DNA of 64,000 nt from an uncultured Roseburia sp. Lineage in GTDB: Bacteria > Bacillota > Clostridia > Lachnospirales > Lachnospiraceae. Shown one piece after another: positions 1 through 64,000 of this stretch. The stretch lies in NCBI GenBank assembly GCA_947644305.1, contig CANRYS010000005.1, positions 62,001 through 126,000 on the forward strand, written 5' to 3'. The notes under the pieces are model-generated. The model had not been told where the DNA came from and made no database searches. It was given only the letters and a program-made list of their open reading frames with translations. The position numbers and the translations under genes were made by a program. Within the stretch, counting starts at the first letter, position 1. Each line of letters begins with the position of its first letter.

Positions 1-886
1 GGTGTCGGCACCACTTTTTGTTCCGCCGGAGACGGGATTGAACGATGACTTAAATGGAGTGGAGCGGCCGGTGGCATTTGGCATCCGGGAGCAGGGGGAG
101 AGAAAGGTGGAGATCGTTCATTCTCTCGCCAAATGGAAACGCCATGCCTTAAAGCGCTATGGATTTGAAAGAGGAGAAGGTCTGTATACGGACATGAATG
201 CCATCCGCCGGGATGAGGACACCGATCATATTCATTCAATCTTTGTGGATCAGTGGGACTGGGAGCGGATCATTGACCCGTCAGAGCGCAATATAGACAC
301 CTTAAAGGCCATAGTAAAGAAGGTATATCAGTCTTTGGAAGAGACCGAGGACTTTATGTCGATCAAATATCCTTACATAAAGAAATCATTGCCCCAGAAT
401 ATTACATTTGTTTCCACTCAGGAGCTGGAGGATCAGTATCCGGATAAATCTCCTAAGGAGCGGGAATATCTTGCTGCAAAAAAACATGGAGCCATTTTCC
501 TGATGCAGATCGGGGATAAGCTGGCTTCTGGGGAGCCTCATGACGGCAGGGCGCCGGATTATGATGACTGGTCGCTGAACGGTGACATCATTGTGTATTA
601 CCCGGTGCTGGATATAGCCCTGGAGTTATCTTCCATGGGAATTCGCGTGGATGAGAATGCGTTGAAGGAACAGCTTGCGAAAGCGGGCTGCGAGGAGCGC
701 AGCAAACTGCCATTTCAGAAGGAAATACTGGAAGGGAAACTTCCCTATACGATTGGGGGAGGAATTGGGCAGTCCAGGATCTGTATGTTTTTCTTGAAAA
801 AGGCCCATATCGGTGAGGTTCAGTCCTCTATTTGGCCGGAAGAGGTTATGAAAGAGGCAGAGAAAAAAGGAATTCAGATACTGTGA
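1..886 (+). CDS. asnA: Aspartate--ammonia ligase AsnA, 5' partial
   Basis: ATP-dependent asparagine synthetase using free ammonia (class II tRNA-synthetase fold, cytoplasmic). The frame is open from the window edge, and roughly the first 35-40 residues of the usual ~330 lie outside, so the GTG at base 2 is an internal codon. Family motifs seen in order are [30 protein letters not shown], the [10 protein letters not shown] segment, ELSSMGIRV and the C-terminal IGGGIGQSR. The reading frame is intact to the stop at 884-886. An iron-dependent alcohol dehydrogenase follows after about 70 bases. The identity is very secure; the true start cannot be seen. Confidence 0.97.
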
Positions 887-958
887 TGCCAGGGTCAAAA
901 GGTCAAAATGCCTTTTACCCCAACATCATATAACAATACACAAAGCAGGAGGATGATC

Positions 959-2137
959 ATGGAAAACTTTACGTTTTATGCACCTACTTATTTTGATTTT
1001 GGAAAAGGAGCAGAACAGCATGTGGGAGAGCTGATCCGTCGTTTTGGCGGAAAAAAGGTGCTCTTTCATTACGGGGGCGGCTCCATTAAAAAGTCCGGTC
1101 TCTACGATACCGTAAAAAAATGCTTGGCCTCAGAAAACATTTCTTTTGTGGAGCTTGGGGGGGTTAAACCAAATCCTCGCAGCGGGCTTGTGTATGAGGG
1201 AATCGAACTTTGCCGGAAAGAAGGGGTGGATTTCATTTTAGCGGTAGGCGGTGGAAGTGTTATCGATTCTTCCAAGGCCATTGCTGCCGGGTGCTGCTAT
1301 GATGGAGATTTCTGGGACTTTTATTCTGGAAAGGCAAAAATCCAGCAGGCAGTTCCTGTGGGGACGATTTTGACCATTGCGGCAGCCGGTTCCGAGGGCT
1401 CTACCAACTCCGTTATCACAAATGAAGAGACAGGGTATAAAAAGGGAGCTGGTTCGGATGTGCTGCGCCCGAAGTTCTCCATATTGAATCCAGAATTCAC
1501 CTGCTCCCTTCCGCCCTATCAGACAGCGGCGGGGGCTACCGATATCATGATTCATATCTGCGAGCGGTATTTTTCCAACACCGAAGAGGTGGAGATCACG
1601 GACAGACTCTGTGAGGCAGTATTAAAAACGATGATTCATGAGACGCCGCGGGTGATCGAGGATCCCCAGAACTACGATGCCAGGGCCAATATCATGTGGG
1701 CGGGTATGCTTGCTCACAATAATGTATGCGGAGTGGGCAGGGTTCAGGACTGGGCGAGCCATCATATCGAGCACGAGCTCTCGGCACTCTATGATGTGAC
1801 TCACGGTGCGGGGCTGGCTGTGATCGCTCCTGCCTGGATGCGGTATGTACTGAAGATCAATCCCCACAAGCTGGTTCAGTTTGCTGAACGGGTGTGGGAT
1901 ATCGAGCCCCAGGAGACCGAGGAAAAGACCGCTTTGAAGGGGATCGAGGCCTTTGAGAGCTTCTTGAAAGCCATCGGCATGCCGCTGACCTTTGCAGAGA
2001 TTGGCGCCGATGAAAAGGACGCGGAGCTTATGACTAGTAAACTTCTGAATACAAAGGATACCGAGGGAAATTATGTGAAACTGAGGGCTGAGGATGTCAT
2101 GAAGATTTATCATTATGCGGCGACAGGAGAGATGTAG
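959..2137 (+). CDS. Iron-containing alcohol dehydrogenase (BDH/YqhD type)
   Basis: NAD(P)H-dependent group III alcohol dehydrogenase of 392 residues, probably reducing butyraldehyde or other short aldehydes during fermentation (substrate is inference). The nucleotide-binding motif AVGGGSVIDSSKA lies near residue 95. Metal ligands expected in the family are visible as Asp195, His199, His268 and His282 (GATDIMIH, DWASHH, DVTHGAG). An upstream in-frame ATG at 908 exists, but AGGAGG at 947-952 lies six bases before ATG 959, so 959 is chosen. The stop codon abuts the ATG of the sigma-like gene, which points to co-transcription. No insertion or frame damage is visible. Confidence 0.93.
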   Translation: MENFTFYAPTYFDFGKGAEQHVGELIRRFGGKKVLFHYGGGSIKKSGLYDTVKKCLASENISFVELGGVKPNPRSGLVYEGIELCRKEGVDFILAVGGGSVIDSSKAIAAGCCYDGDFWDFYSGKAKIQQAVPVGTILTIAAAGSEGSTNSVITNEETGYKKGAGSDVLRPKFSILNPEFTCSLPPYQTAAGATDIMIHICERYFSNTEEVEITDRLCEAVLKTMIHETPRVIEDPQNYDARANIMWAGMLAHNNVCGVGRVQDWASHHIEHELSALYDVTHGAGLAVIAPAWMRYVLKINPHKLVQFAERVWDIEPQETEEKTALKGIEAFESFLKAIGMPLTFAEIGADEKDAELMTSKLLNTKDTEGNYVKLRAEDVMKIYHYAATGEM

Positions 2138-2935
2138 ATGCGTGACCAGAATGAGTTTATGAGACAGATGCTTGAACTGGTGGATCTGGCAAAGACTCAG
2201 GAGAGCCGGATCACCAAAGGTCAGGTCAAAGATTTCTGCAGTGATCTGAATCTGACGGCGCCGCAGTTGAAGCTGGTATATGATTTTCTGGACGAGCATA
2301 ATATCGAGGTGGCGGGACATTCCTCAAAGAAACATTCCGGTAAGGCTGCTTCTCAGGAACCGGGATTTGAAGCCGGAGACGGAGAGTTTCAGGAATCGGA
2401 TCTGAATATGGAGGATTCCAAATATCTTCGTATCTATCGGCGGGAACTGCGTGAGCTGCCGGAACTGTCTGAGGAGGAGAAAGAGCAGCTCTATAGGAAG
2501 CTTTTGTCCGGTAATGCTAGTGTACAGCATAAGGTGATCGAGTCCTTTCTTAAGCGTGTTGTCACCCTGGCGGGGAAATATAAAAATCGCGGGGTGCCAT
2601 TAGAAGATTTGATCCAGGAGGGAAACCTAACGCTGATCACGACGGTAGACATGCTCTGTGGCAATTCTGACATCTCCGATGTAAAAAAAGAGCTGGAACG
2701 CAGTGTAAGGGGACGCATGATCGAGCTGGCAGACAGCCAGTTAGAAAGCCGGGGGCAGGAAAATACGATCCTGGCGAAAACAAACCTAATCCACGAGGCG
2801 ACAAAGGTACTTGCCGAGGAGTGGGGCAGGCTTGCTACGGTAACAGAGCTGGCAGAGTACACCAGGATGACAGAAGATGAGATCCGGATGTATGTGGAAC
2901 TTTCCATGGATGAGATCAAGGTGGGTAGGGATTGA
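2138..2935 (+). CDS. Sigma-70-like protein lacking region 4
   Basis: A 265-residue protein resembling a primary-type sigma factor cut short. Residues 1-60 look like region 1.1. Residues ~88-170 look like regions 1.2-2.2: a YLRIYRREL start, then KRVVTLAGKYKNRGVPLEDLIQEGNLTL as the core-binding helix (quoted only to locate it, residues ~135-165). The stretch where promoter-melting residues of 2.3/2.4 belong is poorly conserved. Residues ~215-262 resemble a region 3 helix-turn-helix. Region 4, which reads the -35 box, is absent and the frame ends cleanly. It starts directly after the dehydrogenase stop. It could be a specialised sigma, a core-binding regulator or a decaying paralogue; function is unknown. 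Confidence 0.7.
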   Translation: MRDQNEFMRQMLELVDLAKTQESRITKGQVKDFCSDLNLTAPQLKLVYDFLDEHNIEVAGHSSKKHSGKAASQEPGFEAGDGEFQESDLNMEDSKYLRIYRRELRELPELSEEEKEQLYRKLLSGNASVQHKVIESFLKRVVTLAGKYKNRGVPLEDLIQEGNLTLITTVDMLCGNSDISDVKKELERSVRGRMIELADSQLESRGQENTILAKTNLIHEATKVLAEEWGRLATVTELAEYTRMTEDEIRMYVELSMDEIKVGRD

Positions 2936-3007
2936 CCCTTGGCAAAAATCCCGATTACGATAATCTCTGTTCGCGGAGCAAAAGAATCCGTGAAGCTGAT
3001 TCTTGCG

Positions 3008-3036
3008 AGGTGCGCGCTTCTCAGCCGCACCTTTTT
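3008..3036 (+). terminator. Rho-independent terminator after the sigma-like gene
   Basis: Seven-base arms AGGTGCG (3008-3014) and CGCACCT (3026-3032) with an 11-base loop, followed by a T run. It separates the dehydrogenase/sigma-like pair from the nrdDG promoter. Confidence 0.75.
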
Positions 3037-3044
3037 CACATTCT

Positions 3045-3114
3045 ACAAATATAGTCTAACCACATGATATAGTATTTTCTTTGAAAATATCAAGAAAAAA
3101 TTACAAGATATAGT
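3045..3114 (+). promoter_or_regulatory. NrdR-box-like repeats upstream of nrdD
   Basis: Three similar A/T-rich boxes: ACAAATATAGT (3045-3055), ACATGATATAGT (3062-3073) and ACAAGATATAGT (3103-3114). They resemble the known NrdR consensus aCaCwAtATaTwGtgt imperfectly. The last two are 41 bases apart, about four helical turns, and the third abuts the -35 element. nrdR itself is in this window at 44707. The match is by eye. Confidence 0.55.
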
Positions 3115-3150
3115 GGACATCCCATCTCATTAGTGATATAATCACTAATG
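3114..3150 (+). promoter_or_regulatory. nrdDG promoter with palindrome over the -10
   Basis: A -35 TGGACA (3114-3119), 17-base spacer and perfect -10 TATAAT (3137-3142). The -10 sits inside a perfect inverted repeat: arms CATTAGTGAT (3128-3137) and ATCACTAATG (3141-3150) around ATA. A dimeric repressor could bind there; which one is unknown. Confidence 0.75.
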
Positions 3151-3201
3151 TTCGATATTGAGATAGTCACGAGTAGAATTTGAAAGGCAGGGGATAATAA
3201 G

Positions 3202-5328
3202 GTGAAGGTTATCAAGAGAGACGGGCGTGTCGTGGACTATGACCGCAATAAAATTCTGGTGGCAGTCAGGAAGGCGAATGCAGAAGTAGAGCCCTATGAA
3301 AAAGTATCTGAGGACGATATGGATGGTATCATCGCCAGCATCGAGAATGCGGGACGGGAGACCATGCAGGTTGAGGATATCCAGGATATGATCGAGCAGA
3401 AGCTGATGGCGGCTGGAAAATTTGTACTTGCTAAGACTTACATCATTTATCGTTATACAAGAGAACTGGTGAGAAAGGCAAATACGACGGATGATTCGAT
3501 CATGAGCCTGATCCAGAATAGCAATAAGGATGTTATGGAAGAGAATTCCAATAAAAATGCCTATATCGCATCGACCCAGAGGGATTTGATCGCAGGAGAA
3601 GTATCAAAGGACTTGACAAAACGGGTTCTGCTTCCAGAAAAGATCGTGAGGGCACATGAAGAAGGGGTACTCCATTTTCACGATATGGATTATTTTGTAC
3701 AGCCTATCTTTAACTGTTGTCTGATTAATATTGGGGATATGTTAGAGAATGGCACCGTGATGAATGGAAAGCTCATTGAAAGTCCGAAGAGCTTCCAGGT
3801 GGCATGTACGGTTGTGACCCAGGTCATCGCTGCGGTAGCCAGCAGCCAGTATGGCGGCCAGTCTGTTGACATACGCCATCTGGGTAAATATTTGCGTAAG
3901 AGTGCCGATAAATATCGCCAGCGGTATAAAGAAAAGTTTGAAGATACCTTAGATGACAAAACGATTGAAACCATGGTGGAAGAGCGTGTGAAAGATGAGC
4001 TTCGCTCTGGTGTTCAGACGATCCAGTATCAGATCAACACACTGATGACGACCAATGGGCAGTCGCCTTTTGTAACCCTGTTCCTTAATTTGGACAAGGA
4101 CGATGAGTACATAGAAGAGAATGCAAAGATTATCGAGGAAGTTCTTCGTCAGAGACTGGAGGGAATCAAGAATGAAAAGGGTGTGTTTGTCACCCCGGCA
4201 TTCCCTAAACTGATCTATGTTTTGGATGAGCATAACTGTCTCAAGGGCGGAAAATACGATTATATTACGAGACTGGCGGTTAAATGTTCTGCCAAGCGGC
4301 TCTATCCCGATTACATCTCAGCCAAGAAAATGAGGGAAAATTATGAGGGCAATATATTCAGTTGTATGGGCTGCCGCAGCTTCCTCTCCACCTGGCAGGA
4401 CGACCAGGGGAATTATAAATGGGAGGGGCGCTTTAATCAGGGAGTAGTCAGTCTGAATTTGCCTCAGATCGGGATTATGGCAAAGGAAAATGAGGAATAT
4501 TTCTGGCAGTTGCTGGAAGAGAGGCTTTCCCTTTGCTTTGAGGCGCTGATGTGCCGACATTCAGCCCTGGAGGGAGTGACCTCCGACGTCAGCCCAATCC
4601 ATTGGCAGTACGGCGCGATTGCAAGGCTGGAAAAGGGAGAAAAGATTGACAAGCTTTTGCATGACGGATACTCCACCATATCACTCGGATATATCGGTCT
4701 GTATGAGGTGACAAAACTGATGACTGGGGAGAGCCATACCACGGAAAAAGGAAGTAAATTTGCCCTGAAAGTTATGAACCGTCTGCGCCGCGCTACCGAT
4801 ACCTGGAAAGAAGAAACAGGCCTTGGATTTGGTTTGTACGGTACACCGGCAGAATCTTTGTGCTATCGTTTTGCAGAGATTGATAAGAAGCGTTTTGGCG
4901 TGATCAAGGATATTACCGATAAAGGATATTATACCAATTCCTATCATGTGGATGTCCGTGAGAAGATCGACGCATTTAGTAAATTTACCTTTGAGAGCCA
5001 GTTTCAGACGATTTCTTCTGGAGGTGCCATCTCCTATGTGGAGATCCCAAACATGCAGCACAATCTGCCAGCTCTCGAAGAGATCGTAAAGTTTATATAT
5101 GATAACATTCAGTATGCGGAGTTTAATACGAAGTCAGATTATTGTCATGTATGTGGTTTTGACGGGGAGATCGTGATCAATGAAGATCTCGTATGGGAAT
5201 GCCCGAACTGTGGCAACAGAGATCACAACAAAATGAATGTGACCAGAAGAACCTGTGGCTATCTAGGGGAGAATTTTTGGAATGTGGGCAAGACGAAAGA
5301 GATCAATTCCAGAGTCCTGCATATATAG
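3202..5328 (+). CDS. nrdD: Anaerobic ribonucleoside-triphosphate reductase
   Basis: Class III, glycyl-radical ribonucleotide reductase making dNTPs from NTPs without oxygen, 708 residues. An ATP-cone allosteric domain occupies residues ~1-95 (starts KVIKRDGRVVDYDRNKI). The glycyl-radical barrel follows. A four-cysteine zinc site (CHVC...CPNC) lies near residues 648-670, and the radical loop RRTCGYLGENF carries Gly686 near the C terminus. The start is GTG at 3202 with AGGCAGGGG upstream at 3185-3193. NrdG, the activating enzyme, follows after 68 bases. Regulation by dATP (ATP cone) is family knowledge; NrdR control is suggested by the upstream boxes. Confidence 0.98.
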   Translation: MKVIKRDGRVVDYDRNKILVAVRKANAEVEPYEKVSEDDMDGIIASIENAGRETMQVEDIQDMIEQKLMAAGKFVLAKTYIIYRYTRELVRKANTTDDSIMSLIQNSNKDVMEENSNKNAYIASTQRDLIAGEVSKDLTKRVLLPEKIVRAHEEGVLHFHDMDYFVQPIFNCCLINIGDMLENGTVMNGKLIESPKSFQVACTVVTQVIAAVASSQYGGQSVDIRHLGKYLRKSADKYRQRYKEKFEDTLDDKTIETMVEERVKDELRSGVQTIQYQINTLMTTNGQSPFVTLFLNLDKDDEYIEENAKIIEEVLRQRLEGIKNEKGVFVTPAFPKLIYVLDEHNCLKGGKYDYITRLAVKCSAKRLYPDYISAKKMRENYEGNIFSCMGCRSFLSTWQDDQGNYKWEGRFNQGVVSLNLPQIGIMAKENEEYFWQLLEERLSLCFEALMCRHSALEGVTSDVSPIHWQYGAIARLEKGEKIDKLLHDGYSTISLGYIGLYEVTKLMTGESHTTEKGSKFALKVMNRLRRATDTWKEETGLGFGLYGTPAESLCYRFAEIDKKRFGVIKDITDKGYYTNSYHVDVREKIDAFSKFTFESQFQTISSGGAISYVEIPNMQHNLPALEEIVKFIYDNIQYAEFNTKSDYCHVCGFDGEIVINEDLVWECPNCGNRDHNKMNVTRRTCGYLGENFWNVGKTKEINSRVLHI

Positions 5329-5396
5329 CCCCAGGATTCTGCCAGGCCAGATCAGTGGCACCAGATGAGCTGCCGTGCTAAGAAAGGGAAAATATA

Positions 5397-5930
5397 ATGA
5401 ATTATGCAGATATAAAGCAGTATGATGTGGCGAATGGTCTAGGAGTCCGGGTATCGGTCTTTGTCAGTGGGTGTACCCATCACTGCAAAAACTGCTTTAA
5501 TCCAGAGACCTGGGATTTTGCTTATGGTAAGCCTTTTACCCAGGTGGAGATCCAACGAATCTTAGATTATTTAAAGCCTTCCTATGTGGCTGGATTATCC
5601 ATTCTGGGCGGTGAACCCTTTGAGAAAACAAACCAGGAGGGACTTCTTCCTCTGCTGAAACAGGTAAAAGAAAGATATCCAGAGAAGGACATCTGGTGCT
5701 ATTCTGGATATTTATTTGACAGCCAGATCCTGGGGCAGATGTGTCAGGAGTCGGAGACGACTCAAAAGCTGCTTTCCTATATTGATATATTGGTGGACGG
5801 ACGATTTGTGGAGGAGAAAAAGAATCTGAAGCTACGGTTCCGGGGTTCAGAGAACCAGAGAATCATTGATGTTAAGAAATCGCTGGAGACAGGAAGGGTA
5901 GTGCTCTGGCGGGAGGATGAGAAGTTGTAA
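5397..5930 (+). CDS. nrdG: Anaerobic ribonucleotide reductase activating protein
   Basis: Radical-SAM enzyme, 177 residues, that creates the glycyl radical on NrdD. The radical-SAM cluster motif CxxxCxxC is seen as Cys26, Cys30 and Cys33 (GCTHHCKNCFN), followed by the SAM-binding LGGEPFE segment near residue 65. It begins with the family-typical MNYADIKQYDVANGLGVRVS region. Length and order after nrdD are normal. The start ATG at 5397 follows a GAAAGGGA ribosome site. It is expected to act in the cytoplasm with a [4Fe-4S] cluster and flavodoxin as electron donor. Confidence 0.97.
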   Translation: MNYADIKQYDVANGLGVRVSVFVSGCTHHCKNCFNPETWDFAYGKPFTQVEIQRILDYLKPSYVAGLSILGGEPFEKTNQEGLLPLLKQVKERYPEKDIWCYSGYLFDSQILGQMCQESETTQKLLSYIDILVDGRFVEEKKNLKLRFRGSENQRIIDVKKSLETGRVVLWREDEKL

Positions 5931-5951
5931 CGATATTGCATGGAGGATAAG

Positions 5952-6398
5952 ATGGAGCAAGTAAAAGTAAATTTTATAAAAATGGACCCTAAAGCACAGG
6001 TGCCTGTATATGGTACAGAGTATTCAGCAGGGGCAGATTTGTCTGCCTGTATGGAACAGCCGGTTACGATTCATGCGGGGATGACGGAATTTATCCATAC
6101 GGGAATCGCTGTGGCGATTCCTAGGGGATTGGTAGGGCTGATTTATGCCAGAAGCGGTCTTGCCTGCAAGCAGGGGCTAGCTCCGGCCAACAAAGTTGGT
6201 GTGATCGATTCGGATTACCGAGGAGAGATCATCGTGGCGCTGCACAATCATTCTTTGGAAGATCTGGTGGTAGAGCCTGGACAGAGGGTGGCTCAGATGG
6301 TCATCACTCCTTATATTTATGCGGCGTATGAGGAGACAGACAGTTTGAATGAAACTGACCGGGGACATGGCGGATTTGGTTCTACAGGAAATAGATAG
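5952..6398 (+). CDS. dut: dUTP diphosphatase
   Basis: Trimeric dUTPase, 148 residues, converting dUTP to dUMP and PPi. All five family motifs are present: AGADL (1), ARSGLA (2), NKVGVIDSDYRGE (3), GQRVAQMVI (4) and the C-terminal RGHGGFGSTG (5) that closes over the active site. An ATG at 5940 is in frame, but GGAGG at 5942-5946 lies five bases before ATG 5952, so 5952 is preferred. It follows nrdG closely, making a nucleotide-supply group nrdD-nrdG-dut, probably one transcript. Confidence 0.96.
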   Translation: MEQVKVNFIKMDPKAQVPVYGTEYSAGADLSACMEQPVTIHAGMTEFIHTGIAVAIPRGLVGLIYARSGLACKQGLAPANKVGVIDSDYRGEIIVALHNHSLEDLVVEPGQRVAQMVITPYIYAAYEETDSLNETDRGHGGFGSTGNR

Positions 6399-6406
6399 CA
6401 AAACAA

Positions 6407-6444
6407 TGTAAAAACTTTACAGAAATACCGTTTCATGGTATAAT
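6407..6444 (+). promoter_or_regulatory. Promoter of the hybrid kinase gene
   Basis: -35 TTTACA (6416-6421), 17-base spacer and -10 TATAAT (6439-6444) preceded by TGG (extended -10). TGTAAA (6407-6412) and TTTACA (6416-6421) form an inverted repeat overlapping the -35, a possible operator. Confidence 0.75.
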
Positions 6445-6484
6445 ATGTGTTAGAGAAAACAGCAGAAAAGGTAGAGGTGTAACA

Positions 6485-8584
6485 TTGAAAAAAGCTAGAA
6501 ATAAAATTTCCCTGACACTGGATGAGACAACAATGCCTATAATTGAACAGTTGACCGATGGGATGCCAGGCGGTTTCTTTATATATCGTGCCGAAGGAAA
6601 GGAAGAACTCCTTTATTTTAATGCGGCAATGTTGCGTATATATGGCTGTGAGACCAAGGAAGAGTTTATAGAATTGACGGATAATACATTCAAAGGAATG
6701 GTGCATCCAGAGGATATAGAGGAAGTTGAAGAAAGTATAAGAGACCAGGTTGAGAAGAGTATCTATGATTTGGATTATGTAGAGTACCGCATTATCCGTA
6801 AGGATGGATCCGTTCGATGGGTGGAGGACTACGGTCACTTTTTATATACCGAAAAATACGGCAATATATTTTATGTGTTTATGGAGGATGCCACGGAACG
6901 GCTCAAAGACCGCATACAGGAATTAGAAACTATTAATACAGAGCTAAATCGCCTTCATGCCAGAGAAGTCCAGTATAAAAAGGCGTTGTTAAAGGATGCC
7001 GTTTCTTTTTGTGAGATCAATCTAACAAGGGATGAGTTTTTGACTGTATCTACTCAGATCCAAGGCGAAGAAGAGTACGATCTGACAAAAAGGACAGAGA
7101 ATCATCCCATCAGGAAATATTCTGAATATGTGAAATACTGGGAAAGAAGTATAAGCGAAGAACGGTTAGAAACCTACCGTACATTTTTTCAGGCAGAACG
7201 ATTAAAACGCTGCTATGAAGAGGGAAAACTGGAACAGTCCTATGAGTGCCAGATTATAGATGCAAAAGGAAGGGCACGGCTGTGGCAGTTTGTGTTGCTG
7301 CTGGGGAAAAATATAAATTCTGATGATATTATTGCTTTGGTTATCATTAAGGACATCACGGAACAGTTGGCAAAACATAATCTTTTGCTGGCCGCGCTCG
7401 AGCAGGCGCAGATGGCGAAGATTGCAAGAAATACATTTTTATCGAACATGTCCCACGACATCCGTACCCCATTGAATGCGATCATAGGATACACCGATCT
7501 GGCAAGAGACCACAAGGATGAAGTAGGCAAAGTGGAAAACTATATGGACAAAATACAGGTGTCCAGTGAACAGTTGTTAGCGATCCTCAATGAATCGCTG
7601 GAAGTTACGCGAATCGAGTCAGGAAAGGTGAGCCTGATTGAGCGGAAATGTCAACTGACGGATCTTTTGGAAGATGTGGAAAGTACGTTCCGTATTGGAA
7701 TTCAGGAAAAAGGTATTAGATTTTATGTGGAAAAGGATGATGTCAGGAATTTTTCAGTTGTGGTCGATTACATAAGGCTCAAGGAGATTTTATGCCAACT
7801 GGTGGATAATGCCATGAAATATACAGAACCGGGAGGCATGATAAGTCTCACCATGAAAGAATCTGACATTGCCGTGAATGGATATGCTAAGTTTCAGTTT
7901 ATGGTCAAAGACGATGGAATCGGCATATCAGAAGAATTTCAGACGAGTTTGTTTGAACCTTTTAAGAGAGAGAGTAATACGACAGCAAGCGGGGTTCCCG
8001 GTACCGGGCTCGGCCTTACCGTGGTAAAAGGCCTGGTTGATATTATGGGAGGAGAGATCTCTGTCAAAAGTGAACCAGGGAAAGGCTGCTGTTTCACCGT
8101 AAGCATGTTGATGAAGCTACAGAAAAAGCAGCAGGGAGAACATTTGGAGAACAGCGGAAATAACAATATTGAACCGGTTTCCCTGGAGGGGAAACGGATT
8201 CTGGTGGTAGAGGATAACGAGATCAATCGTGAGATTGTGGAAGAAGTCCTGAAAAGTGAGGGCTTTTTAGTGGAGACCGCAGAGAACGGTGAAGAAGCAC
8301 TGGAACGAATACAGGAATCTGAGCCCGGATATTATTCCTTGGTTTTGATGGATATTCAAATGCCGGTGATGGATGGTTATGAGGCAACAAAGGCCATCAG
8401 AAATCTAGAAGACAAAAGGCTGGCAGGTGTTCCCATTGTTGCGTTGTCGGCAAATGCTTTTGCAGAAGATTATCAGCATTCTCTAGATGTGGGGATGGAT
8501 GCCCACGTTCCCAAACCGATTGACCGAATAAAACTGAGGGAGCTTTTGCAGCAGCTGATCGGAAAGGATTCCCATGAATTATAA
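6485..8584 (+). CDS. Hybrid sensor histidine kinase with PAS domain and receiver
   Basis: A 699-residue signalling protein without an obvious membrane segment, so probably a cytoplasmic sensor. A PAS fold-3 domain covers residues ~15-135 (MVHPEDIEEV, YRIIRKDGSVRWVEDYG). A second, weaker PAS-like region covers ~165-300. The HisKA domain has phosphoacceptor His324 in NMSHDIRTPLNAIIGY. The ATPase domain has N box LVDNAMKYT, G1 DDGIGIS and G2 GTGLGL. The C-terminal receiver (~565-695) has Asp623 in LMDIQMPVMDGYEA. No Hpt domain or separate response regulator is adjacent. The start is TTG at 6485, supported by AGAGGTG at 6473-6479. The signal and output are unknown. The end overlaps recG by 11 bases. 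Confidence 0.9.
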   Translation: MKKARNKISLTLDETTMPIIEQLTDGMPGGFFIYRAEGKEELLYFNAAMLRIYGCETKEEFIELTDNTFKGMVHPEDIEEVEESIRDQVEKSIYDLDYVEYRIIRKDGSVRWVEDYGHFLYTEKYGNIFYVFMEDATERLKDRIQELETINTELNRLHAREVQYKKALLKDAVSFCEINLTRDEFLTVSTQIQGEEEYDLTKRTENHPIRKYSEYVKYWERSISEERLETYRTFFQAERLKRCYEEGKLEQSYECQIIDAKGRARLWQFVLLLGKNINSDDIIALVIIKDITEQLAKHNLLLAALEQAQMAKIARNTFLSNMSHDIRTPLNAIIGYTDLARDHKDEVGKVENYMDKIQVSSEQLLAILNESLEVTRIESGKVSLIERKCQLTDLLEDVESTFRIGIQEKGIRFYVEKDDVRNFSVVVDYIRLKEILCQLVDNAMKYTEPGGMISLTMKESDIAVNGYAKFQFMVKDDGIGISEEFQTSLFEPFKRESNTTASGVPGTGLGLTVVKGLVDIMGGEISVKSEPGKGCCFTVSMLMKLQKKQQGEHLENSGNNNIEPVSLEGKRILVVEDNEINREIVEEVLKSEGFLVETAENGEEALERIQESEPGYYSLVLMDIQMPVMDGYEATKAIRNLEDKRLAGVPIVALSANAFAEDYQHSLDVGMDAHVPKPIDRIKLRELLQQLIGKDSHEL

Positions 8585-10610
8585 TGATAGTGTCCGCAAG
8601 ATTAAAGGAGTAGGGGAAAAGGCGGAAAATTATTTACATAAACTAAACATCATTCAGGTGGGAGATCTGTTGGAACATTACCCCAGAGATTATGATGAGT
8701 TTAAAGAACTTGTACCCATTTCTGAGCTGCAGGAAGGAAAGGTTATGGCGGTGGAGGGAGTGCTTCGCAGAAAACCTTCGGTAAAGAATACGTCAAATCT
8801 GAAGATCATCACCGCTTTTCTGGAGGATGAGACAGGTGTCCTGCAAATTACCTGGTTCAATATGCCTTTTCTGATGAACCAGCTCAGACTGGGGACGAGA
8901 TATATCATGAGGGGAAAGATCGGCCGTCACAATGGAAAGCTGGTTCTGGAACAACCGAAGTTATATAGTAAAAATGAGTTTTATAAAAAGGTGGGAAAGA
9001 TGCTTCCCATCTATCCCCTTACGGCGGGGTTGACAAATCATCAGATGACGAAAGTCATACAAACTGCCCTGTCGGAGTGCGAGGGAATTTTGGAGTTTCT
9101 GCCTCAGGAGATCCGAAAACGTAATGACCTTGTGGGATACAAAAAAGCGGTGCAGGATATACATTTTCCCAAAAACCGGGTGGATTTTATAAAGGCGAGA
9201 AAACGTCTTGTTTTTGATGAATTATTTTTATATCAGGCGGCTCTTCGGGCGATTCGTTTTCAGAATGATCAGAAGAGCTGCCATGTTATGATTGAGAAAA
9301 AAGAAGTGGAAGAGTTTGTGGAGAGTCTGCCCTTTGCCCTGACTGGCGCCCAGAGAAGGGTTTATGATGAGATACTGGCGGATTTGTCCGGCGGTTGCGT
9401 TATGAACCGGCTGGTGCAGGGGGATGTGGGGTCAGGTAAAACAGTGGTAGCGGTGCTGGCTCTCTATCTGACGGTCTGCAACGGCAGCCAGGGAGCGTTT
9501 ATGGTGCCCACAGAGGTTCTCGCTCTTCAGCATTATGCATCCCTTCAGAATATGCTTGGGGTACTCGGCGTCCGGGTTGGGCTGCTCATCGGCTCCCTGA
9601 CGGCGAAGCAGAAGCGGGAAGGGAAGGAAAAGCTAGCGTCGGGGGAATGGGATATCGTGGTGGGAACCCATGCGATCCTGCAGGATAATGTGGAGTTTCA
9701 GGATCTGGCGCTTGTCATTACCGACGAACAACATCGTTTTGGAGTGAGACAGCGGGAAGTGCTCTCAGAGAAGGGGGAAGCCCCCCATATACTCGCCATG
9801 AGTGCGACGCCGATTCCAAGAACCCTTGCGCTGGTGCTGTATGGGGACATGGATCTTTCGGTGATGGATGAGCTGCCGGCGAACCGTCTTCCGATCAAAA
9901 ACTGTGTCGTGGGGACAGATTATCGACCGAATGCTTATCGGTTTATGAAAGAACAGATTGAAAAGGGACATCAAGTCTATATCATCTGTCCGATGGTGGA
10001 AGAAAATGAAGATGTGGAGTTAGAAAGTGTGACGCTCTATACGGAACAGCTACGGCAGATTTTTCGCGGTATGGCTGTGGTGGACAGTCTGCATGGAAAG
10101 ATGAAGCCGGCCCAGAAAAATGAGGTGATGGAGCGCTTTGGAGCAGGGGAGACCAATATCTTGGTATCAACTACCGTGATCGAAGTGGGCATCGATGTGC
10201 CCAACGCCACGGTGATGATGATAGAAAATGCAGAGCGGTTTGGACTAGCCGGTCTCCATCAGTTGAGGGGCCGAGTGGGCCGGGGGGAGGCTCAATCCTA
10301 CTGCATTCTTATGTATGGCAATGATACGAAGGAGGGAAAGGAGAGGCTTTCGATCCTTGCCTCTTCCAATGATGGATTTCACATCGCCAGGGAAGATCTG
10401 AGGCTGCGCGGACAGGGAGACTTTTTTGGGGTGCTGCAGAGCGGGGATAAACTGTTTAAACTGGCGGATATTTATGAGGATGCAAAATTGTTGCAGGCGG
10501 CCAATGAAGAGGCAAAACGCTATGATTTTCATGAAATCAGTCGTTTTTATGCCAGGAACCGGCGTCTCTCGGAAAAGTTGGAACACTATATGGGTAAGGT
10601 ATCGCTGTAA
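8574..10610 (+). CDS. recG: ATP-dependent DNA helicase RecG
   Basis: Branch-migrating helicase that remodels stalled forks and Holliday junctions, 678 residues, normal length. The N-terminal wedge/OB domain covers ~1-240. Walker A GDVGSGKT is near residues 283-290 and the DEQH box near 384-387 (ITDEQHRFGVRQR). Motif III SATPIPRTLAL follows, and the helicase C domain has HGKMKPAQKNEVM, VSTTVIEVGIDVPNA and QLRGRVGRG. The gene overlaps the upstream kinase gene and precedes rsmD, a common Firmicutes order. The start ATG 8574 follows GGAAAGGA. Confidence 0.97.
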   Translation: MNYNDSVRKIKGVGEKAENYLHKLNIIQVGDLLEHYPRDYDEFKELVPISELQEGKVMAVEGVLRRKPSVKNTSNLKIITAFLEDETGVLQITWFNMPFLMNQLRLGTRYIMRGKIGRHNGKLVLEQPKLYSKNEFYKKVGKMLPIYPLTAGLTNHQMTKVIQTALSECEGILEFLPQEIRKRNDLVGYKKAVQDIHFPKNRVDFIKARKRLVFDELFLYQAALRAIRFQNDQKSCHVMIEKKEVEEFVESLPFALTGAQRRVYDEILADLSGGCVMNRLVQGDVGSGKTVVAVLALYLTVCNGSQGAFMVPTEVLALQHYASLQNMLGVLGVRVGLLIGSLTAKQKREGKEKLASGEWDIVVGTHAILQDNVEFQDLALVITDEQHRFGVRQREVLSEKGEAPHILAMSATPIPRTLALVLYGDMDLSVMDELPANRLPIKNCVVGTDYRPNAYRFMKEQIEKGHQVYIICPMVEENEDVELESVTLYTEQLRQIFRGMAVVDSLHGKMKPAQKNEVMERFGAGETNILVSTTVIEVGIDVPNATVMMIENAERFGLAGLHQLRGRVGRGEAQSYCILMYGNDTKEGKERLSILASSNDGFHIAREDLRLRGQGDFFGVLQSGDKLFKLADIYEDAKLLQAANEEAKRYDFHEISRFYARNRRLSEKLEHYMGKVSL

Positions 10611-10647
10611 CCGGCTAGACATTGTATGCTTGTGGGACAGAAAACAG

Positions 10648-10676
10648 TTGAAAAAAAACGGGATTTATTATACAAT
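10648..10676 (+). promoter_or_regulatory. Promoter upstream of rsmD
   Basis: -35 TTGAAA (10648-10653), 17-base spacer, -10 TACAAT (10671-10676). It lies in the short gap between recG and rsmD and probably drives rsmD and the coiled-coil gene. Confidence 0.65.
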
Positions 10677-10714
10677 AGCAGAAAAAGCGAATGACCACGG
10701 AAATGAGGGAAGAT

Positions 10715-11269
10715 ATGCGCGTTATTGCGGGAAAGGCAAGAAGGCTGCCGTTGATTACTCCAGAGGGGAAGGATACGAGGCCTACTACGGATCGGATCAA
10801 GGAGACATTATTTAATATCATACAGGATGAAGTTCCCGGCAGTGCATTTCTGGATTTGTTCAGTGGCAGCGGGGGAATTGCCATCGAGGCGCTGAGCAGA
10901 GGGGCAGAGAAGGCAGCTCTTGTAGAGTTTGGGAAAGAACCCCTGCGGTGCATCCAGGCCAATCTGGCAAAAACCAGACTGGCAGACCAGGCGGTGGTGC
11001 TGCCGGTAGAGGTTACCTATGGAATATCCAAATTAGAAAAAATGGGACAGGCATTTGACATTATTTATGCAGATCCGCCTTATCGAAAGGGATTTGAAGC
11101 AAAGCTGGCAGATTTGCTGGCACACTCAGGGATTGTGAAGGAAGATACGCTGGTGATCCTGGAAACGGCCTTGGATACACCAGTAGACTACGTGGATGAA
11201 AATTATTACGATTTGGTAAGGATAAAGGAATATAAGACGAACAAGCACGTGTTTTTGAGAGTAAGGTAG
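10715..11269 (+). CDS. rsmD: 16S rRNA (guanine(966)-N(2))-methyltransferase
   Basis: SAM-dependent methyltransferase acting on 16S rRNA in the small subunit, 184 residues. It starts with the family hallmark MRVIAGKARRLPL. Motif I LDLFSGSGGIAIEAL lies near residue 45, and the catalytic DPPY is residues 120-123. An in-frame ATG at 10691 exists, but GAGGGA at 10705-10710 and the conserved start favour 10715. In many relatives coaD (phosphopantetheine adenylyltransferase) follows directly; here a coiled-coil protein does. Confidence 0.95.
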   Translation: MRVIAGKARRLPLITPEGKDTRPTTDRIKETLFNIIQDEVPGSAFLDLFSGSGGIAIEALSRGAEKAALVEFGKEPLRCIQANLAKTRLADQAVVLPVEVTYGISKLEKMGQAFDIIYADPPYRKGFEAKLADLLAHSGIVKEDTLVILETALDTPVDYVDENYYDLVRIKEYKTNKHVFLRVR

Positions 11270-11293
11270 AAGAGAAAGGAACAGGTAAATGGT

Positions 11294-11902
11294 ATGAACC
11301 CATCAAGAATTGAGAAAGCGATAGACGAGATCTATGAATATGTGGAGAACTGCAAGCCCTCTAAGTTATATCCCAATAAAGTAACGGTTTCTAAGGATGA
11401 ATTGTATGATCTTCTGGATGCCCTACGGATGTGTGCACCGGATGAGATCAAGAGATACCAGAAGGTGATCAACAACCGCAATGAGATCCTTCAGGAAGCG
11501 CAGACCCAGGCGGAGCAGATCATGAGTAAAGCAGAAGCCCAGACGCAGCAACTGCTGGATCAAAATGAACTGGTGCAGACGGCTTATGCCCAGGCAGAAC
11601 AGATCATAGCTCAGGCTCAGGCCCAGGCGGAGCAGATTCTTAAGCAGGCAGTGGCAGAGAGCGATCAGGTCAGGACGTCGGCGCTGTATTATACCAGTGA
11701 TCTTCTGGGAGAGGCGGGGAGAAATATTGAGATGTCCCTCAAGGAGTTGGAAAGTAAGTCAACGATGCTCATTAGTGCATTGAAGAAAGATATCGAGATT
11801 ATAAAGAGTAACCGCACGGAGCTCAAGGACCAGATCGAGGGAAAATTTCCGGAAGAAGAAGGTCAGGAGGAGGAAAATGGACCTTCTGGTGGGGCAGAAT
11901 AG
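11294..11902 (+). CDS. Coiled-coil protein of unknown function
   Basis: A 202-residue soluble protein. The N-terminal ~60 residues are globular. Residues ~70-125 are an Ala/Gln/Glu-rich coiled coil with repeated AQAEQI units (QTQAEQIMSKAEAQ, YAQAEQIIAQAQAQAEQIL), resembling F0 b-subunit or DivIVA-like rods. A basic-acidic helical part follows, then an acidic Glu/Gly tail. There are no membrane segments or catalytic motifs. It lies 24 bases after rsmD and converges on ylbJ only 18 bases away. A role as a scaffold in division or envelope work is only a guess. Confidence 0.8.
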   Translation: MNPSRIEKAIDEIYEYVENCKPSKLYPNKVTVSKDELYDLLDALRMCAPDEIKRYQKVINNRNEILQEAQTQAEQIMSKAEAQTQQLLDQNELVQTAYAQAEQIIAQAQAQAEQILKQAVAESDQVRTSALYYTSDLLGEAGRNIEMSLKELESKSTMLISALKKDIEIIKSNRTELKDQIEGKFPEEEGQEEENGPSGGAE

Positions 11903-11920
11903 TTTTATGGCGCTGTTTGG

Positions 11921-12787
11921 CTACCAGAGTAAAAAGCCGAGAAGCAGGGCAAAGAGACTGCCGAGAAGCTTTATGATTACATAGGGAACGATGGATAATC
12001 CTGTATTTCGAAGAACACTGTTTGTCTGGGCGGCGGCAGAGAGTCCCCCAAAGGCAGTGAAGGCAAGGCACAGGATTATTTTTACATGGTGTGGGATGTC
12101 AGCTCCACAGATCATGGCATTTCCGGTGGTGATCTCCAGAAGGCCGCATAGGGGGATCTGGAAGATGGGGGGGAGTACTGGGAGGCTCTGGATCATTCTG
12201 GCAAGGATGGAGAAGAGCATGATGTAGCCTCCGATCTTGATCAAAAGTAGGGCAGAGGCAGAGATTTCCTCATCCAATTGTTCGGAAAAGGTGGCGCTTG
12301 GAACAGGAGGGCGTCCAGAGGAGGTGACATGCAGGGAAAATCTACCTTGGAAAAGGGGGGTGAGGAGGTAAAAGCATACACTACCAAGAATGGCAGACAG
12401 GAGCACTGTCAGATAAAAAAAGTATTTCCCTGAACCGAGGTGAAGCAAGCTTTCGCCGACAAAGAAGATGACAAACATAGGGCTTGGGTTGTTGATGGCG
12501 CCGGAAAAGAAAACCGCCTGCTTTTTCGTGAGAGAACCATCGTTGTACAGGTCTCCGGCGATTTTTGCCCCGATGGGATAGCCCGACAGGATGCCGGCGG
12601 TCAGCAGCAGATAACAGAGCCGGTTGCCCTGTAGTTTTTTACGGAGCAGTGAGGTGAGGATAGAGAAGGGCAGGAGGGAGGGGACAAGTACCGTAGCCCA
12701 TAAAACCAGACCATTTCTGCCGCCCTCTGCGGCGGTTTCTGGAAAGATAAGAAGCAGTGCAAGAAGCAAAAAGCAAAGGATCAGCAT
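11921..12787 (-). CDS. ylbJ: YlbJ-family sporulation integral membrane protein
   Basis: A 288-residue polytopic membrane protein with the nucleoside-transporter/gate-type fold of YlbJ. Hydrophobic segments are spread over the whole length. Conserved stretches are LVPSLLPFSILTSLL, LSGYPIGAKIAGDLY and SGAINNPSPMFVI. It is shorter than the ~400-residue Bacillus form. In Bacillus the gene belongs to the sigma-E regulon and is needed for resistant spores. A sigma-E-like promoter sits just upstream on the minus strand. The start ATG ends at 12787, with GAGGAA about ten bases before it. Confidence 0.88.
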   Translation of the reverse strand: MLILCFLLLALLLIFPETAAEGGRNGLVLWATVLVPSLLPFSILTSLLRKKLQGNRLCYLLLTAGILSGYPIGAKIAGDLYNDGSLTKKQAVFFSGAINNPSPMFVIFFVGESLLHLGSGKYFFYLTVLLSAILGSVCFYLLTPLFQGRFSLHVTSSGRPPVPSATFSEQLDEEISASALLLIKIGGYIMLFSILARMIQSLPVLPPIFQIPLCGLLEITTGNAMICGADIPHHVKIILCLAFTAFGGLSAAAQTNSVLRNTGLSIVPYVIIKLLGSLFALLLGFLLW

Positions 12788-12818
12788 GGAAATGATTCCT
12801 CAAAGGACGTGTTTGTTC

Positions 12819-12847
12819 ATTTTATGAATAAATGCGGCTCAATATGC
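12819..12847 (-). promoter_or_regulatory. Sigma-E-like sporulation promoter of ylbJ
   Basis: Read on the minus strand: -35 GCATATT (12847-12841), 14-base spacer, -10 CATAAAAT (12826-12819). This matches the known mother-cell sigma-E pattern (GHATANWT, 12-14 bases, CATAHAHT) well and gives a ~25-base leader to ylbJ. Confidence 0.7.
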
Positions 12848-12895
12848 TGATAATAAACAATACGAATGGCGTTAAGCCTGATAATGGAGGGAGTT

Positions 12896-13759
12896 ATGAA
12901 CAATACATTTGCAATCCTTACGGATTCCACAGCCAATCTTCCACAACCCTATATTCAGAAATATGACATTACGGTCATGTCTCTTAAATATCTTGTGGGA
13001 GATAAAGAATATCCGGGATATGACCAGTCGGGAGAACAGACATTTCATCAATTATACGAACATCTGCGGGTGGGAAGAAATGTTACCACTTCCATGGTGA
13101 ATACCAGTGAAGCATACGAGGCGGCAAAACCTATTCTCGAATCAGGAAAGGATATTTTGTATATTGGTCTTTCCACGAAGCTAAGCGGAACTTTTAATGC
13201 GGTGGAAGCAGCGCTTATGAAATTGAAGGGAGAATTTCCAGAGCGGAACATATACGCCGTGGACAGCTTGTGTATTGCGCTGGGAGAAGGGCTTTTGGTG
13301 TATGGGGCGGTGAAACGGCGCAGACAGGGGCAGAGTCTGGAACAGGTTTATGAATGGTGTAATAAGAGTCGCTGGCAGATCCATACCATTTTTACGGTAG
13401 ATGATCTCAATCATCTGAGAAAAAGCGGGCGTGCGTCTACGGTGATCGCCATGGTGGGAACGGTGTTAAAGATCAAGTTAATCCTACGGATGAGTCAGGG
13501 TGGAATTCTCAAACAGGAGACTAAGGTGCGGGGAAGGAAAAAATCACTGGATGAGATCGTAAAACGTGCCCTGAGAGATATCAAAGAACCTCAGACCGTA
13601 TTTATCAGCCATGGGGATTGTCCTATGGATGCCCGTTATCTTGCGGATCAGTTGAGAAAATCAGAAAAGGTGAAAAGAATCATCATCCAGACACTGGATC
13701 CGGTGATCGGAGTTCACACTGGACCGGGTTCCATTGGGATTTTTTTCATTTCCTATTGA
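12896..13759 (+). CDS. DegV family fatty-acid-binding protein
   Basis: A 287-residue DegV/FakB-type protein, a family that binds a fatty acid and presents it to the kinase FakA. Family features are ILTDSTANLP at the N terminus, the TTSMVNTSE loop, LSTKLSGTFNA, the VDSLCIALGEG segment and the C-terminal VIGVHTGPGSIGIFF. ATG 12896 is preferred over the in-frame 12866 because GGAGG sits at 12886-12890. Its stop codon overlaps the -35 box of the ackA promoter. No fakA is nearby. Confidence 0.93.
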   Translation: MNNTFAILTDSTANLPQPYIQKYDITVMSLKYLVGDKEYPGYDQSGEQTFHQLYEHLRVGRNVTTSMVNTSEAYEAAKPILESGKDILYIGLSTKLSGTFNAVEAALMKLKGEFPERNIYAVDSLCIALGEGLLVYGAVKRRRQGQSLEQVYEWCNKSRWQIHTIFTVDDLNHLRKSGRASTVIAMVGTVLKIKLILRMSQGGILKQETKVRGRKKSLDEIVKRALRDIKEPQTVFISHGDCPMDARYLADQLRKSEKVKRIIIQTLDPVIGVHTGPGSIGIFFISY

Positions 13760-13784
13760 AATTTAAAAATCACAGTTGTATAAT
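13756..13784 (+). promoter_or_regulatory. ackA promoter
   Basis: -35 TTGAAA (13756-13761), exactly 17 bases, -10 TATAAT (13779-13784). The -35 overlaps the degV stop codon. Confidence 0.8.
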
Positions 13785-13829
13785 AAAAAAGTATGAGTTT
13801 TGGATTATAACCAGAAAGAAGGAAATGGA

Positions 13830-15020
13830 ATGAAAGTATTAGTGATCAATTGTGGAAGTTCTTCCCTCAAATATCAGTTGATTGATTCCGAGACGGAACA
13901 AGCGCTTGCCGTTGGAATTTGTGAGAGGATTGGAATAGATGGGCGTCTGAACCACACACCGGCAGGTGGTGAAAAAGTCGTGATTAACAAAGATATGCCG
14001 GATCACGAAGTGGCGGTGAAATTGGTTCTGGAGGAACTTACAGATAAAACCTATGGCGTCATCGGTGACTTGTCTGAAATTGATGCCATTGGACACCGCG
14101 TGGTACATGGAGGAGAAAAATTTGCTTCTTCCGTTGTCATTGACGATGATGTGATGGCTGCTATCGAGGAGTGTAATCCTCTGGCACCGTTACATAATCC
14201 AGCGAATCTGATCGGAATCCGCGCTTGTCAGGCGATTATGCCAGGAGTACCGAATACGGCTGTTTTTGACACAGCATTTCATCAGACGATGGAGCCGGTG
14301 GCATTTTTATATGGGCTTCCCTATGAATGTTATGAGAAATATAAAGTGCGCCGCTATGGATTCCATGGTACCAGCCACAGCTTTGTATCCGCACGTGCCA
14401 TCGAGCTGTTGGGACTAGATCCAGAAAATTCTAAGGTCATCGTCTGCCATCTGGGTAACGGTGCCAGCATTTCCGCAGTAAAAAATGGTAAATCTGTGGA
14501 CACCAGTATGGGACTTACACCACTAGAAGGGCTTGTGATGGGAACTCGAAGCGGTGACATCGATCCGGCGATCATCGAGTATCTGGCTCACAATATGGGT
14601 AAATCTCTGGAAGAGATCATGAATCTTTTGAATAAGGAATCCGGTGTTTACGGTCTTTCTGGCATCTCCAGTGATTTTCGTGATCTGGAGAACGCAGCAG
14701 CAGAAGGCAATGAGAAGGCGCAGCTAGCGCAGGACGTATTCGGCTATCGTGTGGCCAAATACATCGGTGCTTACACCGCTGCCATGAACGGTGTGGACGC
14801 CATCGTGTTTACTGCTGGGCTTGGTGAGAACAATAATATTATGCGTGAATATATTTGCAGCTACCTCGGTTATCTTGGTGTGTCCATCGATCAGAAGGAA
14901 AATGCCATCCGCAGTGAAGAAAAGGTAGTATCGACCTCAGACAGTAAGGTGAAAGTAATGGTAGTTCCGACCAACGAAGAGCTTGCGATCGCCAGAGAAA
15001 CCGTAAAACTGATCGGATAA
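13830..15020 (+). CDS. ackA: Acetate kinase
   Basis: ATP:acetate phosphotransferase, 396 residues, the ATP-yielding last step of acetate formation. ASKHA-family motifs are visible: [13 protein letters not shown] at the N terminus, [38 protein letters not shown] and FTAGLGENN. The start is ATG 13830 after an AAGGAA site; the in-frame upstream ATG at 13800 has no ribosome site. No pta is adjacent in the window. rpmF follows with its own promoter. Confidence 0.98.
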
Positions 15021-15051
15021 GCCAAAAAATTGTCAGAAATGTAAAAAAGTG

Positions 15052-15080
15052 TTGACAAACTATGGTCTAATAGATATAAT
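15052..15080 (+). promoter_or_regulatory. rpmF promoter
   Basis: Consensus sigma-A promoter: TTGACA (15052-15057), 17 bases, TATAAT (15075-15080), just after ackA. Confidence 0.88.
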
Positions 15081-15118
15081 AGTAGAAGTGTTTTCAGTTA
15101 TTAAGGAGGTGTAATGAC

Positions 15119-15301
15119 ATGTCTATCTGTCCTAAGAATAAATCTTCAAAGTCAAGAAGAGACAAACGTAGAGCAAACTGGAAAATGACAGCTCCTACAT
15201 TGGTAAAGTGCAGTAAATGCGGAGAGTTGATGGTTCCACACAGAGTTTGCAAAAATTGCGGCAGCTACAACAAGAAAGAGATTCTTGCACAGGCTGAGTA
15301 A
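15119..15301 (+). CDS. rpmF: 50S ribosomal protein L32
   Basis: A 60-residue ribosomal protein of the large subunit. It has the basic N terminus MSICPKNKSSKSRRDKRRAN and a zinc-ribbon pair CSKC...CKNC, i.e. the zinc-containing C+ form of L32. AAGGAGGT at 15103-15110 lies eight bases before the ATG. In most Firmicutes rpmF sits between yceD (DUF177) and plsX; neither is present here. The gene instead has a perfect promoter of its own and is followed by decayed accessory genes. Confidence 0.97.
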   Translation: MSICPKNKSSKSRRDKRRANWKMTAPTLVKCSKCGELMVPHRVCKNCGSYNKKEILAQAE

Positions 15302-15364
15302 GCAGTAAGTTCCGAAAAATCGGAGATAACCCCTTGTAAAAACAAGGGCTGCGAAAAACTTTAT

Positions 15365-15440
15365 GGTTAAAAAGAGAGAATTTAACCCATTTTTAACCCT
15401 ATTCATTAACGGAAGAAGATTTATAATGTTTTTGGGTTAA
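15365..15440 (+). repeat. GGTTAA/TTAACC repeats downstream of rpmF
   Basis: GGTTAAAAA (15365-15373) pairs with TTTTTAACC (about 15390-15398). TTAACCC occurs twice and GGGTTAA once (about 15434-15440). A short CCCTTGT/ACAAGGG hairpin lies just before, near 15332-15350. There is no coding potential; the purpose is unknown. Confidence 0.5.
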
Positions 15441-15481
15441 GTTCATGCAGGAACATATGGATGCGAATATGGCATAAGAGG

Positions 15482-15518
15482 TCAATATATCTATGAAAAT
15501 AGATGTATTGGCTTTTTT
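15482..15518 (+). terminator. Strong rho-independent terminator
   Basis: A 13-base stem (15482-15494 with 15499-15511, two G-U pairs) closed by a GAAA tetraloop and followed by C and six Ts. It is probably the end of the rpmF transcript. Confidence 0.8.
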
Positions 15519-15561
15519 GCGTTTGAAAAGACGTTAGGAGACAATAAATAAGAATTGTGAT

Positions 15562-16039
15562 ATGTTCCCTATGAGTTAGATGAGGATACAAAAAAATTTG
15601 CTTATCAGATTACCGACTGGGTTCGGAAATGTTCCGGGGCAGCCTGTATGAAAGCGGCAGTATATACAACGAAAGGATACCGCTGGACCTGCGCCGCCAG
15701 AAAAAAGAACATTGCCTGGCAGGTGATGTATGACTGGGAACTAGAGCAGGAAAAACAGCGTTATGCCAGGCTGGTTCAGACGTTTGAAACCCGAACTCTG
15801 CCGAAAAAAACGTATGGAACGATTACAGAAGACGGTATCCAAGTATTTGGGGAATATGTGTATCATAAGGGAGAAACAGAGGAAGAGTTTCTGGCACAAC
15901 TCAAAGAAAGAAATACCCAATCAATCTCTATGCGTTTTTGAAGGATGGTATCTGGACTACGACAGAGTGCTATATATCGGATGGCGAAAACAGCAGGTTG
16001 GAGGATAATGGGGATTGGGAAAAATGCCATCCGATATAG
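15562..16039 (+). pseudogene. Frameshifted small gene of unknown family
   Basis: Coding-like sequence in three successive frames. ATG 15562 reads MFP and then shifts by one base near 15567. From there to about 15915 a good frame reads YELDEDTKKFAYQITDWV... and ...VMYDWELEQEKQRYARLV, then FGEYVYHKGETEEEFLAQL. After KERNTQ the sense frame appears to move again (NLYAFLKDGIWTTTECYI) and ends at TAG 16037-16039. Two single-base indels would restore a ~155-residue protein. I do not recognise the family. It is aromatic-rich with charged helices, and no membrane or signal segment is seen. It lies in the accessory stretch after rpmF. Confidence 0.55.
15973..16038 (+). repeat. Perfect 13-base inverted repeat
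   Basis: TATATCGGATGGC (15973-15985) and its exact complement GCCATCCGATATA (16026-16038) flank a 40-base loop. A short T run follows at about 16046-16050, so it may act as a terminator at the end of the decayed gene. Confidence 0.6.
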
Positions 16040-16140
16040 GCGGTATTTTTCCTGAAATTCGACTAGGAGTTTCGGCAGAAGAAATTTTTACACGTTAGTG
16101 GGATGTCAAGTTCATTACGCTTTTGCAGGGTAAATAGTGC

Positions 16141-16169
16141 TTGAAGTATCAGAAAACCTTTTGTATAAT
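16141..16169 (+). promoter_or_regulatory. Promoter of the Rpn-like gene
   Basis: -35 TTGAAG (16141-16146), 17 bases, -10 TATAAT (16164-16169). Confidence 0.7.
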
Positions 16170-16224
16170 GAAATGAGAGGAGGGAATCGTATTCGGTTCT
16201 CGACTCTGGTTATGAGGTGACAAA

Positions 16225-16936
16225 ATGAAAAATAAAAATGAAGTAAATGCAGCAGGAAGCAGAATAAAGGATGAGGAGGTTGCAAAACATACCATCAAGG
16301 ATAGCGTGTTTACGAACATCTTTCAGGATAAAAGATATCTGCTTCAGTTGTATAAGACCCTCCATCCGGAGGACACACAGGTAACCGAGGATGCGCTTTC
16401 GGATGAACTGTATGTCATTTATACCGGAGACAGAAAAGAGCGCACGGAATACATCAGTCTGGCAGACGAATTTTTTGACGGACAGAAAACGTTTCTTGAT
16501 GCAAAGATCAAAGTTCTCTACGGAAGCGGTCAGGGCGACATTATCAGCCAGTATGTGACATTCACGAAGGTCTATGACGAGCAGCGGAAGTTGCATGGCA
16601 GAACCAAAAAGGCAGTGACAGAAACCATCCGCATCTGCAAGGATAAGAATGTACTGAAGGAATATCTGGAGGAGCGGGAAAAGGAGGTAAAGCTTTGCGA
16701 GCAAAGCTTGAATATATATGTTGGCAATGTATGATGAAAAAGAAATCCTGCTGGAGTATATCGAGAGTGAGAGATATGAGGCAGCACAGGAGGGCGAAAA
16801 GAAAGCTGATAAAAGAACGGCACTTCAGATGGTAAAGGCAGGTAGGTTGTCATTAGATGAGGTAATGCAATTTTTCCCATCATTGACACCCGATGATGTA
16901 AAGGAATTGCAGGAAGAATTGTTACAGAGTGTATAG
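16225..16936 (+). pseudogene. Rpn-family nuclease/transposase-like gene, internally deleted and frameshifted
   Basis: The first frame (16225-16734) begins with family-typical KHTIKDSVFTNIFQDKRYLL and continues with ELYVIYTGDRKERTEYISL, then TFTKVYDEQRK and TETIRICKDKNVLKEYLEE. As I recall the family, about 65 residues with the PD-(D/E)XK catalytic core belong between TEDALSD and ELYVIYTG; here the two are joined in frame. The C-terminal part (MYDEKEILLEYIESERYEA... to a stop at 16936) is in another frame. At the junction lies a 20-base perfect hairpin, 16690-16709. The gene keeps a good promoter but should have lost nuclease function. Confidence 0.65.
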
Positions 16937-17114
16937 GTTTGATGTCGAGGGGTGTTATTCAATTAGATGAATATGAAATCACAAAAGTATGGATACTTAA
17001 AACAGGAAATTTTAGATTCAAATGGATATACAAAACGATATAGGAGTATTTTATATACAGTATATCAGTATCCCGTTTGTATCCGCCCAAACAAAGTTTA
17101 ACAGGTAAATTCAT

Positions 17115-17153
17115 AGTGTCATTCGCATGAAATATTGCAGATGGCACTTTTTT
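17115..17153 (+). terminator. Rho-independent terminator after the Rpn-like gene
   Basis: AGTGTCAT (17115-17122) pairs with ATGGCACT (17141-17148, one G-U pair), followed by Ts to 17153. The 379-base stretch 16937-17315 has no credible gene; it holds this terminator, the next promoter and its operator. Confidence 0.7.
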
Positions 17154-17176
17154 GTTTCTACAATTCGAAAAATTTA

Positions 17177-17270
17177 TTGACAAAAACAAAAAAAGAGTGT
17201 AATATAACTGTATCGGTTGGAATAATACAGTTGGTACGATTGGTACAGATGATACAGTTTACCGATACAG
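17177..17270 (+). promoter_or_regulatory. Promoter and operator of the GntR-ABC operon
   Basis: -35 TTGACA (17177-17182), 17 bases, -10 TAATAT (17200-17205). Immediately downstream is the inverted repeat ACTGTAT (17207-17213) / ATACAGT (17225-17231). Further copies of GATACAG lie at 17251-17257 and 17264-17270, and TTGGTAC is repeated around 17231-17246. Position and symmetry fit autorepression by the encoded GntR-family protein. Confidence 0.72.
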
Positions 17271-17315
17271 GGGGCAATATAGTGGAATACCGTTCGTAAT
17301 AAGGAGGTGATATAT

Positions 17316-17696
17316 GTGATACAGATAAATCCAACCAGTAATCAGCCCATGTTTGAACAGATTATTTCTCAGATTAAAATGGCCGTGTTAAAGGGATATC
17401 TCAAACCAGGTGACAGCATTCCTTCTGTGAGAAAACTGGCGATGCAGCTTTCTGTGACGCCGGGAACGGTGGCGAAGGCGTACAGTGAATTAGAACATCA
17501 GGAAGTCATCGTAACGATCCGTGGGAAAGGCGCCTATATCGCTGAACAGAAGGGGAAAGGGCCGAATGAATCCCAGAGGGAAAGAGGATTTGTGGTGTTC
17601 CGTCAGGCGTGTATGGAAATGATCTATATGGGAATACGAAAAGAAGAATTAAAAAATGAAATCGATGCACTGTATAATGAACTTTGTGCAGAATAG
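17316..17696 (+). CDS. GntR-family (YtrA subfamily) transcriptional regulator
   Basis: A 126-residue regulator. The winged helix occupies residues ~8-75 (QPMFEQIISQIKMAVLKG, LKPGDSIPSVRKLA, VTPGTVAKAYSELE, VTIRGKGAYIA). A short helical tail replaces a ligand domain, as in YtrA/YhcF repressors that control ABC exporters. The start is GTG 17316; AAGGAGG at 17301-17307 gives an eight-base spacer, while an in-frame GTG at 17307 overlaps the ribosome site. It precedes the ABC genes by a few bases and probably represses the operon through the repeats upstream. Confidence 0.93.
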   Translation: MIQINPTSNQPMFEQIISQIKMAVLKGYLKPGDSIPSVRKLAMQLSVTPGTVAKAYSELEHQEVIVTIRGKGAYIAEQKGKGPNESQRERGFVVFRQACMEMIYMGIRKEELKNEIDALYNELCAE

Positions 17697-17705
17697 GAGG
17701 TCATG

Positions 17706-18599
17706 ATGATAGAAGTTAGTCGGGTGACGAAGGCTTACGATCAGGGAGTAAAGCCGGCGATAGAAAACATCTCCTTTCAGGTGGAAGCTGGGCAGATTCA
17801 TGGTCTGATTGGGCCCAATGGTTCTGGTAAGACTACATTGATCAAATGTATGACGGGAATACTCAAAGCGGATGGTGGAGATATTCTAGTGGATGGTGAG
17901 CCGGTTTACGACAATCCAAAAGTCAAAAAGCGAATTGGTTATGTGGCGGATAACTGTAATTTCTTTCCGGGCTATAAGGTTCGAAAAATGGTGGACTTTT
18001 ACGCGGGGATGTATGATACCTTTGATAGGGATGAATTTTATAAATTAAATCAGATTTTCGAAATTCCGATAGAACGAAAGATCGGACAACTGTCCAAGGG
18101 ACAGAAAATGCGGGTTTCCTTTATGCTGAATATGGCGATGCGGCCGGAAGTGCTGATTATGGATGAGCCGACTTCCGGGCTGGATGCTATCGCGAAGTCA
18201 GATTTGCTAGAACAGGTAGTGGCAAAGGTGGAGTATGGAGAGACGGCAGTCATCATATCCACACATCACCTTCATGAACTGGAAAAGATATGTGATACCG
18301 TGACGATGATGAATATTGGGGGTGTTCACTATCAGGGAGAGTTAGACACGGTAAAAGAACGGATTGGAAAATACCAAGTGGTATTTCGGGATGGGATACC
18401 GGAAGGAGTTTACGATAACGTACGTATCATCAATTATTCCAATATCGGAAGTGTGTACACGTTTTTATGGGATAAAGGAGATGAAAACGACGATGCCATC
18501 GCCTTTTTCCTGTCTAAAGGGGCACAGTTAGCGGAACAGACCGAGATCTCATTGGAGGAGTTGTTTATCTACTCGAATCGAAGGAGGAATGGAATATGA
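17706..18599 (+). CDS. ABC transporter ATP-binding protein
   Basis: A 297-residue ATPase of the YtrB/CcmA type. Walker A GPNGSGKT is at residues 36-43, the signature LSKGQKMRV follows, Walker B is VLIMDEPTSGLD and the H-loop is IISTHHLHE. The C-terminal ~70 residues are accessory. ATG 17706 lies five bases after GGAGG (17696-17700); ATG 17703 is too close. Its stop overlaps the permease start by four bases (ATGA), so the two are translationally coupled. Substrate is unknown; related GntR-linked systems export antimicrobial peptides or respond to cell-wall stress. Confidence 0.93.
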   Translation: MIEVSRVTKAYDQGVKPAIENISFQVEAGQIHGLIGPNGSGKTTLIKCMTGILKADGGDILVDGEPVYDNPKVKKRIGYVADNCNFFPGYKVRKMVDFYAGMYDTFDRDEFYKLNQIFEIPIERKIGQLSKGQKMRVSFMLNMAMRPEVLIMDEPTSGLDAIAKSDLLEQVVAKVEYGETAVIISTHHLHELEKICDTVTMMNIGGVHYQGELDTVKERIGKYQVVFRDGIPEGVYDNVRIINYSNIGSVYTFLWDKGDENDDAIAFFLSKGAQLAEQTEISLEELFIYSNRRRNGI

Positions 18600-19717
18600 G
18601 TCGGCCAACGATGGTTTATATAAAGAGGGAAATGAAAAAAGTGTTGCCGCTGTTTGCTCTTGCAGTTATATATACGGCGATTACTTATCTGTTTGTCTAT
18701 ATGGATATAAAAGATGAAGTATCTTCGAGGCTGCTTGCCCTGGCGGGTTATTCGGAATGTGTTGGAATTTATGATTCAGGGGATCTGTTTCTTGACAGTT
18801 TAAGACGGATTATGGAGCGACTATCTCACTTTGGGGTTTTATTTTTCGATTTTATTTTGATCTTACGACTCTTTTCAACGGAAAATCGGCCGGAGATCTC
18901 TGATTTTATTCGTATTCTTCCCTTAAAGGAGTGGAAAAAGATCTGGATCAAAGCAGGGGTAGGAGAGGCAGCTATTTTGGGATCCTGTTTGTTGTTCGGG
19001 TTGACGGGTACGGTGATGAACGCCGTCGTCACTCCTCAGCTCCAGGAGATCAATAAAATGATTCCTGATGGCACAACGAATACCAATTCCTGTCTGATGA
19101 TTTGGCAGATCGTTTTGTTTGTATGTTTGGCGATGAGTGCGATCTACCTTATATTGTTTGTGGCGCAGCTCTGTATCCACAATATGATGCTGGCATTTGC
19201 TGTCGGAGGGGGAATTTTGGCATCTATTGTTTATTTTGTAACAATGTTTGCAAATATTTATGGTGACATGGGAGGAATGACAGGAATTTCTCACAGTCTG
19301 ACCCAGTATCTCCCCTATCGAAGTGAAACATATTTAGAATTTGAGAACCAAACCATAACGGTATATGATCTGGAATGGTCGTTCTATGCAGAAAGATTGT
19401 TGTTTCTTTTGTTGTTATGCGGCATAGGGCTTGCTATAATCCTGCTTTCCATACGATGTCGGTGGTGTATTCGGGAGAACAATTTTATGCTGGTAAATTC
19501 CAATGCGGTGATGCAGTTTATCTTTACTGGGATCTCGCTGGCTGCGGGGATGGGAATTGCCCTTGCTACCGGGAACGCCCCGTTAATTGGAACGATAAAC
19601 AGAGATACGCGGGGAGAATTTCGTTATTGGATGGTGAGTATAGGAATCGCAGCATTATTTTTGCTCGTTTTCAATCTGGCAGTCATGCTTAGAAAAAAGA
19701 AGCAGAGGAGGGGATGA
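18596..19717 (+). CDS. ABC transporter permease-like membrane protein
   Basis: A 373-residue polytopic protein. Hydrophobic segments start at about residues 14, 75, 115, 165, 200, 260, 300 and 345 (e.g. LFALAVIYTAITYLFVYM, FDFILILRLF), and the C terminus is basic (RKKKQRRG). It is the membrane partner of the ATPase encoded just upstream, overlapping it by four bases. Its last ~33 codons and the start of the next gene lie in a tandem duplication (19618-19885). Family is weakly conserved; export direction is inferred from the GntR-ATPase-permease arrangement. Confidence 0.82.
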   Translation: MSRPTMVYIKREMKKVLPLFALAVIYTAITYLFVYMDIKDEVSSRLLALAGYSECVGIYDSGDLFLDSLRRIMERLSHFGVLFFDFILILRLFSTENRPEISDFIRILPLKEWKKIWIKAGVGEAAILGSCLLFGLTGTVMNAVVTPQLQEINKMIPDGTTNTNSCLMIWQIVLFVCLAMSAIYLILFVAQLCIHNMMLAFAVGGGILASIVYFVTMFANIYGDMGGMTGISHSLTQYLPYRSETYLEFENQTITVYDLEWSFYAERLLFLLLLCGIGLAIILLSIRCRWCIRENNFMLVNSNAVMQFIFTGISLAAGMGIALATGNAPLIGTINRDTRGEFRYWMVSIGIAALFLLVFNLAVMLRKKKQRRG

Positions 19718-19885
19718 AGATGATGAAAGAAGAACGCTTTAAATCCATTTTGGGAATATTTCGCTATTGGAAGGTGAGCATAGGAATTGTGGCATTATTT
19801 TATCTGGCAGTCATGCTTAGAAAAAAGAAGCGGAGGAGGGGATGAAGATGATGAAAGAAGAACGCTTTAAATCCATTTTGGGAAT
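19618..19885 (+). repeat. Imperfect tandem duplication of a gene junction
   Basis: Copy 1 (19618-19757, 140 bases) and copy 2 (19758-19885, 128 bases, lacking 12 bases) each hold the permease 3' end, the stop, the AGGAGGGG ribosome site and the first ~13 codons of the next gene. The ribosome-site/start part is almost identical between copies; the permease part has several substitutions. Confidence 0.9.
19720..19845 (+). CDS. Chimeric 41-residue small membrane ORF
   Basis: Made by the tandem duplication. It starts as the downstream protein (MMKEERFKSILGI) and continues in frame into the permease's last membrane helix (RYWKVSIGIVALFYLAVML) and basic tail, ending at TGA 19843-19845. A full ribosome site (AGGAGG at 19706-19711) serves ATG 19720. 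The product would be a single-pass membrane micropeptide. Whether it is made or merely a by-product is unknown. Confidence 0.5.
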   Translation: MMKEERFKSILGIFRYWKVSIGIVALFYLAVMLRKKKRRRG

Positions 19886-20870
19886 TCTACTAATGCCGGT
19901 GCTGATGTTGATTGTCGTGGGATTTTGTATGGGCAGGGCCGGGGACGGAGAGGTAAAGACTGGTATATGGGCTGAGAATAGGAATAATAAAATGGGAACA
20001 ACTTTGGAAGAGCGGGGGTATATTATGTATCAGCCTCTGCCCCAGGGGTTAAAAGAACTGATTGACCAGGGGATTTTGGTCTCTTCCTTTGAGAGTGCTG
20101 ATGATGAAATGGTGGAGGACAACACCTACGGATTAAGTAGTTACGATCGGATCGAGAGAGGGGATTATTTGAAGATGAATCCTCTTACTGTGAAAAAATC
20201 GGAGGTGCTTCTGGAATATCTTATGAATATGAATGGAGAGCTTTCCTTCGATCCCCAACAGGGAAAGTTTGCCCCCGCGGATCAGATTTCTAAGATTGAG
20301 GCAGCTGGTTTTACCGGCTTTAGAATGCAATTGGAGAAAGCCGCCCAGATGATACAATATTGTAACAAGTCTAAGGATAAGTGGAAAGAGGGAGTTGAAA
20401 ATGTATATTATTTTTACTGCCAGGGTGTGGAATTTGCGCTGAGCGAGATATCGGAGTATGTATTCCACCTCAGTGTACAGATTAACTTTTCCTCTTGTTA
20501 TATGCCGGCGAAATATCAGGAATTTGTGAAAGATGTCGTATCTGGTGGGGATTACTTTCTCTATGCCAGCACGGTGGGAGGAGATATCGAAACGCTGACA
20601 TTCTGTAAAGATAATTCTATCTCATTACTGAGTGATAGGCAGGATGAAGAGCTCAGTAAAATGATAGACGGAAAACGGATCGTGTTCATGTTTCGGGATG
20701 GAAAGCTGGTGGATTACTATATGACGGTGCAGGGCGGAGACCTGAAATTGGATGACAGCGATAAGAACCTGATCGACAAGTGTACAAAGGGACTCGGGAA
20801 AGGATATCCGGACAAGGAGTCTATGACATTTTCAAGTTATGGGGTCTGTCATATATATCGTGCGGAATAA
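19848..20870 (+). CDS. Membrane-anchored protein of unknown function
   Basis: A 340-residue protein with one N-terminal hydrophobic segment (LLMPVLMLIVVGFCMG), so probably anchored with the rest outside the membrane. No lipobox, repeat or catalytic motif is recognised. The exterior part is mixed alpha/beta and charged (e.g. GDYFLYASTVGGDIETL, MIDGKRIVFMFRDGKLVDYY). It is the last gene of the GntR-ABC operon and is followed by a strong terminator. ATG 19848 is eight bases after GGAGG; ATGs at 19842 and 19851 are alternatives. A sensor or accessory subunit of the transporter is plausible but unproven. Confidence 0.75.
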   Translation: MMKEERFKSILGILLMPVLMLIVVGFCMGRAGDGEVKTGIWAENRNNKMGTTLEERGYIMYQPLPQGLKELIDQGILVSSFESADDEMVEDNTYGLSSYDRIERGDYLKMNPLTVKKSEVLLEYLMNMNGELSFDPQQGKFAPADQISKIEAAGFTGFRMQLEKAAQMIQYCNKSKDKWKEGVENVYYFYCQGVEFALSEISEYVFHLSVQINFSSCYMPAKYQEFVKDVVSGGDYFLYASTVGGDIETLTFCKDNSISLLSDRQDEELSKMIDGKRIVFMFRDGKLVDYYMTVQGGDLKLDDSDKNLIDKCTKGLGKGYPDKESMTFSSYGVCHIYRAE

Positions 20871-20910
20871 AGCAATAGAAGGTGGGAAAATTCCAAGAAC
20901 TGTATAATAA

Positions 20911-20939
20911 AAAAAACCTTGCGTTTAGCAAGGTTTTTT
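20911..20939. terminator. Bidirectional rho-independent terminator
   Basis: Perfect 12-base stem: AAAAAACCTTGC (20911-20922), loop GTTTA, GCAAGGTTTTTT (20928-20939). The A and T runs on both sides allow it to end the + strand ABC operon and the - strand tRNA. Confidence 0.92.
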
Positions 20940-20940
20940 A

Positions 20941-21023
20941 TGCGGATGGTGGGACTTGAACCCACACGAGGTCACCCCCGCAAGATTTTGAGTCTTGTGC
21001 GTCTGCCATTCCGCCACATCCGC
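20941..21023 (-). tRNA. tRNA-Leu (anticodon CAA)
   Basis: An 83-base cloverleaf on the minus strand: acceptor GCGGATG/CATCCGC with discriminator A, anticodon stem CAAGA/TCTTG around loop CTCAAAA (anticodon at 20990-20988), a long class II variable arm, and T arm GTGGG-TTCAAGT-CCCAC. CCA is not encoded. It decodes UUG. Confidence 0.97.
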
Positions 21024-21056
21024 AAGTGTGAGATGGTTTCTGTCACAACACTCAGT

Positions 21057-21085
21057 ATATTACCATTTTTTATTTGATTTGTCAA
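21057..21085 (-). promoter_or_regulatory. tRNA-Leu promoter
   Basis: On the minus strand: TTGACA (21085-21080), 17 bases, TAATAT (21062-21057), about 35 bases before the tRNA. Confidence 0.75.
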
Positions 21086-21144
21086 TATATTTGTAAAAAA
21101 ACATTAAATCGCGGGGAGAGGAGCAATAAGCTAAGCCAGTTGAT

Positions 21145-22710
21145 TCAAATTCCAATATACCTTACATAATCAAAATAAGCGAAAGTATTACTGTCCTCTC
21201 CGTTTGAGGTGGCATACACGCCCAATGTGTTTCCTACAAAACCTCCCGTGGCATCGGTACAGAGGATTCTTCCATCTATGTGGTCTACGATAGTAATGAA
21301 ATCGGTTCCATCTGTGCTGTATTGGAAGGACAGGTCTTGAAGACGGGCTTCCAACCTCAGTGTCAGGCGATTGCAGGTATGTTCCAGGGAAACAGATTTC
21401 AGGATGGTTGTCTCGTCTTTCCAGGTGCGAAGGACAGAGATGACTGTGGTGCGGCCATCGGTACTTACCAGACACTGGTAGTTTGAGTTCTCGCATTGGA
21501 AAATGGCGATACCAGCTTGCTCTTTTATTGAAGCTGGGGAAAATTCCATTGCAGTCTCGAAGCGGAAGTTAAAATCTTTCTGCCTCTGGCATACATAGCT
21601 TGGATTTCCAGAGGAAGAGAGGATATCTTTTGAGCACCGCAGCGAAAGATATCCTTTTTTGTCAGTCAGGGAGTAATTTTCAGGGACTGGATTTCTCAGA
21701 TACATAAAGTGCAGGGGAAGAGACTTCCTATCAAAATGTTCCGTGGCGGGAACCGGTTCGGTAAAATGAAGGGGAAGGTCCGGGGCTTCCAATGTGGTTT
21801 CAACGATCCCTTTCCCTGGACTGACGATCGGCCATCCGTCTTCCCAGGTCATGGGCACCAGAAAAGTTTCTCTGCCCAAATTGCGGTGATAGCCGCCATA
21901 GGGGCGGGAGGCCAGAAGGATCATCCACCATTTTCCGTTCTGGGTTTCGACAATGTCAGGGTGGCCAACATTGACAATGGGGTAAGAAAACCCAAGATGG
22001 CGGTGAGTCATAATGGGATTGGCTCTGCAGCCCTCGAATGGCTCAAACAGACTTTTGCTCCTGGCGATGGAAATGGCGTGGTTGTGTGCGGTGCCGGCTT
22101 CGGAGATCAGCAGATAATACCAGCCATCTTTTTTGTAAATATGGGGTCCTTCTGGCCATTCAACATTTCGAAGTGCCCCATGCCACGCTGGATAGCTTTC
22201 GCCCACAAGTTTCATCGTGTTCAGGTCCAGCTCCTGTATGTAGATCTCATTATCTCCAAAATAACGAGAACCCTCACGCCTTGGCTTTGTACCACAGTAA
22301 TAGCATTTGCCGTCTTCGTCGAAAAACAGAGAGGGGTCAATCCCCTCCGAACCGAGAGGAAAAGGATCGGACCAGGGCCCCGCGGGGTCCTTTGCGGTGA
22401 CGATGAAATTTCCCAGAGCACTGCTTACATTTGTCGTGATCATATAAAACGTACCATTATGATAACGTAAAGTCGGCGCAAAGATGCCCTGGCTCACCTC
22501 GGCGTTTTCTAATGGAAGCTGGGTCGGACGGTCCAAAATATTTCCGATCTGTTCCCAGTGGACCAGGTCCCGGCTGTGGAAGATGGGCACTCCTGGGAAA
22601 TAGGAAAAGGTGGATGTTACAAGATAATAATCATCTCCCACCCGGCACATGGAGGGATCTGGATAAAAACCAGGAAGGACTGGATTTTGGTAAAATTGTT
22701 TATCATTCAT
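21145..22710 (-). CDS. Glycoside hydrolase family 43 (beta-xylosidase/arabinofuranosidase)
   Basis: A 521-residue intracellular enzyme (no signal peptide) that removes xylose or arabinose from imported xylo-oligosaccharides; exact specificity is not readable. The five-bladed propeller has general base Asp18 (GFYPDPSM), pKa-modulating Asp125 (GIDPSLFF) and acid Glu187 (EWPEGPH). Residues ~320-520 form the C-terminal beta-sandwich common in GH43 subfamily 12-like enzymes. AAGGAG lies just upstream of the ATG. It is transcribed away from the transporter operon across a 279-base intergenic region. A long open frame on the opposite strand is a shadow. Confidence 0.93.
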   Translation of the reverse strand: MNDKQFYQNPVLPGFYPDPSMCRVGDDYYLVTSTFSYFPGVPIFHSRDLVHWEQIGNILDRPTQLPLENAEVSQGIFAPTLRYHNGTFYMITTNVSSALGNFIVTAKDPAGPWSDPFPLGSEGIDPSLFFDEDGKCYYCGTKPRREGSRYFGDNEIYIQELDLNTMKLVGESYPAWHGALRNVEWPEGPHIYKKDGWYYLLISEAGTAHNHAISIARSKSLFEPFEGCRANPIMTHRHLGFSYPIVNVGHPDIVETQNGKWWMILLASRPYGGYHRNLGRETFLVPMTWEDGWPIVSPGKGIVETTLEAPDLPLHFTEPVPATEHFDRKSLPLHFMYLRNPVPENYSLTDKKGYLSLRCSKDILSSSGNPSYVCQRQKDFNFRFETAMEFSPASIKEQAGIAIFQCENSNYQCLVSTDGRTTVISVLRTWKDETTILKSVSLEHTCNRLTLRLEARLQDLSFQYSTDGTDFITIVDHIDGRILCTDATGGFVGNTLGVYATSNGEDSNTFAYFDYVRYIGI

Positions 22711-22740
22711 ATGAAAATCTCCTTAAAAAATTGATTGTAG

Positions 22741-22774
22741 TCTATATATTAATATAGAATGAATGTAAAGTAAA
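22741..22774 (-). promoter_or_regulatory. GH43 promoter(s)
   Basis: Two overlapping minus-strand possibilities: TTTACT (22774-22769), 17, TAATAT (22751-22746); or TTTACA (22769-22764), 17, TATAGA (22746-22741). Confidence 0.55.
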
Positions 22775-22844
22775 CAGTGAAAATGGATTGTTCATAAAGC
22801 CTTCATATTTTAGTCGTTTTCCATAAAAAAAATGTTCAAAACTA

Positions 22845-22873
22845 TAGACATGTCACAAAAATAATGATATACT
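22845..22873 (+). promoter_or_regulatory. Promoter of the transporter/NHL/Yip1 operon
   Basis: -35 TAGACA (22845-22850), 17 bases, -10 TATACT (22868-22873), giving a leader of roughly 110 bases that contains a large inverted repeat. Confidence 0.65.
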
Positions 22874-22914
22874 TAATTACAAACTGTATGCAAATTATAC
22901 AAAGAATTCAGTTG

Positions 22915-22952
22915 TGCGTTTCAAAAAATGGCTTTTTTTTGTGCGAAACGCA
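22915..22952 (+). repeat. Inverted repeat in the operon leader
   Basis: TGCGTTTC (22915-22922) and GAAACGCA (22945-22952) with an inner A-run/T-run hairpin. It could be an operator or an RNA stem-loop; no terminator T run follows the outer arms. Confidence 0.6.
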
Positions 22953-22989
22953 TAAAAAAGAGAAAGGATGAAAGGAGATTGCGACAGCT

Positions 22990-25900
22990 ATGTCAAAGTT
23001 GATGAAGAAAAAAGGCTTGCGGACATTTCTTATTGTTGTGGTGGTAATCGCAGCATTGGTCGTGTTTTTTAAACTTAAAGGAACGTCAACAAGCGACAAC
23101 TCCGACAAGTATAAGGGCGTAGATCTGGAAGCGACGGAAAATTCCTATGGTCGTAGTGATACATATGCCTTGTACAAAAAAGCTCATGGGGATTCTGCGC
23201 CAGAGGGTGCAGAGAACACATATGAGTTTGACGTTTTTGGCTATAAAGACAGCAGCAACGTTTCCAAGCGTAGTGGTGTTGGCCCGGCAGCCGATAAGTC
23301 AGACGCTGTACAGATTCCGGAAGAAGGATATGCAGAGTATGAGATTGATGTGAAGAACGCTGGTTATTACAATCTTATGCTGGAGTATTTTCCAACAACG
23401 GATGAGGAAGACCGAGGTATTTCGATTGAATCAAAGATTGAGATCAATGGGAAAGTTCCTTTTAGTGGAGCGGATGCGATAGCGCTTGGGCGTGTCTACA
23501 CGGACGAAGGAGAAGTGAGGACGGATAACCAGGGGAATGAGATTCGTGCGACGCAGGTGGAAGATCCGAATCGTGGCTGGATTTCTACTTATCTGGAAGA
23601 CGCTACTGGATATGAAGTCGAGCCTTATAAATTTTATATGGAGGCAGGTAAAAATAAGATTCGTATTACCGGCGTAAATGAAAAACTCGTGATGCGCAAG
23701 ATGGTGCTGACGAACAAAAAAACCGTTCCAGAATATTCTGGATATTCTCAGGAAAACTCTGGAAAGACAAATAACGTTGCTGGCGATTATCTTCTGAAGA
23801 TACAGGGAGAGAAATCTGTAAGACGTTCTTCGCCATCTCTGTACGCTACCTATGATCGTACCTCCAGTGACACGGAGTATGAAGATAAAGATGGAAAGAT
23901 AACCCAACACAATACAGACAGACAGGTCTTGAACATGATCGGAGGAACACAGTGGAAGGTTCCTAACGATTGGTTGGAATGGGAGTTTGAAGCGCCGGAA
24001 GAAGGCGATTATGTCATTGGCATCAAAGGGCGCCAGGGATATAACCGTGGATATATTGCAAACCGTGCTTTGCTCATTGACGGAGAGATGCCATTCCAGG
24101 AAATGTCCAAAGTACAGTTTACATATAGTAATGTCTGGGAAATGAAGTGCCTTCAGGATGAAAACGGTGAGGCCTATAAATTTCATTTAACCAAAGGAAA
24201 GCACACGATTCGTTTGAAAAATACACTGGGTGAGCTGGGAGACTATCTTTCACAGCTAACGGACAGCGTATACAACATGAACCAGATGTATCGTCAGATT
24301 CTCGTGCTGACAGGTACGGAGCCGGATGAATACCGTGATTACCGGATCGATGAAGTGTATCCAGAGGTTATCAAGGCGATGGATATTGAATCTAAGAGAC
24401 TTTACAAACTGGTAGATGAAGTGGTGGCATACACCGGTGAAAAGGGTGGAGAGATTTCTGTAGCCCAGACACTGGCGCGTCAGATGGAGACCTTTGTGAA
24501 GAGACCGGATAAAATCCCGGCTATGCTTAAAAACTTCAAAGAAAATGTAAGTTCCCTTGGAACATCTATCAATAATCTGAGTGCTGCTTCTATGGATATC
24601 GATTATATTGCGATTGCGGGAAGCAAAGAAAAACTGCCAGAGGTTGATGAGAGCGGATTTGATAAGATGGTGCACGAGTGCGTGCTCTTTATCAATTCTT
24701 TCCGCAGTGACTCTTCAGCGCTTGGAAATGTTTACGATTCGGATGACCCAGATGTAATCGATGTCTGGATCACAGCCGGACGTGACCAGAGTACGATCCT
24801 GAAAAATATGGTTGACCAGATGTTTACTCCGGAGACGGGGATCAAGGCAAATGTAAAATTGATCGATGCGGCGGCAGGCGCCAATACGGTGACTTCTTCC
24901 ACGGCGGCAGTCAATGCGATGCTTCCAGCGGTTATTTCTGGATTTGGCCCGGATGTTGCGCTGAACATCACCCAGACAGAGCCTGTCAACTATGCACTTA
25001 GAAATGCGGTGGTTGACCTGAAAGCCGAGTTTGGCAGTGAAGTAGATGAGGTGCTCTCTGAGTATTATCCAAGTTCTTATGAGTCTTATAAGTTCAATGG
25101 CGGTCTTTTTGCCCTGCCGGAGACACAGAATTATAATGTTATGTTCTATCGTACGGATATCATGGATCAGCTTGGTATCGATGTTAGTAAAGTAAATACC
25201 TGGGATGACGTGATCAAGATTCTTCCCGTTCTTCAGAAGAACAGCATGTCCTTTGCGATTCCGTCTGTTGAGCGTAAGATCAACAACATGACGAATCCGG
25301 ACCTTGCGAACTATTATGCGCAGCTATATCAGCGCGGTGGTACATTATATGATGAAGAAGCGATGAAGACTACCATTGATTCACCTGAGGGTATTGAGGC
25401 TTTTGAGTTCTATACAAAGCTCTTTACCAATTATAAACTGGAAAAACAGTATGATTTTGCAAACCGTTTCCGAAGTGGAGAGATGCCGATTGGTGTTGCG
25501 GACTATAGTACCTTTAATACCTTGGCAGTATTTGCACCTGAGATCAAGGGACTTTGGAATTTTGCTCTTATGCCTGGCATGTCTCAGGAGGATGGTTCCA
25601 TTAACCGTGCCACTCAGTCCTGGGGAACCTGTTCGATGATGCTCCGCGGTGCCAAGGATAGAAATAAGACCGACAAGGCATGGGAGTTCATGAAATGGTG
25701 GGCAAGTTCTAAAGTTCAGGCTACTTACGCCAGCGAGCTCGAGGCAGTTATGGGTGCTGCGGCACGTTATGCCACAGCCAATATAAATACTTTTGAGACG
25801 CTGTCTTGGAGTAGCAAAGAATCTGCCGCTTTGAAAGAACAGTGGGAGCATGCATTTGGTCTTCCTGAAGTTGCCGGTGGTTATTACACGGCACGTCATA

Positions 25901-26049
25901 TCACCAATGCGATCCGTAAGGTTATGAATGATAACGAAGACCCAAGAGAGACTCTTCTTGATTATACCAAAACGATTAATGAGGAGCTTACCAATAAGCG
26001 AACGGAATTTGGGCTTCCAACAGCGAAAGAAGCAAATAAAAATAAATAA
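22990..26049 (+). CDS. Giant membrane-anchored ABC solute-binding protein
   Basis: A 1019-residue protein with an N-terminal signal-anchor (residues ~9-28, FLIVVVVIAALVVFF) and no lipobox, so held in the membrane by a helix. Residues ~55-250 and ~265-430 look like two beta-sandwich carbohydrate-binding-like modules (YAEYEIDVKNAGYYNLMLEY; WLEWEFEAPEEGDYVIGIKG). Residues ~430-560 are helical. Residues ~585-1005 are a family 1 solute-binding domain (DVIDVWITAGRDQST, FNGGLFALPETQNYNVMFYR, WDDVIKILPVL). Ordinary binding proteins are ~450 residues, so this is a fusion. Two permease genes follow. The ligand is inferred to be a xylan fragment from the locus. Confidence 0.85.
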   Translation: MSKLMKKKGLRTFLIVVVVIAALVVFFKLKGTSTSDNSDKYKGVDLEATENSYGRSDTYALYKKAHGDSAPEGAENTYEFDVFGYKDSSNVSKRSGVGPAADKSDAVQIPEEGYAEYEIDVKNAGYYNLMLEYFPTTDEEDRGISIESKIEINGKVPFSGADAIALGRVYTDEGEVRTDNQGNEIRATQVEDPNRGWISTYLEDATGYEVEPYKFYMEAGKNKIRITGVNEKLVMRKMVLTNKKTVPEYSGYSQENSGKTNNVAGDYLLKIQGEKSVRRSSPSLYATYDRTSSDTEYEDKDGKITQHNTDRQVLNMIGGTQWKVPNDWLEWEFEAPEEGDYVIGIKGRQGYNRGYIANRALLIDGEMPFQEMSKVQFTYSNVWEMKCLQDENGEAYKFHLTKGKHTIRLKNTLGELGDYLSQLTDSVYNMNQMYRQILVLTGTEPDEYRDYRIDEVYPEVIKAMDIESKRLYKLVDEVVAYTGEKGGEISVAQTLARQMETFVKRPDKIPAMLKNFKENVSSLGTSINNLSAASMDIDYIAIAGSKEKLPEVDESGFDKMVHECVLFINSFRSDSSALGNVYDSDDPDVIDVWITAGRDQSTILKNMVDQMFTPETGIKANVKLIDAAAGANTVTSSTAAVNAMLPAVISGFGPDVALNITQTEPVNYALRNAVVDLKAEFGSEVDEVLSEYYPSSYESYKFNGGLFALPETQNYNVMFYRTDIMDQLGIDVSKVNTWDDVIKILPVLQKNSMSFAIPSVERKINNMTNPDLANYYAQLYQRGGTLYDEEAMKTTIDSPEGIEAFEFYTKLFTNYKLEKQYDFANRFRSGEMPIGVADYSTFNTLAVFAPEIKGLWNFALMPGMSQEDGSINRATQSWGTCSMMLRGAKDRNKTDKAWEFMKWWASSKVQATYASELEAVMGAAARYATANINTFETLSWSSKESAALKEQWEHAFGLPEVAGGYYTARHITNAIRKVMNDNEDPRETLLDYTKTINEELTNKRTEFGLPTAKEANKNK

Positions 26050-26064
26050 GAGAGGAGAGTAAAT

Positions 26065-27000
26065 ATGAAGTTTCTGGGAAAATACATGCAGATTAAGAAA
26101 CGGAATGTTGGGATTGCTTGGAAAAAGGCGAAAATGTCGAAAACATGTTATCTCTTTTTGCTCCCGTATTTTATTCTGTTTACCGTATTTTACATTTTGC
26201 CGGTAGTCATGTCGATCTTTTATAGTTTTACTTATTACAATGTACTGGAACCGGCAAAGTTTATTGGGGTTGAGAATTACATAGATCTGCTTTTGTCAGA
26301 TGATGTATTTCTGATTGCGGTAAAGAATACATTCCTTCTTGCTGCGATTACCGGACCGCTTGGATATATCATGGCATTTATCTTTGCCTGGTTCATTAAC
26401 GAGCTACCAAGATACATCCGTGCTTTTGCGGTAATGGTGTTTTACGCGCCGACGATTGCCGGTCAGGCATATTTGATCTGGTCCATCCTTTTTAGTGGGG
26501 ATGCCTATGGTTATGTAAATGCCTTTTTGACTAAGTTTGGAATTATCAACGAGCCAATCTTATGGCTGACTGATACCAAGTATATGATGAACGTGGTTAT
26601 TATCGTCGTTCTCTGGATGAGTCTCGGTACTGGATTCCTTTCCTTTGTGGCAGGTCTCCAGGGAATTGATGCTTCGCAGTTTGAAGCAGGGTATGTGGAT
26701 GGCGTGAGAAACCGCTGGCAGGAATTGTGGTATATTACTCTTCCTAATATGAAACCGATGCTTTTGTTCGGTGCCGTTATGGCAATCACACAGTCTTTTG
26801 GTGTGGCGGACGTAACCATGGCCCTCTGCGGATATCCAAGTACGGATTATGCTGCGCGGACCGTTGTTACCCATCTGATCGACTATGGTACGACACGATT
26901 CGAGATGGGGTATGCGTCAGCTATCGCTACCATATTATTTGTGGTAATGATTGTGTGTAATAAAGCTATTCAGGCATTGCTCAATAAGGTTGGAACTTGA
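26065..27000 (+). CDS. Sugar ABC transporter permease (MalF/UgpA type)
   Basis: A 311-residue inner-membrane permease with about six hydrophobic segments. The cytoplasmic EAA loop is EAGYVDGVRNRWQELWYITLPN-like (residues ~210-230), where the ATPase docks. It forms the importer with the next gene; the solute-binding protein is encoded 16 bases upstream. No ATPase gene is present, so a shared MsmK/UgpC-like ATPase must be encoded elsewhere (inference). Confidence 0.93.
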   Translation: MKFLGKYMQIKKRNVGIAWKKAKMSKTCYLFLLPYFILFTVFYILPVVMSIFYSFTYYNVLEPAKFIGVENYIDLLLSDDVFLIAVKNTFLLAAITGPLGYIMAFIFAWFINELPRYIRAFAVMVFYAPTIAGQAYLIWSILFSGDAYGYVNAFLTKFGIINEPILWLTDTKYMMNVVIIVVLWMSLGTGFLSFVAGLQGIDASQFEAGYVDGVRNRWQELWYITLPNMKPMLLFGAVMAITQSFGVADVTMALCGYPSTDYAARTVVTHLIDYGTTRFEMGYASAIATILFVVMIVCNKAIQALLNKVGT

Positions 27001-27017
27001 TAGGAGGTATTACAGAG

Positions 27018-27881
27018 ATGAAATTAATCAAACTCAAAAAGAGAAAGCCAAACCGTTCCCGTGGCGGAGATATGGGTATTTACATAATGTTGATCCTGTT
27101 TGGTATATTCTTTGTTGTTCCTCTTGTATATACCGTAAGTAATGCCTTTAAGCCACTGGATGAGATTTATCTCTATCCACCACGGTTTTTTGTGAAAAAT
27201 CCGACCTTTAATAACTTCCAGGATCTTCTGGTAGTTATGTCCAACTCTTATGTACCGTTTACCCGTTATGTATTTAATACGGTGTTGACGACACTGGTCG
27301 GTACAGTGGGACATCTGATCATTGGATCTATGGCAGCCTATGTGCTTGCAAAATATGATTTTCCCGGCGGAAAACAGTTTTTCAATGTTTGTGTGACTGC
27401 CCTGATGTTCAATGCCTATGTACTTCAGATCCCTACCTACCTGATTATGACGAAGCTGGGCTGGGTAGATACCTATCTGGCGCTGATTGTACCGGCGTTT
27501 GCGCTTCCTATGGGACTTTTCCTGATGAAGCAGTTTATGGAGCAGATCCCTGATGCGTTGATTGAAGCGGCGAAGATTGATGGCGCGAAGGAAGGACGTA
27601 TTTTCCTTCAGATCGTTATGCCCAATGTAAAACCTGCCTGGCTGACCGTTACAATCTTTTCCGTACAGAACCTGTGGAATCTGAAGGGACAGATTTATAT
27701 TTACTCAGAGGAATATAAGATGCTGCCATATGCCTTACAGCAGATCATGTCTGCCGGAGTGGCGCGTGCCGGAGTTGGCGGTGCGGCGACGATGGTTGTT
27801 ATGATGGTTCCAATCATCATATTCGTTATGGCGCAGAGTAACATTCTTGAGACAATGGCTAGTTCTGGTATTAAAGACTGA
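27018..27881 (+). CDS. Sugar ABC transporter permease (MalG/UgpE type)
   Basis: A 287-residue permease, the partner of the preceding gene. Six hydrophobic segments are visible, with the first at residues ~20-40 (IYIMLILFGIFFVVPLVYTV) and the EAA loop IEAAKIDGAKEGRIFLQIV near residue 185. A TTG at 26997 overlaps the upstream stop, but ATG 27018 with GGAGG at 27003-27007 (ten-base spacer) is preferred. It lies 17 bases before the NHL gene, in one operon. Confidence 0.93.
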   Translation: MKLIKLKKRKPNRSRGGDMGIYIMLILFGIFFVVPLVYTVSNAFKPLDEIYLYPPRFFVKNPTFNNFQDLLVVMSNSYVPFTRYVFNTVLTTLVGTVGHLIIGSMAAYVLAKYDFPGGKQFFNVCVTALMFNAYVLQIPTYLIMTKLGWVDTYLALIVPAFALPMGLFLMKQFMEQIPDALIEAAKIDGAKEGRIFLQIVMPNVKPAWLTVTIFSVQNLWNLKGQIYIYSEEYKMLPYALQQIMSAGVARAGVGGAATMVVMMVPIIIFVMAQSNILETMASSGIKD

Positions 27882-27897
27882 TGAAGGAGGATGAAAA

Positions 27898-29388
27898 ATG
27901 AAAGTATGTAAAAGATTTGCTTCGGTATTTGCACTGTTGCTTGTCGCATCCGTCCTTTTTAACACAGTAGAGGCTGGAGCTACAAGTTCAGACGGCAATC
28001 ATTATACCTATATATATGACTGCTGGGGATACGACAGGGAATCACCGGATGCATATTCTGTGACACGTACCATTACCGGTTCTGATTTTCCATGTGGTAA
28101 CTTCGTGGAGCCCCAGGGAATGTTTGTAAAAGGAAATGAGTTGTACGTGGCTGATACAGGAAACAGCAGAATTGTAAAACTGGTATTTGAAAACGATGTT
28201 TTTACGTTTGTTAGTGAAATAAAAGAATTTAAGAATAATGGTGCCACAGAAGCTTTGAGTAAGCCGCAGGATATATTTGTGGATAAAGAGGGCAATATGT
28301 ATATTGCGGACACCGGCAATTGTCGGATCGTTCATCTTGATGCTTCGGGGAATCTGGTGAAAATCATAACCAAACCTAAAGATGAGACGGTGGATCAGAA
28401 GAATGATTTTCTTCCCCAGAAATTGGTGGTTGACAGTTCTAACCGTATCTTTACACAGGTTCAGAATGTAAACAAAGGATTTATGGAGTTTGCCAATGAT
28501 GGTTCCTTTACCGGTTTTGTCGGAGCCAGCAAAGTTACCTATAACTTTTTACAGTATCTATGGAAGATGGTGGCATCTCAGGAACAGAGAGCGCGTATGG
28601 ATCTTTTTGTTCCCACAGAGTACAGTAATCTCTGTCTGGACTCAGAAGGATTTATCTATGCGACGATTGCCCAGATCGGTGATGAGGTTATGCCTCAGGA
28701 GGCGCAGCCCATCCGTAAATTGAACGCAAAAGGTACAGATATTCTTGTCCGGAATGGATACGAAGAACCATATGGTGATTATTGGTGGACAGGAAGCGGA
28801 GAGATGGGTGGACCTTCTAAATTTGTGGATATTACCTGTCTGGATAACGATGTGTATTATGCCCTTGATAATACAAGGGGTCGTATATTCGCCTATGATT
28901 TTCAGGGAAATATGCTCTATGCTTTCGGAGGTCATGGATACAAAGCAGGATATTTCATGAATCCATGTGCGCTGGAAGATATGGGAGACACCCTTTTGGT
29001 TATGGATCAGAATCTAGGATCCATCACGCAGTTTACCCTGACTGAGTATGGTAAGTACATCAACGAAGGACTGAGTGAATACAAACAGGGGCATTATGAT
29101 GAATCGGCTGCGATCTGGCAAAAAGTATTAAAACAAAATGGTAATTATGATCAGGCTTATATCGGTATCGGTCGTGCTTACTTAAGGCAGGAAAAATATA
29201 CCGAAGCGATGAAGTACTTTAAGCTGAAGCTTGACTTTACCAATTATTCCAAGGCGTATAAGCTGTATCGTAAAGAATGGTTTGAGGACAATATTAAGAT
29301 TATTATTGCCGTTCTGGTACTTATTATCGTCTTTGGTTATGCATACGGATTTATTAAAAAGGCCAGAAAGGAGGTAGAGAAAGGATGA
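27898..29388 (+). CDS. Membrane-anchored NHL-repeat beta-propeller with TPR domain
   Basis: A 496-residue protein with a signal peptide (residues ~1-28, FALLLVASVLFNTVEAGA). Residues ~50-380 are an NHL-type propeller with repeats such as PQGMFVKGNELYVADTGNSR and PQDIFVDKEGNMYIADTGNCR. Residues ~385-455 are two to three TPR-like helical hairpins (EYKQGHYDESAAIWQKVL, AYLRQEKYTEAMKYFKL). A C-terminal membrane helix (~463-485) ends in a basic tail. The propeller and TPR should face the outside, tethered at the C terminus. Its role in transport is undefined; ligand sensing or scaffolding is inference. It overlaps the Yip1 gene by four bases. Confidence 0.85.
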   Translation: MKVCKRFASVFALLLVASVLFNTVEAGATSSDGNHYTYIYDCWGYDRESPDAYSVTRTITGSDFPCGNFVEPQGMFVKGNELYVADTGNSRIVKLVFENDVFTFVSEIKEFKNNGATEALSKPQDIFVDKEGNMYIADTGNCRIVHLDASGNLVKIITKPKDETVDQKNDFLPQKLVVDSSNRIFTQVQNVNKGFMEFANDGSFTGFVGASKVTYNFLQYLWKMVASQEQRARMDLFVPTEYSNLCLDSEGFIYATIAQIGDEVMPQEAQPIRKLNAKGTDILVRNGYEEPYGDYWWTGSGEMGGPSKFVDITCLDNDVYYALDNTRGRIFAYDFQGNMLYAFGGHGYKAGYFMNPCALEDMGDTLLVMDQNLGSITQFTLTEYGKYINEGLSEYKQGHYDESAAIWQKVLKQNGNYDQAYIGIGRAYLRQEKYTEAMKYFKLKLDFTNYSKAYKLYRKEWFEDNIKIIIAVLVLIIVFGYAYGFIKKARKEVEKG

Positions 29389-30050
29389 GTATGAAAGAAC
29401 GGATTCTCAATAAAGAGAACTGGATCTCCTATGGACACTCATTGCGTTATGCTCTGCACTGTATTGTTCGTCCTTTCGATGGTTTTTGGGATCTTACTCA
29501 TGAAAAGAGAGGATCTATGGCGGCGGCAAATACCATTGTGGTGGTGCTTCTGCTGACGAACATGCTGAGACTGGGATTTACAAGTTTCTTGTTTTACCCA
29601 GTGAACTGGAGGACTGTGAATCTTCTTATGGAGATCATGTCATTTTTGCTTCCTTTTGTGGTATATATTGTGGCAAACTGGTGCCTTACCACTTTGTTTG
29701 ATGGAAAAGGTACATTGAGAGATATTTATATGGGAACGGCATATGCCATGACACCGTATGTATTGATTCAGCTTCCTTTGATTGTGATGAGTAATGTGGT
29801 AACGGAAGAAGAAGGTGCATTTTATCAATACTTTGGTATTTTTTCAATCGTATGGTGTGGCCTTTTGATCGTGGCTTCTGTTATGATGATTCATGATTTT
29901 CTTCTGGGAAAAGCTCTCGGTTTGCTGATCTTTTCCGCAGTAGGTATGCTGGTTATTATATTCCTGTTAGTATTATTCTTCAGTTTGATCAGTGATGGTT
30001 TCTCTTACTTCTATTCTTTGTATAAAGAAATCATTTACCGGTTCTATTAA
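29385..30050 (+). CDS. Yip1-domain integral membrane protein
   Basis: A 221-residue polytopic protein with a short soluble N terminus and about five hydrophobic segments (e.g. VVVLLLTNMLRLGFTSFLFY, LLPFVVYIVANWCLTTLF, LIFSAVGMLVIIFLLVLFF). The pattern WDLTHEKRGSMAAAN, then a central YMGTAYAMTPYVLIQLP motif, is typical of Yip1/YIPF-like bacterial proteins. The start ATG overlaps the stop of the NHL gene (ATGA), indicating coupled synthesis. Function in bacteria is unknown; its fixed place inside a sugar-uptake operon suggests a membrane-complex partner. Confidence 0.82.
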   Translation: MSMKERILNKENWISYGHSLRYALHCIVRPFDGFWDLTHEKRGSMAAANTIVVVLLLTNMLRLGFTSFLFYPVNWRTVNLLMEIMSFLLPFVVYIVANWCLTTLFDGKGTLRDIYMGTAYAMTPYVLIQLPLIVMSNVVTEEEGAFYQYFGIFSIVWCGLLIVASVMMIHDFLLGKALGLLIFSAVGMLVIIFLLVLFFSLISDGFSYFYSLYKEIIYRFY

Positions 30051-30063
30051 TGGAAGGAGGGCA

Positions 30064-32649
30064 ATGTTCAGAATGAAAAAGAAATTTTATTTACTCTTAG
30101 TTGCTGCGTTATCTTCCATGTTTGCACTGGCTGGTTGTGGAACATCTGGAGAGGGTTATAAGGAGCTGACTGCTTACACAAACGAAGACAGTCAGACGGA
30201 GACCATCAGTAACAATGCACTGGAGCTGACTGTTGATAAGGAGACAACGACATTTGAATTGAAAGACAAAGTACATAATAAGGTCTTTACTTCGAATCCT
30301 TCTGAAGAGGAAGTGGAGAAATATGCGAATGCAAAAGGGCAGCTCAAAGATGTATTGAAGTCAACAATGGTGCTTACTTATTCTAACAGCACAGATACGC
30401 AGAAGGTAATAAATAACTTTAATGCCTCGATTGAAGATGGCAATTATAAGATCGAGAAAGTAAGTGATACACAGATTGATGTACACTATACCATTGGAGA
30501 TCTGGAAAAATTATTTATCTGTCCGTTGGTAATCAAAGAGTCCAAGATGAATGAATATCTGGAAAAGATGTCCGAGACAGAACAAAAATCTGTAAAGCGT
30601 AATTATGTATATTATAATTACGATGAGCTGGATGAAGCAGAAGATGACACAGAGCTTCAGATCGCGTTAGAAAAGTTTCCAGATTTAAAAGATGAATCCG
30701 TGTATTATCTGTCGGAGAAGATAACGGATTCCAAGGCAAAATCCATGGAACAGATCTTTACCAAAGCAGGATATACCGAAGAGGAACGGAATAAAGATAG
30801 TGAGCCTTATAAGGTTTCGAGAAATAGTGGAAAGCCTATTTTCGATATTACGATCCAGTATATTTTGGATGAGGGGGATCTGGTAGTCAAGGTTCCTATG
30901 GAAAAGATTGAATACAATCAGACCTATCCGATCGTTGAACTTTCTGTTCTTCCTTATATGGGAGCAGGACATTCGGATGAAAAAGGTTATGTTCTTGTAC
31001 CGGACGGCATGGGAGGAATCATTAATTTCAATAATGGTAAAACCGGCCAGCAGAAATATCTGAGTGAAGTGTACGGATGGGATTATGGTATCAGCCGTAA
31101 AATGGTGGTAGATGAGTCCAAAGCTTCCTTTCCGCTGTTTGCAGTTTCTAATGAGACAGAAAAGAGTGCCTTTATCTGTGTTGGAGAAGAAGGAAGTTCT
31201 TATTCCAGCATAGAGTCAGATATTGCCGGAAAAGAAAACGGATATAACTATGGACGCTTTGTATATAAGATGATCCACGGTGAAGATATGGATATTTCTA
31301 AAAAATCAGATACCACGGTTCGTTCTTTTGAGGCGGGGCTGCCAAAAGAAAATCTGACACAGCGCTACATCTTTTCGGACGCTACAGACTATGTGAGTCT
31401 GGCAAAAGGGTATCGTGAATACTTGATGGGGCGTTATCCCGAGCTGGTGAAGAAAGAAAATACAACGGTGCCAATGGCAATAGAATTGATCGGTGCAGTA
31501 GATAATGTGGAGCATATTCTGGGATATCCAGTGACTCGTTCCCAGGCGCTTACAACATACTCTGAGGCAGAAGAAATCTTAAAACAGCTCAAGGGTGCCG
31601 GTGTAGAGGATCTGAGTGCGAAATACACGGGATGGTTTAATACAGGAGTGAAGCAGAAATCTGCTGCAAAGGTAAGCCTGGTGGGAAGACTTGGAGGCAA
31701 ATCAGATATCAAGAGTCTTGCAACCTATGCTTCTAGTACAGCGGGACTTGATTTGTTCCTGAATGCCAAATTCATGTATGTCATGAAAGACAAGATGTTT
31801 GATGGATTTAGCGTAAACAGGGATGCGGCGAAGTTTGTGAGCCGTGAGATCTGTGAGCTGTATACACTGGATCCGATCGTGTATCAGACCAACGAAGAGT
31901 TTACTTTATGTGAAATGTATTATCTCGTGAAACCGTCCTACACCATCGAGAATATAGACAATTATCTGTCAGAGATATCAGATCTTGGTGTAAATAATAT
32001 TGGATTTGAGGATGTGGGAAATACTCTTGCCGGAGACTATAACCCGAAAGCAAGAGTTTCCAGAGAAGCTTCTATGAATATGCAGATTGATAAGATGAAA
32101 GCCCTGAAAGAGAGCGGAAGTCTTGTGATGACCACTTCTGGTAATCAATATGCTGTGCCATACTCCGATTATGTGACAGATATGGATATTGACGCCAGGG
32201 CAGTAAACATCATAGATGAGAGCGTTCCATTTTATCAGATTGCTCTTCACGGACTGGTAAATTATTCAGGAAGTGCCATAAATCTCTCCGAAGACCAGAC
32301 GGATATGATTTTGAAGTCGGCTGAGACTGGAGCAGGATTGTACTATACCTTTATGAATGCGCCGACCAGTGTACTTCAGAATGGTGAGAACACACAGTAT
32401 TATGCATGTAATTTTATGGACTGGAAAGATTCAGCCATCGAACTTTATAATAAGTTTAATTCCAATCTTGGTGATATCTACAGCCAGTATATTGTGGGAC
32501 ACGAAAAGCTCGCCAATGGAGTTTACAAGACAACCTACGAAAGTGGAAAAGAAGTTGTCGTAAATTATAATTATGCAGATTATGATTATAACGGAAAGAC
32601 GATTCCGCAGAGAGACTTTGTAACCTTTAAGACAGGAGGTGGAGAATAA
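30064..32649 (+). CDS. DUF5696-type surface lipoprotein
   Basis: An 861-residue lipoprotein: signal segment LLLVAALSSMFALAGC with lipobox LAGC (Cys25 from this start). A mixed N-terminal beta domain runs to about residue 320. Next is a region with LPYMGAGHSDEKGYVLVPDG, then a barrel-like C-terminal half (IGAVDNVEHILGYPVTRSQ, YTGWFNTGVKQKS, IGFEDVGNTLAGDYNP) reminiscent of glycosidase-like folds. I assign it to the DUF5696 type from memory of this gene context. ATG 30073 is an alternative start; AGGAGG at 30055-30060 is three bases before 30064 and twelve before 30073. Catalytic function is unproven. Confidence 0.72.
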   Translation: MFRMKKKFYLLLVAALSSMFALAGCGTSGEGYKELTAYTNEDSQTETISNNALELTVDKETTTFELKDKVHNKVFTSNPSEEEVEKYANAKGQLKDVLKSTMVLTYSNSTDTQKVINNFNASIEDGNYKIEKVSDTQIDVHYTIGDLEKLFICPLVIKESKMNEYLEKMSETEQKSVKRNYVYYNYDELDEAEDDTELQIALEKFPDLKDESVYYLSEKITDSKAKSMEQIFTKAGYTEEERNKDSEPYKVSRNSGKPIFDITIQYILDEGDLVVKVPMEKIEYNQTYPIVELSVLPYMGAGHSDEKGYVLVPDGMGGIINFNNGKTGQQKYLSEVYGWDYGISRKMVVDESKASFPLFAVSNETEKSAFICVGEEGSSYSSIESDIAGKENGYNYGRFVYKMIHGEDMDISKKSDTTVRSFEAGLPKENLTQRYIFSDATDYVSLAKGYREYLMGRYPELVKKENTTVPMAIELIGAVDNVEHILGYPVTRSQALTTYSEAEEILKQLKGAGVEDLSAKYTGWFNTGVKQKSAAKVSLVGRLGGKSDIKSLATYASSTAGLDLFLNAKFMYVMKDKMFDGFSVNRDAAKFVSREICELYTLDPIVYQTNEEFTLCEMYYLVKPSYTIENIDNYLSEISDLGVNNIGFEDVGNTLAGDYNPKARVSREASMNMQIDKMKALKESGSLVMTTSGNQYAVPYSDYVTDMDIDARAVNIIDESVPFYQIALHGLVNYSGSAINLSEDQTDMILKSAETGAGLYYTFMNAPTSVLQNGENTQYYACNFMDWKDSAIELYNKFNSNLGDIYSQYIVGHEKLANGVYKTTYESGKEVVVNYNYADYDYNGKTIPQRDFVTFKTGGGE

Positions 32650-33564
32650 ATGAAAAAGCAAAAAAAGAAAAGGACACTTGCACAAAAGAATGCCATTGCA
32701 GGATACTTGTTTATTCTTCCCTTTATCTTAGGTTTCATCCTGTTTATGGTTGTTCCTCTGGGACAGTCCCTGATGATGACTTTTAATGAAGTAAAGCCGG
32801 ATCCCGATGCTGCAGGTTTTAGTATGACATGGGTAGGCATAAAAAATTATATGCATGCATTTACAGTGGATGCAGAATTTGTACCATATCTAATCAGTGA
32901 GCTTACGACGATGGTGATCAATACACCGGCTACTTTGATATTCAGTTTCTTTATCGCAATGCTGTTAAATCAGAATTTCAAAGGAAGAGGTGCCGTTCGA
33001 GCGATCTTCTTCCTGCCAGTAATTCTTTCATCTGGTGTTATCGTAGGTGTTGAGTACAACAATGCGCTATTAAGTGATATGAAGGAGATTATCTCAGAAA
33101 CCTCCACGGATACAAGCGTCACTGGTGTATTGGAAAGTATACTGGTTACCTCAGACAGTAGTCCTATGTCGAAGATGTTTGAATACGTATTTACAATTAT
33201 CAATCAGGTTTACAACATAGCGATTGCTTCTGGTATTCAGATCATCATGTTCCTTTCTGCTTTGCAGACAATCTCGCCCAGTATGTTTGAGGCGGCGAAG
33301 ATTGAGGGATGTACCGCTTGGGAAAGTTTCTGGAAGATTACGTTCCCAATGGTAAGCTCAATGATACTCGTAAACGTAGTGTATACCGTAATCGACTTCT
33401 TCTTAAAGACAGATAACACGGTTATGACGAAGATTTCCGAAGAGGTAACAAAGTTGAATTATGGAGTTAGTTCGGCGATGGCTTGGGTATATTTCCTTTG
33501 TGTAATTATCATACTTGGTATCATTTCGCTGATTATTTCTAAGAGGGTGTACTATTATGAATAA
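32650..33564 (+). CDS. Sugar ABC transporter permease (second system, MalF type)
   Basis: A 304-residue permease starting at the base after the upstream stop. Six membrane segments are visible (first: AGYLFILPFILGFILFMVVPLGQSL), with the EAA loop FEAAKIEGCTAWESFWKIT near residue 215. It overlaps the next permease gene by eight bases. The periplasmic loop around residues 140-175 (ISETSTDTSVTGVLES) is longer than usual. It belongs to the importer whose binding protein is at 34703. Confidence 0.93.
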   Translation: MKKQKKKRTLAQKNAIAGYLFILPFILGFILFMVVPLGQSLMMTFNEVKPDPDAAGFSMTWVGIKNYMHAFTVDAEFVPYLISELTTMVINTPATLIFSFFIAMLLNQNFKGRGAVRAIFFLPVILSSGVIVGVEYNNALLSDMKEIISETSTDTSVTGVLESILVTSDSSPMSKMFEYVFTIINQVYNIAIASGIQIIMFLSALQTISPSMFEAAKIEGCTAWESFWKITFPMVSSMILVNVVYTVIDFFLKTDNTVMTKISEEVTKLNYGVSSAMAWVYFLCVIIILGIISLIISKRVYYYE

Positions 33565-34555
33565 TAAGAAGAATAAATTTAAAACCTTTATCGAACGAAA
33601 CAAAAAATCCAACGGGTACCTACTGAGAAAAGTATCTTTTAATGTCTTTTATAAGATTATACGTGCGGTATTATTGTTTGGATTATGTTTTATGATTCTG
33701 CAGCCGTTGTTGAATAAAGTTTCCTTGAGTTTCATGGAAGAACAGGACTTATATGATTCAACGATCGTTGCTATACCGAGACACTTTACTCTGGATAACT
33801 ATAAAATTGCCGGATACCTTATGAAATACTGGCAGTCTCTTCTGAATACAGGCTTGATTTCATTGATGGTCAGTGTTCTTCAGATCATTTCCTGCGTATT
33901 GGTAGGATACGGGTTTGCTAGATATAAGTTTCCATTAAAAGGTTTGTGGTTTGGTGCAGTGATCCTTGTGATCCTCGTTCCGCCTTCCACGATCCAGTCA
34001 TCGCTGTATTTGAATTTTGCATACTTTGATATTTTTGGTATTTTCAGCCTGATAACGGGGAAGCCCTTGAACCTCTTAGGGACAATAACGCCATATGCGT
34101 TGATGTGTCTGGGATGTATGGGACTTAAGAGTGGTCTGTATATATATATGATCCGTCAGTTCTTCCGCGGCATACCAAAAGAGTTAGAGGAAGCAGCTTA
34201 TGTGGATGGATGTGGCAAGGTAGCAACATTTGTAAGGATCATGCTTCCGGATGCAAAGCCAATCATTACATCCTGTTTCTTGTTTGCATTTGTATGGCAG
34301 TGGACAGATTCATTCTATTCCAATCTGTTCCTGAAATCAGATTTTGCAATCCTTTCTACAAAGCTTGCTAACATAGCAGGCGCATTGGATAGTTATCTGG
34401 ATGTGCGAGGTATCGCGAAGAAAGCGACAACCGCATATTCTCAGGGAATGATCGCTACGGGAACTTTGATGGTGATCATACCGCTTATTTTCATCTATCT
34501 GTTTGCACAGAAAGGTTTCGTAGAAAGCTTGAGCCAGTCCGGCATCAAGATGTGA
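33557..34555 (+). CDS. Sugar ABC transporter permease (second system, MalG type)
   Basis: A 332-residue permease, partner of the preceding gene and overlapping it by eight bases. The basic N terminus (~25 residues) is longer than usual, followed by six hydrophobic segments and the EAA loop EEAAYVDGCGKVATFVRIMLPD-like near residue 215. The family-typical end is ESLSQSGIKM. The binding-protein gene follows after 147 bases that contain repeats and a stem-loop. Confidence 0.92.
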   Translation: MNNKKNKFKTFIERNKKSNGYLLRKVSFNVFYKIIRAVLLFGLCFMILQPLLNKVSLSFMEEQDLYDSTIVAIPRHFTLDNYKIAGYLMKYWQSLLNTGLISLMVSVLQIISCVLVGYGFARYKFPLKGLWFGAVILVILVPPSTIQSSLYLNFAYFDIFGIFSLITGKPLNLLGTITPYALMCLGCMGLKSGLYIYMIRQFFRGIPKELEEAAYVDGCGKVATFVRIMLPDAKPIITSCFLFAFVWQWTDSFYSNLFLKSDFAILSTKLANIAGALDSYLDVRGIAKKATTAYSQGMIATGTLMVIIPLIFIYLFAQKGFVESLSQSGIKM

Positions 34556-34558
34556 CAT

Positions 34559-34680
34559 GAGCGAAGCCGAAGGCGGAGCGAATGCTAAAAGCGGCATGGA
34601 GCGGAGCGAATGCTATAAAGAAGAAGTGCTAAAATAGTTTGTTACCACGCTGTCTAGTCCAGGACAGCGTGTAACGATAA
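34559..34680 (+). repeat. Direct repeats and stem-loop between permease and binding protein
   Basis: The 14-base unit CGGAGCGAATGCTA occurs at 34574-34587 and 34602-34615, with a shorter GAGCGAA at about 34559. Next is a stem-loop: GTTACCACGCTGTC with GACAGCGTGTAAC (about 34640-34675, one bulge, eight-base loop). No T run follows, so mRNA processing or stabilisation is more likely than termination. Confidence 0.65.
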
Positions 34681-34702
34681 AAATTATAAGGAGGTAAAAA
34701 AA

Positions 34703-36136
34703 ATGAAAGCAAATATGAAAAAATTGCTTGCAATGGGTCTTACTGTTGTACTTACTGTTGGATGTCTCAGTGGATGCGGCGATAAAAAAGAAGAGTCTTC
34801 AAAACAGGATCCCGGATCTAAAAATGAGGAAAACAAAGAGGCTTCACAGTCACAAAAAAAGACTTTTGACGACCTTGGTGGAATGACAATTACCATTGGT
34901 GACTGGTATACATCTGAAGAGGTTGGAGAGTCTGAGTATGCGAGAGCAACAGAGGACTACAGACAGGAGATCATGGAGAAATACAATTTCAAGATTAAGC
35001 GTGAGTCGAAGTTTTCATACCAGGATCAGCAAGAGAACTATGTAAATGGTGTTATGTCTAAGAGCCCGGCATGCCAACTGCACTATCTGTATCAGGAGAA
35101 GGTTGCAGCTCCGCTTATGAAAGGACTTATGTATGATCTTTCCACTCTTCCAGAATTTGATTTCAAAGAGGAAAAATGGAATCAGACCGTAGTTGAGCTT
35201 ATGAGCATCGGAAACGGTATCTGGGGAATGAATCCGGAGGCAGAGCCGCGTGGAGGCGTATTCTTCAACAAGCGTATGCTGAAAGAGGCAGGTATTGATG
35301 AGGATGAGCCATACGATCTTCAGAAAGATGGAAAATGGACATGGACTAAGTTTAAAGAGTATTGTAAGAAACTTACCGTTGATGCAGATGGAGATGGAAA
35401 AACAGATCAGTATGCATTGGCAAGTTTCTCTAAATATTATCTGCCAATGTGTGCGGCAAATAACAACGCAACATTTGTGGATGTTAACGAAGAAGGAAAA
35501 TACGAAAATAAGAGTGGAACAAAAGAATTCCTCGAGGCTATGAACTGGGGTATGAGTCTTTATAATGAAGGATATATCATGCCGAAACCAGAGGGAGCAG
35601 CTTGGGATTGGTATAAAGCTGCATTCCGTGATGGTGAAGTTGCAATGCAGGTATCTGAGGTTTATGAGATCAGTGCATTTGCTACGATGGAAGATAACTG
35701 GGGATTCGTTATGTTCCCATATAATGAAAAGAATAAGGATGCAACCAATAGTTCAACACCAAACGATAACATTATTGTAATGCCAAGCTGCTATGAGCCG
35801 GAAGAGGCAGAGAAGATTGCATTTGCTTATGATCTTTACACAGAACCTACACCGGAATTTGATCTTGATGAGGCTTGGAAAGAGTCTTATTATGAGCAGT
35901 TCAGAGATGAGCGTGCGGTGGATGAGACATTGACGATGATGAGAGAGCCAGAGCGCAAACAGACTTCTTATTTGCCAATGCTCGGTGAGCTTGATTATGG
36001 TGATTTCTGCTATAGTGTATACGCAGGTGCTACAACACCAGCGAAGCAGATTGAGAAGGTTTCTTCTCAGTGGAACAAAGTAATTGAGGATATGAATAAG
36101 AAGTATGAGAATTTTGCAGCTTCTCATTCTAAATAA
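34703..36136 (+). CDS. ABC transporter sugar-binding lipoprotein
   Basis: A 477-residue extracellular solute-binding protein, family 1. The signal peptide ends in lipobox LSGC with lipidated Cys25, followed by an acidic/serine linker (KKEESSKQDPGSKNEE). Mature features include MTITIGDWYTSEE, NGIWGMNPEAEPRGGVFFNK and a DADGDGKTDQYA calcium-like loop near residue 235. GGAGG at 34690-34694 is eight bases before the ATG. It serves the permease pair just upstream and is probably the most abundant product of the operon, given the separate strong ribosome site and preceding stem-loop. Confidence 0.93.
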   Translation: MKANMKKLLAMGLTVVLTVGCLSGCGDKKEESSKQDPGSKNEENKEASQSQKKTFDDLGGMTITIGDWYTSEEVGESEYARATEDYRQEIMEKYNFKIKRESKFSYQDQQENYVNGVMSKSPACQLHYLYQEKVAAPLMKGLMYDLSTLPEFDFKEEKWNQTVVELMSIGNGIWGMNPEAEPRGGVFFNKRMLKEAGIDEDEPYDLQKDGKWTWTKFKEYCKKLTVDADGDGKTDQYALASFSKYYLPMCAANNNATFVDVNEEGKYENKSGTKEFLEAMNWGMSLYNEGYIMPKPEGAAWDWYKAAFRDGEVAMQVSEVYEISAFATMEDNWGFVMFPYNEKNKDATNSSTPNDNIIVMPSCYEPEEAEKIAFAYDLYTEPTPEFDLDEAWKESYYEQFRDERAVDETLTMMREPERKQTSYLPMLGELDYGDFCYSVYAGATTPAKQIEKVSSQWNKVIEDMNKKYENFAASHSK

Positions 36137-36171
36137 TCTTCCTATTAACAGAATTAGGTAAGTAAATAGTG

Positions 36172-36217
36172 GGGCTGATCAAAGCAAACCTTCGTTTGTT
36201 TTGTCCAGCCCTGTTTT
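36172..36217 (+). terminator. Terminator after the binding-protein gene
   Basis: GGGCTG (36172-36177) pairs with CAGCCC (36206-36211), extended by an imperfect A-rich/T-rich stem with a CTTC loop. GTTTT follows. It closes the long transport operon. Confidence 0.7.
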
Positions 36218-36281
36218 AAAATATTCGGGATATATGAGCAAAGGGAACAACATCATAATTATGGATCAAGATTGGAGAGAA

Positions 36282-36367
36282 GAGTGAAAAATGAATTTTT
36301 CACTCTGCAAGTTTGTGCGCGCACGCCCAAACTTGTGTGATGCGCAAAAAGCGTGCGCGCATGGAGG
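36282..36367 (+). promoter_or_regulatory. Interlocked hairpins in the GH3 leader
   Basis: Hairpin A: AGAGTGAAAA (36282-36291) / TTTTCACTCT (36297-36306). Hairpin B: CAAGTTTG (36308-36315) / CAAACTTG (36328-36335). Pairing C: TGCGCGCACGC (36316-36326, inside the loop of B) / GCGTGCGCGCA (36351-36361), ending one base before the GGAGG at 36363-36367. B and C together would be a pseudoknot or mutually exclusive states next to the ribosome site. Confidence 0.6.
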
Positions 36368-36372
36368 TAAAT

Positions 36373-38538
36373 ATGAGCGATAAAAAATATCTGGATGAAT
36401 CATTATCTTTTGAAGAGAGAGCGGAGGCGCTGGTGTCAGAAATGACATTGGAGGAAAAAGTATACCAGACCCTTCACGGAGCACCTGCTATAGATCGTTT
36501 GGATGTAAAGGCATATAATTATTGGAATGAAGCACTTCACGGTGTGGCAAGGGCGGGTACAGCGACTGTTTTTCCCCAGGCGATCGGACTTGCTGCTACC
36601 TTTGATGAAGATTTTTTGGAGGAAATCGCAGAAGCGGTCTCGGACGAGGGGCGTGCCAAATTTAATGCACAGCAGAAATATGGCGATTATGATATCTATA
36701 AAGGTCTTACGTTTTGGTCACCAAATGTAAATATATTCCGTGATCCGAGATGGGGACGGGGACATGAGACGTTTGGCGAAGATCCCTATCTAACATCAAG
36801 GCTGGGGGTCAGATTTATCGAAGGAATGCAGGGTAAAGACGAAAGATACATGAAAGTTGCTGCCTGTGCAAAACATTTTGCTGTTCACTCTGGTCCAGAG
36901 GATGAAAGACATAGTTTCAATGCGATTGTCAGTGAACAGGATCTGAGGGAAACCTATCTTCCTGCTTTTAAGGCATGTGTAAAGGAAGCTGGTGTAGAAG
37001 TGGTCATGGGGGCTTATAACCGTACCAACGGAGAAGCTTGCTGTGGAAGTGGAAGGCTGCTGGAGGACATACTGCGGGGAGAGTGGCAGTTTAAAGGACA
37101 TGTTACATCGGACTGTTGGGCGATCAAGGACTTTCATGAATATCACATGGTGACCTCTACTCCTGTAGAAAGTGTTGCCCTTGCCATGAATAAAGGCTGT
37201 GATCTGAACTGTGGCAATATTTATGGCAATCTGCTAAAAGCGGTGAAGGACGGACTGGTAGAGGAGGAAACCATCACCCGTGCCGTAAAAAGACTCTTTA
37301 CCACGAGAATGAAACTAGGGCTCTTTGATCCGCAGGAAAAGGTTCCATATCATGCCATTGATTATTGTGTGGTTGACTGCGATAAACATAAAAAACTCAA
37401 TGAAAAGGCGGCAAGGAAGAGTGCGGTTCTGTTAAAGAATGCAGAGGGTCTTCTTCCATTAGATAAGAAAGACTATAAGACCATCGGTGTGGTGGGGCCA
37501 AATGCCAATAATCGGAAAGCCTTGGTTGGCAATTATGAGGGAACGGCCTCGGAGTATATTACCATTCTGGAGGGGATTCAGCGCTATGTGGGAGAAGATG
37601 CACGAGTGCTTTATTCTGCCGGGTGTCATCTCTGCAGGGACCGCATGCAGGGACTGGCTCAGGCAAATGACCGTATGTCGGAGGTTCGGGCTGTGGCCGA
37701 TGTATCGGATGTGATCATTGCCTGTCTGGGATTGGATGCGAGTCTCGAAGGGGAAGAGGGGGATCAAGGAAACGAATTTGCCAGTGGAGATAAGCCGAAT
37801 TTGAATCTTCCAGGATTGCAGCAGCAAGTATTGGAAGAATTGGTGAAATCCGGAAAACCAGTTGTTCTTGTTCTTCTTTCAGGAAGTGCTCTTGCTGTAC
37901 CATATGCGGACGAACATGTATCAGCGATCCTGCAGGGTTGGTATCCAGGAGCGAGAGGTGGAAAGGCGATTGCCGATATTCTTTTTGGAGAATATTCCCC
38001 AGAAGGGAAATTACCGGTGACCTTCTACCGCACATCAGAGGAACTTCCCGATTTTAAAGAGTATTCAATGAAGAATCGAACCTATCGTTATATGAAAAAT
38101 GAGGCGCTCTATCCATTTGGTTATGGTCTGAGCTATACTAGATTTGAAATAAGTGGAACGGAGATTTCAGGGGATAGGATAGCGATTGATAAGAGTGTTA
38201 CAGTTCGAACAACAATAACCAACAGCGGAGAAATGGAAGGTGCTGAAACCGTACAGGTGTATATTCATGCCTGTGTGGAAGAGGCTCCGAATTATCAGCT
38301 CAAAGCTTTGAAGAAGGTGACGTTGAAGCCTGGTGAGAGCAGAGAGATTACCTTAACTCTTAACGATAGGGATTTTGCCCTCTATAATGAAGAGGGAGTA
38401 AAGGTTTTGGAACACTGCGATTATGAAGTATATGTGGGAACCAGTCAGCCAGATGCGAGAAGCAAAAACTTGACGGGAACGTCTCCGGAAAAATTTGTTG
38501 TGAAAAATGTGGGAGATCCGGTTGTGATCGCTGAGTAA
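36373..38538 (+). CDS. Glycoside hydrolase family 3 (probable beta-xylosidase)
   Basis: A 721-residue enzyme without signal peptide, acting in the cytoplasm on imported oligosaccharides. The N-terminal barrel has NYWNEALHGVARAG and the conserved KHFAVHSGPEDERHSFNA. The nucleophile is Asp247 in GHVTSDCWAI. The second domain starts near residue 370; its GLDASLEGEEGDQG segment should carry the acid/base Glu. A fibronectin III-like domain closes the protein (~590-700). The motif set fits xylosidase-type GH3. ATG 36373 lies five bases after GGAGG (36363-36367); the ATG at 36313 lies inside the structured leader. GH67 follows directly. Confidence 0.94.
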   Translation: MSDKKYLDESLSFEERAEALVSEMTLEEKVYQTLHGAPAIDRLDVKAYNYWNEALHGVARAGTATVFPQAIGLAATFDEDFLEEIAEAVSDEGRAKFNAQQKYGDYDIYKGLTFWSPNVNIFRDPRWGRGHETFGEDPYLTSRLGVRFIEGMQGKDERYMKVAACAKHFAVHSGPEDERHSFNAIVSEQDLRETYLPAFKACVKEAGVEVVMGAYNRTNGEACCGSGRLLEDILRGEWQFKGHVTSDCWAIKDFHEYHMVTSTPVESVALAMNKGCDLNCGNIYGNLLKAVKDGLVEEETITRAVKRLFTTRMKLGLFDPQEKVPYHAIDYCVVDCDKHKKLNEKAARKSAVLLKNAEGLLPLDKKDYKTIGVVGPNANNRKALVGNYEGTASEYITILEGIQRYVGEDARVLYSAGCHLCRDRMQGLAQANDRMSEVRAVADVSDVIIACLGLDASLEGEEGDQGNEFASGDKPNLNLPGLQQQVLEELVKSGKPVVLVLLSGSALAVPYADEHVSAILQGWYPGARGGKAIADILFGEYSPEGKLPVTFYRTSEELPDFKEYSMKNRTYRYMKNEALYPFGYGLSYTRFEISGTEISGDRIAIDKSVTVRTTITNSGEMEGAETVQVYIHACVEEAPNYQLKALKKVTLKPGESREITLTLNDRDFALYNEEGVKVLEHCDYEVYVGTSQPDARSKNLTGTSPEKFVVKNVGDPVVIAE

Positions 38539-38550
38539 ATGGAGGAGAGA

Positions 38551-40569
38551 ATGAACACTGCAAATTATACGAAATGCTGGCTGGATTATAAAGAACTGCC
38601 AGAAGCGCGGAAAAGAGCCTGTTTTTATTATCCTGTGCTGATGACGGGAGGGAAGGTCGCCGACACAGCGGGAGAGGAGTATTGTACGTCCATGGCACAG
38701 ATGCTGGGAGAGCCGGTGGAACTTCTCGGAGAGGCCATTGAGGAGCCGGGAGTCTATATGGAAGTGGATCCAGAGCTGGAAGTTCCTGACTGTGAAGAGG
38801 CACTGGCGTTTCAGACCTTTATGATTTCTGAGGTAGAGGGAAGTATGATCATCACTGGTAAGTCCCAGGAAGCATTGTTACAGGGTGTATTTGCCTTTGT
38901 ACGCATGGTTTATCTTGGAGAGTTGGATGAGAAATTGCCCTATTCTTTTACACCAACGATGCCCCTTCGGATTATGAATCATTGGGACGATATGGATGGC
39001 AGTATCGAGAGAGGGTATTCTGGGCAGTCCTTCTTTTATGAGGACTACAAAATGTTCTACAATCATAGAACAGAAACATATGCCCGGCTGATGGCATCCA
39101 TCGGTACGAATGCGATTGTGATCAATAATGTGAATGTACATGAAAAAGAGACCTACCTCATTACAGATGTGTATCTGGGCATGGTGAAAAAATATGCAGA
39201 ACTGTTTGGCAGATATGGTATAAAACTTTTCCTGAGTGTAAATTTTGCAGCTCCAATGGAGCTGGGAAATATCCCGGTATCAGATCCTTTGGATGCGGCT
39301 GTGATTAGGTGGTGGGAGGAGGCCGTGAAGCATATTTACGAAGTGATTCCTGAATTTGGTGGATTTTTGGTAAAAGCAGATTCCGAGGGAAGGCCAGGGC
39401 CATTTACTTATGGAAGAACCCATGCGGACGGTGCCAATATGCTGGCCAGAGCGCTGGCACCCTACGGCGGCATCGTTGTGTGGAGGTGTTTTGTATACAA
39501 CTGCGGTCAGGACTGGAGAGATCAGAAGACCGACCGGGCAAGGGCGGCTTATGATCATTTTATGGCTTTAGACGGAAAGTTTGATGATAATGTGATACTT
39601 CAAATTAAAAATGGTCCGATGGATTTTCAGGTTAGAGAGCCAGTATCGCCGCTCTTTGGAGGGCTGAAAAAGACCAATATGATCCTTGAAGTGCAGATTG
39701 CCCAGGAATATACCGGCCAGCAGATCGATCTTTGTTATCTGATTCCGATGTGGAAGGAGATTCTTTCCTTTGATACTTATGGAATGGGAGAGGGAACGAC
39801 TGTGGAAAGGGTAGTCTCTGGAGAGTGTTATGGACAGAGCCTGTGTGGCATCGCCGGCGTGATCAATACCGGGGATGATGAGAATTGGACGGGAAATGAT
39901 CTTGCAGCTGCAAATCTGTATGGATTTGGACGTCTGGCGATGGATGCCTCCCTGAGTGCCGAGCAGATCGCCAGTGAGTGGACCAGATTGTCCCTCGGCA
40001 GTTCCAAGGATGTGACAGAGGTCGTCGTGCCCATGCTGTGTGGCTCCTGGGGGACCTATGAAAAGTATAATGCGCCTCTTGGAATTGGCTGGATGGTCAC
40101 CCCTCATTATCACTACGGACCGGATATCGACGGGTATGAATATGACCGCTGGGGGACCTATCACCGGGCGGACCTGCATGGTATTGGTGTGGACCGTACA
40201 GAAAAGGGGACCGGATATGTGTCCCAGTACAATGAACCCTGGTGTTCCATATACGGAGATTTGGGAAAATGTCCAGAAGAGTTGTTGCTTTTTTTCCATC
40301 ATGTTCCATATACCTACATGCTAAAAACCGGAAAAACCTTGATCCAGCACATATATGACACCCATTTTGAAGGTGTCCAGGAAGTGGAAACGATGCAGAG
40401 AAACTGGAATACACTCAAGAGCAAAATTTCAGATCGCGCTTTTTCCTGTGTGGCAGAGCGTTTTGAACGACAGTTGGAGAACGCAAGGGAATGGCGTGAC
40501 CGTGTAAATACATATTTTTATCGTAAATGTGGGATTGAGGATGAAAAAGGAAGAAAAATTTACCCCTGA
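38551..40569 (+). CDS. Alpha-glucuronidase, GH67
   Basis: A 672-residue cytoplasmic enzyme that removes (4-O-methyl)-glucuronic acid from the non-reducing end of aldouronic acids. GH67 signatures are plain: IMNHWDDMDGSIERGY, GFLVKADSEGRPGPFTYGR, HADGANMLARAL and VILQIKNGPMDFQVREPVSP (residues ~150-370). The ATG at 38539 abuts the GH3 stop but overlaps the ribosome site; GGAGG at 38541-38545 is five bases before ATG 38551, which is chosen. Next to GH3 and uxuAB it releases glucuronate for the hexuronate pathway. Confidence 0.96.
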   Translation: MNTANYTKCWLDYKELPEARKRACFYYPVLMTGGKVADTAGEEYCTSMAQMLGEPVELLGEAIEEPGVYMEVDPELEVPDCEEALAFQTFMISEVEGSMIITGKSQEALLQGVFAFVRMVYLGELDEKLPYSFTPTMPLRIMNHWDDMDGSIERGYSGQSFFYEDYKMFYNHRTETYARLMASIGTNAIVINNVNVHEKETYLITDVYLGMVKKYAELFGRYGIKLFLSVNFAAPMELGNIPVSDPLDAAVIRWWEEAVKHIYEVIPEFGGFLVKADSEGRPGPFTYGRTHADGANMLARALAPYGGIVVWRCFVYNCGQDWRDQKTDRARAAYDHFMALDGKFDDNVILQIKNGPMDFQVREPVSPLFGGLKKTNMILEVQIAQEYTGQQIDLCYLIPMWKEILSFDTYGMGEGTTVERVVSGECYGQSLCGIAGVINTGDDENWTGNDLAAANLYGFGRLAMDASLSAEQIASEWTRLSLGSSKDVTEVVVPMLCGSWGTYEKYNAPLGIGWMVTPHYHYGPDIDGYEYDRWGTYHRADLHGIGVDRTEKGTGYVSQYNEPWCSIYGDLGKCPEELLLFFHHVPYTYMLKTGKTLIQHIYDTHFEGVQEVETMQRNWNTLKSKISDRAFSCVAERFERQLENAREWRDRVNTYFYRKCGIEDEKGRKIYP

Positions 40570-40604
40570 TGTATTTTATTTTGTAAGGAAAGGAAGAATA
40601 GTAA

Positions 40605-41678
40605 ATGGAAATGACATTAAGATGGTATGGCGAGGGAAATGACAGTGTGACACTGGAACAGATTCGTCAGATACCAGGAGTAACCGGAGTTATCACAGCA
40701 CTTCATGACATCCCGGCAGGAGAGCCATGGACCTATGAGGATGTTATGAAAAGAAAGCAGGAAGTGGAGGCAAAGGGACTTCAACTGACAGGTATTGAGA
40801 GTATCAATGTCCATGAGGACATCAAGATTGGCCTGCCTTCCCGTGACCTGCTGATCGAGAATTACAAGAAGTCTTTGGAGGCAGTGGGAAAAGCGGGGAT
40901 TCATCTGGTATGTTACAACTTTATGCCAGTTTTTGATTGGACAAGAACAGATCTTGCGATGCCTCTGGAAGACGGTTCCACCGCCCTTGCTTATGATTCC
41001 TCTATCATTGACGGAATCGATGCCAGTGAGATGTTTGACCGTATCGAAAAAGCCAGTGGCGGCTTTGTTATGCCTGGCTGGGAGCCAAATCGCAAGGCAG
41101 AGATCATGGAACTTTTTGAAAAATATAAAGATGTGACGGCAGACAAGCTCCGGGAGAATTTTAAGTATTTTCTCGATGGCATTATGCCAGTCTGTGAAAA
41201 ATACCAGATCAAGATGGCGGTTCATCCAGATGATCCGGCATGGGATGTGTTCGGGCTTCCAAGAATTGTAACCTGCGAGGAGGATCTGTTAAAGATCGCT
41301 TCCCTGAATGACAGTATTTATAACGGGTTTACTTTCTGTACTGGCTCCCTGGGAAGTAATCTGAATAACGATCTACCGAAGATCATCCGCAATCCGAAGA
41401 TTGCCGAGAGAATACATTTTGCCCATATCCGCAATATCAAGTATGAAAATGACGACCTGTTTCATGAGGTGTCCCATCTTTCATCGGATGGCAATTTTGA
41501 TATGTACGAGATTGTAAAGGCATTGATTGACATGGGCTTTGACGGTGTGATTCGTCCAGACCATGGCAGAATGATCTGGGACGAGCAGGCGAGACCGGGA
41601 TACGGGCTCTACGACCGCGCATTGGGTGTGGCTTATCTGAACGGTCTTTGGGAAGCCATCAAGAAAAATAGTAAATGA
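40605..41678 (+). CDS. uxuA: Mannonate dehydratase
   Basis: Fe/Mn-dependent dehydratase, 357 residues, converting D-mannonate to 2-keto-3-deoxy-D-gluconate. Conserved segments are LRWYGEGNDSVTLEQIRQIPG, the YNFMPVFDWTRTDL block, KMAVHPDDPAWD, LCFCTGS-like NGFTFCTGSLGS, RIHFAHIRNIK and GVIRPDHGRMIW. The last two carry the metal-binding His and Asp. It lies between GH67 and uxuB in a hexuronate-processing run; uxaC and kdgK are not in the window. Confidence 0.96.
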   Translation: MEMTLRWYGEGNDSVTLEQIRQIPGVTGVITALHDIPAGEPWTYEDVMKRKQEVEAKGLQLTGIESINVHEDIKIGLPSRDLLIENYKKSLEAVGKAGIHLVCYNFMPVFDWTRTDLAMPLEDGSTALAYDSSIIDGIDASEMFDRIEKASGGFVMPGWEPNRKAEIMELFEKYKDVTADKLRENFKYFLDGIMPVCEKYQIKMAVHPDDPAWDVFGLPRIVTCEEDLLKIASLNDSIYNGFTFCTGSLGSNLNNDLPKIIRNPKIAERIHFAHIRNIKYENDDLFHEVSHLSSDGNFDMYEIVKALIDMGFDGVIRPDHGRMIWDEQARPGYGLYDRALGVAYLNGLWEAIKKNSK

Positions 41679-41700
41679 ATTTGGAAAGGACAGTAAGATC

Positions 41701-43314
41701 ATGAAATTGACAGATTTGCAAAAGGAAGTTTCTGGTGACTGGAAGGCAAAAGGCTATGAACTTCCAGAGTATGATCGGGAAGCCGTAAAGAAAAACACGA
41801 AGGAAAACCCTGCTTGGGTACATTTTGGAGCGGGAAATATTTTCCGGGCATTTCCGGCCGAAATACTTCAGAGATTGTTAAACAGCGGCGCGTATGACAG
41901 GGGTGTGATCGTGGCGGAGAGTTTTGACCATGAGATTATCACAAAGGCTTATAAACCATATGATTCCCTCAGTCTTTCCGTGGTTTTGAAATCCAATGGT
42001 ACCATTGAAAAAAAGGTGGTGGGGAGCGTTGTGGAAGCACTGGTGGCGGATCAGTCGGTTCCAGAAGATTTTTCCAGGCTCTTTGAGATTTTTGAGTCCC
42101 CGTCATTACAGATCGCAAGTTTTACCATTACTGAGAAAGGTTATAGTCTCCATGATGGAAAGGGAGATATTCTACCAGTGGTAGAAGCCGGCTTTAAAGA
42201 GTCGACGGAGAACCAGGGACATCTTATGGGGCGGATCGCGGCGTTATGCTACCGTCGTTATCAGACCTGCAAGGCACCAATCGCCCTGTCCAGTATGGAT
42301 AACTGTTCCCATAACGGAGATAAGTTGAAAGCGGGTGTCATAGCCTTTGTAGAGGCATGGAAAAAGAATGGTATTGTGGAGAAGGAATTTGAGGATTTTA
42401 TGAAAGATCCGTCGAAGGTATCTTTCCCCTGCTCTATGATCGACAAAATTACTCCGAGACCGGATGAAAATGTGAAGAAGATGTTGGAGGAGGACGGTTT
42501 TGAGGATACAGAGCTGATCATTACCAGTCGGAATACCTATACATCGCCTTTTGTAAATTCTGAGGAAACAGGGTATCTAGTAATTGAGGATTCCTTCCCG
42601 AATGGGAGACCGCCGCTGGAAAAAGCGGGCGTTCTTTTTACCGACAAAGAGACGGTGGATAAGGTGGAGAGAATGAAGGTATGTACCTGTTTGAATCCTC
42701 TCCACACAGCGCTGGCTGTGTATGGGTGTCTGCTATCTCATACCTCTATCCATGAGGAGATGAAGGATGCAGAGTTGTCCGCTCTAATTGAAAAAATGTG
42801 CTACGAAGAGGGAATGCCAGTGGTGGTAGATCCGGGAGTTATCGATCCGAAGGATTTTGCCGGTGCTGTGCTGAAGCTGAGATTTCCGAATCCCTTTATG
42901 CCGGATTCACCGCAGCGAATCGCCACGGATACCTCCCAGAAGCTGTCTGTTCGATTTGGGGAGACGATCAAATCCTATCTGGCAAGCGATTCACTGGATG
43001 TAAAATCTCTGACGCTGATCCCTCTCGTGCTGGCTGGCTGGTGCCGCTATCTCATGGGAATCAATGATGACGGTGAGAAGTTTGAACAGAGTCCAGATCC
43101 TCTGTTAGAAAAAGTGAAAAAATACGTGTCTGGAATAAAACTTGGCGAAGAGACGGATGTGCATGCCGCACTGGAGCCTATTCTGAAAGATGAGACCATA
43201 TTTGGTGTGAATCTCTATGAGGCGGGCCTCGGTGAAAAGGTGGAAGGCATGTTTGCCGAGTTGACAGCAGGTAAAGGTGCGATCCGAAGCACATTGAAAA
43301 AATATGTAAAATAA
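41701..43314 (+). CDS. uxuB: D-mannonate oxidoreductase / fructuronate reductase
   Basis: NAD-dependent long-chain polyol dehydrogenase, 537 residues, reducing D-fructuronate to D-mannonate. The N-terminal Rossmann part has WVHFGAGNIFRAFPAE, and the substrate domain has VSFPCSMIDKITPRP and CTCLNPLHTALAVYGCLL. The catalytic Lys/Asn/His set expected in the family falls in those blocks. AAAGGA precedes the ATG. It is the last gene of the locus, followed by a terminator. Confidence 0.94.
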   Translation: MKLTDLQKEVSGDWKAKGYELPEYDREAVKKNTKENPAWVHFGAGNIFRAFPAEILQRLLNSGAYDRGVIVAESFDHEIITKAYKPYDSLSLSVVLKSNGTIEKKVVGSVVEALVADQSVPEDFSRLFEIFESPSLQIASFTITEKGYSLHDGKGDILPVVEAGFKESTENQGHLMGRIAALCYRRYQTCKAPIALSSMDNCSHNGDKLKAGVIAFVEAWKKNGIVEKEFEDFMKDPSKVSFPCSMIDKITPRPDENVKKMLEEDGFEDTELIITSRNTYTSPFVNSEETGYLVIEDSFPNGRPPLEKAGVLFTDKETVDKVERMKVCTCLNPLHTALAVYGCLLSHTSIHEEMKDAELSALIEKMCYEEGMPVVVDPGVIDPKDFAGAVLKLRFPNPFMPDSPQRIATDTSQKLSVRFGETIKSYLASDSLDVKSLTLIPLVLAGWCRYLMGINDDGEKFEQSPDPLLEKVKKYVSGIKLGEETDVHAALEPILKDETIFGVNLYEAGLGEKVEGMFAELTAGKGAIRSTLKKYVK

Positions 43315-43326
43315 GAAAAACCTAAG

Positions 43327-43374
43327 AAAAGAACAGCTTCCTATTTAAAGTTAAGTTAGAAAGCTGTTCTTTTT
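43327..43374. terminator. Bidirectional terminator between uxuB and sigG
   Basis: AAAAGAACAGCTT (43327-43339) pairs with AAGCTGTTCTTTT (43361-43373) around a 21-base loop, with A and T runs on both sides, serving the convergent uxuB (+) and sigG (-). Confidence 0.85.
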
Positions 43375-43389
43375 GATTTTATACAGGAA

Positions 43390-44166
43390 TTACGCCAGCG
43401 CAGTTTTCATGATACCCAATGCGTTCTTTTCCAGACGGGAGACCTGGGCCTGGGAGATATGGATTTCTTCTGCTACCTCCATCTGGGTTTTTCCCTGAAA
43501 ATACCGGAGATCAATGATGTTTTTTTCCCGTTCGGGAAGAGTCTTCATAGCTTCCCGCAGAGAGAGCATTTCCACCCAGTTTGCCTCTTTGTTTTTCGTG
43601 TCGCTGATCTGGTCCATGATATAGAGTGTATCGCCCCCTTCTGAATAAACGGGTTCATACAGGGAGACAGGACTCTGTATGGCGTCCAGGGCAAAGACGA
43701 TGTCTTCTGCCGGCACATCGAGTTCCTTTGCGATATCCTCGATGGTTGGTTCCCGGTCAGACTTTTTCATCATGGCTTCCTTTGTATAGATTGCCTTATA
43801 GGCGATATCTCTCAGAGATCGGCTTACCCGGATCGAGTTGTTGTCTCGGAGGAAGCGCCGGACTTCTCCAATGATCATAGGTACCGCATAGGTGCTGAAT
43901 TTGACGTTCAGTGTGACATCAAAATTATCAATCGCCTTGATCAGTCCGATACAGCCGATTTGAAACAGATCGTCGATATTTTCATTTGAGTTGGTAAAGC
44001 GTTGGATAATACTGAGGACGAGACGGAGGTTTCCTTTGATATAAGTGTCTCTTGCCTCCTTATTTCCTTTGGCGATTTCTTTAAAGAGCTGTTCTTTTTC
44101 ATCTTCGGTTAAGAGGGGAAGTTTGCTTGTATTTACTCCGCATATTTCGACTTTATATTGTGCCAT
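43390..44166 (-). CDS. sigG: RNA polymerase sporulation sigma factor SigG
   Basis: Forespore sigma factor, 258 residues. The N terminus has the sigma-G hallmark YKVEICGVNTSKLPLL. Region 2 (NLRLVLSIIQRF, DDLFQIGCIGLIKAIDNFD, KFSTYAVPMIIGEVRRFLRD) and region 3 (REPTIEDIAKELDVPAEDI) follow. Region 4 (TLPEREKNIIDLRYFQGKTQMEVAEEIHISQAQVSRLEK by position ~205-245) is complete. GGAGGT stands before the ATG. In Bacillus it follows spoIIGA-sigE; that pair is not here. Together with ylbJ and ylmC it implies endospore-formation capacity. Confidence 0.96.
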   Translation of the reverse strand: MAQYKVEICGVNTSKLPLLTEDEKEQLFKEIAKGNKEARDTYIKGNLRLVLSIIQRFTNSNENIDDLFQIGCIGLIKAIDNFDVTLNVKFSTYAVPMIIGEVRRFLRDNNSIRVSRSLRDIAYKAIYTKEAMMKKSDREPTIEDIAKELDVPAEDIVFALDAIQSPVSLYEPVYSEGGDTLYIMDQISDTKNKEANWVEMLSLREAMKTLPEREKNIIDLRYFQGKTQMEVAEEIHISQAQVSRLEKNALGIMKTALA

Positions 44167-44367
44167 AGTGACAGACCTCCATGCCGGTGAATTATTTGAG
44201 AAGTGAGCCTGTTGATGAAGTGATGGCGCACCATTTGATTCTGTAAAATATTCTGCTCATAAATGAATGAATTATTCTCGGAAATCATAGATTTATAAAA
44301 ATAAAATTGCTTTCGGAGAAAGGGAAAATGTATCCCTGCTCCCGGAGCAGAAGTGTGGGTTGACGAT

Positions 44368-44622
44368 ATGAGAATCTGTGAATTAAAAGAAAAAGAAGTG
44401 ATCAATGTATGTGACGGTGAGAGACTGGGGTATGTGGAGGATATGATCTTTGATCTGTGTAAGGGCTGCATCAGCCATATTATTGTGCCGGGTCCCTGCA
44501 AATTCTTTGGCATTTTTGGAAAAGAAGAGGAATTTGTGATCGACTTGTCCTGTATACGGCAGATTGGCGCTGATGTCATCCTGGTGGAGATCAATGTGGA
44601 AAAAGCAAGAAAAAAATGTTAA
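44368..44622 (+). CDS. YlmC/YmxH family PRC-barrel sporulation protein
   Basis: An 84-residue PRC-barrel protein: MRICELKEKEVINVCDGERLGYVEDMIFD is the family's start (residues 1-29), followed by SHIIVPGPCKFFG and EEFVIDLSCIRQIG. Homologues are conserved in spore formers, often near sigG; their biochemical role is unknown. ATG 44368 gives the family start; a GTG at 44353 is in frame. The ribosome site is weak. It is divergent from sigG and 84 bases ahead of nrdR. Confidence 0.88.
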   Translation: MRICELKEKEVINVCDGERLGYVEDMIFDLCKGCISHIIVPGPCKFFGIFGKEEEFVIDLSCIRQIGADVILVEINVEKARKKC

Positions 44623-44629
44623 AAACATC

Positions 44630-44658
44630 TTTACGTGAGGTGAAATATCGATTATCAT
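44630..44658 (+). promoter_or_regulatory. nrdR promoter
   Basis: -35 TTTACG (44630-44635), 17 bases, -10 TATCAT (44653-44658). Confidence 0.5.
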
Positions 44659-44706
44659 AGTAGAGGATCTTAGAATCCAATAACAATTGGAAAGGAAAAC
44701 TCAGCT

Positions 44707-45162
44707 ATGAAGTGTCCATTTTGCGGAGAAGAAAATACAAAGGTGATTGATTCCAGGCCAGCGGATGATAATAGCTCCATCCGCCGCAGAAGACAGTGTG
44801 AAAAATGTGATAAAAGATTTACGACGTACGAAAAATTAGAGACGATTCCTCTTGTAGTGATCAAAAAAGATCTGGCAAGGGAACCTTATGACCGTTCCAA
44901 AATTGAGAGAGGGCTGTTTCGCTCCTGTACCAAGCTTCCCATCTCCGTGGATCAGATCAATCAGATCGTGGACAGCGTCGAGACGGAGATCTTTAATCTC
45001 GAGAAAAAAGAAGTTCCCAGCCAGTATATCGGAGAGGTGGTTATGGAGCGCTTAAAAGAGCTGGATCCGGTGGCCTATGTAAGATTTGCCTCCATTTACC
45101 GGGAATTTAAAGATGTGAATACGTTTATGGATGAGATAAAAAAAATACTGGACAACCAGTGA
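44707..45162 (+). CDS. nrdR: Transcriptional repressor NrdR
   Basis: Zinc-ribbon plus ATP-cone repressor of ribonucleotide reductase genes, 151 residues. The zinc ribbon has CPFC and CEKC pairs (residues 3-6 and 31-34), followed by RFTTYEKLE. The ATP-cone (~49-139) contains VIKKDLAREPYDRSKIERGL. Normal length. It senses ATP/dATP through the cone and binds tandem NrdR boxes; likely sites precede nrdD at 3045-3114. Confidence 0.98.
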   Translation: MKCPFCGEENTKVIDSRPADDNSSIRRRRQCEKCDKRFTTYEKLETIPLVVIKKDLAREPYDRSKIERGLFRSCTKLPISVDQINQIVDSVETEIFNLEKKEVPSQYIGEVVMERLKELDPVAYVRFASIYREFKDVNTFMDEIKKILDNQ

Positions 45163-45178
45163 GATCTGGTGCTATACT
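45149..45178 (+). promoter_or_regulatory. Promoter upstream of comM
   Basis: -35 TGGACA (45149-45154, in the end of nrdR), 18 bases, -10 TATACT (45173-45178). Confidence 0.55.
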
Positions 45179-45251
45179 CGTATCAGGTGATTTTCTCCCC
45201 TGCGGCAGAACTGGCTGCTGATGTCAGGTCAAACAAAGGGGGAAACATATA

Positions 45252-46799
45252 TTGTATAGTAAAATATACGGTGCCGGTATCACAGGACTTGAGGCACGTA
45301 TTATTCAAGTTGAGGCAGACGTTTCTAATGGTCTGCCTGTCTTTCATATGGTGGGAGTTCTTGCTTCCGCTGTAAAAGAGGCGAGGGAGAGGGTGCGGAT
45401 TTCACTCCAAAATTCAGGGTTTCGGATTCCCGCTAAGCGGATCACGGTCAATCTTTCTCCGGCAGATCTGAGAAAGGATGGATCTGGTTATGATCTTCCT
45501 ATCGCGGTTTCTTTGCTTGCCGCTTCTGGCATGCTTCCACAGAATACAGATAAATCCATATTGATGGCGGGAGAGCTTGGTTTGAATGGGCACATTTGTA
45601 GCATTCAGGGGGCTCTCGCTATGGCGTTGCAGGCAAAAAAAGAGGGTTTTCGCCAGTTTCTTCTGCCGAAGGAAAATGCTAGGGAGGCCGCCATGGTAGA
45701 TGGCATCGATATCATTGGAGTAACTACGCTTCTTGAGGCGGTGGAATATCTAAAAGGTGGTCTGGAACTTTCTCCTGTCCGAGTAGATCTGAACGCCCTG
45801 CGCCAAAGGTCTGAAAAAAATACCTGGGAAGATTTTGACGAGGTGTATGGACAGGAAAGTGCAAAGAAAGCGTTGGTGACAGCCGTAAGCGGAGGACATA
45901 ATATACTATTGATCGGAGCGCCGGGAACTGGGAAGACCATGCTGGCAAAAAGGCTTCCCGGCATTATGCCGCTGCTGACTAGGGATGAGGCGGTGGAACT
46001 TACTAAAATATATGGAATTGCAGGCCTTCTCAGAGAAGATTTGCCCCTGATATTCCGTAGTCCCTTTCGGGCGCCTCATCACAGTATTCCGGTAGCTGCC
46101 ATGGCAGGAGGCGGAAAGGATCCGATTCCCGGTGAGATAACCCTTTCCCACAACGGTGTGCTGTTCTTGGATGAACTTCCAGAGTTTGACAGAAATACGC
46201 TAGAGATCTTGAGACAGCCCATGGAAGAGGGGCAGATCCATATAGCAAGACTGGGGCATTCCTATTCATTTCCAGCGGATATGATCGTTGTGGGGGCCAT
46301 GAATCCCTGTAAGTGTGGATATTACCCGGATAGTAACCGTTGCCGCTGTACCCAGGGGCAGATCCAGAGTTATCTGTCTAGGATCAGTGAACCTCTTTTG
46401 GACCGGATGGATATCTGTGTGGAGATGGAGCGGACCGATGGCAGGGAGATAAAATGCCAAGGAAGGGAAAGTGCGGAGATCCGCAGACAGGTTCAGATGG
46501 CGAGAGAGATTCAGACCGAACGGTATCGGGATGAAACAATTACACGAAACAGTCAGCTTTCTGGAAAATTATTGAAAAAGTACTGTGGGCTGGGTAAACG
46601 GCAGCAAAGGTGCTTTGGAGACCTTCGAAAGCAACTGGGACTTTCCGCAAGAGGGGCGGAAAGGCTGCTCCGGGTGGCGCGGACCTTGGCAGATTTAGAG
46701 CAGAGTGGAGAGATCCAGGAAGCGCATTTGCTACAGGCATCGATTTACAAGTCTATCAATCGAAAATACTGGGGGATGGAGACTGCGTATGAAGGGTGA
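45252..46799 (+). CDS. comM: ComM/YifB family AAA+ protein (Mg-chelatase-like)
   Basis: A 515-residue AAA+ ATPase. The N-terminal YifB domain (~1-170) starts with YSKIYGAGITGLEARIIQVE. Walker A GAPGTGKTMLAKRLPG lies near residue 220, Walker B is VLFLDELPEF, and MNPCKCGYYPD is a family signature. In Gram-negatives ComM promotes branch migration during natural transformation. TTG 45252 is the start, with a weak AAGGGGG site. It overlaps dprA by 11 bases, fitting a DNA-uptake or recombination unit. Confidence 0.93.
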   Translation: MYSKIYGAGITGLEARIIQVEADVSNGLPVFHMVGVLASAVKEARERVRISLQNSGFRIPAKRITVNLSPADLRKDGSGYDLPIAVSLLAASGMLPQNTDKSILMAGELGLNGHICSIQGALAMALQAKKEGFRQFLLPKENAREAAMVDGIDIIGVTTLLEAVEYLKGGLELSPVRVDLNALRQRSEKNTWEDFDEVYGQESAKKALVTAVSGGHNILLIGAPGTGKTMLAKRLPGIMPLLTRDEAVELTKIYGIAGLLREDLPLIFRSPFRAPHHSIPVAAMAGGGKDPIPGEITLSHNGVLFLDELPEFDRNTLEILRQPMEEGQIHIARLGHSYSFPADMIVVGAMNPCKCGYYPDSNRCRCTQGQIQSYLSRISEPLLDRMDICVEMERTDGREIKCQGRESAEIRRQVQMAREIQTERYRDETITRNSQLSGKLLKKYCGLGKRQQRCFGDLRKQLGLSARGAERLLRVARTLADLEQSGEIQEAHLLQASIYKSINRKYWGMETAYEG

Positions 46800-47877
46800 G
46801 GAATACAATTATTGGCTCTGCAGTATTCCAGGCATCGGGATTCGCAAGCTCCTGCTTTTGGAGGCGGAGCTTGGGACACCAGAGCAGATCTGGCAGGTGG
46901 GAGAGGAAAAGCTTATAAAAATAAAAGGAATATCTGCCAGAGACGCTCATAATATAGTGACAAGCAGACAGACCTTTTGTCCAGATGAACTGAAGGAAAA
47001 GCTGGAACGTCTGGATATGAGGTGTACCACATGGTTTTCCCCAGAATACCCTGCCTTGTGCCGTCACCTCTACGATCCGCCAAAACGCCTGTTTTACCGT
47101 GGGGAACTGCCAGGGGAGAAGCATTGTGTGGCGGTGGTGGGAGCGAGGGATTGTTCGGTTTATGGCAGAGAAAATGCCAAGAGATTTTCTTGCGCACTTG
47201 CAGCGGCTGGTGTGGGAATTATCAGCGGTATGGCGAGAGGCATTGACGGCTGGGCGCATCAGGGAGCGCTGGAAGGCGGGGGCAGGACCTATGCCGTATT
47301 GGGAAATAGTGCGGAGATCTGTTATCCTGTGGAACATGCCGGGCTTTATCGGAGTATTCTGAAAAGGGGAGGAATTCTTTCAGAGTATCCGCCGGGAACA
47401 AAGGCTGCTGCTGGTTTTTTTCCCATGCGCAATCGAATCATCAGTGCACTGTCGGAGGGAGTTTTGGTGGTTGAGGCCAGAAAAAGGAGTGGTTCTCTGA
47501 TTACGGCAGAGCAGGCGCTGGATCAGGGGAAAGATGTTTTTGTCATTCCAGGACGCATTGGAGATGCCCTGAGTGTGGGCTGCAATAACCTGATTCGGGA
47601 CGGTGCAATCCTCGTTACGACACCGGAAGATATATTAAATTATTATGGATTTGCTCAAGAAAATCAGACAGAAAATTTAAAAAAAAATAAACTTATTCTT
47701 GAAAGAAGAGAAAAAATGGTGTATGCTAGTTTAAGTCTTGAGCCAAAACATTTGACTGTTCTGGCAGAGGAAATTCAAATGGATTCTGCCGAAGTGATGG
47801 GGTGTATTCTATCTCTTCTTAAGGGCGGACTGATCAAAGAGATCGGAAATCATTATTATATAAGGACTGTTATCTAA
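46789..47877 (+). CDS. dprA: DNA-processing protein DprA
   Basis: Single-stranded-DNA-binding RecA loader of 362 residues. The N-terminal helical part (~1-90) includes IPGIGIRKLLLLE. The Rossmann core has VAVVGARDCSVYG, ISGMARGIDGWAHQGAL, GGILSEYPPGT, MRNRIISALS and SGSLITAEQALDQGKDVF. The C-terminal winged helix (~300-362) ends the protein. ATG 46789, seven bases after GGAG, is favoured over the upstream 46705. topA follows, a linkage shared with Bacillus. Confidence 0.95.
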   Translation: MKGEEYNYWLCSIPGIGIRKLLLLEAELGTPEQIWQVGEEKLIKIKGISARDAHNIVTSRQTFCPDELKEKLERLDMRCTTWFSPEYPALCRHLYDPPKRLFYRGELPGEKHCVAVVGARDCSVYGRENAKRFSCALAAAGVGIISGMARGIDGWAHQGALEGGGRTYAVLGNSAEICYPVEHAGLYRSILKRGGILSEYPPGTKAAAGFFPMRNRIISALSEGVLVVEARKRSGSLITAEQALDQGKDVFVIPGRIGDALSVGCNNLIRDGAILVTTPEDILNYYGFAQENQTENLKKNKLILERREKMVYASLSLEPKHLTVLAEEIQMDSAEVMGCILSLLKGGLIKEIGNHYYIRTVI

Positions 47878-47892
47878 GGGGGATGTTTTGAA

Positions 47893-50028
47893 ATGGCTAA
47901 GAATTTAATTATTGTGGAGTCACCGGCCAAATCCAAAACAATCAAAAAATTTTTGGGGAGCAGCTATACTGTGGCGGCTTCAAACGGGCATGTAAGGGAT
48001 TTGCCCAAAAGTCAGATGGGGGTTGACTTTGAAAATGATTTTGAACCAAAGTATATTACCATACGAGGAAAAGGTGAGCTTCTCGCCGCGTTGAGAAAGG
48101 AAGTAAAGAAAGCAGATCGGATCTATCTGGCGACGGACCCTGACCGGGAGGGAGAGGCGATCTCATGGCATTTGTTCCACGCCTTGAAATTAGATCCTAA
48201 GAAGACGAGCCGTATTACCTTCAATGAAATCACAAAAAATGCTGTTCGTCAGGCCATCAAACAATCTAGAGAGATTGATATGGATTTGGTGGATGCTCAG
48301 CAGGCGAGACGTGTCCTGGACCGGATGGTAGGATATTCCATCAGTCCCCTGCTCTGGCAGAAAGTAAAAAGAGGGCTCAGTGCAGGGCGGGTGCAGTCAG
48401 TGGCGCTGAGGATCATCGCAGACCGTGAGTCGGAGATCGACGCATTTATTCCACAGGAATATTGGACGCTAGAGGCGGCCTTTGCAGTGAAGGGAAGCAA
48501 AAAGCCATTGATCGCAAAATATTATGGCAATCCCAAAAAGCAGGAAAATATCTCTGGTTCAGAGATGGAAGATATCGTTAAACAATTAGAAGGCGCCGTT
48601 TACCAGGTGACGGATATCAAAAAAGGAGAGCGCACAAAAAAGCCTCCGCTTCCTTTTACCACGAGTACCCTTCAGCAGGAAGGGGCAAAAAACATGAACT
48701 TTTCCACACAGAAAACGATGCGGGTTGCCCAACAGTTGTATGAAGGTGTCACCGTGAAGGGACGGGGCAGCATAGGTCTCATCACCTATCTGCGTACCGA
48801 CTCCACCCGGATCTCTGAAGAGGCAGACAGGGAGTGCAAAGAATTTATTCGTGAAAATTATGGTGAGGAAAATATTATTTCTGCCAATTATATAAAGAAG
48901 GACGACAAAAAGATTCAGGATGCCCACGAGGCGATACGTCCTACTTATGTAGATCTGACACCGGCGATGGTAAAAGATTCTCTGACCAGAGATCAGTTCC
49001 GACTCTATCAGGTGATCTGGAAACGATTTGTAGCAAGCCGGATGAATGCCGCCAGATATGAGACCACATCGGTGAAGATTGATGCCGGGGACTACCGGTT
49101 CACCAGTTCGGGTTCCAAGATTGTTTTTCCAGGATTTCTATCTATCTATCAGGATAATGAGGACAAGGAAGAAAAGAACGCCGTGCTCCATAAGGTTACA
49201 GAGGGTACCGTGTTTGAACAGGCGGATCTAAAAAAAGAGCAGCATTTTACACAGCCACCGGCGCACTATACAGAAGCTTCCCTGGTAAAAGCATTGGAGG
49301 AGTTGGGGATCGGCCGTCCGAGTACCTATGCACCGACGATCACCACACTGATCTCCCGCAGATATGTAGCAAAGGAGCAGAAAAATCTATATCTTTCGGA
49401 TCTGGGAGACATTGTGAACGAGATTATGAAAAGTGCCTTTTCCAGTATCGTAGATGTCAATTTTACTGCGACGATGGAAACCCTTTTGGATGGTGTGGCA
49501 GATGGAAGTGTGGAATGGAAAAGTATTATCCGGAATTTTTATCCAGATCTAGAGGAAGCTGTGAATCATGCCGAACAGGCATTGGAAAAGATTAAAATTG
49601 AGGATGAGGTCACAGACACCATCTGCGAAAACTGCGGAAGGAACATGGTGATTAAATACGGCCCTCATGGAAAATTCATGGCATGTCCAGGATTTCCTGA
49701 CTGCCGAAATACAAAACCATATTTTGAAAAGATCGGTGTCAAGTGCAACAAATGTGGCGGCGAAATCGTTATTAAGAAGACCCAAAAAGGCAGACGTTAT
49801 TATGGCTGTGAAAATTATCCAGACTGTGATGTTATGACTTGGCAGAAGCCATCGAATAAAATCTGTCCTACCTGTGGAAATATGCTGCTGGAAAAGGGAA
49901 ATAAGCTGGTTTGTGCCGATGCTGGCTGTGGATATATGGAAGAGAAAGCATCTTCCACGGAGGAGAAGACGTCCTCCACGGAAAGCAACCCATCTTCTGA
50001 CAATGAAAAACAAACGGTTAATACTTGA
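47893..50028 (+). CDS. topA: DNA topoisomerase I
   Basis: Type IA topoisomerase relaxing negative supercoils, 711 residues. The Toprim domain is at the N terminus (NLIIVESPAKSKTIKKFLG, ATDPDREGEAISWH). The active-site tyrosine is Tyr299 in GLITYLRTDSTRIS. Three C-terminal zinc-ribbon units follow (CENCGRNM...CPGFPDC; CNKCGGEI...CENYPDC; CPTCGNML...CADAGC). The last ~30 residues form a low-complexity Glu/Ser/Thr tail (EEKASSTEEKTSSTESN). The codY promoter overlaps its stop codon. Confidence 0.98.
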   Translation: MAKNLIIVESPAKSKTIKKFLGSSYTVAASNGHVRDLPKSQMGVDFENDFEPKYITIRGKGELLAALRKEVKKADRIYLATDPDREGEAISWHLFHALKLDPKKTSRITFNEITKNAVRQAIKQSREIDMDLVDAQQARRVLDRMVGYSISPLLWQKVKRGLSAGRVQSVALRIIADRESEIDAFIPQEYWTLEAAFAVKGSKKPLIAKYYGNPKKQENISGSEMEDIVKQLEGAVYQVTDIKKGERTKKPPLPFTTSTLQQEGAKNMNFSTQKTMRVAQQLYEGVTVKGRGSIGLITYLRTDSTRISEEADRECKEFIRENYGEENIISANYIKKDDKKIQDAHEAIRPTYVDLTPAMVKDSLTRDQFRLYQVIWKRFVASRMNAARYETTSVKIDAGDYRFTSSGSKIVFPGFLSIYQDNEDKEEKNAVLHKVTEGTVFEQADLKKEQHFTQPPAHYTEASLVKALEELGIGRPSTYAPTITTLISRRYVAKEQKNLYLSDLGDIVNEIMKSAFSSIVDVNFTATMETLLDGVADGSVEWKSIIRNFYPDLEEAVNHAEQALEKIKIEDEVTDTICENCGRNMVIKYGPHGKFMACPGFPDCRNTKPYFEKIGVKCNKCGGEIVIKKTQKGRRYYGCENYPDCDVMTWQKPSNKICPTCGNMLLEKGNKLVCADAGCGYMEEKASSTEEKTSSTESNPSSDNEKQTVNT

Positions 50029-50053
50029 ATTTTGTCCAGATATATGCTAAAAT
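50025..50053 (+). promoter_or_regulatory. codY promoter
   Basis: -35 TTGAAT (50025-50030), 17 bases, -10 TAAAAT (50048-50053) preceded by TGC (extended -10). Confidence 0.75.
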
Positions 50054-50081
50054 TGTAAAAGGTTGATTGTGAGGCTGTGAA

Positions 50082-50852
50082 ATGAGTGTAGACTTATTGG
50101 ATAAAACGCGTAAAATCAACGGGCTTCTTAGGGATAATCGTGTTTCAAAGGTTGCTTTTACGGATTTGTGTCAGGTCCTGGGGGACTTATTGGATTCAAA
50201 AGTATTTGTGATCAGTAGCAAGGGAAAGATTTTGGGCATGTCTCCGGGGGCAGAAGAGGGGATTTTGTCGGGGTTTCCTTCTGTAAAAGGTAAGTTAATC
50301 GATGCAAAACTGAGCAAAAGATTTTTGGAAGTATTATCTACCAAAGAAAATGTGAATCTTGAGACACTTGGGATTCCCAGGGAAGAGACAGGAGAGCTGC
50401 AGGCGTTGATTACTCCTGTGTATATTGCCGGAAAACGGCTTGGAACCTTGTTCTTGTATCGGAGGTTACAAGTATACGGCATCGAAGATATTATTTTGAC
50501 AGAGTACAGCACTACGGTTGTAGGGCTTGAGATGATGCGTTCGGTGGCGGAAGAAACAGATTATGCCAACCGCAAACAGCAAGTGGTAGATTCCGTTATG
50601 CATATTTTGTCACCACTGGAGACAAAGGCGGCTGAGTTTGTACTCTGCCATCTTGATTCTGGTGAGGGTACGATTGTTACCTCGCGTCTTGCGAAGGAAG
50701 TAGGGATCACGAGGACTGTGATTGTTAATGCTTTGAAGAAGATGGAAAGCGCGGGGCTGCTTGAGACAAAATCTTATGGAGTAAAAGGAACTCATATCAA
50801 GATACTGAATGATATCGTATTTTCTGAATTTGAAATTAAAAATAAAAAGTAA
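50082..50852 (+). CDS. codY: GTP-sensing transcriptional repressor CodY
   Basis: Global nutrient regulator of 256 residues. The N-terminal GAF domain (~1-155) senses GTP and branched-chain amino acids. The C-terminal winged helix contains SRLAKEVGITRTVIVNALKK (residues ~203-222) and the KGTHIKILND end. In Bacillus codY is likewise immediately upstream of the fla/che operon, and CodY represses motility genes there. An imperfect CodY-box-like sequence (TATTTTCTGAATTTG, 50818-50832, 11 of 15) lies in its own 3' end; it is weak evidence for control of the flagellar genes. Confidence 0.97.
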   Translation: MSVDLLDKTRKINGLLRDNRVSKVAFTDLCQVLGDLLDSKVFVISSKGKILGMSPGAEEGILSGFPSVKGKLIDAKLSKRFLEVLSTKENVNLETLGIPREETGELQALITPVYIAGKRLGTLFLYRRLQVYGIEDIILTEYSTTVVGLEMMRSVAEETDYANRKQQVVDSVMHILSPLETKAAEFVLCHLDSGEGTIVTSRLAKEVGITRTVIVNALKKMESAGLLETKSYGVKGTHIKILNDIVFSEFEIKNKK

Positions 50853-50888
50853 TAATATGAGACAAAACCTTATAGGTAAGAATGGTTT

Positions 50889-50917
50889 GATAGATACGGG
50901 ATAATATCGTATCTATC
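50889..50917 (+). repeat. Perfect stem-loop between codY and flgB
   Basis: GATAGATACG (50889-50898) and CGTATCTATC (50908-50917) around a nine-base loop. No T run follows. It may be an operator, an inefficient terminator or an RNA-processing hairpin at the head of the flagellar cluster. Confidence 0.65.
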
Positions 50918-51033
50918 CAGTTTGAAAATAATAAAAATAGAAATGGATTTCTTGTGTCGCAAATGGAATTGTGATTTGTTTTCATAATGCCTTTTGCGGT
51001 TTTGTCCTTAAAAAAATAGAAAGGATTGAGGAT

Positions 51034-51423
51034 ATGGTTTTATCAAATGCTTATAACTACATCAATGTTCTTGGTAAAGCGGCAGATGCCAGTTGGACAA
51101 GAAATGATATTCTTGCCAACAATATCGCCAATGCGGATACACCGGGATTTAAGAGAAAGGATGTACAGTTTGAGACGTATCTGTCGAACGCTGTGGCAGG
51201 AACTGACTCTCTGGATGAGACGATTTCCAATATTGACCTGAATGAGCTCAATTGTACGACATATACGGATCAGGTAAGCTTAAGTTACCGTTACGATGGT
51301 AACAACGTAGATATACATACGGAAGGCGTGGAGCTTGCCAAGAATCAGCTCAAATATTACACATTGATGAATTCCATGAGTCAGGAGTTTTCTCGATTGA
51401 AGTCGGCGATAAAGACCAGCTAG
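51034..51423 (+). CDS. flgB: Flagellar basal-body rod protein FlgB
   Basis: Proximal rod protein, 129 residues, exported by the flagellar type III system. It has the rod signature NDILANNIANADTPGFKRKD near residues 25-45 and a C-terminal coiled helix (KYYTLMNSMSQEFSRLKSAI). ATG 51034 follows AAGGATTGAGG; an in-frame ATG at 50971 lacks a ribosome site. It is the first gene of the flagellar run; a sigma-D-type promoter was not found in the gap after codY. Confidence 0.95.
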   Translation: MVLSNAYNYINVLGKAADASWTRNDILANNIANADTPGFKRKDVQFETYLSNAVAGTDSLDETISNIDLNELNCTTYTDQVSLSYRYDGNNVDIHTEGVELAKNQLKYYTLMNSMSQEFSRLKSAIKTS

Positions 51424-51490
51424 ATGGTGAAATAGACCGAAAAACAATTGGAGATGGCTGTGAATTAAAGGTAAGGAAAGGAGAATAAGT

Positions 51491-51928
51491 ATGTCAATTT
51501 TTGGGGCATTGGACGTAAGTGCTACAGGCATGACAGCACAACAGGTACGAAGTGATATTATTTCGCAGAATATTGCGAATGTAAATACGACGAGAGATGC
51601 GAAGGGAAACCCTTATAAAAGGAAGATGGTTGTTTTTGAAGAAAAGAGTTTTCCGACTTTTGAAGAATCCCTTAGCTTTGCTACGGGACATACGGGTAAA
51701 GGCGTAAAAGTGACAGAGATCGCGGAGGATCCGAGTGATGGGCGTATGGTGTATGACCCTTCCCATCCAGATGCCGACGAAAACGGTTATGTTACATATC
51801 CTAATGTAAATACCGTGACGGAGATGACGAATCTGATCGATGCGACGAGAGCCTATGAAGCAAATGTTACTGTGCTCAACTCCACTAAGGGAATGGCGTT
51901 GAAGGCGCTGGATATCGGTGGAGCTTGA
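51491..51928 (+). CDS. flgC: Flagellar basal-body rod protein FlgC
   Basis: Rod protein, 145 residues, partner of FlgB. N-terminal SIFGALDVSATGMTAQQVRS and SQNIANVNTTRDAKGNPYKR, central YDPSHPDADENGYV and C-terminal NLIDATRAYEANVTVLNSTK are all typical. AAGGAG precedes the ATG. It lies 67 bases after flgB and 52 before fliE. Confidence 0.96.
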   Translation: MSIFGALDVSATGMTAQQVRSDIISQNIANVNTTRDAKGNPYKRKMVVFEEKSFPTFEESLSFATGHTGKGVKVTEIAEDPSDGRMVYDPSHPDADENGYVTYPNVNTVTEMTNLIDATRAYEANVTVLNSTKGMALKALDIGGA

Positions 51929-51980
51929 TAGAGAGTCTTTGAGTGGATAAATAAAACAGTGATGAAGAGAGGGAAACAAA

Positions 51981-52301
51981 ATGGATTTCAATCGCATTTC
52001 AGGTATTGACAGCTTGTCTGCTGTGAGCAGATATGGAAGTACGACGAATCGGACAGAAAACAGCCATGGTAAAACAAGTTTTGATAGTTTGCTTGATTCG
52101 GCTATGAAGCTTGTAAGTGAGACAGATCAGCTTTCCAATGAGGCGGAGGCGGAAGAGGTTCGTTTTGCTATGGGTGAGTCAGACAGCCTGCATGACCTGC
52201 AGGTGGCTCAGCAGAAGGCGAACGTATCACTGCAGTACACCGTTGCAGTGAAAAATACAGCAATGGAAGCCTATCGGTCGTTGCTGAACCTTCAGTTCTG
52301 A
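51981..52301 (+). CDS. fliE: Flagellar hook-basal body protein FliE
   Basis: A 106-residue rod-MS-ring adaptor. The N-terminal ~35 residues are variable and serine-rich. The conserved core runs SFDSLLDSAMKLVSETDQL, then HDLQVAQQKANVSLQYTVAVKNTAMEAY and RSLLNLQF at the C terminus. Its position between flgC and fliF is as in Bacillus and Clostridium. Confidence 0.94.
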   Translation: MDFNRISGIDSLSAVSRYGSTTNRTENSHGKTSFDSLLDSAMKLVSETDQLSNEAEAEEVRFAMGESDSLHDLQVAQQKANVSLQYTVAVKNTAMEAYRSLLNLQF

Positions 52302-52358
52302 TTATACTCCTTTCTGATGAATGGAGAGAATATTTAGATAGTTAGGAGCGGAAACATT

Positions 52359-53987
52359 ATGATGGATCAGCTGATCGCCATTAAGGATAAAATAGTTGCA
52401 TTTTGGAACAAATATACAACCAGACAAAAAACGGTTATTATCTGCGTCGTACTGGCAGTGTTTTTTGCCTTGGTTTTATTGTCTTATTTTTTGACAAGAC
52501 CGGTTTATACGCATCTGGCTACTTTTTCGGATGCTGGTCTTGCGAGCACTCTTTCCGAGGCATTGGATGGAAAGAACATCAAATACAAGATGGATACGGA
52601 TGCGTCAGGAACCACGTCCTTTGAAGTGGAACAGTCGGATTATTCCGAGGCTGTACTGGCGATGGGAGCAAACGGTATTGTAGACAAGGAAATGACCTGG
52701 GAGACAGCGCTGGAAAGTGATATGACCACGTCTTCCCTGGAAAAACACACAAAGATTACGCTTGCTCTTCAGTCCTCCATCAAAGAGAACTTGCTTAATT
52801 TTGCCGGAGTGCAGGATGCTACGGTGATAATTGATCGACCGGAAGATGATAAGACATTTATTGCAGCAACCAAGGAAGCATCCGTCAGTGTTACTCTTCG
52901 TCTGGCTGAGGGAAAAGAGATGGAGAGGGAGACAGCGACAGCGATGGCGTATTATCTCACCAATGCAGTGGGAAATAAAACGACGGATAATATTGTTATT
53001 GTAGACACCGCTGGTAATCTTCTCTATGGAGCCAAGACCGACAACACTTTGGGTGGAACCGTATCAGGAATCGATGATTACAAATCAAAGCTGCAGCAGA
53101 CCTTTGCCGAGCGTACCAGAAAAATGCTGTTAAAGGCAGGCTATGACGATGCTGAGGTCAGCAGTATGGCGATCAAGTTTAATATGGATCAGGTAGAAGA
53201 GCTGATCACTACGTATTCCGTAGGTGAGGGACAGGATCAGGGATATTATTCCAGTTCCTATGAGTACTCATCCAATGGTCAGTCAGGAAGTGGAGGGGTT
53301 CCGGGAACAGATTCCAATGGTGAAGATACAGATTATATGCTTCAGAACAATGGAACAACCAATTCGGAAACCATTTTAAATAAGTACAATTATCTTCCTA
53401 ATGAAGATGTGCAGAATATAAAAAGAGAAGTTGGGGCTGTGGTACCAGAGGAATCTTCCATCGGTATCATCTTGACCAGATATCGTAAGGTATCAGAGGA
53501 AACTTTGGAAGAGCAGGGAGCGCTGAACGATATCTCTTTCGATGAGTATATTGAGCAGAATAGCCAGGTTAATACACTGGAGACCCCGGAAGATCTGCTT
53601 CCCCTGGTGGCGGCAGCAACTGGAATCGCAGAGAACCGGATCAGTATCCGGATTCAGGAAAAGCCAGTCTTTGAGGCAAAAGAGGACACGGGACTTCTGT
53701 CAGGTGGATTTACCAATTATTTGATGATCATTCTGGCCGTTTTGATCGGAGCACTGCTTATCTTCGTAATCATCCGTGGAACATCACCGGTAGAGGTGAC
53801 AGAGCTTGAACCAGAACTTTCCGTAGAAGATCTCCTGGCGACGACCAGAGAAGATGAGAAGGGACTGGAAGAGATCGAGATGGGTGAAAAATCAGAGACC
53901 CGTACAATGATAGAGAAATTTGTGGACGAAAATCCAGAAGCGGTGGCTATGCTGCTTCGTAATTGGATCAATGAAGATTGGGGGTAA
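52359..53987 (+). CDS. fliF: Flagellar MS-ring protein FliF
   Basis: A 542-residue MS-ring subunit anchored by two membrane helices (~25-45, VIICVVLAVFFALVLLSYFL; and ~450-470, YLMIILAVLIGALLIFVII). Between them are the ring-building motifs, including FAGVQDATVIIDRPED, and a Gly/Ser-rich loop (SSSYEYSSNGQSGSGGVPG). The C-terminal tail VAMLLRNWINEDWG is the FliG-binding end. AGGAG is ten bases before ATG 52359; ATG 52362 is an alternative. fliG starts six bases after the stop. Confidence 0.96.
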   Translation: MMDQLIAIKDKIVAFWNKYTTRQKTVIICVVLAVFFALVLLSYFLTRPVYTHLATFSDAGLASTLSEALDGKNIKYKMDTDASGTTSFEVEQSDYSEAVLAMGANGIVDKEMTWETALESDMTTSSLEKHTKITLALQSSIKENLLNFAGVQDATVIIDRPEDDKTFIAATKEASVSVTLRLAEGKEMERETATAMAYYLTNAVGNKTTDNIVIVDTAGNLLYGAKTDNTLGGTVSGIDDYKSKLQQTFAERTRKMLLKAGYDDAEVSSMAIKFNMDQVEELITTYSVGEGQDQGYYSSSYEYSSNGQSGSGGVPGTDSNGEDTDYMLQNNGTTNSETILNKYNYLPNEDVQNIKREVGAVVPEESSIGIILTRYRKVSEETLEEQGALNDISFDEYIEQNSQVNTLETPEDLLPLVAAATGIAENRISIRIQEKPVFEAKEDTGLLSGGFTNYLMIILAVLIGALLIFVIIRGTSPVEVTELEPELSVEDLLATTREDEKGLEEIEMGEKSETRTMIEKFVDENPEAVAMLLRNWINEDWG

Positions 53988-53993
53988 TGTGTC

Positions 53994-55007
53994 ATGAGTT
54001 CAAGTACTTCAGAATTGGATGGTGTGCAAAAGGCAGCGATACTCCTGATTACGCTGGGACCAGAAAAAGCGGCAGGAATTTTTAAACACTTAAAAGAAGA
54101 TGAGATTGAGCAGCTTACACTGGAAATTGCAAATACAAGAAGTGTGACGCCGGCTGAGAAAGAACAGGTTTTAAATGAGTTTTACGAGGTCTGCCTGGCA
54201 CAGCAATATATTGCGGAGGGTGGTATTGGTTATGCCAAAGATCTTCTGCAAAAAGCTCTTGGCGAGGACAGGGCGAAGGAAGTACTGGGCAAATTGACTG
54301 CTTCGCTTCAGGTAAGACCTTTCGAGTTTATACGGAAAACGGAGGCATCCCAGATTCTCAACTTTATCCAGGATGAGCATCCGCAGACCATTGCCCTTAT
54401 TTTATCTTATCTGTCACCGACCCAGGCGGCAGGTATCATTAGTACATTGACGCCGGACAAACAGACGGATGTGGCAAAACGTATCGCATTGATGGATCGT
54501 ACCTCTCCGGATGTGATCAAGGAAGTGGAGAACATTTTGGAACAGAAACTTGCTTCCCTTGTAAACCAGGATTACACGATTGTCGGCGGAATCGATTCCA
54601 TCGTAGAGGTATTGAATACCGTGGATCGTGGAACCGAAAAACATATCATGGAAAATTTGGAGATCGAGGAGCCAGAACTGGCAGACGAGATCCGAAAGAA
54701 AATGTTTGTATTCGAAGATATTCTTATGCTGGACGATCGTTCCATACAGCGTGTGCTTCGTGAGGTGGAGAACAGCGAGCTTGCTGTGGCATTGAAGGGT
54801 GCCAACGAAGAGGTACAGAATGTCATCTTCAACAATATGTCTACTCGTCTTTCTGCAATGATAAAGGAAGATATGGAATATATGGGACCTGTGCGTATGA
54901 AGGATGTGGAAGAGGCACAGCAGAAGATTGTAAATATTATTAGAAAACTTGAGGATTCCGCTGAGATTGTTATATCAAGGGGCGGAGGTGACGAGATCGT
55001 TGTCTAA
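53994..55007 (+). CDS. fliG: Flagellar motor switch protein FliG
   Basis: C-ring rotor protein, 337 residues. The N-terminal domain begins LDGVQKAAILLITLGPEKAA and binds FliF. The middle domain has the FIQDEHPQTIALILSYLSP (EHPQ) motif. The C-terminal torque domain includes MFVFEDILMLDDRSIQRVLREV with charged residues that face MotA. Its stop overlaps the fliH start by eight bases. Confidence 0.97.
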   Translation: MSSSTSELDGVQKAAILLITLGPEKAAGIFKHLKEDEIEQLTLEIANTRSVTPAEKEQVLNEFYEVCLAQQYIAEGGIGYAKDLLQKALGEDRAKEVLGKLTASLQVRPFEFIRKTEASQILNFIQDEHPQTIALILSYLSPTQAAGIISTLTPDKQTDVAKRIALMDRTSPDVIKEVENILEQKLASLVNQDYTIVGGIDSIVEVLNTVDRGTEKHIMENLEIEEPELADEIRKKMFVFEDILMLDDRSIQRVLREVENSELAVALKGANEEVQNVIFNNMSTRLSAMIKEDMEYMGPVRMKDVEEAQQKIVNIIRKLEDSAEIVISRGGGDEIVV

Positions 55008-55875
55008 TTTAATCAAATATCCCTTTGTAAATATGCAGGGGAAAGAGACCGTTGTCATTGATAACAATTCGGAAGGAGCGGAGTTCGTGCCCTTCCGGGA
55101 AAAAGGTGTGAAGATTAAGACCATCAGTGAGATTGAGGCGGAGAAGGCACTGCTTCAGGCTGCTGGAGGTTTTGCCGGAGAGACATCTGCGGCGTCTGAA
55201 GACGCGGGAAATAAGGATGGTTCCGGGGAATTTAAAGCGGGGCTGAATGTCACAAATTTTGACGAGCTCTTTCAGCAGCATCAAAAAGAGGCAGAGGACA
55301 AAGCAGCTCAGATGGTGGAGAAAGCTAGAAAGCAGGCAGAGCGCATCCAAAGTGAGGCGGAGATCGCCGCTGAGACAGCCAGAAAACGGGCTTATGAGGA
55401 TGGAAGAGAGCAGGGATATTCCGAGGGAATGGCTTTGGCAGAACAGGAGATCCAGCAGAAGGAAGAAGAACTTTCCCAGCTCGCCAGACAGCAAAGAGAA
55501 GAACTTGCCGATTGTATGGAACAGATCGAGAAAAAATATGTAAGTATTGTGATTTCTCTTGTGAAAAAACTTACCGGTGTGGTGATGGAGGGAAAAGATG
55601 ATCTCATTCTCTATCTCATCCATACCGCAGCTCAGGATTTAGAGGTATCTGAGAATTATCGGATACGGGTTTCCTCTGAGGATATCTATTTCCTGGAAAG
55701 TCGGAAGGAAGAGGTTCTGCAAGCTTTGGATGGAGAAGCTTTTGTTGAATTTGTAGAAGAAAAAGGCTTGGAAAAGGGGCAATGTATCATCGAGACAGAT
55801 ACCCAGATGGTGGATTGTGGTTTCCATACACAGTTGGATACATTGGTTCAGAATCTGAAAATGCTGGTGCACTGA
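55000..55875 (+). CDS. fliH: Flagellar assembly protein FliH
   Basis: A 291-residue stator/regulator of the FliI export ATPase. A long Ala/Glu/Gln coiled region spans residues ~85-180 (HQKEAEDKAAQMVEKARKQA, GYSEGMALAEQEIQQKEEEL), followed by a V-ATPase E-like C-terminal domain (VSIVISLVKKLTGVV, DTQMVDCGFHTQLDTLVQNL). The start is a TTG at 55000, with GGAGG at 54984-54988 inside the end of fliG, so translation is coupled. An upstream GTG at 54988 overlaps the ribosome site. Confidence 0.9.
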   Translation: MSNLIKYPFVNMQGKETVVIDNNSEGAEFVPFREKGVKIKTISEIEAEKALLQAAGGFAGETSAASEDAGNKDGSGEFKAGLNVTNFDELFQQHQKEAEDKAAQMVEKARKQAERIQSEAEIAAETARKRAYEDGREQGYSEGMALAEQEIQQKEEELSQLARQQREELADCMEQIEKKYVSIVISLVKKLTGVVMEGKDDLILYLIHTAAQDLEVSENYRIRVSSEDIYFLESRKEEVLQALDGEAFVEFVEEKGLEKGQCIIETDTQMVDCGFHTQLDTLVQNLKMLVH

Positions 55876-55925
55876 CATGATTTCATAATAACACGCATAA
55901 AAATAGTATGGGAATGGAGGCTTGT

Positions 55926-57260
55926 ATGAATCCTTCATCGATTATAAATTTTGACAGATATGATGCTTTGATGGAGCGAAGTTTTCTCAAGCATCTTGGA
56001 AAAGTCACAAAGGTCGTTGGATTGACCATCGAATCGATTGGTCCAGAGGCGAAGTTGAACGATCTTTGTATCATACGGTCAAATTCGGCAGTAGGTGCTG
56101 TAAAGGCAGAAGTGGTCGGTTTCCGTGAAGACAGAGTTCTTTTGATGCCTTATGACAATGTTGAGGGTGTTGGACTGGGCAGTTGGGTTGAAAATACGGG
56201 GGCGCCGTTGCAGGTCCCTGTCAGTGATGATCTTCTGGGAAAAACGCTGGATGGCGTGGGAGAACCGATGAATTCCCCTCCTCTTTCTGAGAACAGTCAT
56301 CTGTATTCGGTGGAAGCAGCTCCACCAGATCCTTTGAGCAGACAGCTTATCGACGAGGTGCTTTCGCTGGGTGTAAAGGCAGTAGATGGTTTGCTGACTA
56401 TTGGAAAAGGACAGAGAATTGGGATTTTTGCGGGAAGTGGAGTGGGAAAGAGTACACTTATGGGGATGTTTGCCAGAAATACAAAGGCGGATATAAATGT
56501 GATCGCACTGATTGGCGAGCGTGGAAGAGAAGTGCGGGAGTTTATAGAGAGAGACCTTGGTGAAGAAGGCATGAAGCGTTCGGTGGTAGTCGTTGCTACC
56601 TCAGATAAACCGGCGTTGATCCGTAATAAGGCTGCCAAAACAGCGACGGCTGTCGCAGAATATTTTCGGGATCAGGGTAAGGATGTGCTTCTCATGATGG
56701 ATTCACTTACTCGTTTTTCTATGGCACAAAGGGAAATTGGGCTTGCTTCTGGTGAGCCGCCGGTATCCAGAGGATATCCCCCCAGTGTGTATGCGGAGAT
56801 GCCGAAACTTTTGGAGCGCGCTGGAAATTCTGACCGGGGTTCCATCACGGGGCTTTATACCGTTTTGGTAGATGGAGATGATTTCAATGAACCGATCACG
56901 GATACTGCCCGAGGTATTTTAGATGGACATATCGTACTGTCCCGTCCGCTGGCACAGAAGAATCATTATCCAGCGATTGATGTTCTACAGAGTATCTCTC
57001 GTGTTATGAGTTCCATTGTTACGAAAGATCAGAAGAGAGTATCTGGTATACTAAAAAATGTGCTTGCCACTTATGGAGAGGCTGAGGACCTTATCAATAT
57101 CGGCGCATACCGTGCCGGTTCCAATCCCAGTATTGATTTTGCGATTGAAAAGATCGATGCGGTGAATGATTTTTTGATGCAGGGGACAGATGAAAAATTT
57201 GGTTTTGATGAAGCCGTCTCCATTATGTCAGATATTTTTGAAGAGGATGGTGAGTCCTAA
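55926..57260 (+). CDS. fliI: Flagellum-specific ATP synthase FliI
   Basis: A 444-residue hexameric ATPase energising type III export. Walker A GIFAGSGVGKSTLMG is near residue 165, the catalytic ALIGERGREVREFIE follows, Walker B is VLLMMDSLTRFSMAQRE and GLYTVLVDGDDFNEPI is further on. ATG 55926 lies five bases after GGAGG (55916-55920); the in-frame 55908 ATG has none. FliJ starts right after the stop. Confidence 0.97.
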   Translation: MNPSSIINFDRYDALMERSFLKHLGKVTKVVGLTIESIGPEAKLNDLCIIRSNSAVGAVKAEVVGFREDRVLLMPYDNVEGVGLGSWVENTGAPLQVPVSDDLLGKTLDGVGEPMNSPPLSENSHLYSVEAAPPDPLSRQLIDEVLSLGVKAVDGLLTIGKGQRIGIFAGSGVGKSTLMGMFARNTKADINVIALIGERGREVREFIERDLGEEGMKRSVVVVATSDKPALIRNKAAKTATAVAEYFRDQGKDVLLMMDSLTRFSMAQREIGLASGEPPVSRGYPPSVYAEMPKLLERAGNSDRGSITGLYTVLVDGDDFNEPITDTARGILDGHIVLSRPLAQKNHYPAIDVLQSISRVMSSIVTKDQKRVSGILKNVLATYGEAEDLINIGAYRAGSNPSIDFAIEKIDAVNDFLMQGTDEKFGFDEAVSIMSDIFEEDGES

Positions 57261-57707
57261 TTGGCACGTTTTCGGTTTCCTTTGCAGAATATCCTGAACA
57301 TGAAGGAAAAACTGGAGGAGCAGGCAAAAAATGAATATGGTCAGGCAAATGCAAGGCTTCTAGCCGAAGAAAAAAAGCTGGAGCAGCTAAATAACCGTCT
57401 GGAGGATGCGCAGCTGCAGTTAAAAAATGTCCTGTGTGAGGTTCTGTCTATGACAGAAATACATAAAAGGGAAAATGCCGTTGTGATCTTGAAGGGGTAT
57501 GTAAAGCAGCAGCGGCTGGTGGTGAAGCGTTGCGAGAAAGAGGTGGAGATCGCCAGGGAAAAGCTCACCGAGGCGATAAAAGAGCGAAAAATCTTTGATA
57601 AACTCAGAGAGAAGGCATTTGATGAGTTTATCAAAGAGGAAGGGCGCAGGGAACAGAAGGAAGTCGATGAGCTAATGAGTTACAAGTACGGGGCAAAAAA
57701 TGCCTGA
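57261..57707 (+). CDS. fliJ: Flagellar export protein FliJ
   Basis: A 148-residue, almost wholly helical coiled-coil protein (FRFPLQNILNMKEKLEEQAKNEY start; KLEQLNNRLEDAQLQLKNV), the central stalk for the FliI ring. The start is TTG 57261, immediately after the fliI stop. The sequence is variable in this family, so the call leans on length, coiled coil and position after fliI. Confidence 0.9.
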   Translation: MARFRFPLQNILNMKEKLEEQAKNEYGQANARLLAEEKKLEQLNNRLEDAQLQLKNVLCEVLSMTEIHKRENAVVILKGYVKQQRLVVKRCEKEVEIAREKLTEAIKERKIFDKLREKAFDEFIKEEGRREQKEVDELMSYKYGAKNA

Positions 57708-57730
57708 TTTTGAAAGGATGAATAGAATTT

Positions 57731-58477
57731 ATGGCAAAAAAAGATAAGAAAAATAAAGAAAATAAGGAATATGCCCAGGAGGAAAGTGCAGGCAGTAAAC
57801 TGCTTACCTTTTTGATCGTACTTTTTATCGTGATCATATGGCTCGTTATATTTGGTGTTTTGATTAAATTTGATGTAGGGAATTTTGGAAGTGAAGTTTT
57901 GCATCCGGTTCTCAAAGATGTTCCATTAGTGAATCGCATTCTTCCCGAAGTAGAGGGAACAGAGCCGGAAGGATATTCAAATATCGATGAGGCAAATGCC
58001 AGGATCCGTCAGTTAGAAAAGGAGCTTGCAGGTTTGAAGAGTGCTAATTCTTTGAGTAGTGATGAAGTCAATGAGTTAAAATCAGAGATTAACCGCCTCA
58101 AGAAGTACGAGGAACAGCAACATGCCTTTGAACAGCGAGTAAAGGATTTTGATGAAAATGTTGTTTTTAATGATAAGGCACCAGATATTTCTGAATATCA
58201 GAAATATTATGAGGGGATCGATCCAGACAATGCAGCATCGATCTATAAAGATGTGATGAAGGATCTTCAGTACCGTGCGGCGATCAAAAAGCAGGCGACA
58301 ATGTATGCAAAAATGGATCCGGCAAAAGCAGCATCGGTATTGCAGACCATGTCCGGTGACTTGGATCTCGTGGCATCCATACTTGACAATATGACAGAGT
58401 CAAAGAGTGCGGCGATTCTTGCAGAGATGACACCGGAGACAGCGGCACAGATTACCACCAAGATGACCGCTAAATAG
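57731..58477 (+). CDS. ylxF: YlxF/MotE-like flagellar membrane protein
   Basis: A 248-residue protein with a lysine-rich N terminus, one membrane helix (~24-47, LLTFLIVLFIVIIWLVIFGVL), a coiled coil (~90-140, RIRQLEKELAGLKSAN, LKSEINRLKKYEEQQ) and a C-terminal MgtE-N/FliG-like helical domain (MDPAKAASVLQTMSGDLDLV, AAILAEMTPETAAQITTKM). MotE-type proteins act as periplasmic or outer-face chaperones or stator partners. Between fliJ and fliK it occupies the ylxF position of Bacillus. Exact role here is unproven. Confidence 0.85.
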   Translation: MAKKDKKNKENKEYAQEESAGSKLLTFLIVLFIVIIWLVIFGVLIKFDVGNFGSEVLHPVLKDVPLVNRILPEVEGTEPEGYSNIDEANARIRQLEKELAGLKSANSLSSDEVNELKSEINRLKKYEEQQHAFEQRVKDFDENVVFNDKAPDISEYQKYYEGIDPDNAASIYKDVMKDLQYRAAIKKQATMYAKMDPAKAASVLQTMSGDLDLVASILDNMTESKSAAILAEMTPETAAQITTKMTAK

Positions 58478-58501
58478 TTTGTCTAGGAGGGAATAACAGT
58501 A

Positions 58502-58540
58502 ATGTTTTTCCGCGAATTAGACGATATGAATAATAGATAA
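58502..58540 (+). CDS. Possible 12-residue leader peptide before fliK
   Basis: ATG 58502, preceded by AGGAGGG at about 58485-58491, reads MFFRELDDMNNR and stops at TAA 58538-58540. Two stem-loops follow before fliK. A ribosome site of this quality on so short a frame is unusual, but it could be a vestige. Confidence 0.35.
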   Translation: MFFRELDDMNNR

Positions 58541-58543
58541 CTC

Positions 58544-58608
58544 CTGCCTTTTACCAATGGGAAAGGCAGTGGGCTATAAATAAAATAAGACTGCATATTT
58601 ATGCCGTC
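58544..58608 (+). repeat. Two stem-loops in the fliK leader
   Basis: CTGCCTTT (58544-58551) pairs with AAAGGCAG (58562-58569). GACTGCATA and TATGCCGTC (58589-58608) form a second, imperfect stem next to the fliK ribosome site. No T run follows the first stem. Confidence 0.55.
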
Positions 58609-58625
58609 TAGAAAGGAGATAACAA

Positions 58626-59978
58626 ATGCAGACACAGGGTATATCACTGAATGCCTCTGCGATGCGGACGATGTCCTCAGGCAAAGCGGGAAAAGGAGAT
58701 AAGGCAGTTTTTGATAGCTTTATGTCCCAGAATGCTTCATCTGCCTCTGGTAAAAAGCAGAATTTATCTGCTGGAAAATCTCAAGATCCAAGAAAATCTG
58801 GCGGGATCGCAGCCGGTGGGGATGATTTTACGAAGCAGAAGCTTTCCTTGAACTCCCAACCCCAGAATAAAGTTGGGGGTATGGAGACGATGGATCTGGA
58901 AGAGGTTGGTGAAGAGGTTGTTTCTCTTCTGCAAGAGACTTTTGGCATGAGCGAGGAAGATATCGTTGATATTCTGGAAATGCTTGGTTTGACGCCAATG
59001 GATCTGTTATTGCTGGTTTCACCGGAGTTTCAAAATGTAGTCCCATTGAATGTAGAGAACATCAAGGCATTTATCATGGAAGTACATGGTGTGGACGATG
59101 CGAATCTGTTTCTACTCTCCGATGCTATGTCTGGCGAGTTGAACGATATCATGTCGGGACTTCAGGACATTCTGGAGCAGGTAACAGGAATGGACATTGG
59201 AAAGCTAAACGAGGGGGACGAAGTTCTTATGAAGAGTTTTGCCGAAAAGTTTAGCGAGCTTGTTGGAAAAGCAGATGGATCTATACAGGAGACAGCAGTA
59301 GAAGGTTCTGGTCAGCAGAACACATCGGAGATGATGGCGTCGACTGCCAAGGACGAGATTCCAGTAGTTGTCGAGACCTCTGGTGAACAGGATTTGTCCG
59401 ATACATATGGAGAGGGTCAGCGCTCAGCGTCCCAAGGTGTGCGCCAGGAAGTACATGAAAGTCCTCTGAACGCTTTTGTAGAAAGGCTTTCCCAGTCTTT
59501 TGAGGAGGTGGCGCAGGAAGAAGTGGCCGCACCGAGAGAGTTGATGTCAAACATTGTGGATCAGGTTGTTAATCATATCCGAATCCGGGTACTTCCGCAG
59601 ACGACAAGCATGGAACTTCAGTTGAATCCAGAGTCACTAGGAAGGGTGAATCTCAATGTGACATCCAACAACGGACTGGCGACAGCTACACTGACCGTTC
59701 AGAATGAAGTGGCGAAGGAAGCATTGGAGAGTCAGTTGACGGTGCTCAGAGAGAATTTGGAAAGCCATGGACTAAAGGTGGATTCCGTAGAGGTAAATGT
59801 ATCGGAGTTTGGATTTAAAAATCCAGAGGATTCCGATCATGGACAGTACAAACAGAAAAAATCCCAGGGAAGAAAATTTCGGTATGATGTGGCGGAAGAA
59901 ACAGAAGTAGAGGAAGTCACGACAGAGACAGCCGAAGACAGACGTACGGGAGATAGCATGGTGGATTACACCGCTTAA
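58626..59978 (+). CDS. fliK: Flagellar hook-length control protein FliK
   Basis: A 450-residue molecular ruler and export-specificity switch. The N-terminal and middle parts are low-conservation, Ser/Gln/Glu-rich. The C-terminal Flg_hook domain (~310-400) contains HIRIRVLPQTTSMELQLNPE, SLGRVNLNVTSNNGLATATL and ESHGLKVDSVEVNV. The tail is charged. AAAGGAG precedes the ATG. It lies in the order fliK-flgD-flgE as expected for hook assembly. Confidence 0.93.
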   Translation: MQTQGISLNASAMRTMSSGKAGKGDKAVFDSFMSQNASSASGKKQNLSAGKSQDPRKSGGIAAGGDDFTKQKLSLNSQPQNKVGGMETMDLEEVGEEVVSLLQETFGMSEEDIVDILEMLGLTPMDLLLLVSPEFQNVVPLNVENIKAFIMEVHGVDDANLFLLSDAMSGELNDIMSGLQDILEQVTGMDIGKLNEGDEVLMKSFAEKFSELVGKADGSIQETAVEGSGQQNTSEMMASTAKDEIPVVVETSGEQDLSDTYGEGQRSASQGVRQEVHESPLNAFVERLSQSFEEVAQEEVAAPRELMSNIVDQVVNHIRIRVLPQTTSMELQLNPESLGRVNLNVTSNNGLATATLTVQNEVAKEALESQLTVLRENLESHGLKVDSVEVNVSEFGFKNPEDSDHGQYKQKKSQGRKFRYDVAEETEVEEVTTETAEDRRTGDSMVDYTA

Positions 59979-60000
59979 TCAGGAAAGGAGGTAAAAAGAT

Positions 60001-60747
60001 ATGGGAACATCACTACAAGGTATTGTGACGGGGCTGGATGAGCTTGCCTTTAGTAAAAAACCGACACAGACCACAGATAGGACGCCAGGTGGAGATCTTG
60101 GCAAGGATGAGTTTCTTCAGCTTCTTGTTTGCCAGATGAAAAATCAGGATCCGTTGGAGCCGGAAAAGGATACAGATTTTATCGCCCAGCTCGCTCAGTT
60201 CTCTGCGTTAGAGCAGATGCAAAATCTCAATGAGACAGCTGTCAACTCACAGGCATTTGGACTGGTAGGCAAGTATGTAAAGATCAAGACAAAGAGTCCA
60301 AGCGGAAGCTACTCAGAGATAAATGGAGTTGTGGATTATATCACCATGAAAGACGGTGAGGCTCAGCTTTCTGTGGATGGTAAACTTTATAAAATAAGTG
60401 ATTTGGTGGAGGTGAAGGATTCTTATTACGCAATCCAGCAGTATTTGCCATCCGTAGAAAAGACAGATGCTGTCTATGACAAATCCAATAAAAAACCAGT
60501 GGATATCAAGATCGATCTGGGTGAAGGGGATTACGCAGCTTCGAGTGTTGTTGTGGTCATGAACGGCGAGGCAGTAAAGAACGAATTCCTTACATATAAG
60601 GATGGTGTATTATCTATTATGCCGGGAGCTCTGGACGGACTGGAGGACGGTGATTATGAGGTAGGTCTTTACTTTGACGATCCATATAGCACCAGCATAA
60701 GGGATCAGGTGACCATTAAGGTGACAAACAGTGGAATTGATGAGTGA
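60001..60747 (+). CDS. flgD: Flagellar hook-capping protein FlgD
   Basis: A 248-residue scaffold cap for hook assembly. The N-terminal signature is LGKDEFLQLLVCQMKNQDPLEP (residues ~30-52), followed by DTDFIAQLAQFSALEQMQNL. The remainder holds Ig/tudor-like FlgD domains (e.g. VVVMNGEAVKNEFL). AGGAGGT stands before the ATG. A cysteine in the signature (QLLVCQM) replaces the more common threonine or alanine. Confidence 0.95.
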   Translation: MGTSLQGIVTGLDELAFSKKPTQTTDRTPGGDLGKDEFLQLLVCQMKNQDPLEPEKDTDFIAQLAQFSALEQMQNLNETAVNSQAFGLVGKYVKIKTKSPSGSYSEINGVVDYITMKDGEAQLSVDGKLYKISDLVEVKDSYYAIQQYLPSVEKTDAVYDKSNKKPVDIKIDLGEGDYAASSVVVVMNGEAVKNEFLTYKDGVLSIMPGALDGLEDGDYEVGLYFDDPYSTSIRDQVTIKVTNSGIDE

Positions 60748-60802
60748 AGCAGCAGCGTCATTAAGACTTTAACTGTCAAATAATCAGGAGGTGGATAAAG
60801 GT

Positions 60803-61186
60803 ATGAATATTGTAAATAAAAACTTTGTATCCATCGATGAGATAAGAAGCAAACTGAACGGCACCACCGGACAGGTTGCGGAAAAGACCAGCAGCGATTC
60901 TGGGAAGTCGTTTGACAGGGTGCTGTTAGACAAAGCAGATCAGATTAAATTTTCTAGGCATGCAGCGAAACGGTTGGAGACGAGGAATATATCCATATCC
61001 GAGGAGCAGAAGGCAAGACTGGAAGATGCAGCAGAGCAGGCGATGGAAAAAGGAATGACAGAATCCCTGGTGATGGTAGATGATCTTGCATTTATACTAA
61101 ATGTTAGAAACAAAACCATAGTAACAGCTGTGAATGATACAGCAAATGCAGTTTTTACAAATATCGATGGAGCGATTATAAATTAA
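60803..61186 (+). CDS. Flagellar operon protein, TIGR02530 type
   Basis: A 127-residue small protein recognised by KFSRHAAKRLETRNISISEE (residues ~51-70) and the end MVDDLAFILNVRNKTIVTAV. Genes of this type sit between flgD and flgE in Firmicutes and spirochaetes; their function is not established. An in-frame GTG at 60791 overlaps GGAGG (60787-60791), so ATG 60803 is used. A short non-coding gap precedes flgE. Confidence 0.88.
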   Translation: MNIVNKNFVSIDEIRSKLNGTTGQVAEKTSSDSGKSFDRVLLDKADQIKFSRHAAKRLETRNISISEEQKARLEDAAEQAMEKGMTESLVMVDDLAFILNVRNKTIVTAVNDTANAVFTNIDGAIIN

Positions 61187-61295
61187 AAACGCAGCAAGAT
61201 ACGATAATTTTACATGCTGGCCCTTAACAGGAAGCATGAAAGTCTTTGAATGCCAGATAAGACTTACGAATAATAAAATTGGAGGGTTGATCCTT

Positions 61296-62762
61296 ATGAT
61301 GAGATCATTATGGTCTGGTGTGTCCGGTTTGAAGGTACATCAGACAAAAATGGATGTAATTGGTAACAATATTGCAAATGTTAATACCGTTGGTTTCCGT
61401 GCTGGTACTGTGAATTTTACGGACGTATTTTATCAGACGACACAGCCAGCAGCAGGTCCCAATGCCAATACTGGAGCTGCTGGTACGAACGCGTTCCAGA
61501 TCGGTCTCGGTGCCAATGTGGCTTCTTACAGCGTTAATATGAGCGGTACCGGAGCGACAAACCGTACCGACCGCGGCATGGATGTGATGATCAACGGCGA
61601 TGCATTTTTCGTAGTAAGAAAAAATGGCGGAACCTATTTTACGAAAGCAGGTAATTTTAATATCGATGCTGCTGGTACTTTGATGTGTGAGACAAATGGT
61701 GCTACAGTGCTCGGTTGGAGTGTAGATGAGAATGGGGAGATCCGTAAGGATACAGTGGATGCTTTAAAACTGATGACGCCGGAGAACCAGAACTCAGCGC
61801 CAAATCCGACTACAAATGTAACTCTTTCAGGAAATGTGGACCGGGAAGATAAATTGGTGCAGTACAGCGAGACGGGAGCCGGGTATCCTATTTCTGTCAG
61901 CTTCTATGACAATCTTGGTAATGAGTATACTGCAAAGCTTAGTCTCATGAAAGTGCCAGGTAACGATGGCGATGCTGCAAATCAGAATAAAGACCATACA
62001 TTTACTGTGGGAATGACGGATATCATGTCCAACGGAAAATCCATTCTGAAGAGATCGACATTGGATGAGAATGGAAACCCAGTGTATGAGCCTGTGGAGC
62101 AATATATTAATTTTGGTGGTCAGGAGCTGAAATATAATGTAGATCCTGATGGAACCATTACTTTTGATCCTAGTAATGCCGTTCTTACATTTAATGGTTC
62201 TTCTGGAGAGTTTGTCAGTGTGACTGGTGAGCTGGAGGGGATGTTGAATTTAACCCTGAATAACGGGAATGAGGAAAACAACTCATTTCCAGTAGGAGGA
62301 CTGGATATTGATTTTTCTGGTTTGACTATGTATGGTGGAAATGGTAGTTGTAGTATCGAGCCGAAAAAGGGTGACAAGGATGGAAACAATACCGGAAATG
62401 CTGCTGGAGCCCTGAATGGATTTTCCATCAATCCTGACGGAAAGATTTATGCGGTATATGATAACGGAGATAATAAATTGCTGGGACAGATCGCGGTGGC
62501 GACCTTCCCGAATCCTTCTGGTCTGGAAGCGCAGGGTAACAGTTTATTTGCTACTACTTTGAACTCCGGTGAGTTCGACGGTATCGGTGAAGAGATTACA
62601 GCGGTGGGAAGTTTTTCCATCGGTGCTTTGGAGGCGTCAGACGTGGATCTCGCTACAGAGTTTACCAATATGATCACGACGCAGAGAGGTTTCCAGGCAA
62701 ACTCAAGAACGATCACTACATCGGATACGATGCTCGAAGAGCTGATTAATCTCAAGAGATAA
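61296..62762 (+). CDS. flgE: Flagellar hook protein FlgE
   Basis: A 488-residue hook subunit. N-terminal helix MMRSLWSGVSGLKVHQTKMD with DVIGNNIANVNTVGFRAGTV, then the F/Y-rich hook core (MINGDAFFVVRKNGGTYFTKAG) and variable outer domains. The C-terminal end is DLATEFTNMITTQRGFQANS and TTSDTMLEELINLKR. GGAGGG at 61281-61286 is nine bases before ATG 61296 (61299 is an alternative); the in-frame 61236 ATG has no site. A terminator follows. Confidence 0.95.
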   Translation: MMRSLWSGVSGLKVHQTKMDVIGNNIANVNTVGFRAGTVNFTDVFYQTTQPAAGPNANTGAAGTNAFQIGLGANVASYSVNMSGTGATNRTDRGMDVMINGDAFFVVRKNGGTYFTKAGNFNIDAAGTLMCETNGATVLGWSVDENGEIRKDTVDALKLMTPENQNSAPNPTTNVTLSGNVDREDKLVQYSETGAGYPISVSFYDNLGNEYTAKLSLMKVPGNDGDAANQNKDHTFTVGMTDIMSNGKSILKRSTLDENGNPVYEPVEQYINFGGQELKYNVDPDGTITFDPSNAVLTFNGSSGEFVSVTGELEGMLNLTLNNGNEENNSFPVGGLDIDFSGLTMYGGNGSCSIEPKKGDKDGNNTGNAAGALNGFSINPDGKIYAVYDNGDNKLLGQIAVATFPNPSGLEAQGNSLFATTLNSGEFDGIGEEITAVGSFSIGALEASDVDLATEFTNMITTQRGFQANSRTITTSDTMLEELINLKR

Positions 62763-62787
62763 TGAATTATTAATTTGATATTTACTG

Positions 62788-62837
62788 CAAAAAAAGGAAA
62801 CGTTTTGTTTCCCTTTTTTGCGGTGATATGTTATAAT
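62788..62837 (+). promoter_or_regulatory. Terminator after flgE and extended -10 promoter for flbD-motAB
   Basis: GGAAAC (62796-62801) pairs with GTTTCC (62807-62812), flanked by A and T runs, i.e. a rho-independent terminator ending by 62819. Just downstream is TGT-TATAAT (62829-62837), an extended -10; no good -35 is visible. Confidence 0.65.
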
Positions 62838-62861
62838 GGACAGAAGGAAGGGGGAGGCCGT

Positions 62862-63050
62862 ATGATTGATGTGACCAGGATGAATGATAAAACGTTAACT
62901 TTAAATTCAGATCTGATTGAGTCCGTAGAGGAAACCCCGGATACGGTGATCACTCTGACAACAGGAAAAAAAATAATTGTAAAAGAAAGTAGACAAGAGA
63001 TAAAAAATCTAGTAAAATTATATAGGAAAGAAATTTTCCAAAACATGTAG
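62862..63050 (+). CDS. flbD: FlbD family flagellar protein
   Basis: A 62-residue SwrD/FlbD-type protein: MIDVTRMNDKTLTLNSDLIE at the start, then TPDTVITLTTGKKIIVKE. In Bacillus the equivalent SwrD raises motor torque. It begins four bases after GGAGG (62853-62857); the longer upstream frame has no ribosome site. It lies 24 bases before motA. Confidence 0.92.
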   Translation: MIDVTRMNDKTLTLNSDLIESVEETPDTVITLTTGKKIIVKESRQEIKNLVKLYRKEIFQNM

Positions 63051-63074
63051 ATAAAGTTAAGGTGGTGTATTTTC

Positions 63075-63884
63075 TTGGATTTAGCATCTATTATAGGTAT
63101 ACTGGGCTGTGCAGCCGCTGTTGTATACGGAATCGTATCCGGAGATCAGGGATTTTCGGCACTAGGTAACTTTTATGATTTCTCGTCAATACTTGTTACG
63201 ATTGTCGGTTCGTTCATGTGTATGATGACGATGTCAGACAGCGTACCGGCATTTGTGAACTCCCTCAAATCCTTTGGTCTGATTTTAAAAGTGCCAAAGA
63301 GCAACGAGGGCGAAGTAATACATACGATCATTGATCTGGCGAATGTGGCGAGAAAAGAAGGTCTTCTTCAGTTGGAAGAGGCAGCTTCAGACATAGACGA
63401 TGAGTTCTTGAAAAAAGGAATCATGCTAATTGTCGATGGAACCGACCAGGAGCTTGTGACTAGCATTCTGGAGACGGATCTGAGCTGTATCGAAAGGCGG
63501 CATAACAAAATCATCAGTTTCTGGGATGGTCTTGCGGCCATGGGACCTGCCTGGGGTATGATCGGTACCCTGATCGGTTTGATCAATATGTTAAAGCTGT
63601 TGGATGATCCGAGTTCTATCGGACCAAACATGGCGATAGCGCTGATTACGACTTTATATGGTTCTTTGCTTGCAAACTGGATCAGTATTCCGGTGGCGAC
63701 GAAACTTCGTGCCATCAATGCCAAAGAGATTATGACTAAAGAAGTGATCTGTGAGGGGATTCTGTCCATTCAGGCAGGTGAAAACCCACGTGTGATCGAA
63801 GAGAAACTAAAATCATTCCTGGCACCGAAACTCCGGGATGAACTCCTTGGCAAAGACGGTGCAGATCAAGGCGGTGAGGGATAA
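63075..63884 (+). CDS. motA: Flagellar motor stator protein MotA
   Basis: A 269-residue stator subunit with four membrane segments (first: SIIGILGCAAAVVYGIVSG; last two at ~145-205, WGMIGTLIGLINMLKLL and MAIALITTLYGSLLANW). The cytoplasmic loop (~75-140) bears charged residues for FliG contact. The start is TTG 63075 with AAGGTGG upstream. Its stop overlaps the motB ATG by one base. Co-stator ion specificity (proton or sodium) cannot be read with confidence. Confidence 0.95.
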   Translation: MDLASIIGILGCAAAVVYGIVSGDQGFSALGNFYDFSSILVTIVGSFMCMMTMSDSVPAFVNSLKSFGLILKVPKSNEGEVIHTIIDLANVARKEGLLQLEEAASDIDDEFLKKGIMLIVDGTDQELVTSILETDLSCIERRHNKIISFWDGLAAMGPAWGMIGTLIGLINMLKLLDDPSSIGPNMAIALITTLYGSLLANWISIPVATKLRAINAKEIMTKEVICEGILSIQAGENPRVIEEKLKSFLAPKLRDELLGKDGADQGGEG

Positions 63885-64000
63885 TGGCACGCAGAAAGTC
63901 AGAAGAACCAGAATCCATAAGCGGTGGCTGGATCAATACCTTTGCGGATCTTATGAATCTGCTGCTCTGTTTCTTTGTACTTTTGTTTTCCATGTCTACA
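63884..64000 (+). CDS. motB: Flagellar motor protein MotB, 3' cut by window
   Basis: The first 39 residues are visible: basic N terminus ARRKSEEPES, then the single membrane helix FADLMNLLLCFFVLLFSMS with the ion-carrying Asp22. The ATG overlaps the motA stop (TAATG), indicating translational coupling. The peptidoglycan-binding OmpA-like domain lies beyond the window. Confidence 0.92.
   Translation, partial: MARRKSEEPESISGGWINTFADLMNLLLCFFVLLFSMST

Follow-up and report, generated by a model that had tools for sequence, protein, structure and literature searches.

What task falls to three proteins of no assigned role whose genes lie in the midst of genes for sugar import? The question is raised by a stretch of DNA of 64,000 nucleotides from an uncultured Roseburia sp. 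(hereafter the window, whose coordinates are used throughout), in which nine genes, designated S, A, B, N, Y, U, C, D, and s in their order along the locus, occupy positions 22990-34555 and 34703-36136. Specifically, a CBM-bearing binding protein is followed by two permeases, an NHL-TPR protein, a Yip1 protein, a DUF5696 protein, two further permeases, and a second binding protein:

22990..26049, plus strand: S, membrane-anchored sugar-binding protein, 1019 aa (Pfam SBP_bac_1/8 and GH115_C-like)
26065..27000, plus strand: A, CUT1-type permease, EAA loop present (Pfam BPD_transp_1, EAA script)
27018..27881, plus strand: B, CUT1-type permease, EAA loop present (Pfam BPD_transp_1, EAA script)
27898..29388, plus strand: N, NHL beta-propeller and TPR protein (Pfam; alignment A2; hydropathy)
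29385..30050, plus strand: Y, Yip1-domain integral membrane protein (Pfam; alignment A3)
30064..32649, plus strand: U, DUF5696 lipoprotein with LAGC lipobox (Pfam DUF5696, E 8.9e-184)
32650..33564, plus strand: C, CUT1-type permease (Pfam just under cut-off; EAA-like loop EAAKIEGCTAWESFWKITFP)
33557..34555, plus strand: D, CUT1-type permease, EAA loop present (Pfam BPD_transp_1, EAA script)
34703..36136, plus strand: s, second sugar-binding lipoprotein, 477 aa, with lipobox (position, profile relatives)

All nine reading frames were recovered from the list of open reading frames on the plus strand, at the places assigned to them in an earlier, sequence-only reading of this DNA, and the tightly packed run which that reading described is borne out by the re-derived frames and spacing. 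Taking 27018 as the start of B and 30064 as that of U, the intergenic gaps measure 15, 17, 16, 13, and 0 bases, followed by 147 bases before s, while N and Y overlap by 4 bases and C and D by 8. The list starts B at a TTG (26997), and the ATG at 27018, which follows GGAGG, is likelier; U ends at 32649 and starts at 30064 or 30073, the listed GTG at 29992 falling within Y. Such spacing suggests that the run is co-transcribed. Two non-coding features accompany the genes:

22915..22952, plus strand: inverted repeat TGCGTTTC / GAAACGCA, 5' of S (repeat coordinates, RNA fold)
34641..34675, plus strand: strong RNA hairpin in the D-s gap, lacking a T run (RNA fold)

Folding of 22875-22989, 5' of S, yielded a z of -2.97 with 0 of 200 shuffles equally good, and the inverted repeat is a possible operator or leader hairpin. 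For the gap between D and s, folded whole, z was -2.27 and 5 of 200 shuffles were equally good; the hairpin there perhaps favours the s message. Of three matches to the catabolite-repression consensus found across the window, none lies upstream of S, and an Rfam scan of 20500-44500 returned a single tRNA and nothing else.

Genes adjoining the locus encode enzymes of polysaccharide and sugar-acid metabolism, all identified by Pfam:

21145..22710, minus strand: GH43 beta-xylosidase-type enzyme, divergent
36313..38538, plus strand: GH3 glycosidase
38539..40569, plus strand: GH67 alpha-glucuronidase
40605..41678, plus strand: UxuA mannonate dehydratase
41701..43314, plus strand: mannitol-dehydrogenase-type oxidoreductase, from its context probably fructuronate reductase

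The cargo here is probably fragments of (methyl)glucuronoxylan. Many neighbours of related cassettes are polysaccharide-degrading enzymes (among the families listed, at most the first 25), and unrelated household genes occur among the scanned neighbours as well. As for regulators, the ten neighbours scanned by Pfam near the locus include a sigma factor alone (43390-44166), and among 106 neighbour proteins in relatives, 9 carry AraC-type domains; the reading frames at 18596-19717 and 19842-20870 gave no Pfam match.

Initial characterization of the transport genes revealed familiar components. S consists of an N-terminal membrane helix, two beta-rich regions, a helical region, and a CUT1-type binding domain at about 584-1010, for which the fold search (matches spanning 584-1009, with the beta-rich regions outside them) returned the maltose-binding-protein-type fold. 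The first beta-rich region is GH115_C-like, and relatives of S match CBM35/CBM6-like domains. No Pfam match to s was obtained at E 0.1, and s is called a binding protein because of its place and its profile relatives; in most of the loci that were drawn, D is followed by a relative of s. Pfam BPD_transp_1 matches A, B, and D above the cut-off and C just below it (23.7 vs 26.4 bits); likewise, the EAA script matches A, B, and D and not C, in which a variant of the loop was recognized by eye. The locus thus encodes a permease pair carrying both BPD_transp_1 and the EAA loop, and its permeases look like normal CUT1 subunits. One OB_MalK protein, the mark of a MalK-type ATPase, is encoded in the genome, on contig C27, and OB_MalK is absent from the Pfam list of the ABC ATPase at 17703-18599, beyond the GH43 gene.

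Of the three remaining proteins, N had been read as anchored by its C-terminal tail. A hydropathy script does place a membrane helix at about 468-486, and because a signal-like segment is found at the N-terminus as well, N looks instead like a type I membrane protein, whose external portion is followed by a membrane helix and a short tail (about 10 residues in the window's N). Fusions of N to Y recur in many relatives, the two having been fused or split repeatedly; one locus (L156) was scored as fused by length, and a separate Yip1 gene nonetheless follows there. For Yip1, a solved structural relative was not found at E <= 1.

The linkage of the three genes is more than chance; that it might be only sporadic in related genomes had been named beforehand as grounds to refute the proposed surface complex. 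In nearly all cases within the class sample, the NHL, Yip1, and DUF5696 genes lie linked together and to two permease pairs and a binding protein of >850 aa. The trio matches the permeases in conservation and hardly ever occurs apart from them, although these linkage counts are not independent because the sampled genomes are related and kinship was left uncorrected. The cassette occurs in 41 of 181 genera of the class sample, and its order is kept at ~20-45 % protein identity. Its distribution is patchy within the family to which the window belongs, being absent from 5 of the 10 genomes sampled there, while some genomes carry several copies beside differing enzymes, and roughly 8-10 DUF5696 genes are present in some genomes of 2.2-2.4 Mb. 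Among the matches listed in the A4 scan, a set biased to the window's close relatives, 18 of 79 named loci bear the name Treponema; since this genus is diderm, the cassette is no Gram-positive speciality. Other named carriers include Lachnotalea glycerini DSM 28816 and Butyrivibrio proteoclasticus P6B7. The double importer of the sequence-only reading is usual and not universal: a permease directly upstream of the NHL gene is absent in 6 of 20 wider-phylum loci, and in one further locus of the 20 (L204) U-C-D precede a fused N-Y, from which it follows that the two halves may be separable. Together, linkage and fusion argue for a shared function, not for one complex of all parts.

What U might contribute is suggested by its fold. 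The earlier description of a large DUF5696-type lipoprotein agrees with the Pfam match and the LAGC lipobox, and by prediction DUF5696 is a GH129-type glycosidase fold, recovered for U itself; Pfam Glyco_hydro_129 was not matched by U, DUF5696 being the sole family at E up to 0.1. In the window's U the Asp at the nucleophile position is kept and the Glu at the acid/base position is replaced by Thr, such that the catalytic pair is not found together. Residues were assigned by sequence alignment and the catalytic roles ascribed to them, the alignment position agreeing with D435/E478 of NagBb, which we take to be the catalytic pair; structure entries include, by title, ZgGH129 D486N and GH101 D764N/E796Q. 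The census covered 140 cassette proteins, of which 79 came from the named set with its bias to close relatives of the window. Among these 140, the Asp is kept in 80 and the Glu in 6, and acids occupy both positions in 5 as compared with 20 of 20 non-cassette relatives, leaving 135 of 140 without at least one catalytic acid. In 20 further cassettes (from which the DUF5696 protein of L211 was left out) both acids are found in 3, for a combined 8 of 160; one of the 160, that of L212, a locus in which the NHL gene is present, has no residue at the second position, as its sequence stops before it. A search with PF11308 (GH129) for extra controls matched 5 of 291 genomes and gave 4 usable proteins. 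Separately, the Asp of the NagBb HLDGW motif had been considered as the nucleophile, whose absence from DUF5696 would signify lost catalysis; this was dropped because the 5wzq quadruple mutant alters that Asp together with His residues, and metal binding fits. DUF5696 shows strong conservation of its fold and of the motifs GN-Y, PFYQ, and HG, and 132 of 140 cassette proteins have a hydrophobic N-terminus. Taken together, these alignments suggest that cassette DUF5696 proteins have mostly lost their catalytic acids and are retired glycosidases, and some copies may still be enzymes, since 8 of 160 have both acids and the window's U keeps the Asp.

The order of the genes, their near-obligate linkage, the fusion of NHL to Yip1, the folds predicted, and the loss of catalytic residues lead us to favour, with a probability of roughly 0.6, a modular and conserved machine at the membrane for docking and importing oligosaccharides cut from plant polysaccharides, in which a mostly non-catalytic glycosidase acts as glycan binder. 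In such a machine, S and s would hand oligosaccharides to the permease pairs A/B and C/D, which would share a single MalK-type ATPase encoded elsewhere, while the NHL-TPR and Yip1 proteins would form a membrane-spanning scaffold. The membrane-anchored DUF5696 protein would bind a glycan chain in its former active-site cleft, holding or orienting it for the binding proteins, and the N-Y-U-C-D core would stay constant while the adjoining enzymes vary with substrate.

Other readings of the same data deserve consideration. The normal appearance of the permeases, the single MalK-type ATPase, the topology of N, and the loci in which N-Y-U-C-D lacks directly upstream permeases would all suit two ordinary CUT1 importers lying side by side, with NHL-TPR/Yip1 as a sensor or assembly factor tuning them (for example by reading glycans and gating transport) and DUF5696 merely shielding or storing oligosaccharide. 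We regard this as the less probable account, though a serious one, given that in the class sample the trio equals the permeases in conservation and that the short tail of N in the window leaves no room for a signalling domain. Inherited synteny without any common task, to which shared ancestry and the lack of kinship correction lend some colour, is very improbable in light of the persistence of gene order across divergent proteins, many genera, and Treponema, the several copies per genome with varying enzymes, and the repeated fusion and splitting of N and Y.

A different doubt concerns U. The Asp retained by 80 of 140 copies and by the window's U, the conserved fold and motifs, and the acid pairs of 3 further cassettes could indicate an enzyme of shifted chemistry (in which, for example, the surviving Asp acts together with water or some other residue) that shortens glycans at the membrane ahead of import. 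This is unlikely when the near-absence of the Glu, and of the pair, is set against its constancy in non-cassette relatives, and a glycan binder within the import machine remains our preferred reading.

The core, with its three proteins of no assigned role, may help to flag polysaccharide loci among Clostridia, other Bacillota, and Treponema. It would also suggest roles for DUF5696 and for this branch of Yip1 and make a concrete complex testable, while the retired-glycosidase result offers a falsifiable role, binding without cutting, for a family of unknown function. A published description of an N-Y-U locus was not found in the literature searched, which mostly excluded subscription papers.

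Several known systems invite comparison. From CUT1 importers with a shared MsmK/MalK ATPase the cassette differs in having two permease pairs per run, an anchored 1019-aa binding protein with CBM-like domains, and the inserted NHL-TPR/Yip1/DUF5696 trio, fixed across genomes. Unlike the GH129 glycosidases (the 3,6-anhydro-D-galactosidase ZgGH129, 5opq/8rzk; NagBb, 5wzn), cassette DUF5696 proteins sit with importers, mostly have a hydrophobic N-terminus, and mostly lack the full acid pair. With Gram-positive polysaccharide utilisation loci the window shares glycosidases (GH43, GH3, GH67) beside carbohydrate ABC genes; the definition of such loci includes a linked transcriptional regulator and, to our knowledge, no fixed N-Y-U core. 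The way in which fibre degraders that use ABC transporters retain and take up large oligosaccharides is less well understood than the SusCD route of Bacteroidota. The Gram-positive analogue of a Sus-type machine that was first proposed gains from the enzyme neighbours and from the multiplication of cassettes in some genomes, which recalls SusCD, and loses its restriction to Gram-positives with Treponema. More tentatively, and with somewhat less than even odds, the cassette may be a widespread and hitherto undescribed SusCD counterpart for ABC-using bacteria: a stable complex of NHL-TPR/Yip1 scaffold, non-catalytic glycosidase lipoprotein, and permeases, its copies each tuned to a single glycan by their neighbours and several cores served in trans by S-A-B. 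No SusC or SusD Pfam domain is found among the nine proteins, and SusF_SusE gave a weak match (E 0.0064) in 1 of 26 S relatives (families listed). The cassette uses ABC permeases, not a TonB-dependent porin, and its parts are unrelated to SusC/SusD; the likeness is one of outline, with glycan-binding proteins at the surface joined to a transporter and several paralogous sets per genome beside different enzymes.

The reading frames of the cassette in the window, all of which lie on one strand, are as follows.

22990-26049, + strand: S, the large anchored sugar-binding protein (Pfam matches to a binding protein and a GH115_C-like domain)
after S, to 34555, + strand: A, B, N, Y, U, C and D, in that order
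34703-36136, + strand: s, the second sugar-binding lipoprotein, without a Pfam match

The tight packing described in the sequence-only reading holds: gaps are small, with overlaps of 4 bases between N and Y and of 8 bases between C and D. Pfam matches identify A, B, C and D as CUT1-type permeases (C slightly below the cut-off), N as an NHL and TPR protein, Y as a Yip1 protein and U as a DUF5696 protein. Additionally, Pfam matches place a divergent GH43 gene upstream of the set and genes for GH3, GH67 alpha-glucuronidase, UxuA and a mannitol-dehydrogenase-type oxidoreductase downstream, a combination that fits glucuronoxylan use. Among the named matches listed, the proteins closest to U are those of two uncultured Roseburia assemblies (L092 and L100; 95 % identical).

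Several other elements were observed at this locus. An inverted repeat, TGCGTTTC/GAAACGCA (22915-22952), lies upstream of S and is a possible operator; the direct repeat GGAGCGAATGCT occurs twice between D and s (34575-34586 and 34603-34614); and a strong RNA hairpin without a T run (34641-34675), immediately 5' of the s gene, may boost the share of s in the transcript. A tRNA gene (20941-21023, - strand) is located nearby, and a Sigma-70-family factor is encoded directly downstream of the xylan genes (43390-44166, - strand).

Conservation of the set was analyzed in a class sample of 291 genomes using four profiles (DUF5696, NHL-TPR, Yip1 and the N-terminal half of S). DUF5696 (PF18952) was matched in 90 genomes at E <= 0.001 and above the cut-off in 77, counts that take in amylase-type, GH101 and GH129 proteins as well as short relatives; none of 14 well-known control genomes had a match above the cut-off. 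Strong cassette-type DUF5696 rows numbered 85 places in 65 genomes, a few being pieces of one gene, while NHL-TPR gave 81 rows in 61 genomes (E <= 1e-30), Yip1 of the cassette kind 81 rows in 62, and the S N-terminal half was found in 63. The four parts were present together in 61 genomes; 65 genomes had at least one of them and 226 had none, and no genome of the 291 carried S, N or Y without a cassette-type DUF5696. Partial sets occurred only in G057, G071, G101 and G274, which are assemblies of about 180 to 540 contigs. Far from the sporadic linkage against which the sequence-only reading had staked its trio, DUF5696 lay within 4 kb on the same strand of 78 of 81 NHL rows and NHL within 5 kb of 79 of 85 DUF5696 rows. 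The other three NHL rows comprise two on contigs without DUF5696 and one whose DUF5696 gene has been interrupted by an insertion. The sampled genomes are related, and none of these counts therefore represents independent trials. Presence is patchy: within the window's own family, cassette-type DUF5696 occurred in 5 of the 10 genomes sampled, and the NHL profile matched 27 of 299 genomes phylum-wide.

Gene order was assessed in 60 neighbourhoods taken from the 85 strong DUF5696 rows, 48 of which had sufficient flanking DNA on both sides. The complete set (N, Y and U with two permeases on either side, plus an S of 850 aa or more) occurred on one strand in 45 of these 48, the exceptions being L035 (an insertion), L060 (with one of its permeases out of place) and L063 (without an S this long). 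In L035 the DUF5696 gene is interrupted by two opposite-strand ORFs, the pattern expected of an insertion element. Among the matches listed, the 79 named loci had the complete set in 59 of 59 evaluable cases and bear names mainly of Lachnospiraceae and other Clostridia, with 18 named Treponema, a diderm genus. Across 20 wider-phylum loci, 13 resemble the window in having at least two permeases upstream of N, and six have none directly upstream (L206, L208, L209, L210, L213, judged on 2.7 kb of upstream sequence, and L221, where a large S sits downstream); in L204, U-C-D precede a fused N-Y, reversed relative to the usual order, with no large S nearby.

Fusion of N and Y, separate genes in the window, recurs elsewhere. 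The Yip1 profile also matches 26 of 59 NHL frames (60 neighbourhoods plus the window), 35 of 81 Yip1 rows in the class sample lie inside frames of more than 500 codons, and both Pfam domains were found in 10 of 10 long frames tested. A quick tree built from 77 of the 132 NHL sequences gave, by parsimony, at least eight changes of fused state, or at least five when starred branches alone are counted; one change depends on a mislabelled row (L156). This recurrence is good evidence for joint physical action of N and Y.

The DUF5696 proteins were aligned with GH129 proteins. The 164 sequences used comprised 140 from cassettes (79 of these belong to the named set), 20 that are DUF5696-like but do not lie beside an NHL row, and four GH129 proteins. 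The catalytic pair of NagBb, which we take to be D435 and E478, is consistent in position with a sequence alignment, and structure entry titles name mutants D486N (ZgGH129) and D764N and E796Q (GH101). Both Asp and Glu are kept in 20 of 20 non-cassette and 4 of 4 GH129 proteins. Cassette proteins have an acid at both positions in 5 of 140 cases (exactly Asp and Glu in two), at the first only in 80, at the second only in 6 and at neither in 49, and the Glu position is most often occupied by Asn (53 of 140); in U of the window the two residues are Asp and Thr. A further 20 cassettes (18 wider phylum, two class) include three with acids at both positions and one that is uncovered at the second. 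By these residues, catalytic retirement is the rule, with a few exceptions. The GN-Y, PFYQ and HG motifs remain conserved, which fits a binding role. DUF5696-like ORFs lying outside cassettes, one each at L170-L173 and L191-L203, keep both acids; their lengths are mostly 561-619 aa, with one of 668. They resemble active GH129-like glycosidases of a family not yet classified.

S itself has an N-terminal helix that looks uncleaved and lacks a lipobox, together with a pair of beta-rich regions, a helical one and the SBP domain. Among the matches listed for 26 diverse S N-terminal halves (E <= 0.01) are Golvesin_C (16), CBM_35 (9), GH115_C (4) and CBM_6 (2). By script, a hydrophobic N-terminal segment was detected in 113 of 116 S proteins and 132 of 140 cassette DUF5696 proteins, and a lipobox-like motif in 5 and 28, respectively. 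In the window's genome a single MalK-type ATPase (OB_MalK) was found, on another contig (C27), and it is therefore probably common to the permeases. A different ABC ATPase, encoded at 17703-18599 past the GH43 gene, has no OB_MalK match.

Enzyme neighbours vary. Among the matches listed for 106 of 268 candidate proteins (31 of 79 named loci) are GH10 (9), GH67 (6), GH43 (6), GH3 (5), GH5 (4) and GH115 (1), along with nine AraC-type domains. Downstream of wider loci (90 proteins, 43 of 60 loci), the matches listed include GH9, GH10, GH16, GH26, GH130, GH43 and sulfatases, two to four each, as well as unrelated household genes, and phylum-level copies adjoin apiosidase-like (L206, L209), GH106-type (L208) and DUF3604 (L204) proteins. 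Six multi-copy genomes have 3-22 DUF5696 and 3-10 S matches, some being pieces or contig ends. Such genomes, for example G351 with 11 DUF5696 matches (10 genes) versus four S, point to N-Y-U-C-D as the core, and we infer that one S-A-B may be common to several cores. In five genomes of 2.2-3.0 Mb (G351, G423, G452, G329 and G370), 8-22 DUF5696 matches stand against no more than 4-10 for S, gene pieces being among the matches.

From predicted folds, gene order, fusions and residue losses, a mechanism is proposed whose dynamic steps are all inferred: S and U would bind glycan fragments at the membrane, N-Y would serve as a scaffold joining them with the permeases, and A/B and C/D would import the products, powered by the common ATPase. 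Less favoured readings give N-Y a sensor or assembly role, or make U an altered enzyme; the least likely is that the set represents synteny alone. CUT1-type importers and GH129 folds are each already known; the literature searches turned up no description of such importers and folds joined to an NHL-Yip1 pair, with the glycosidase retired, and there is a fair chance that the cassette constitutes a distinct class of machine.
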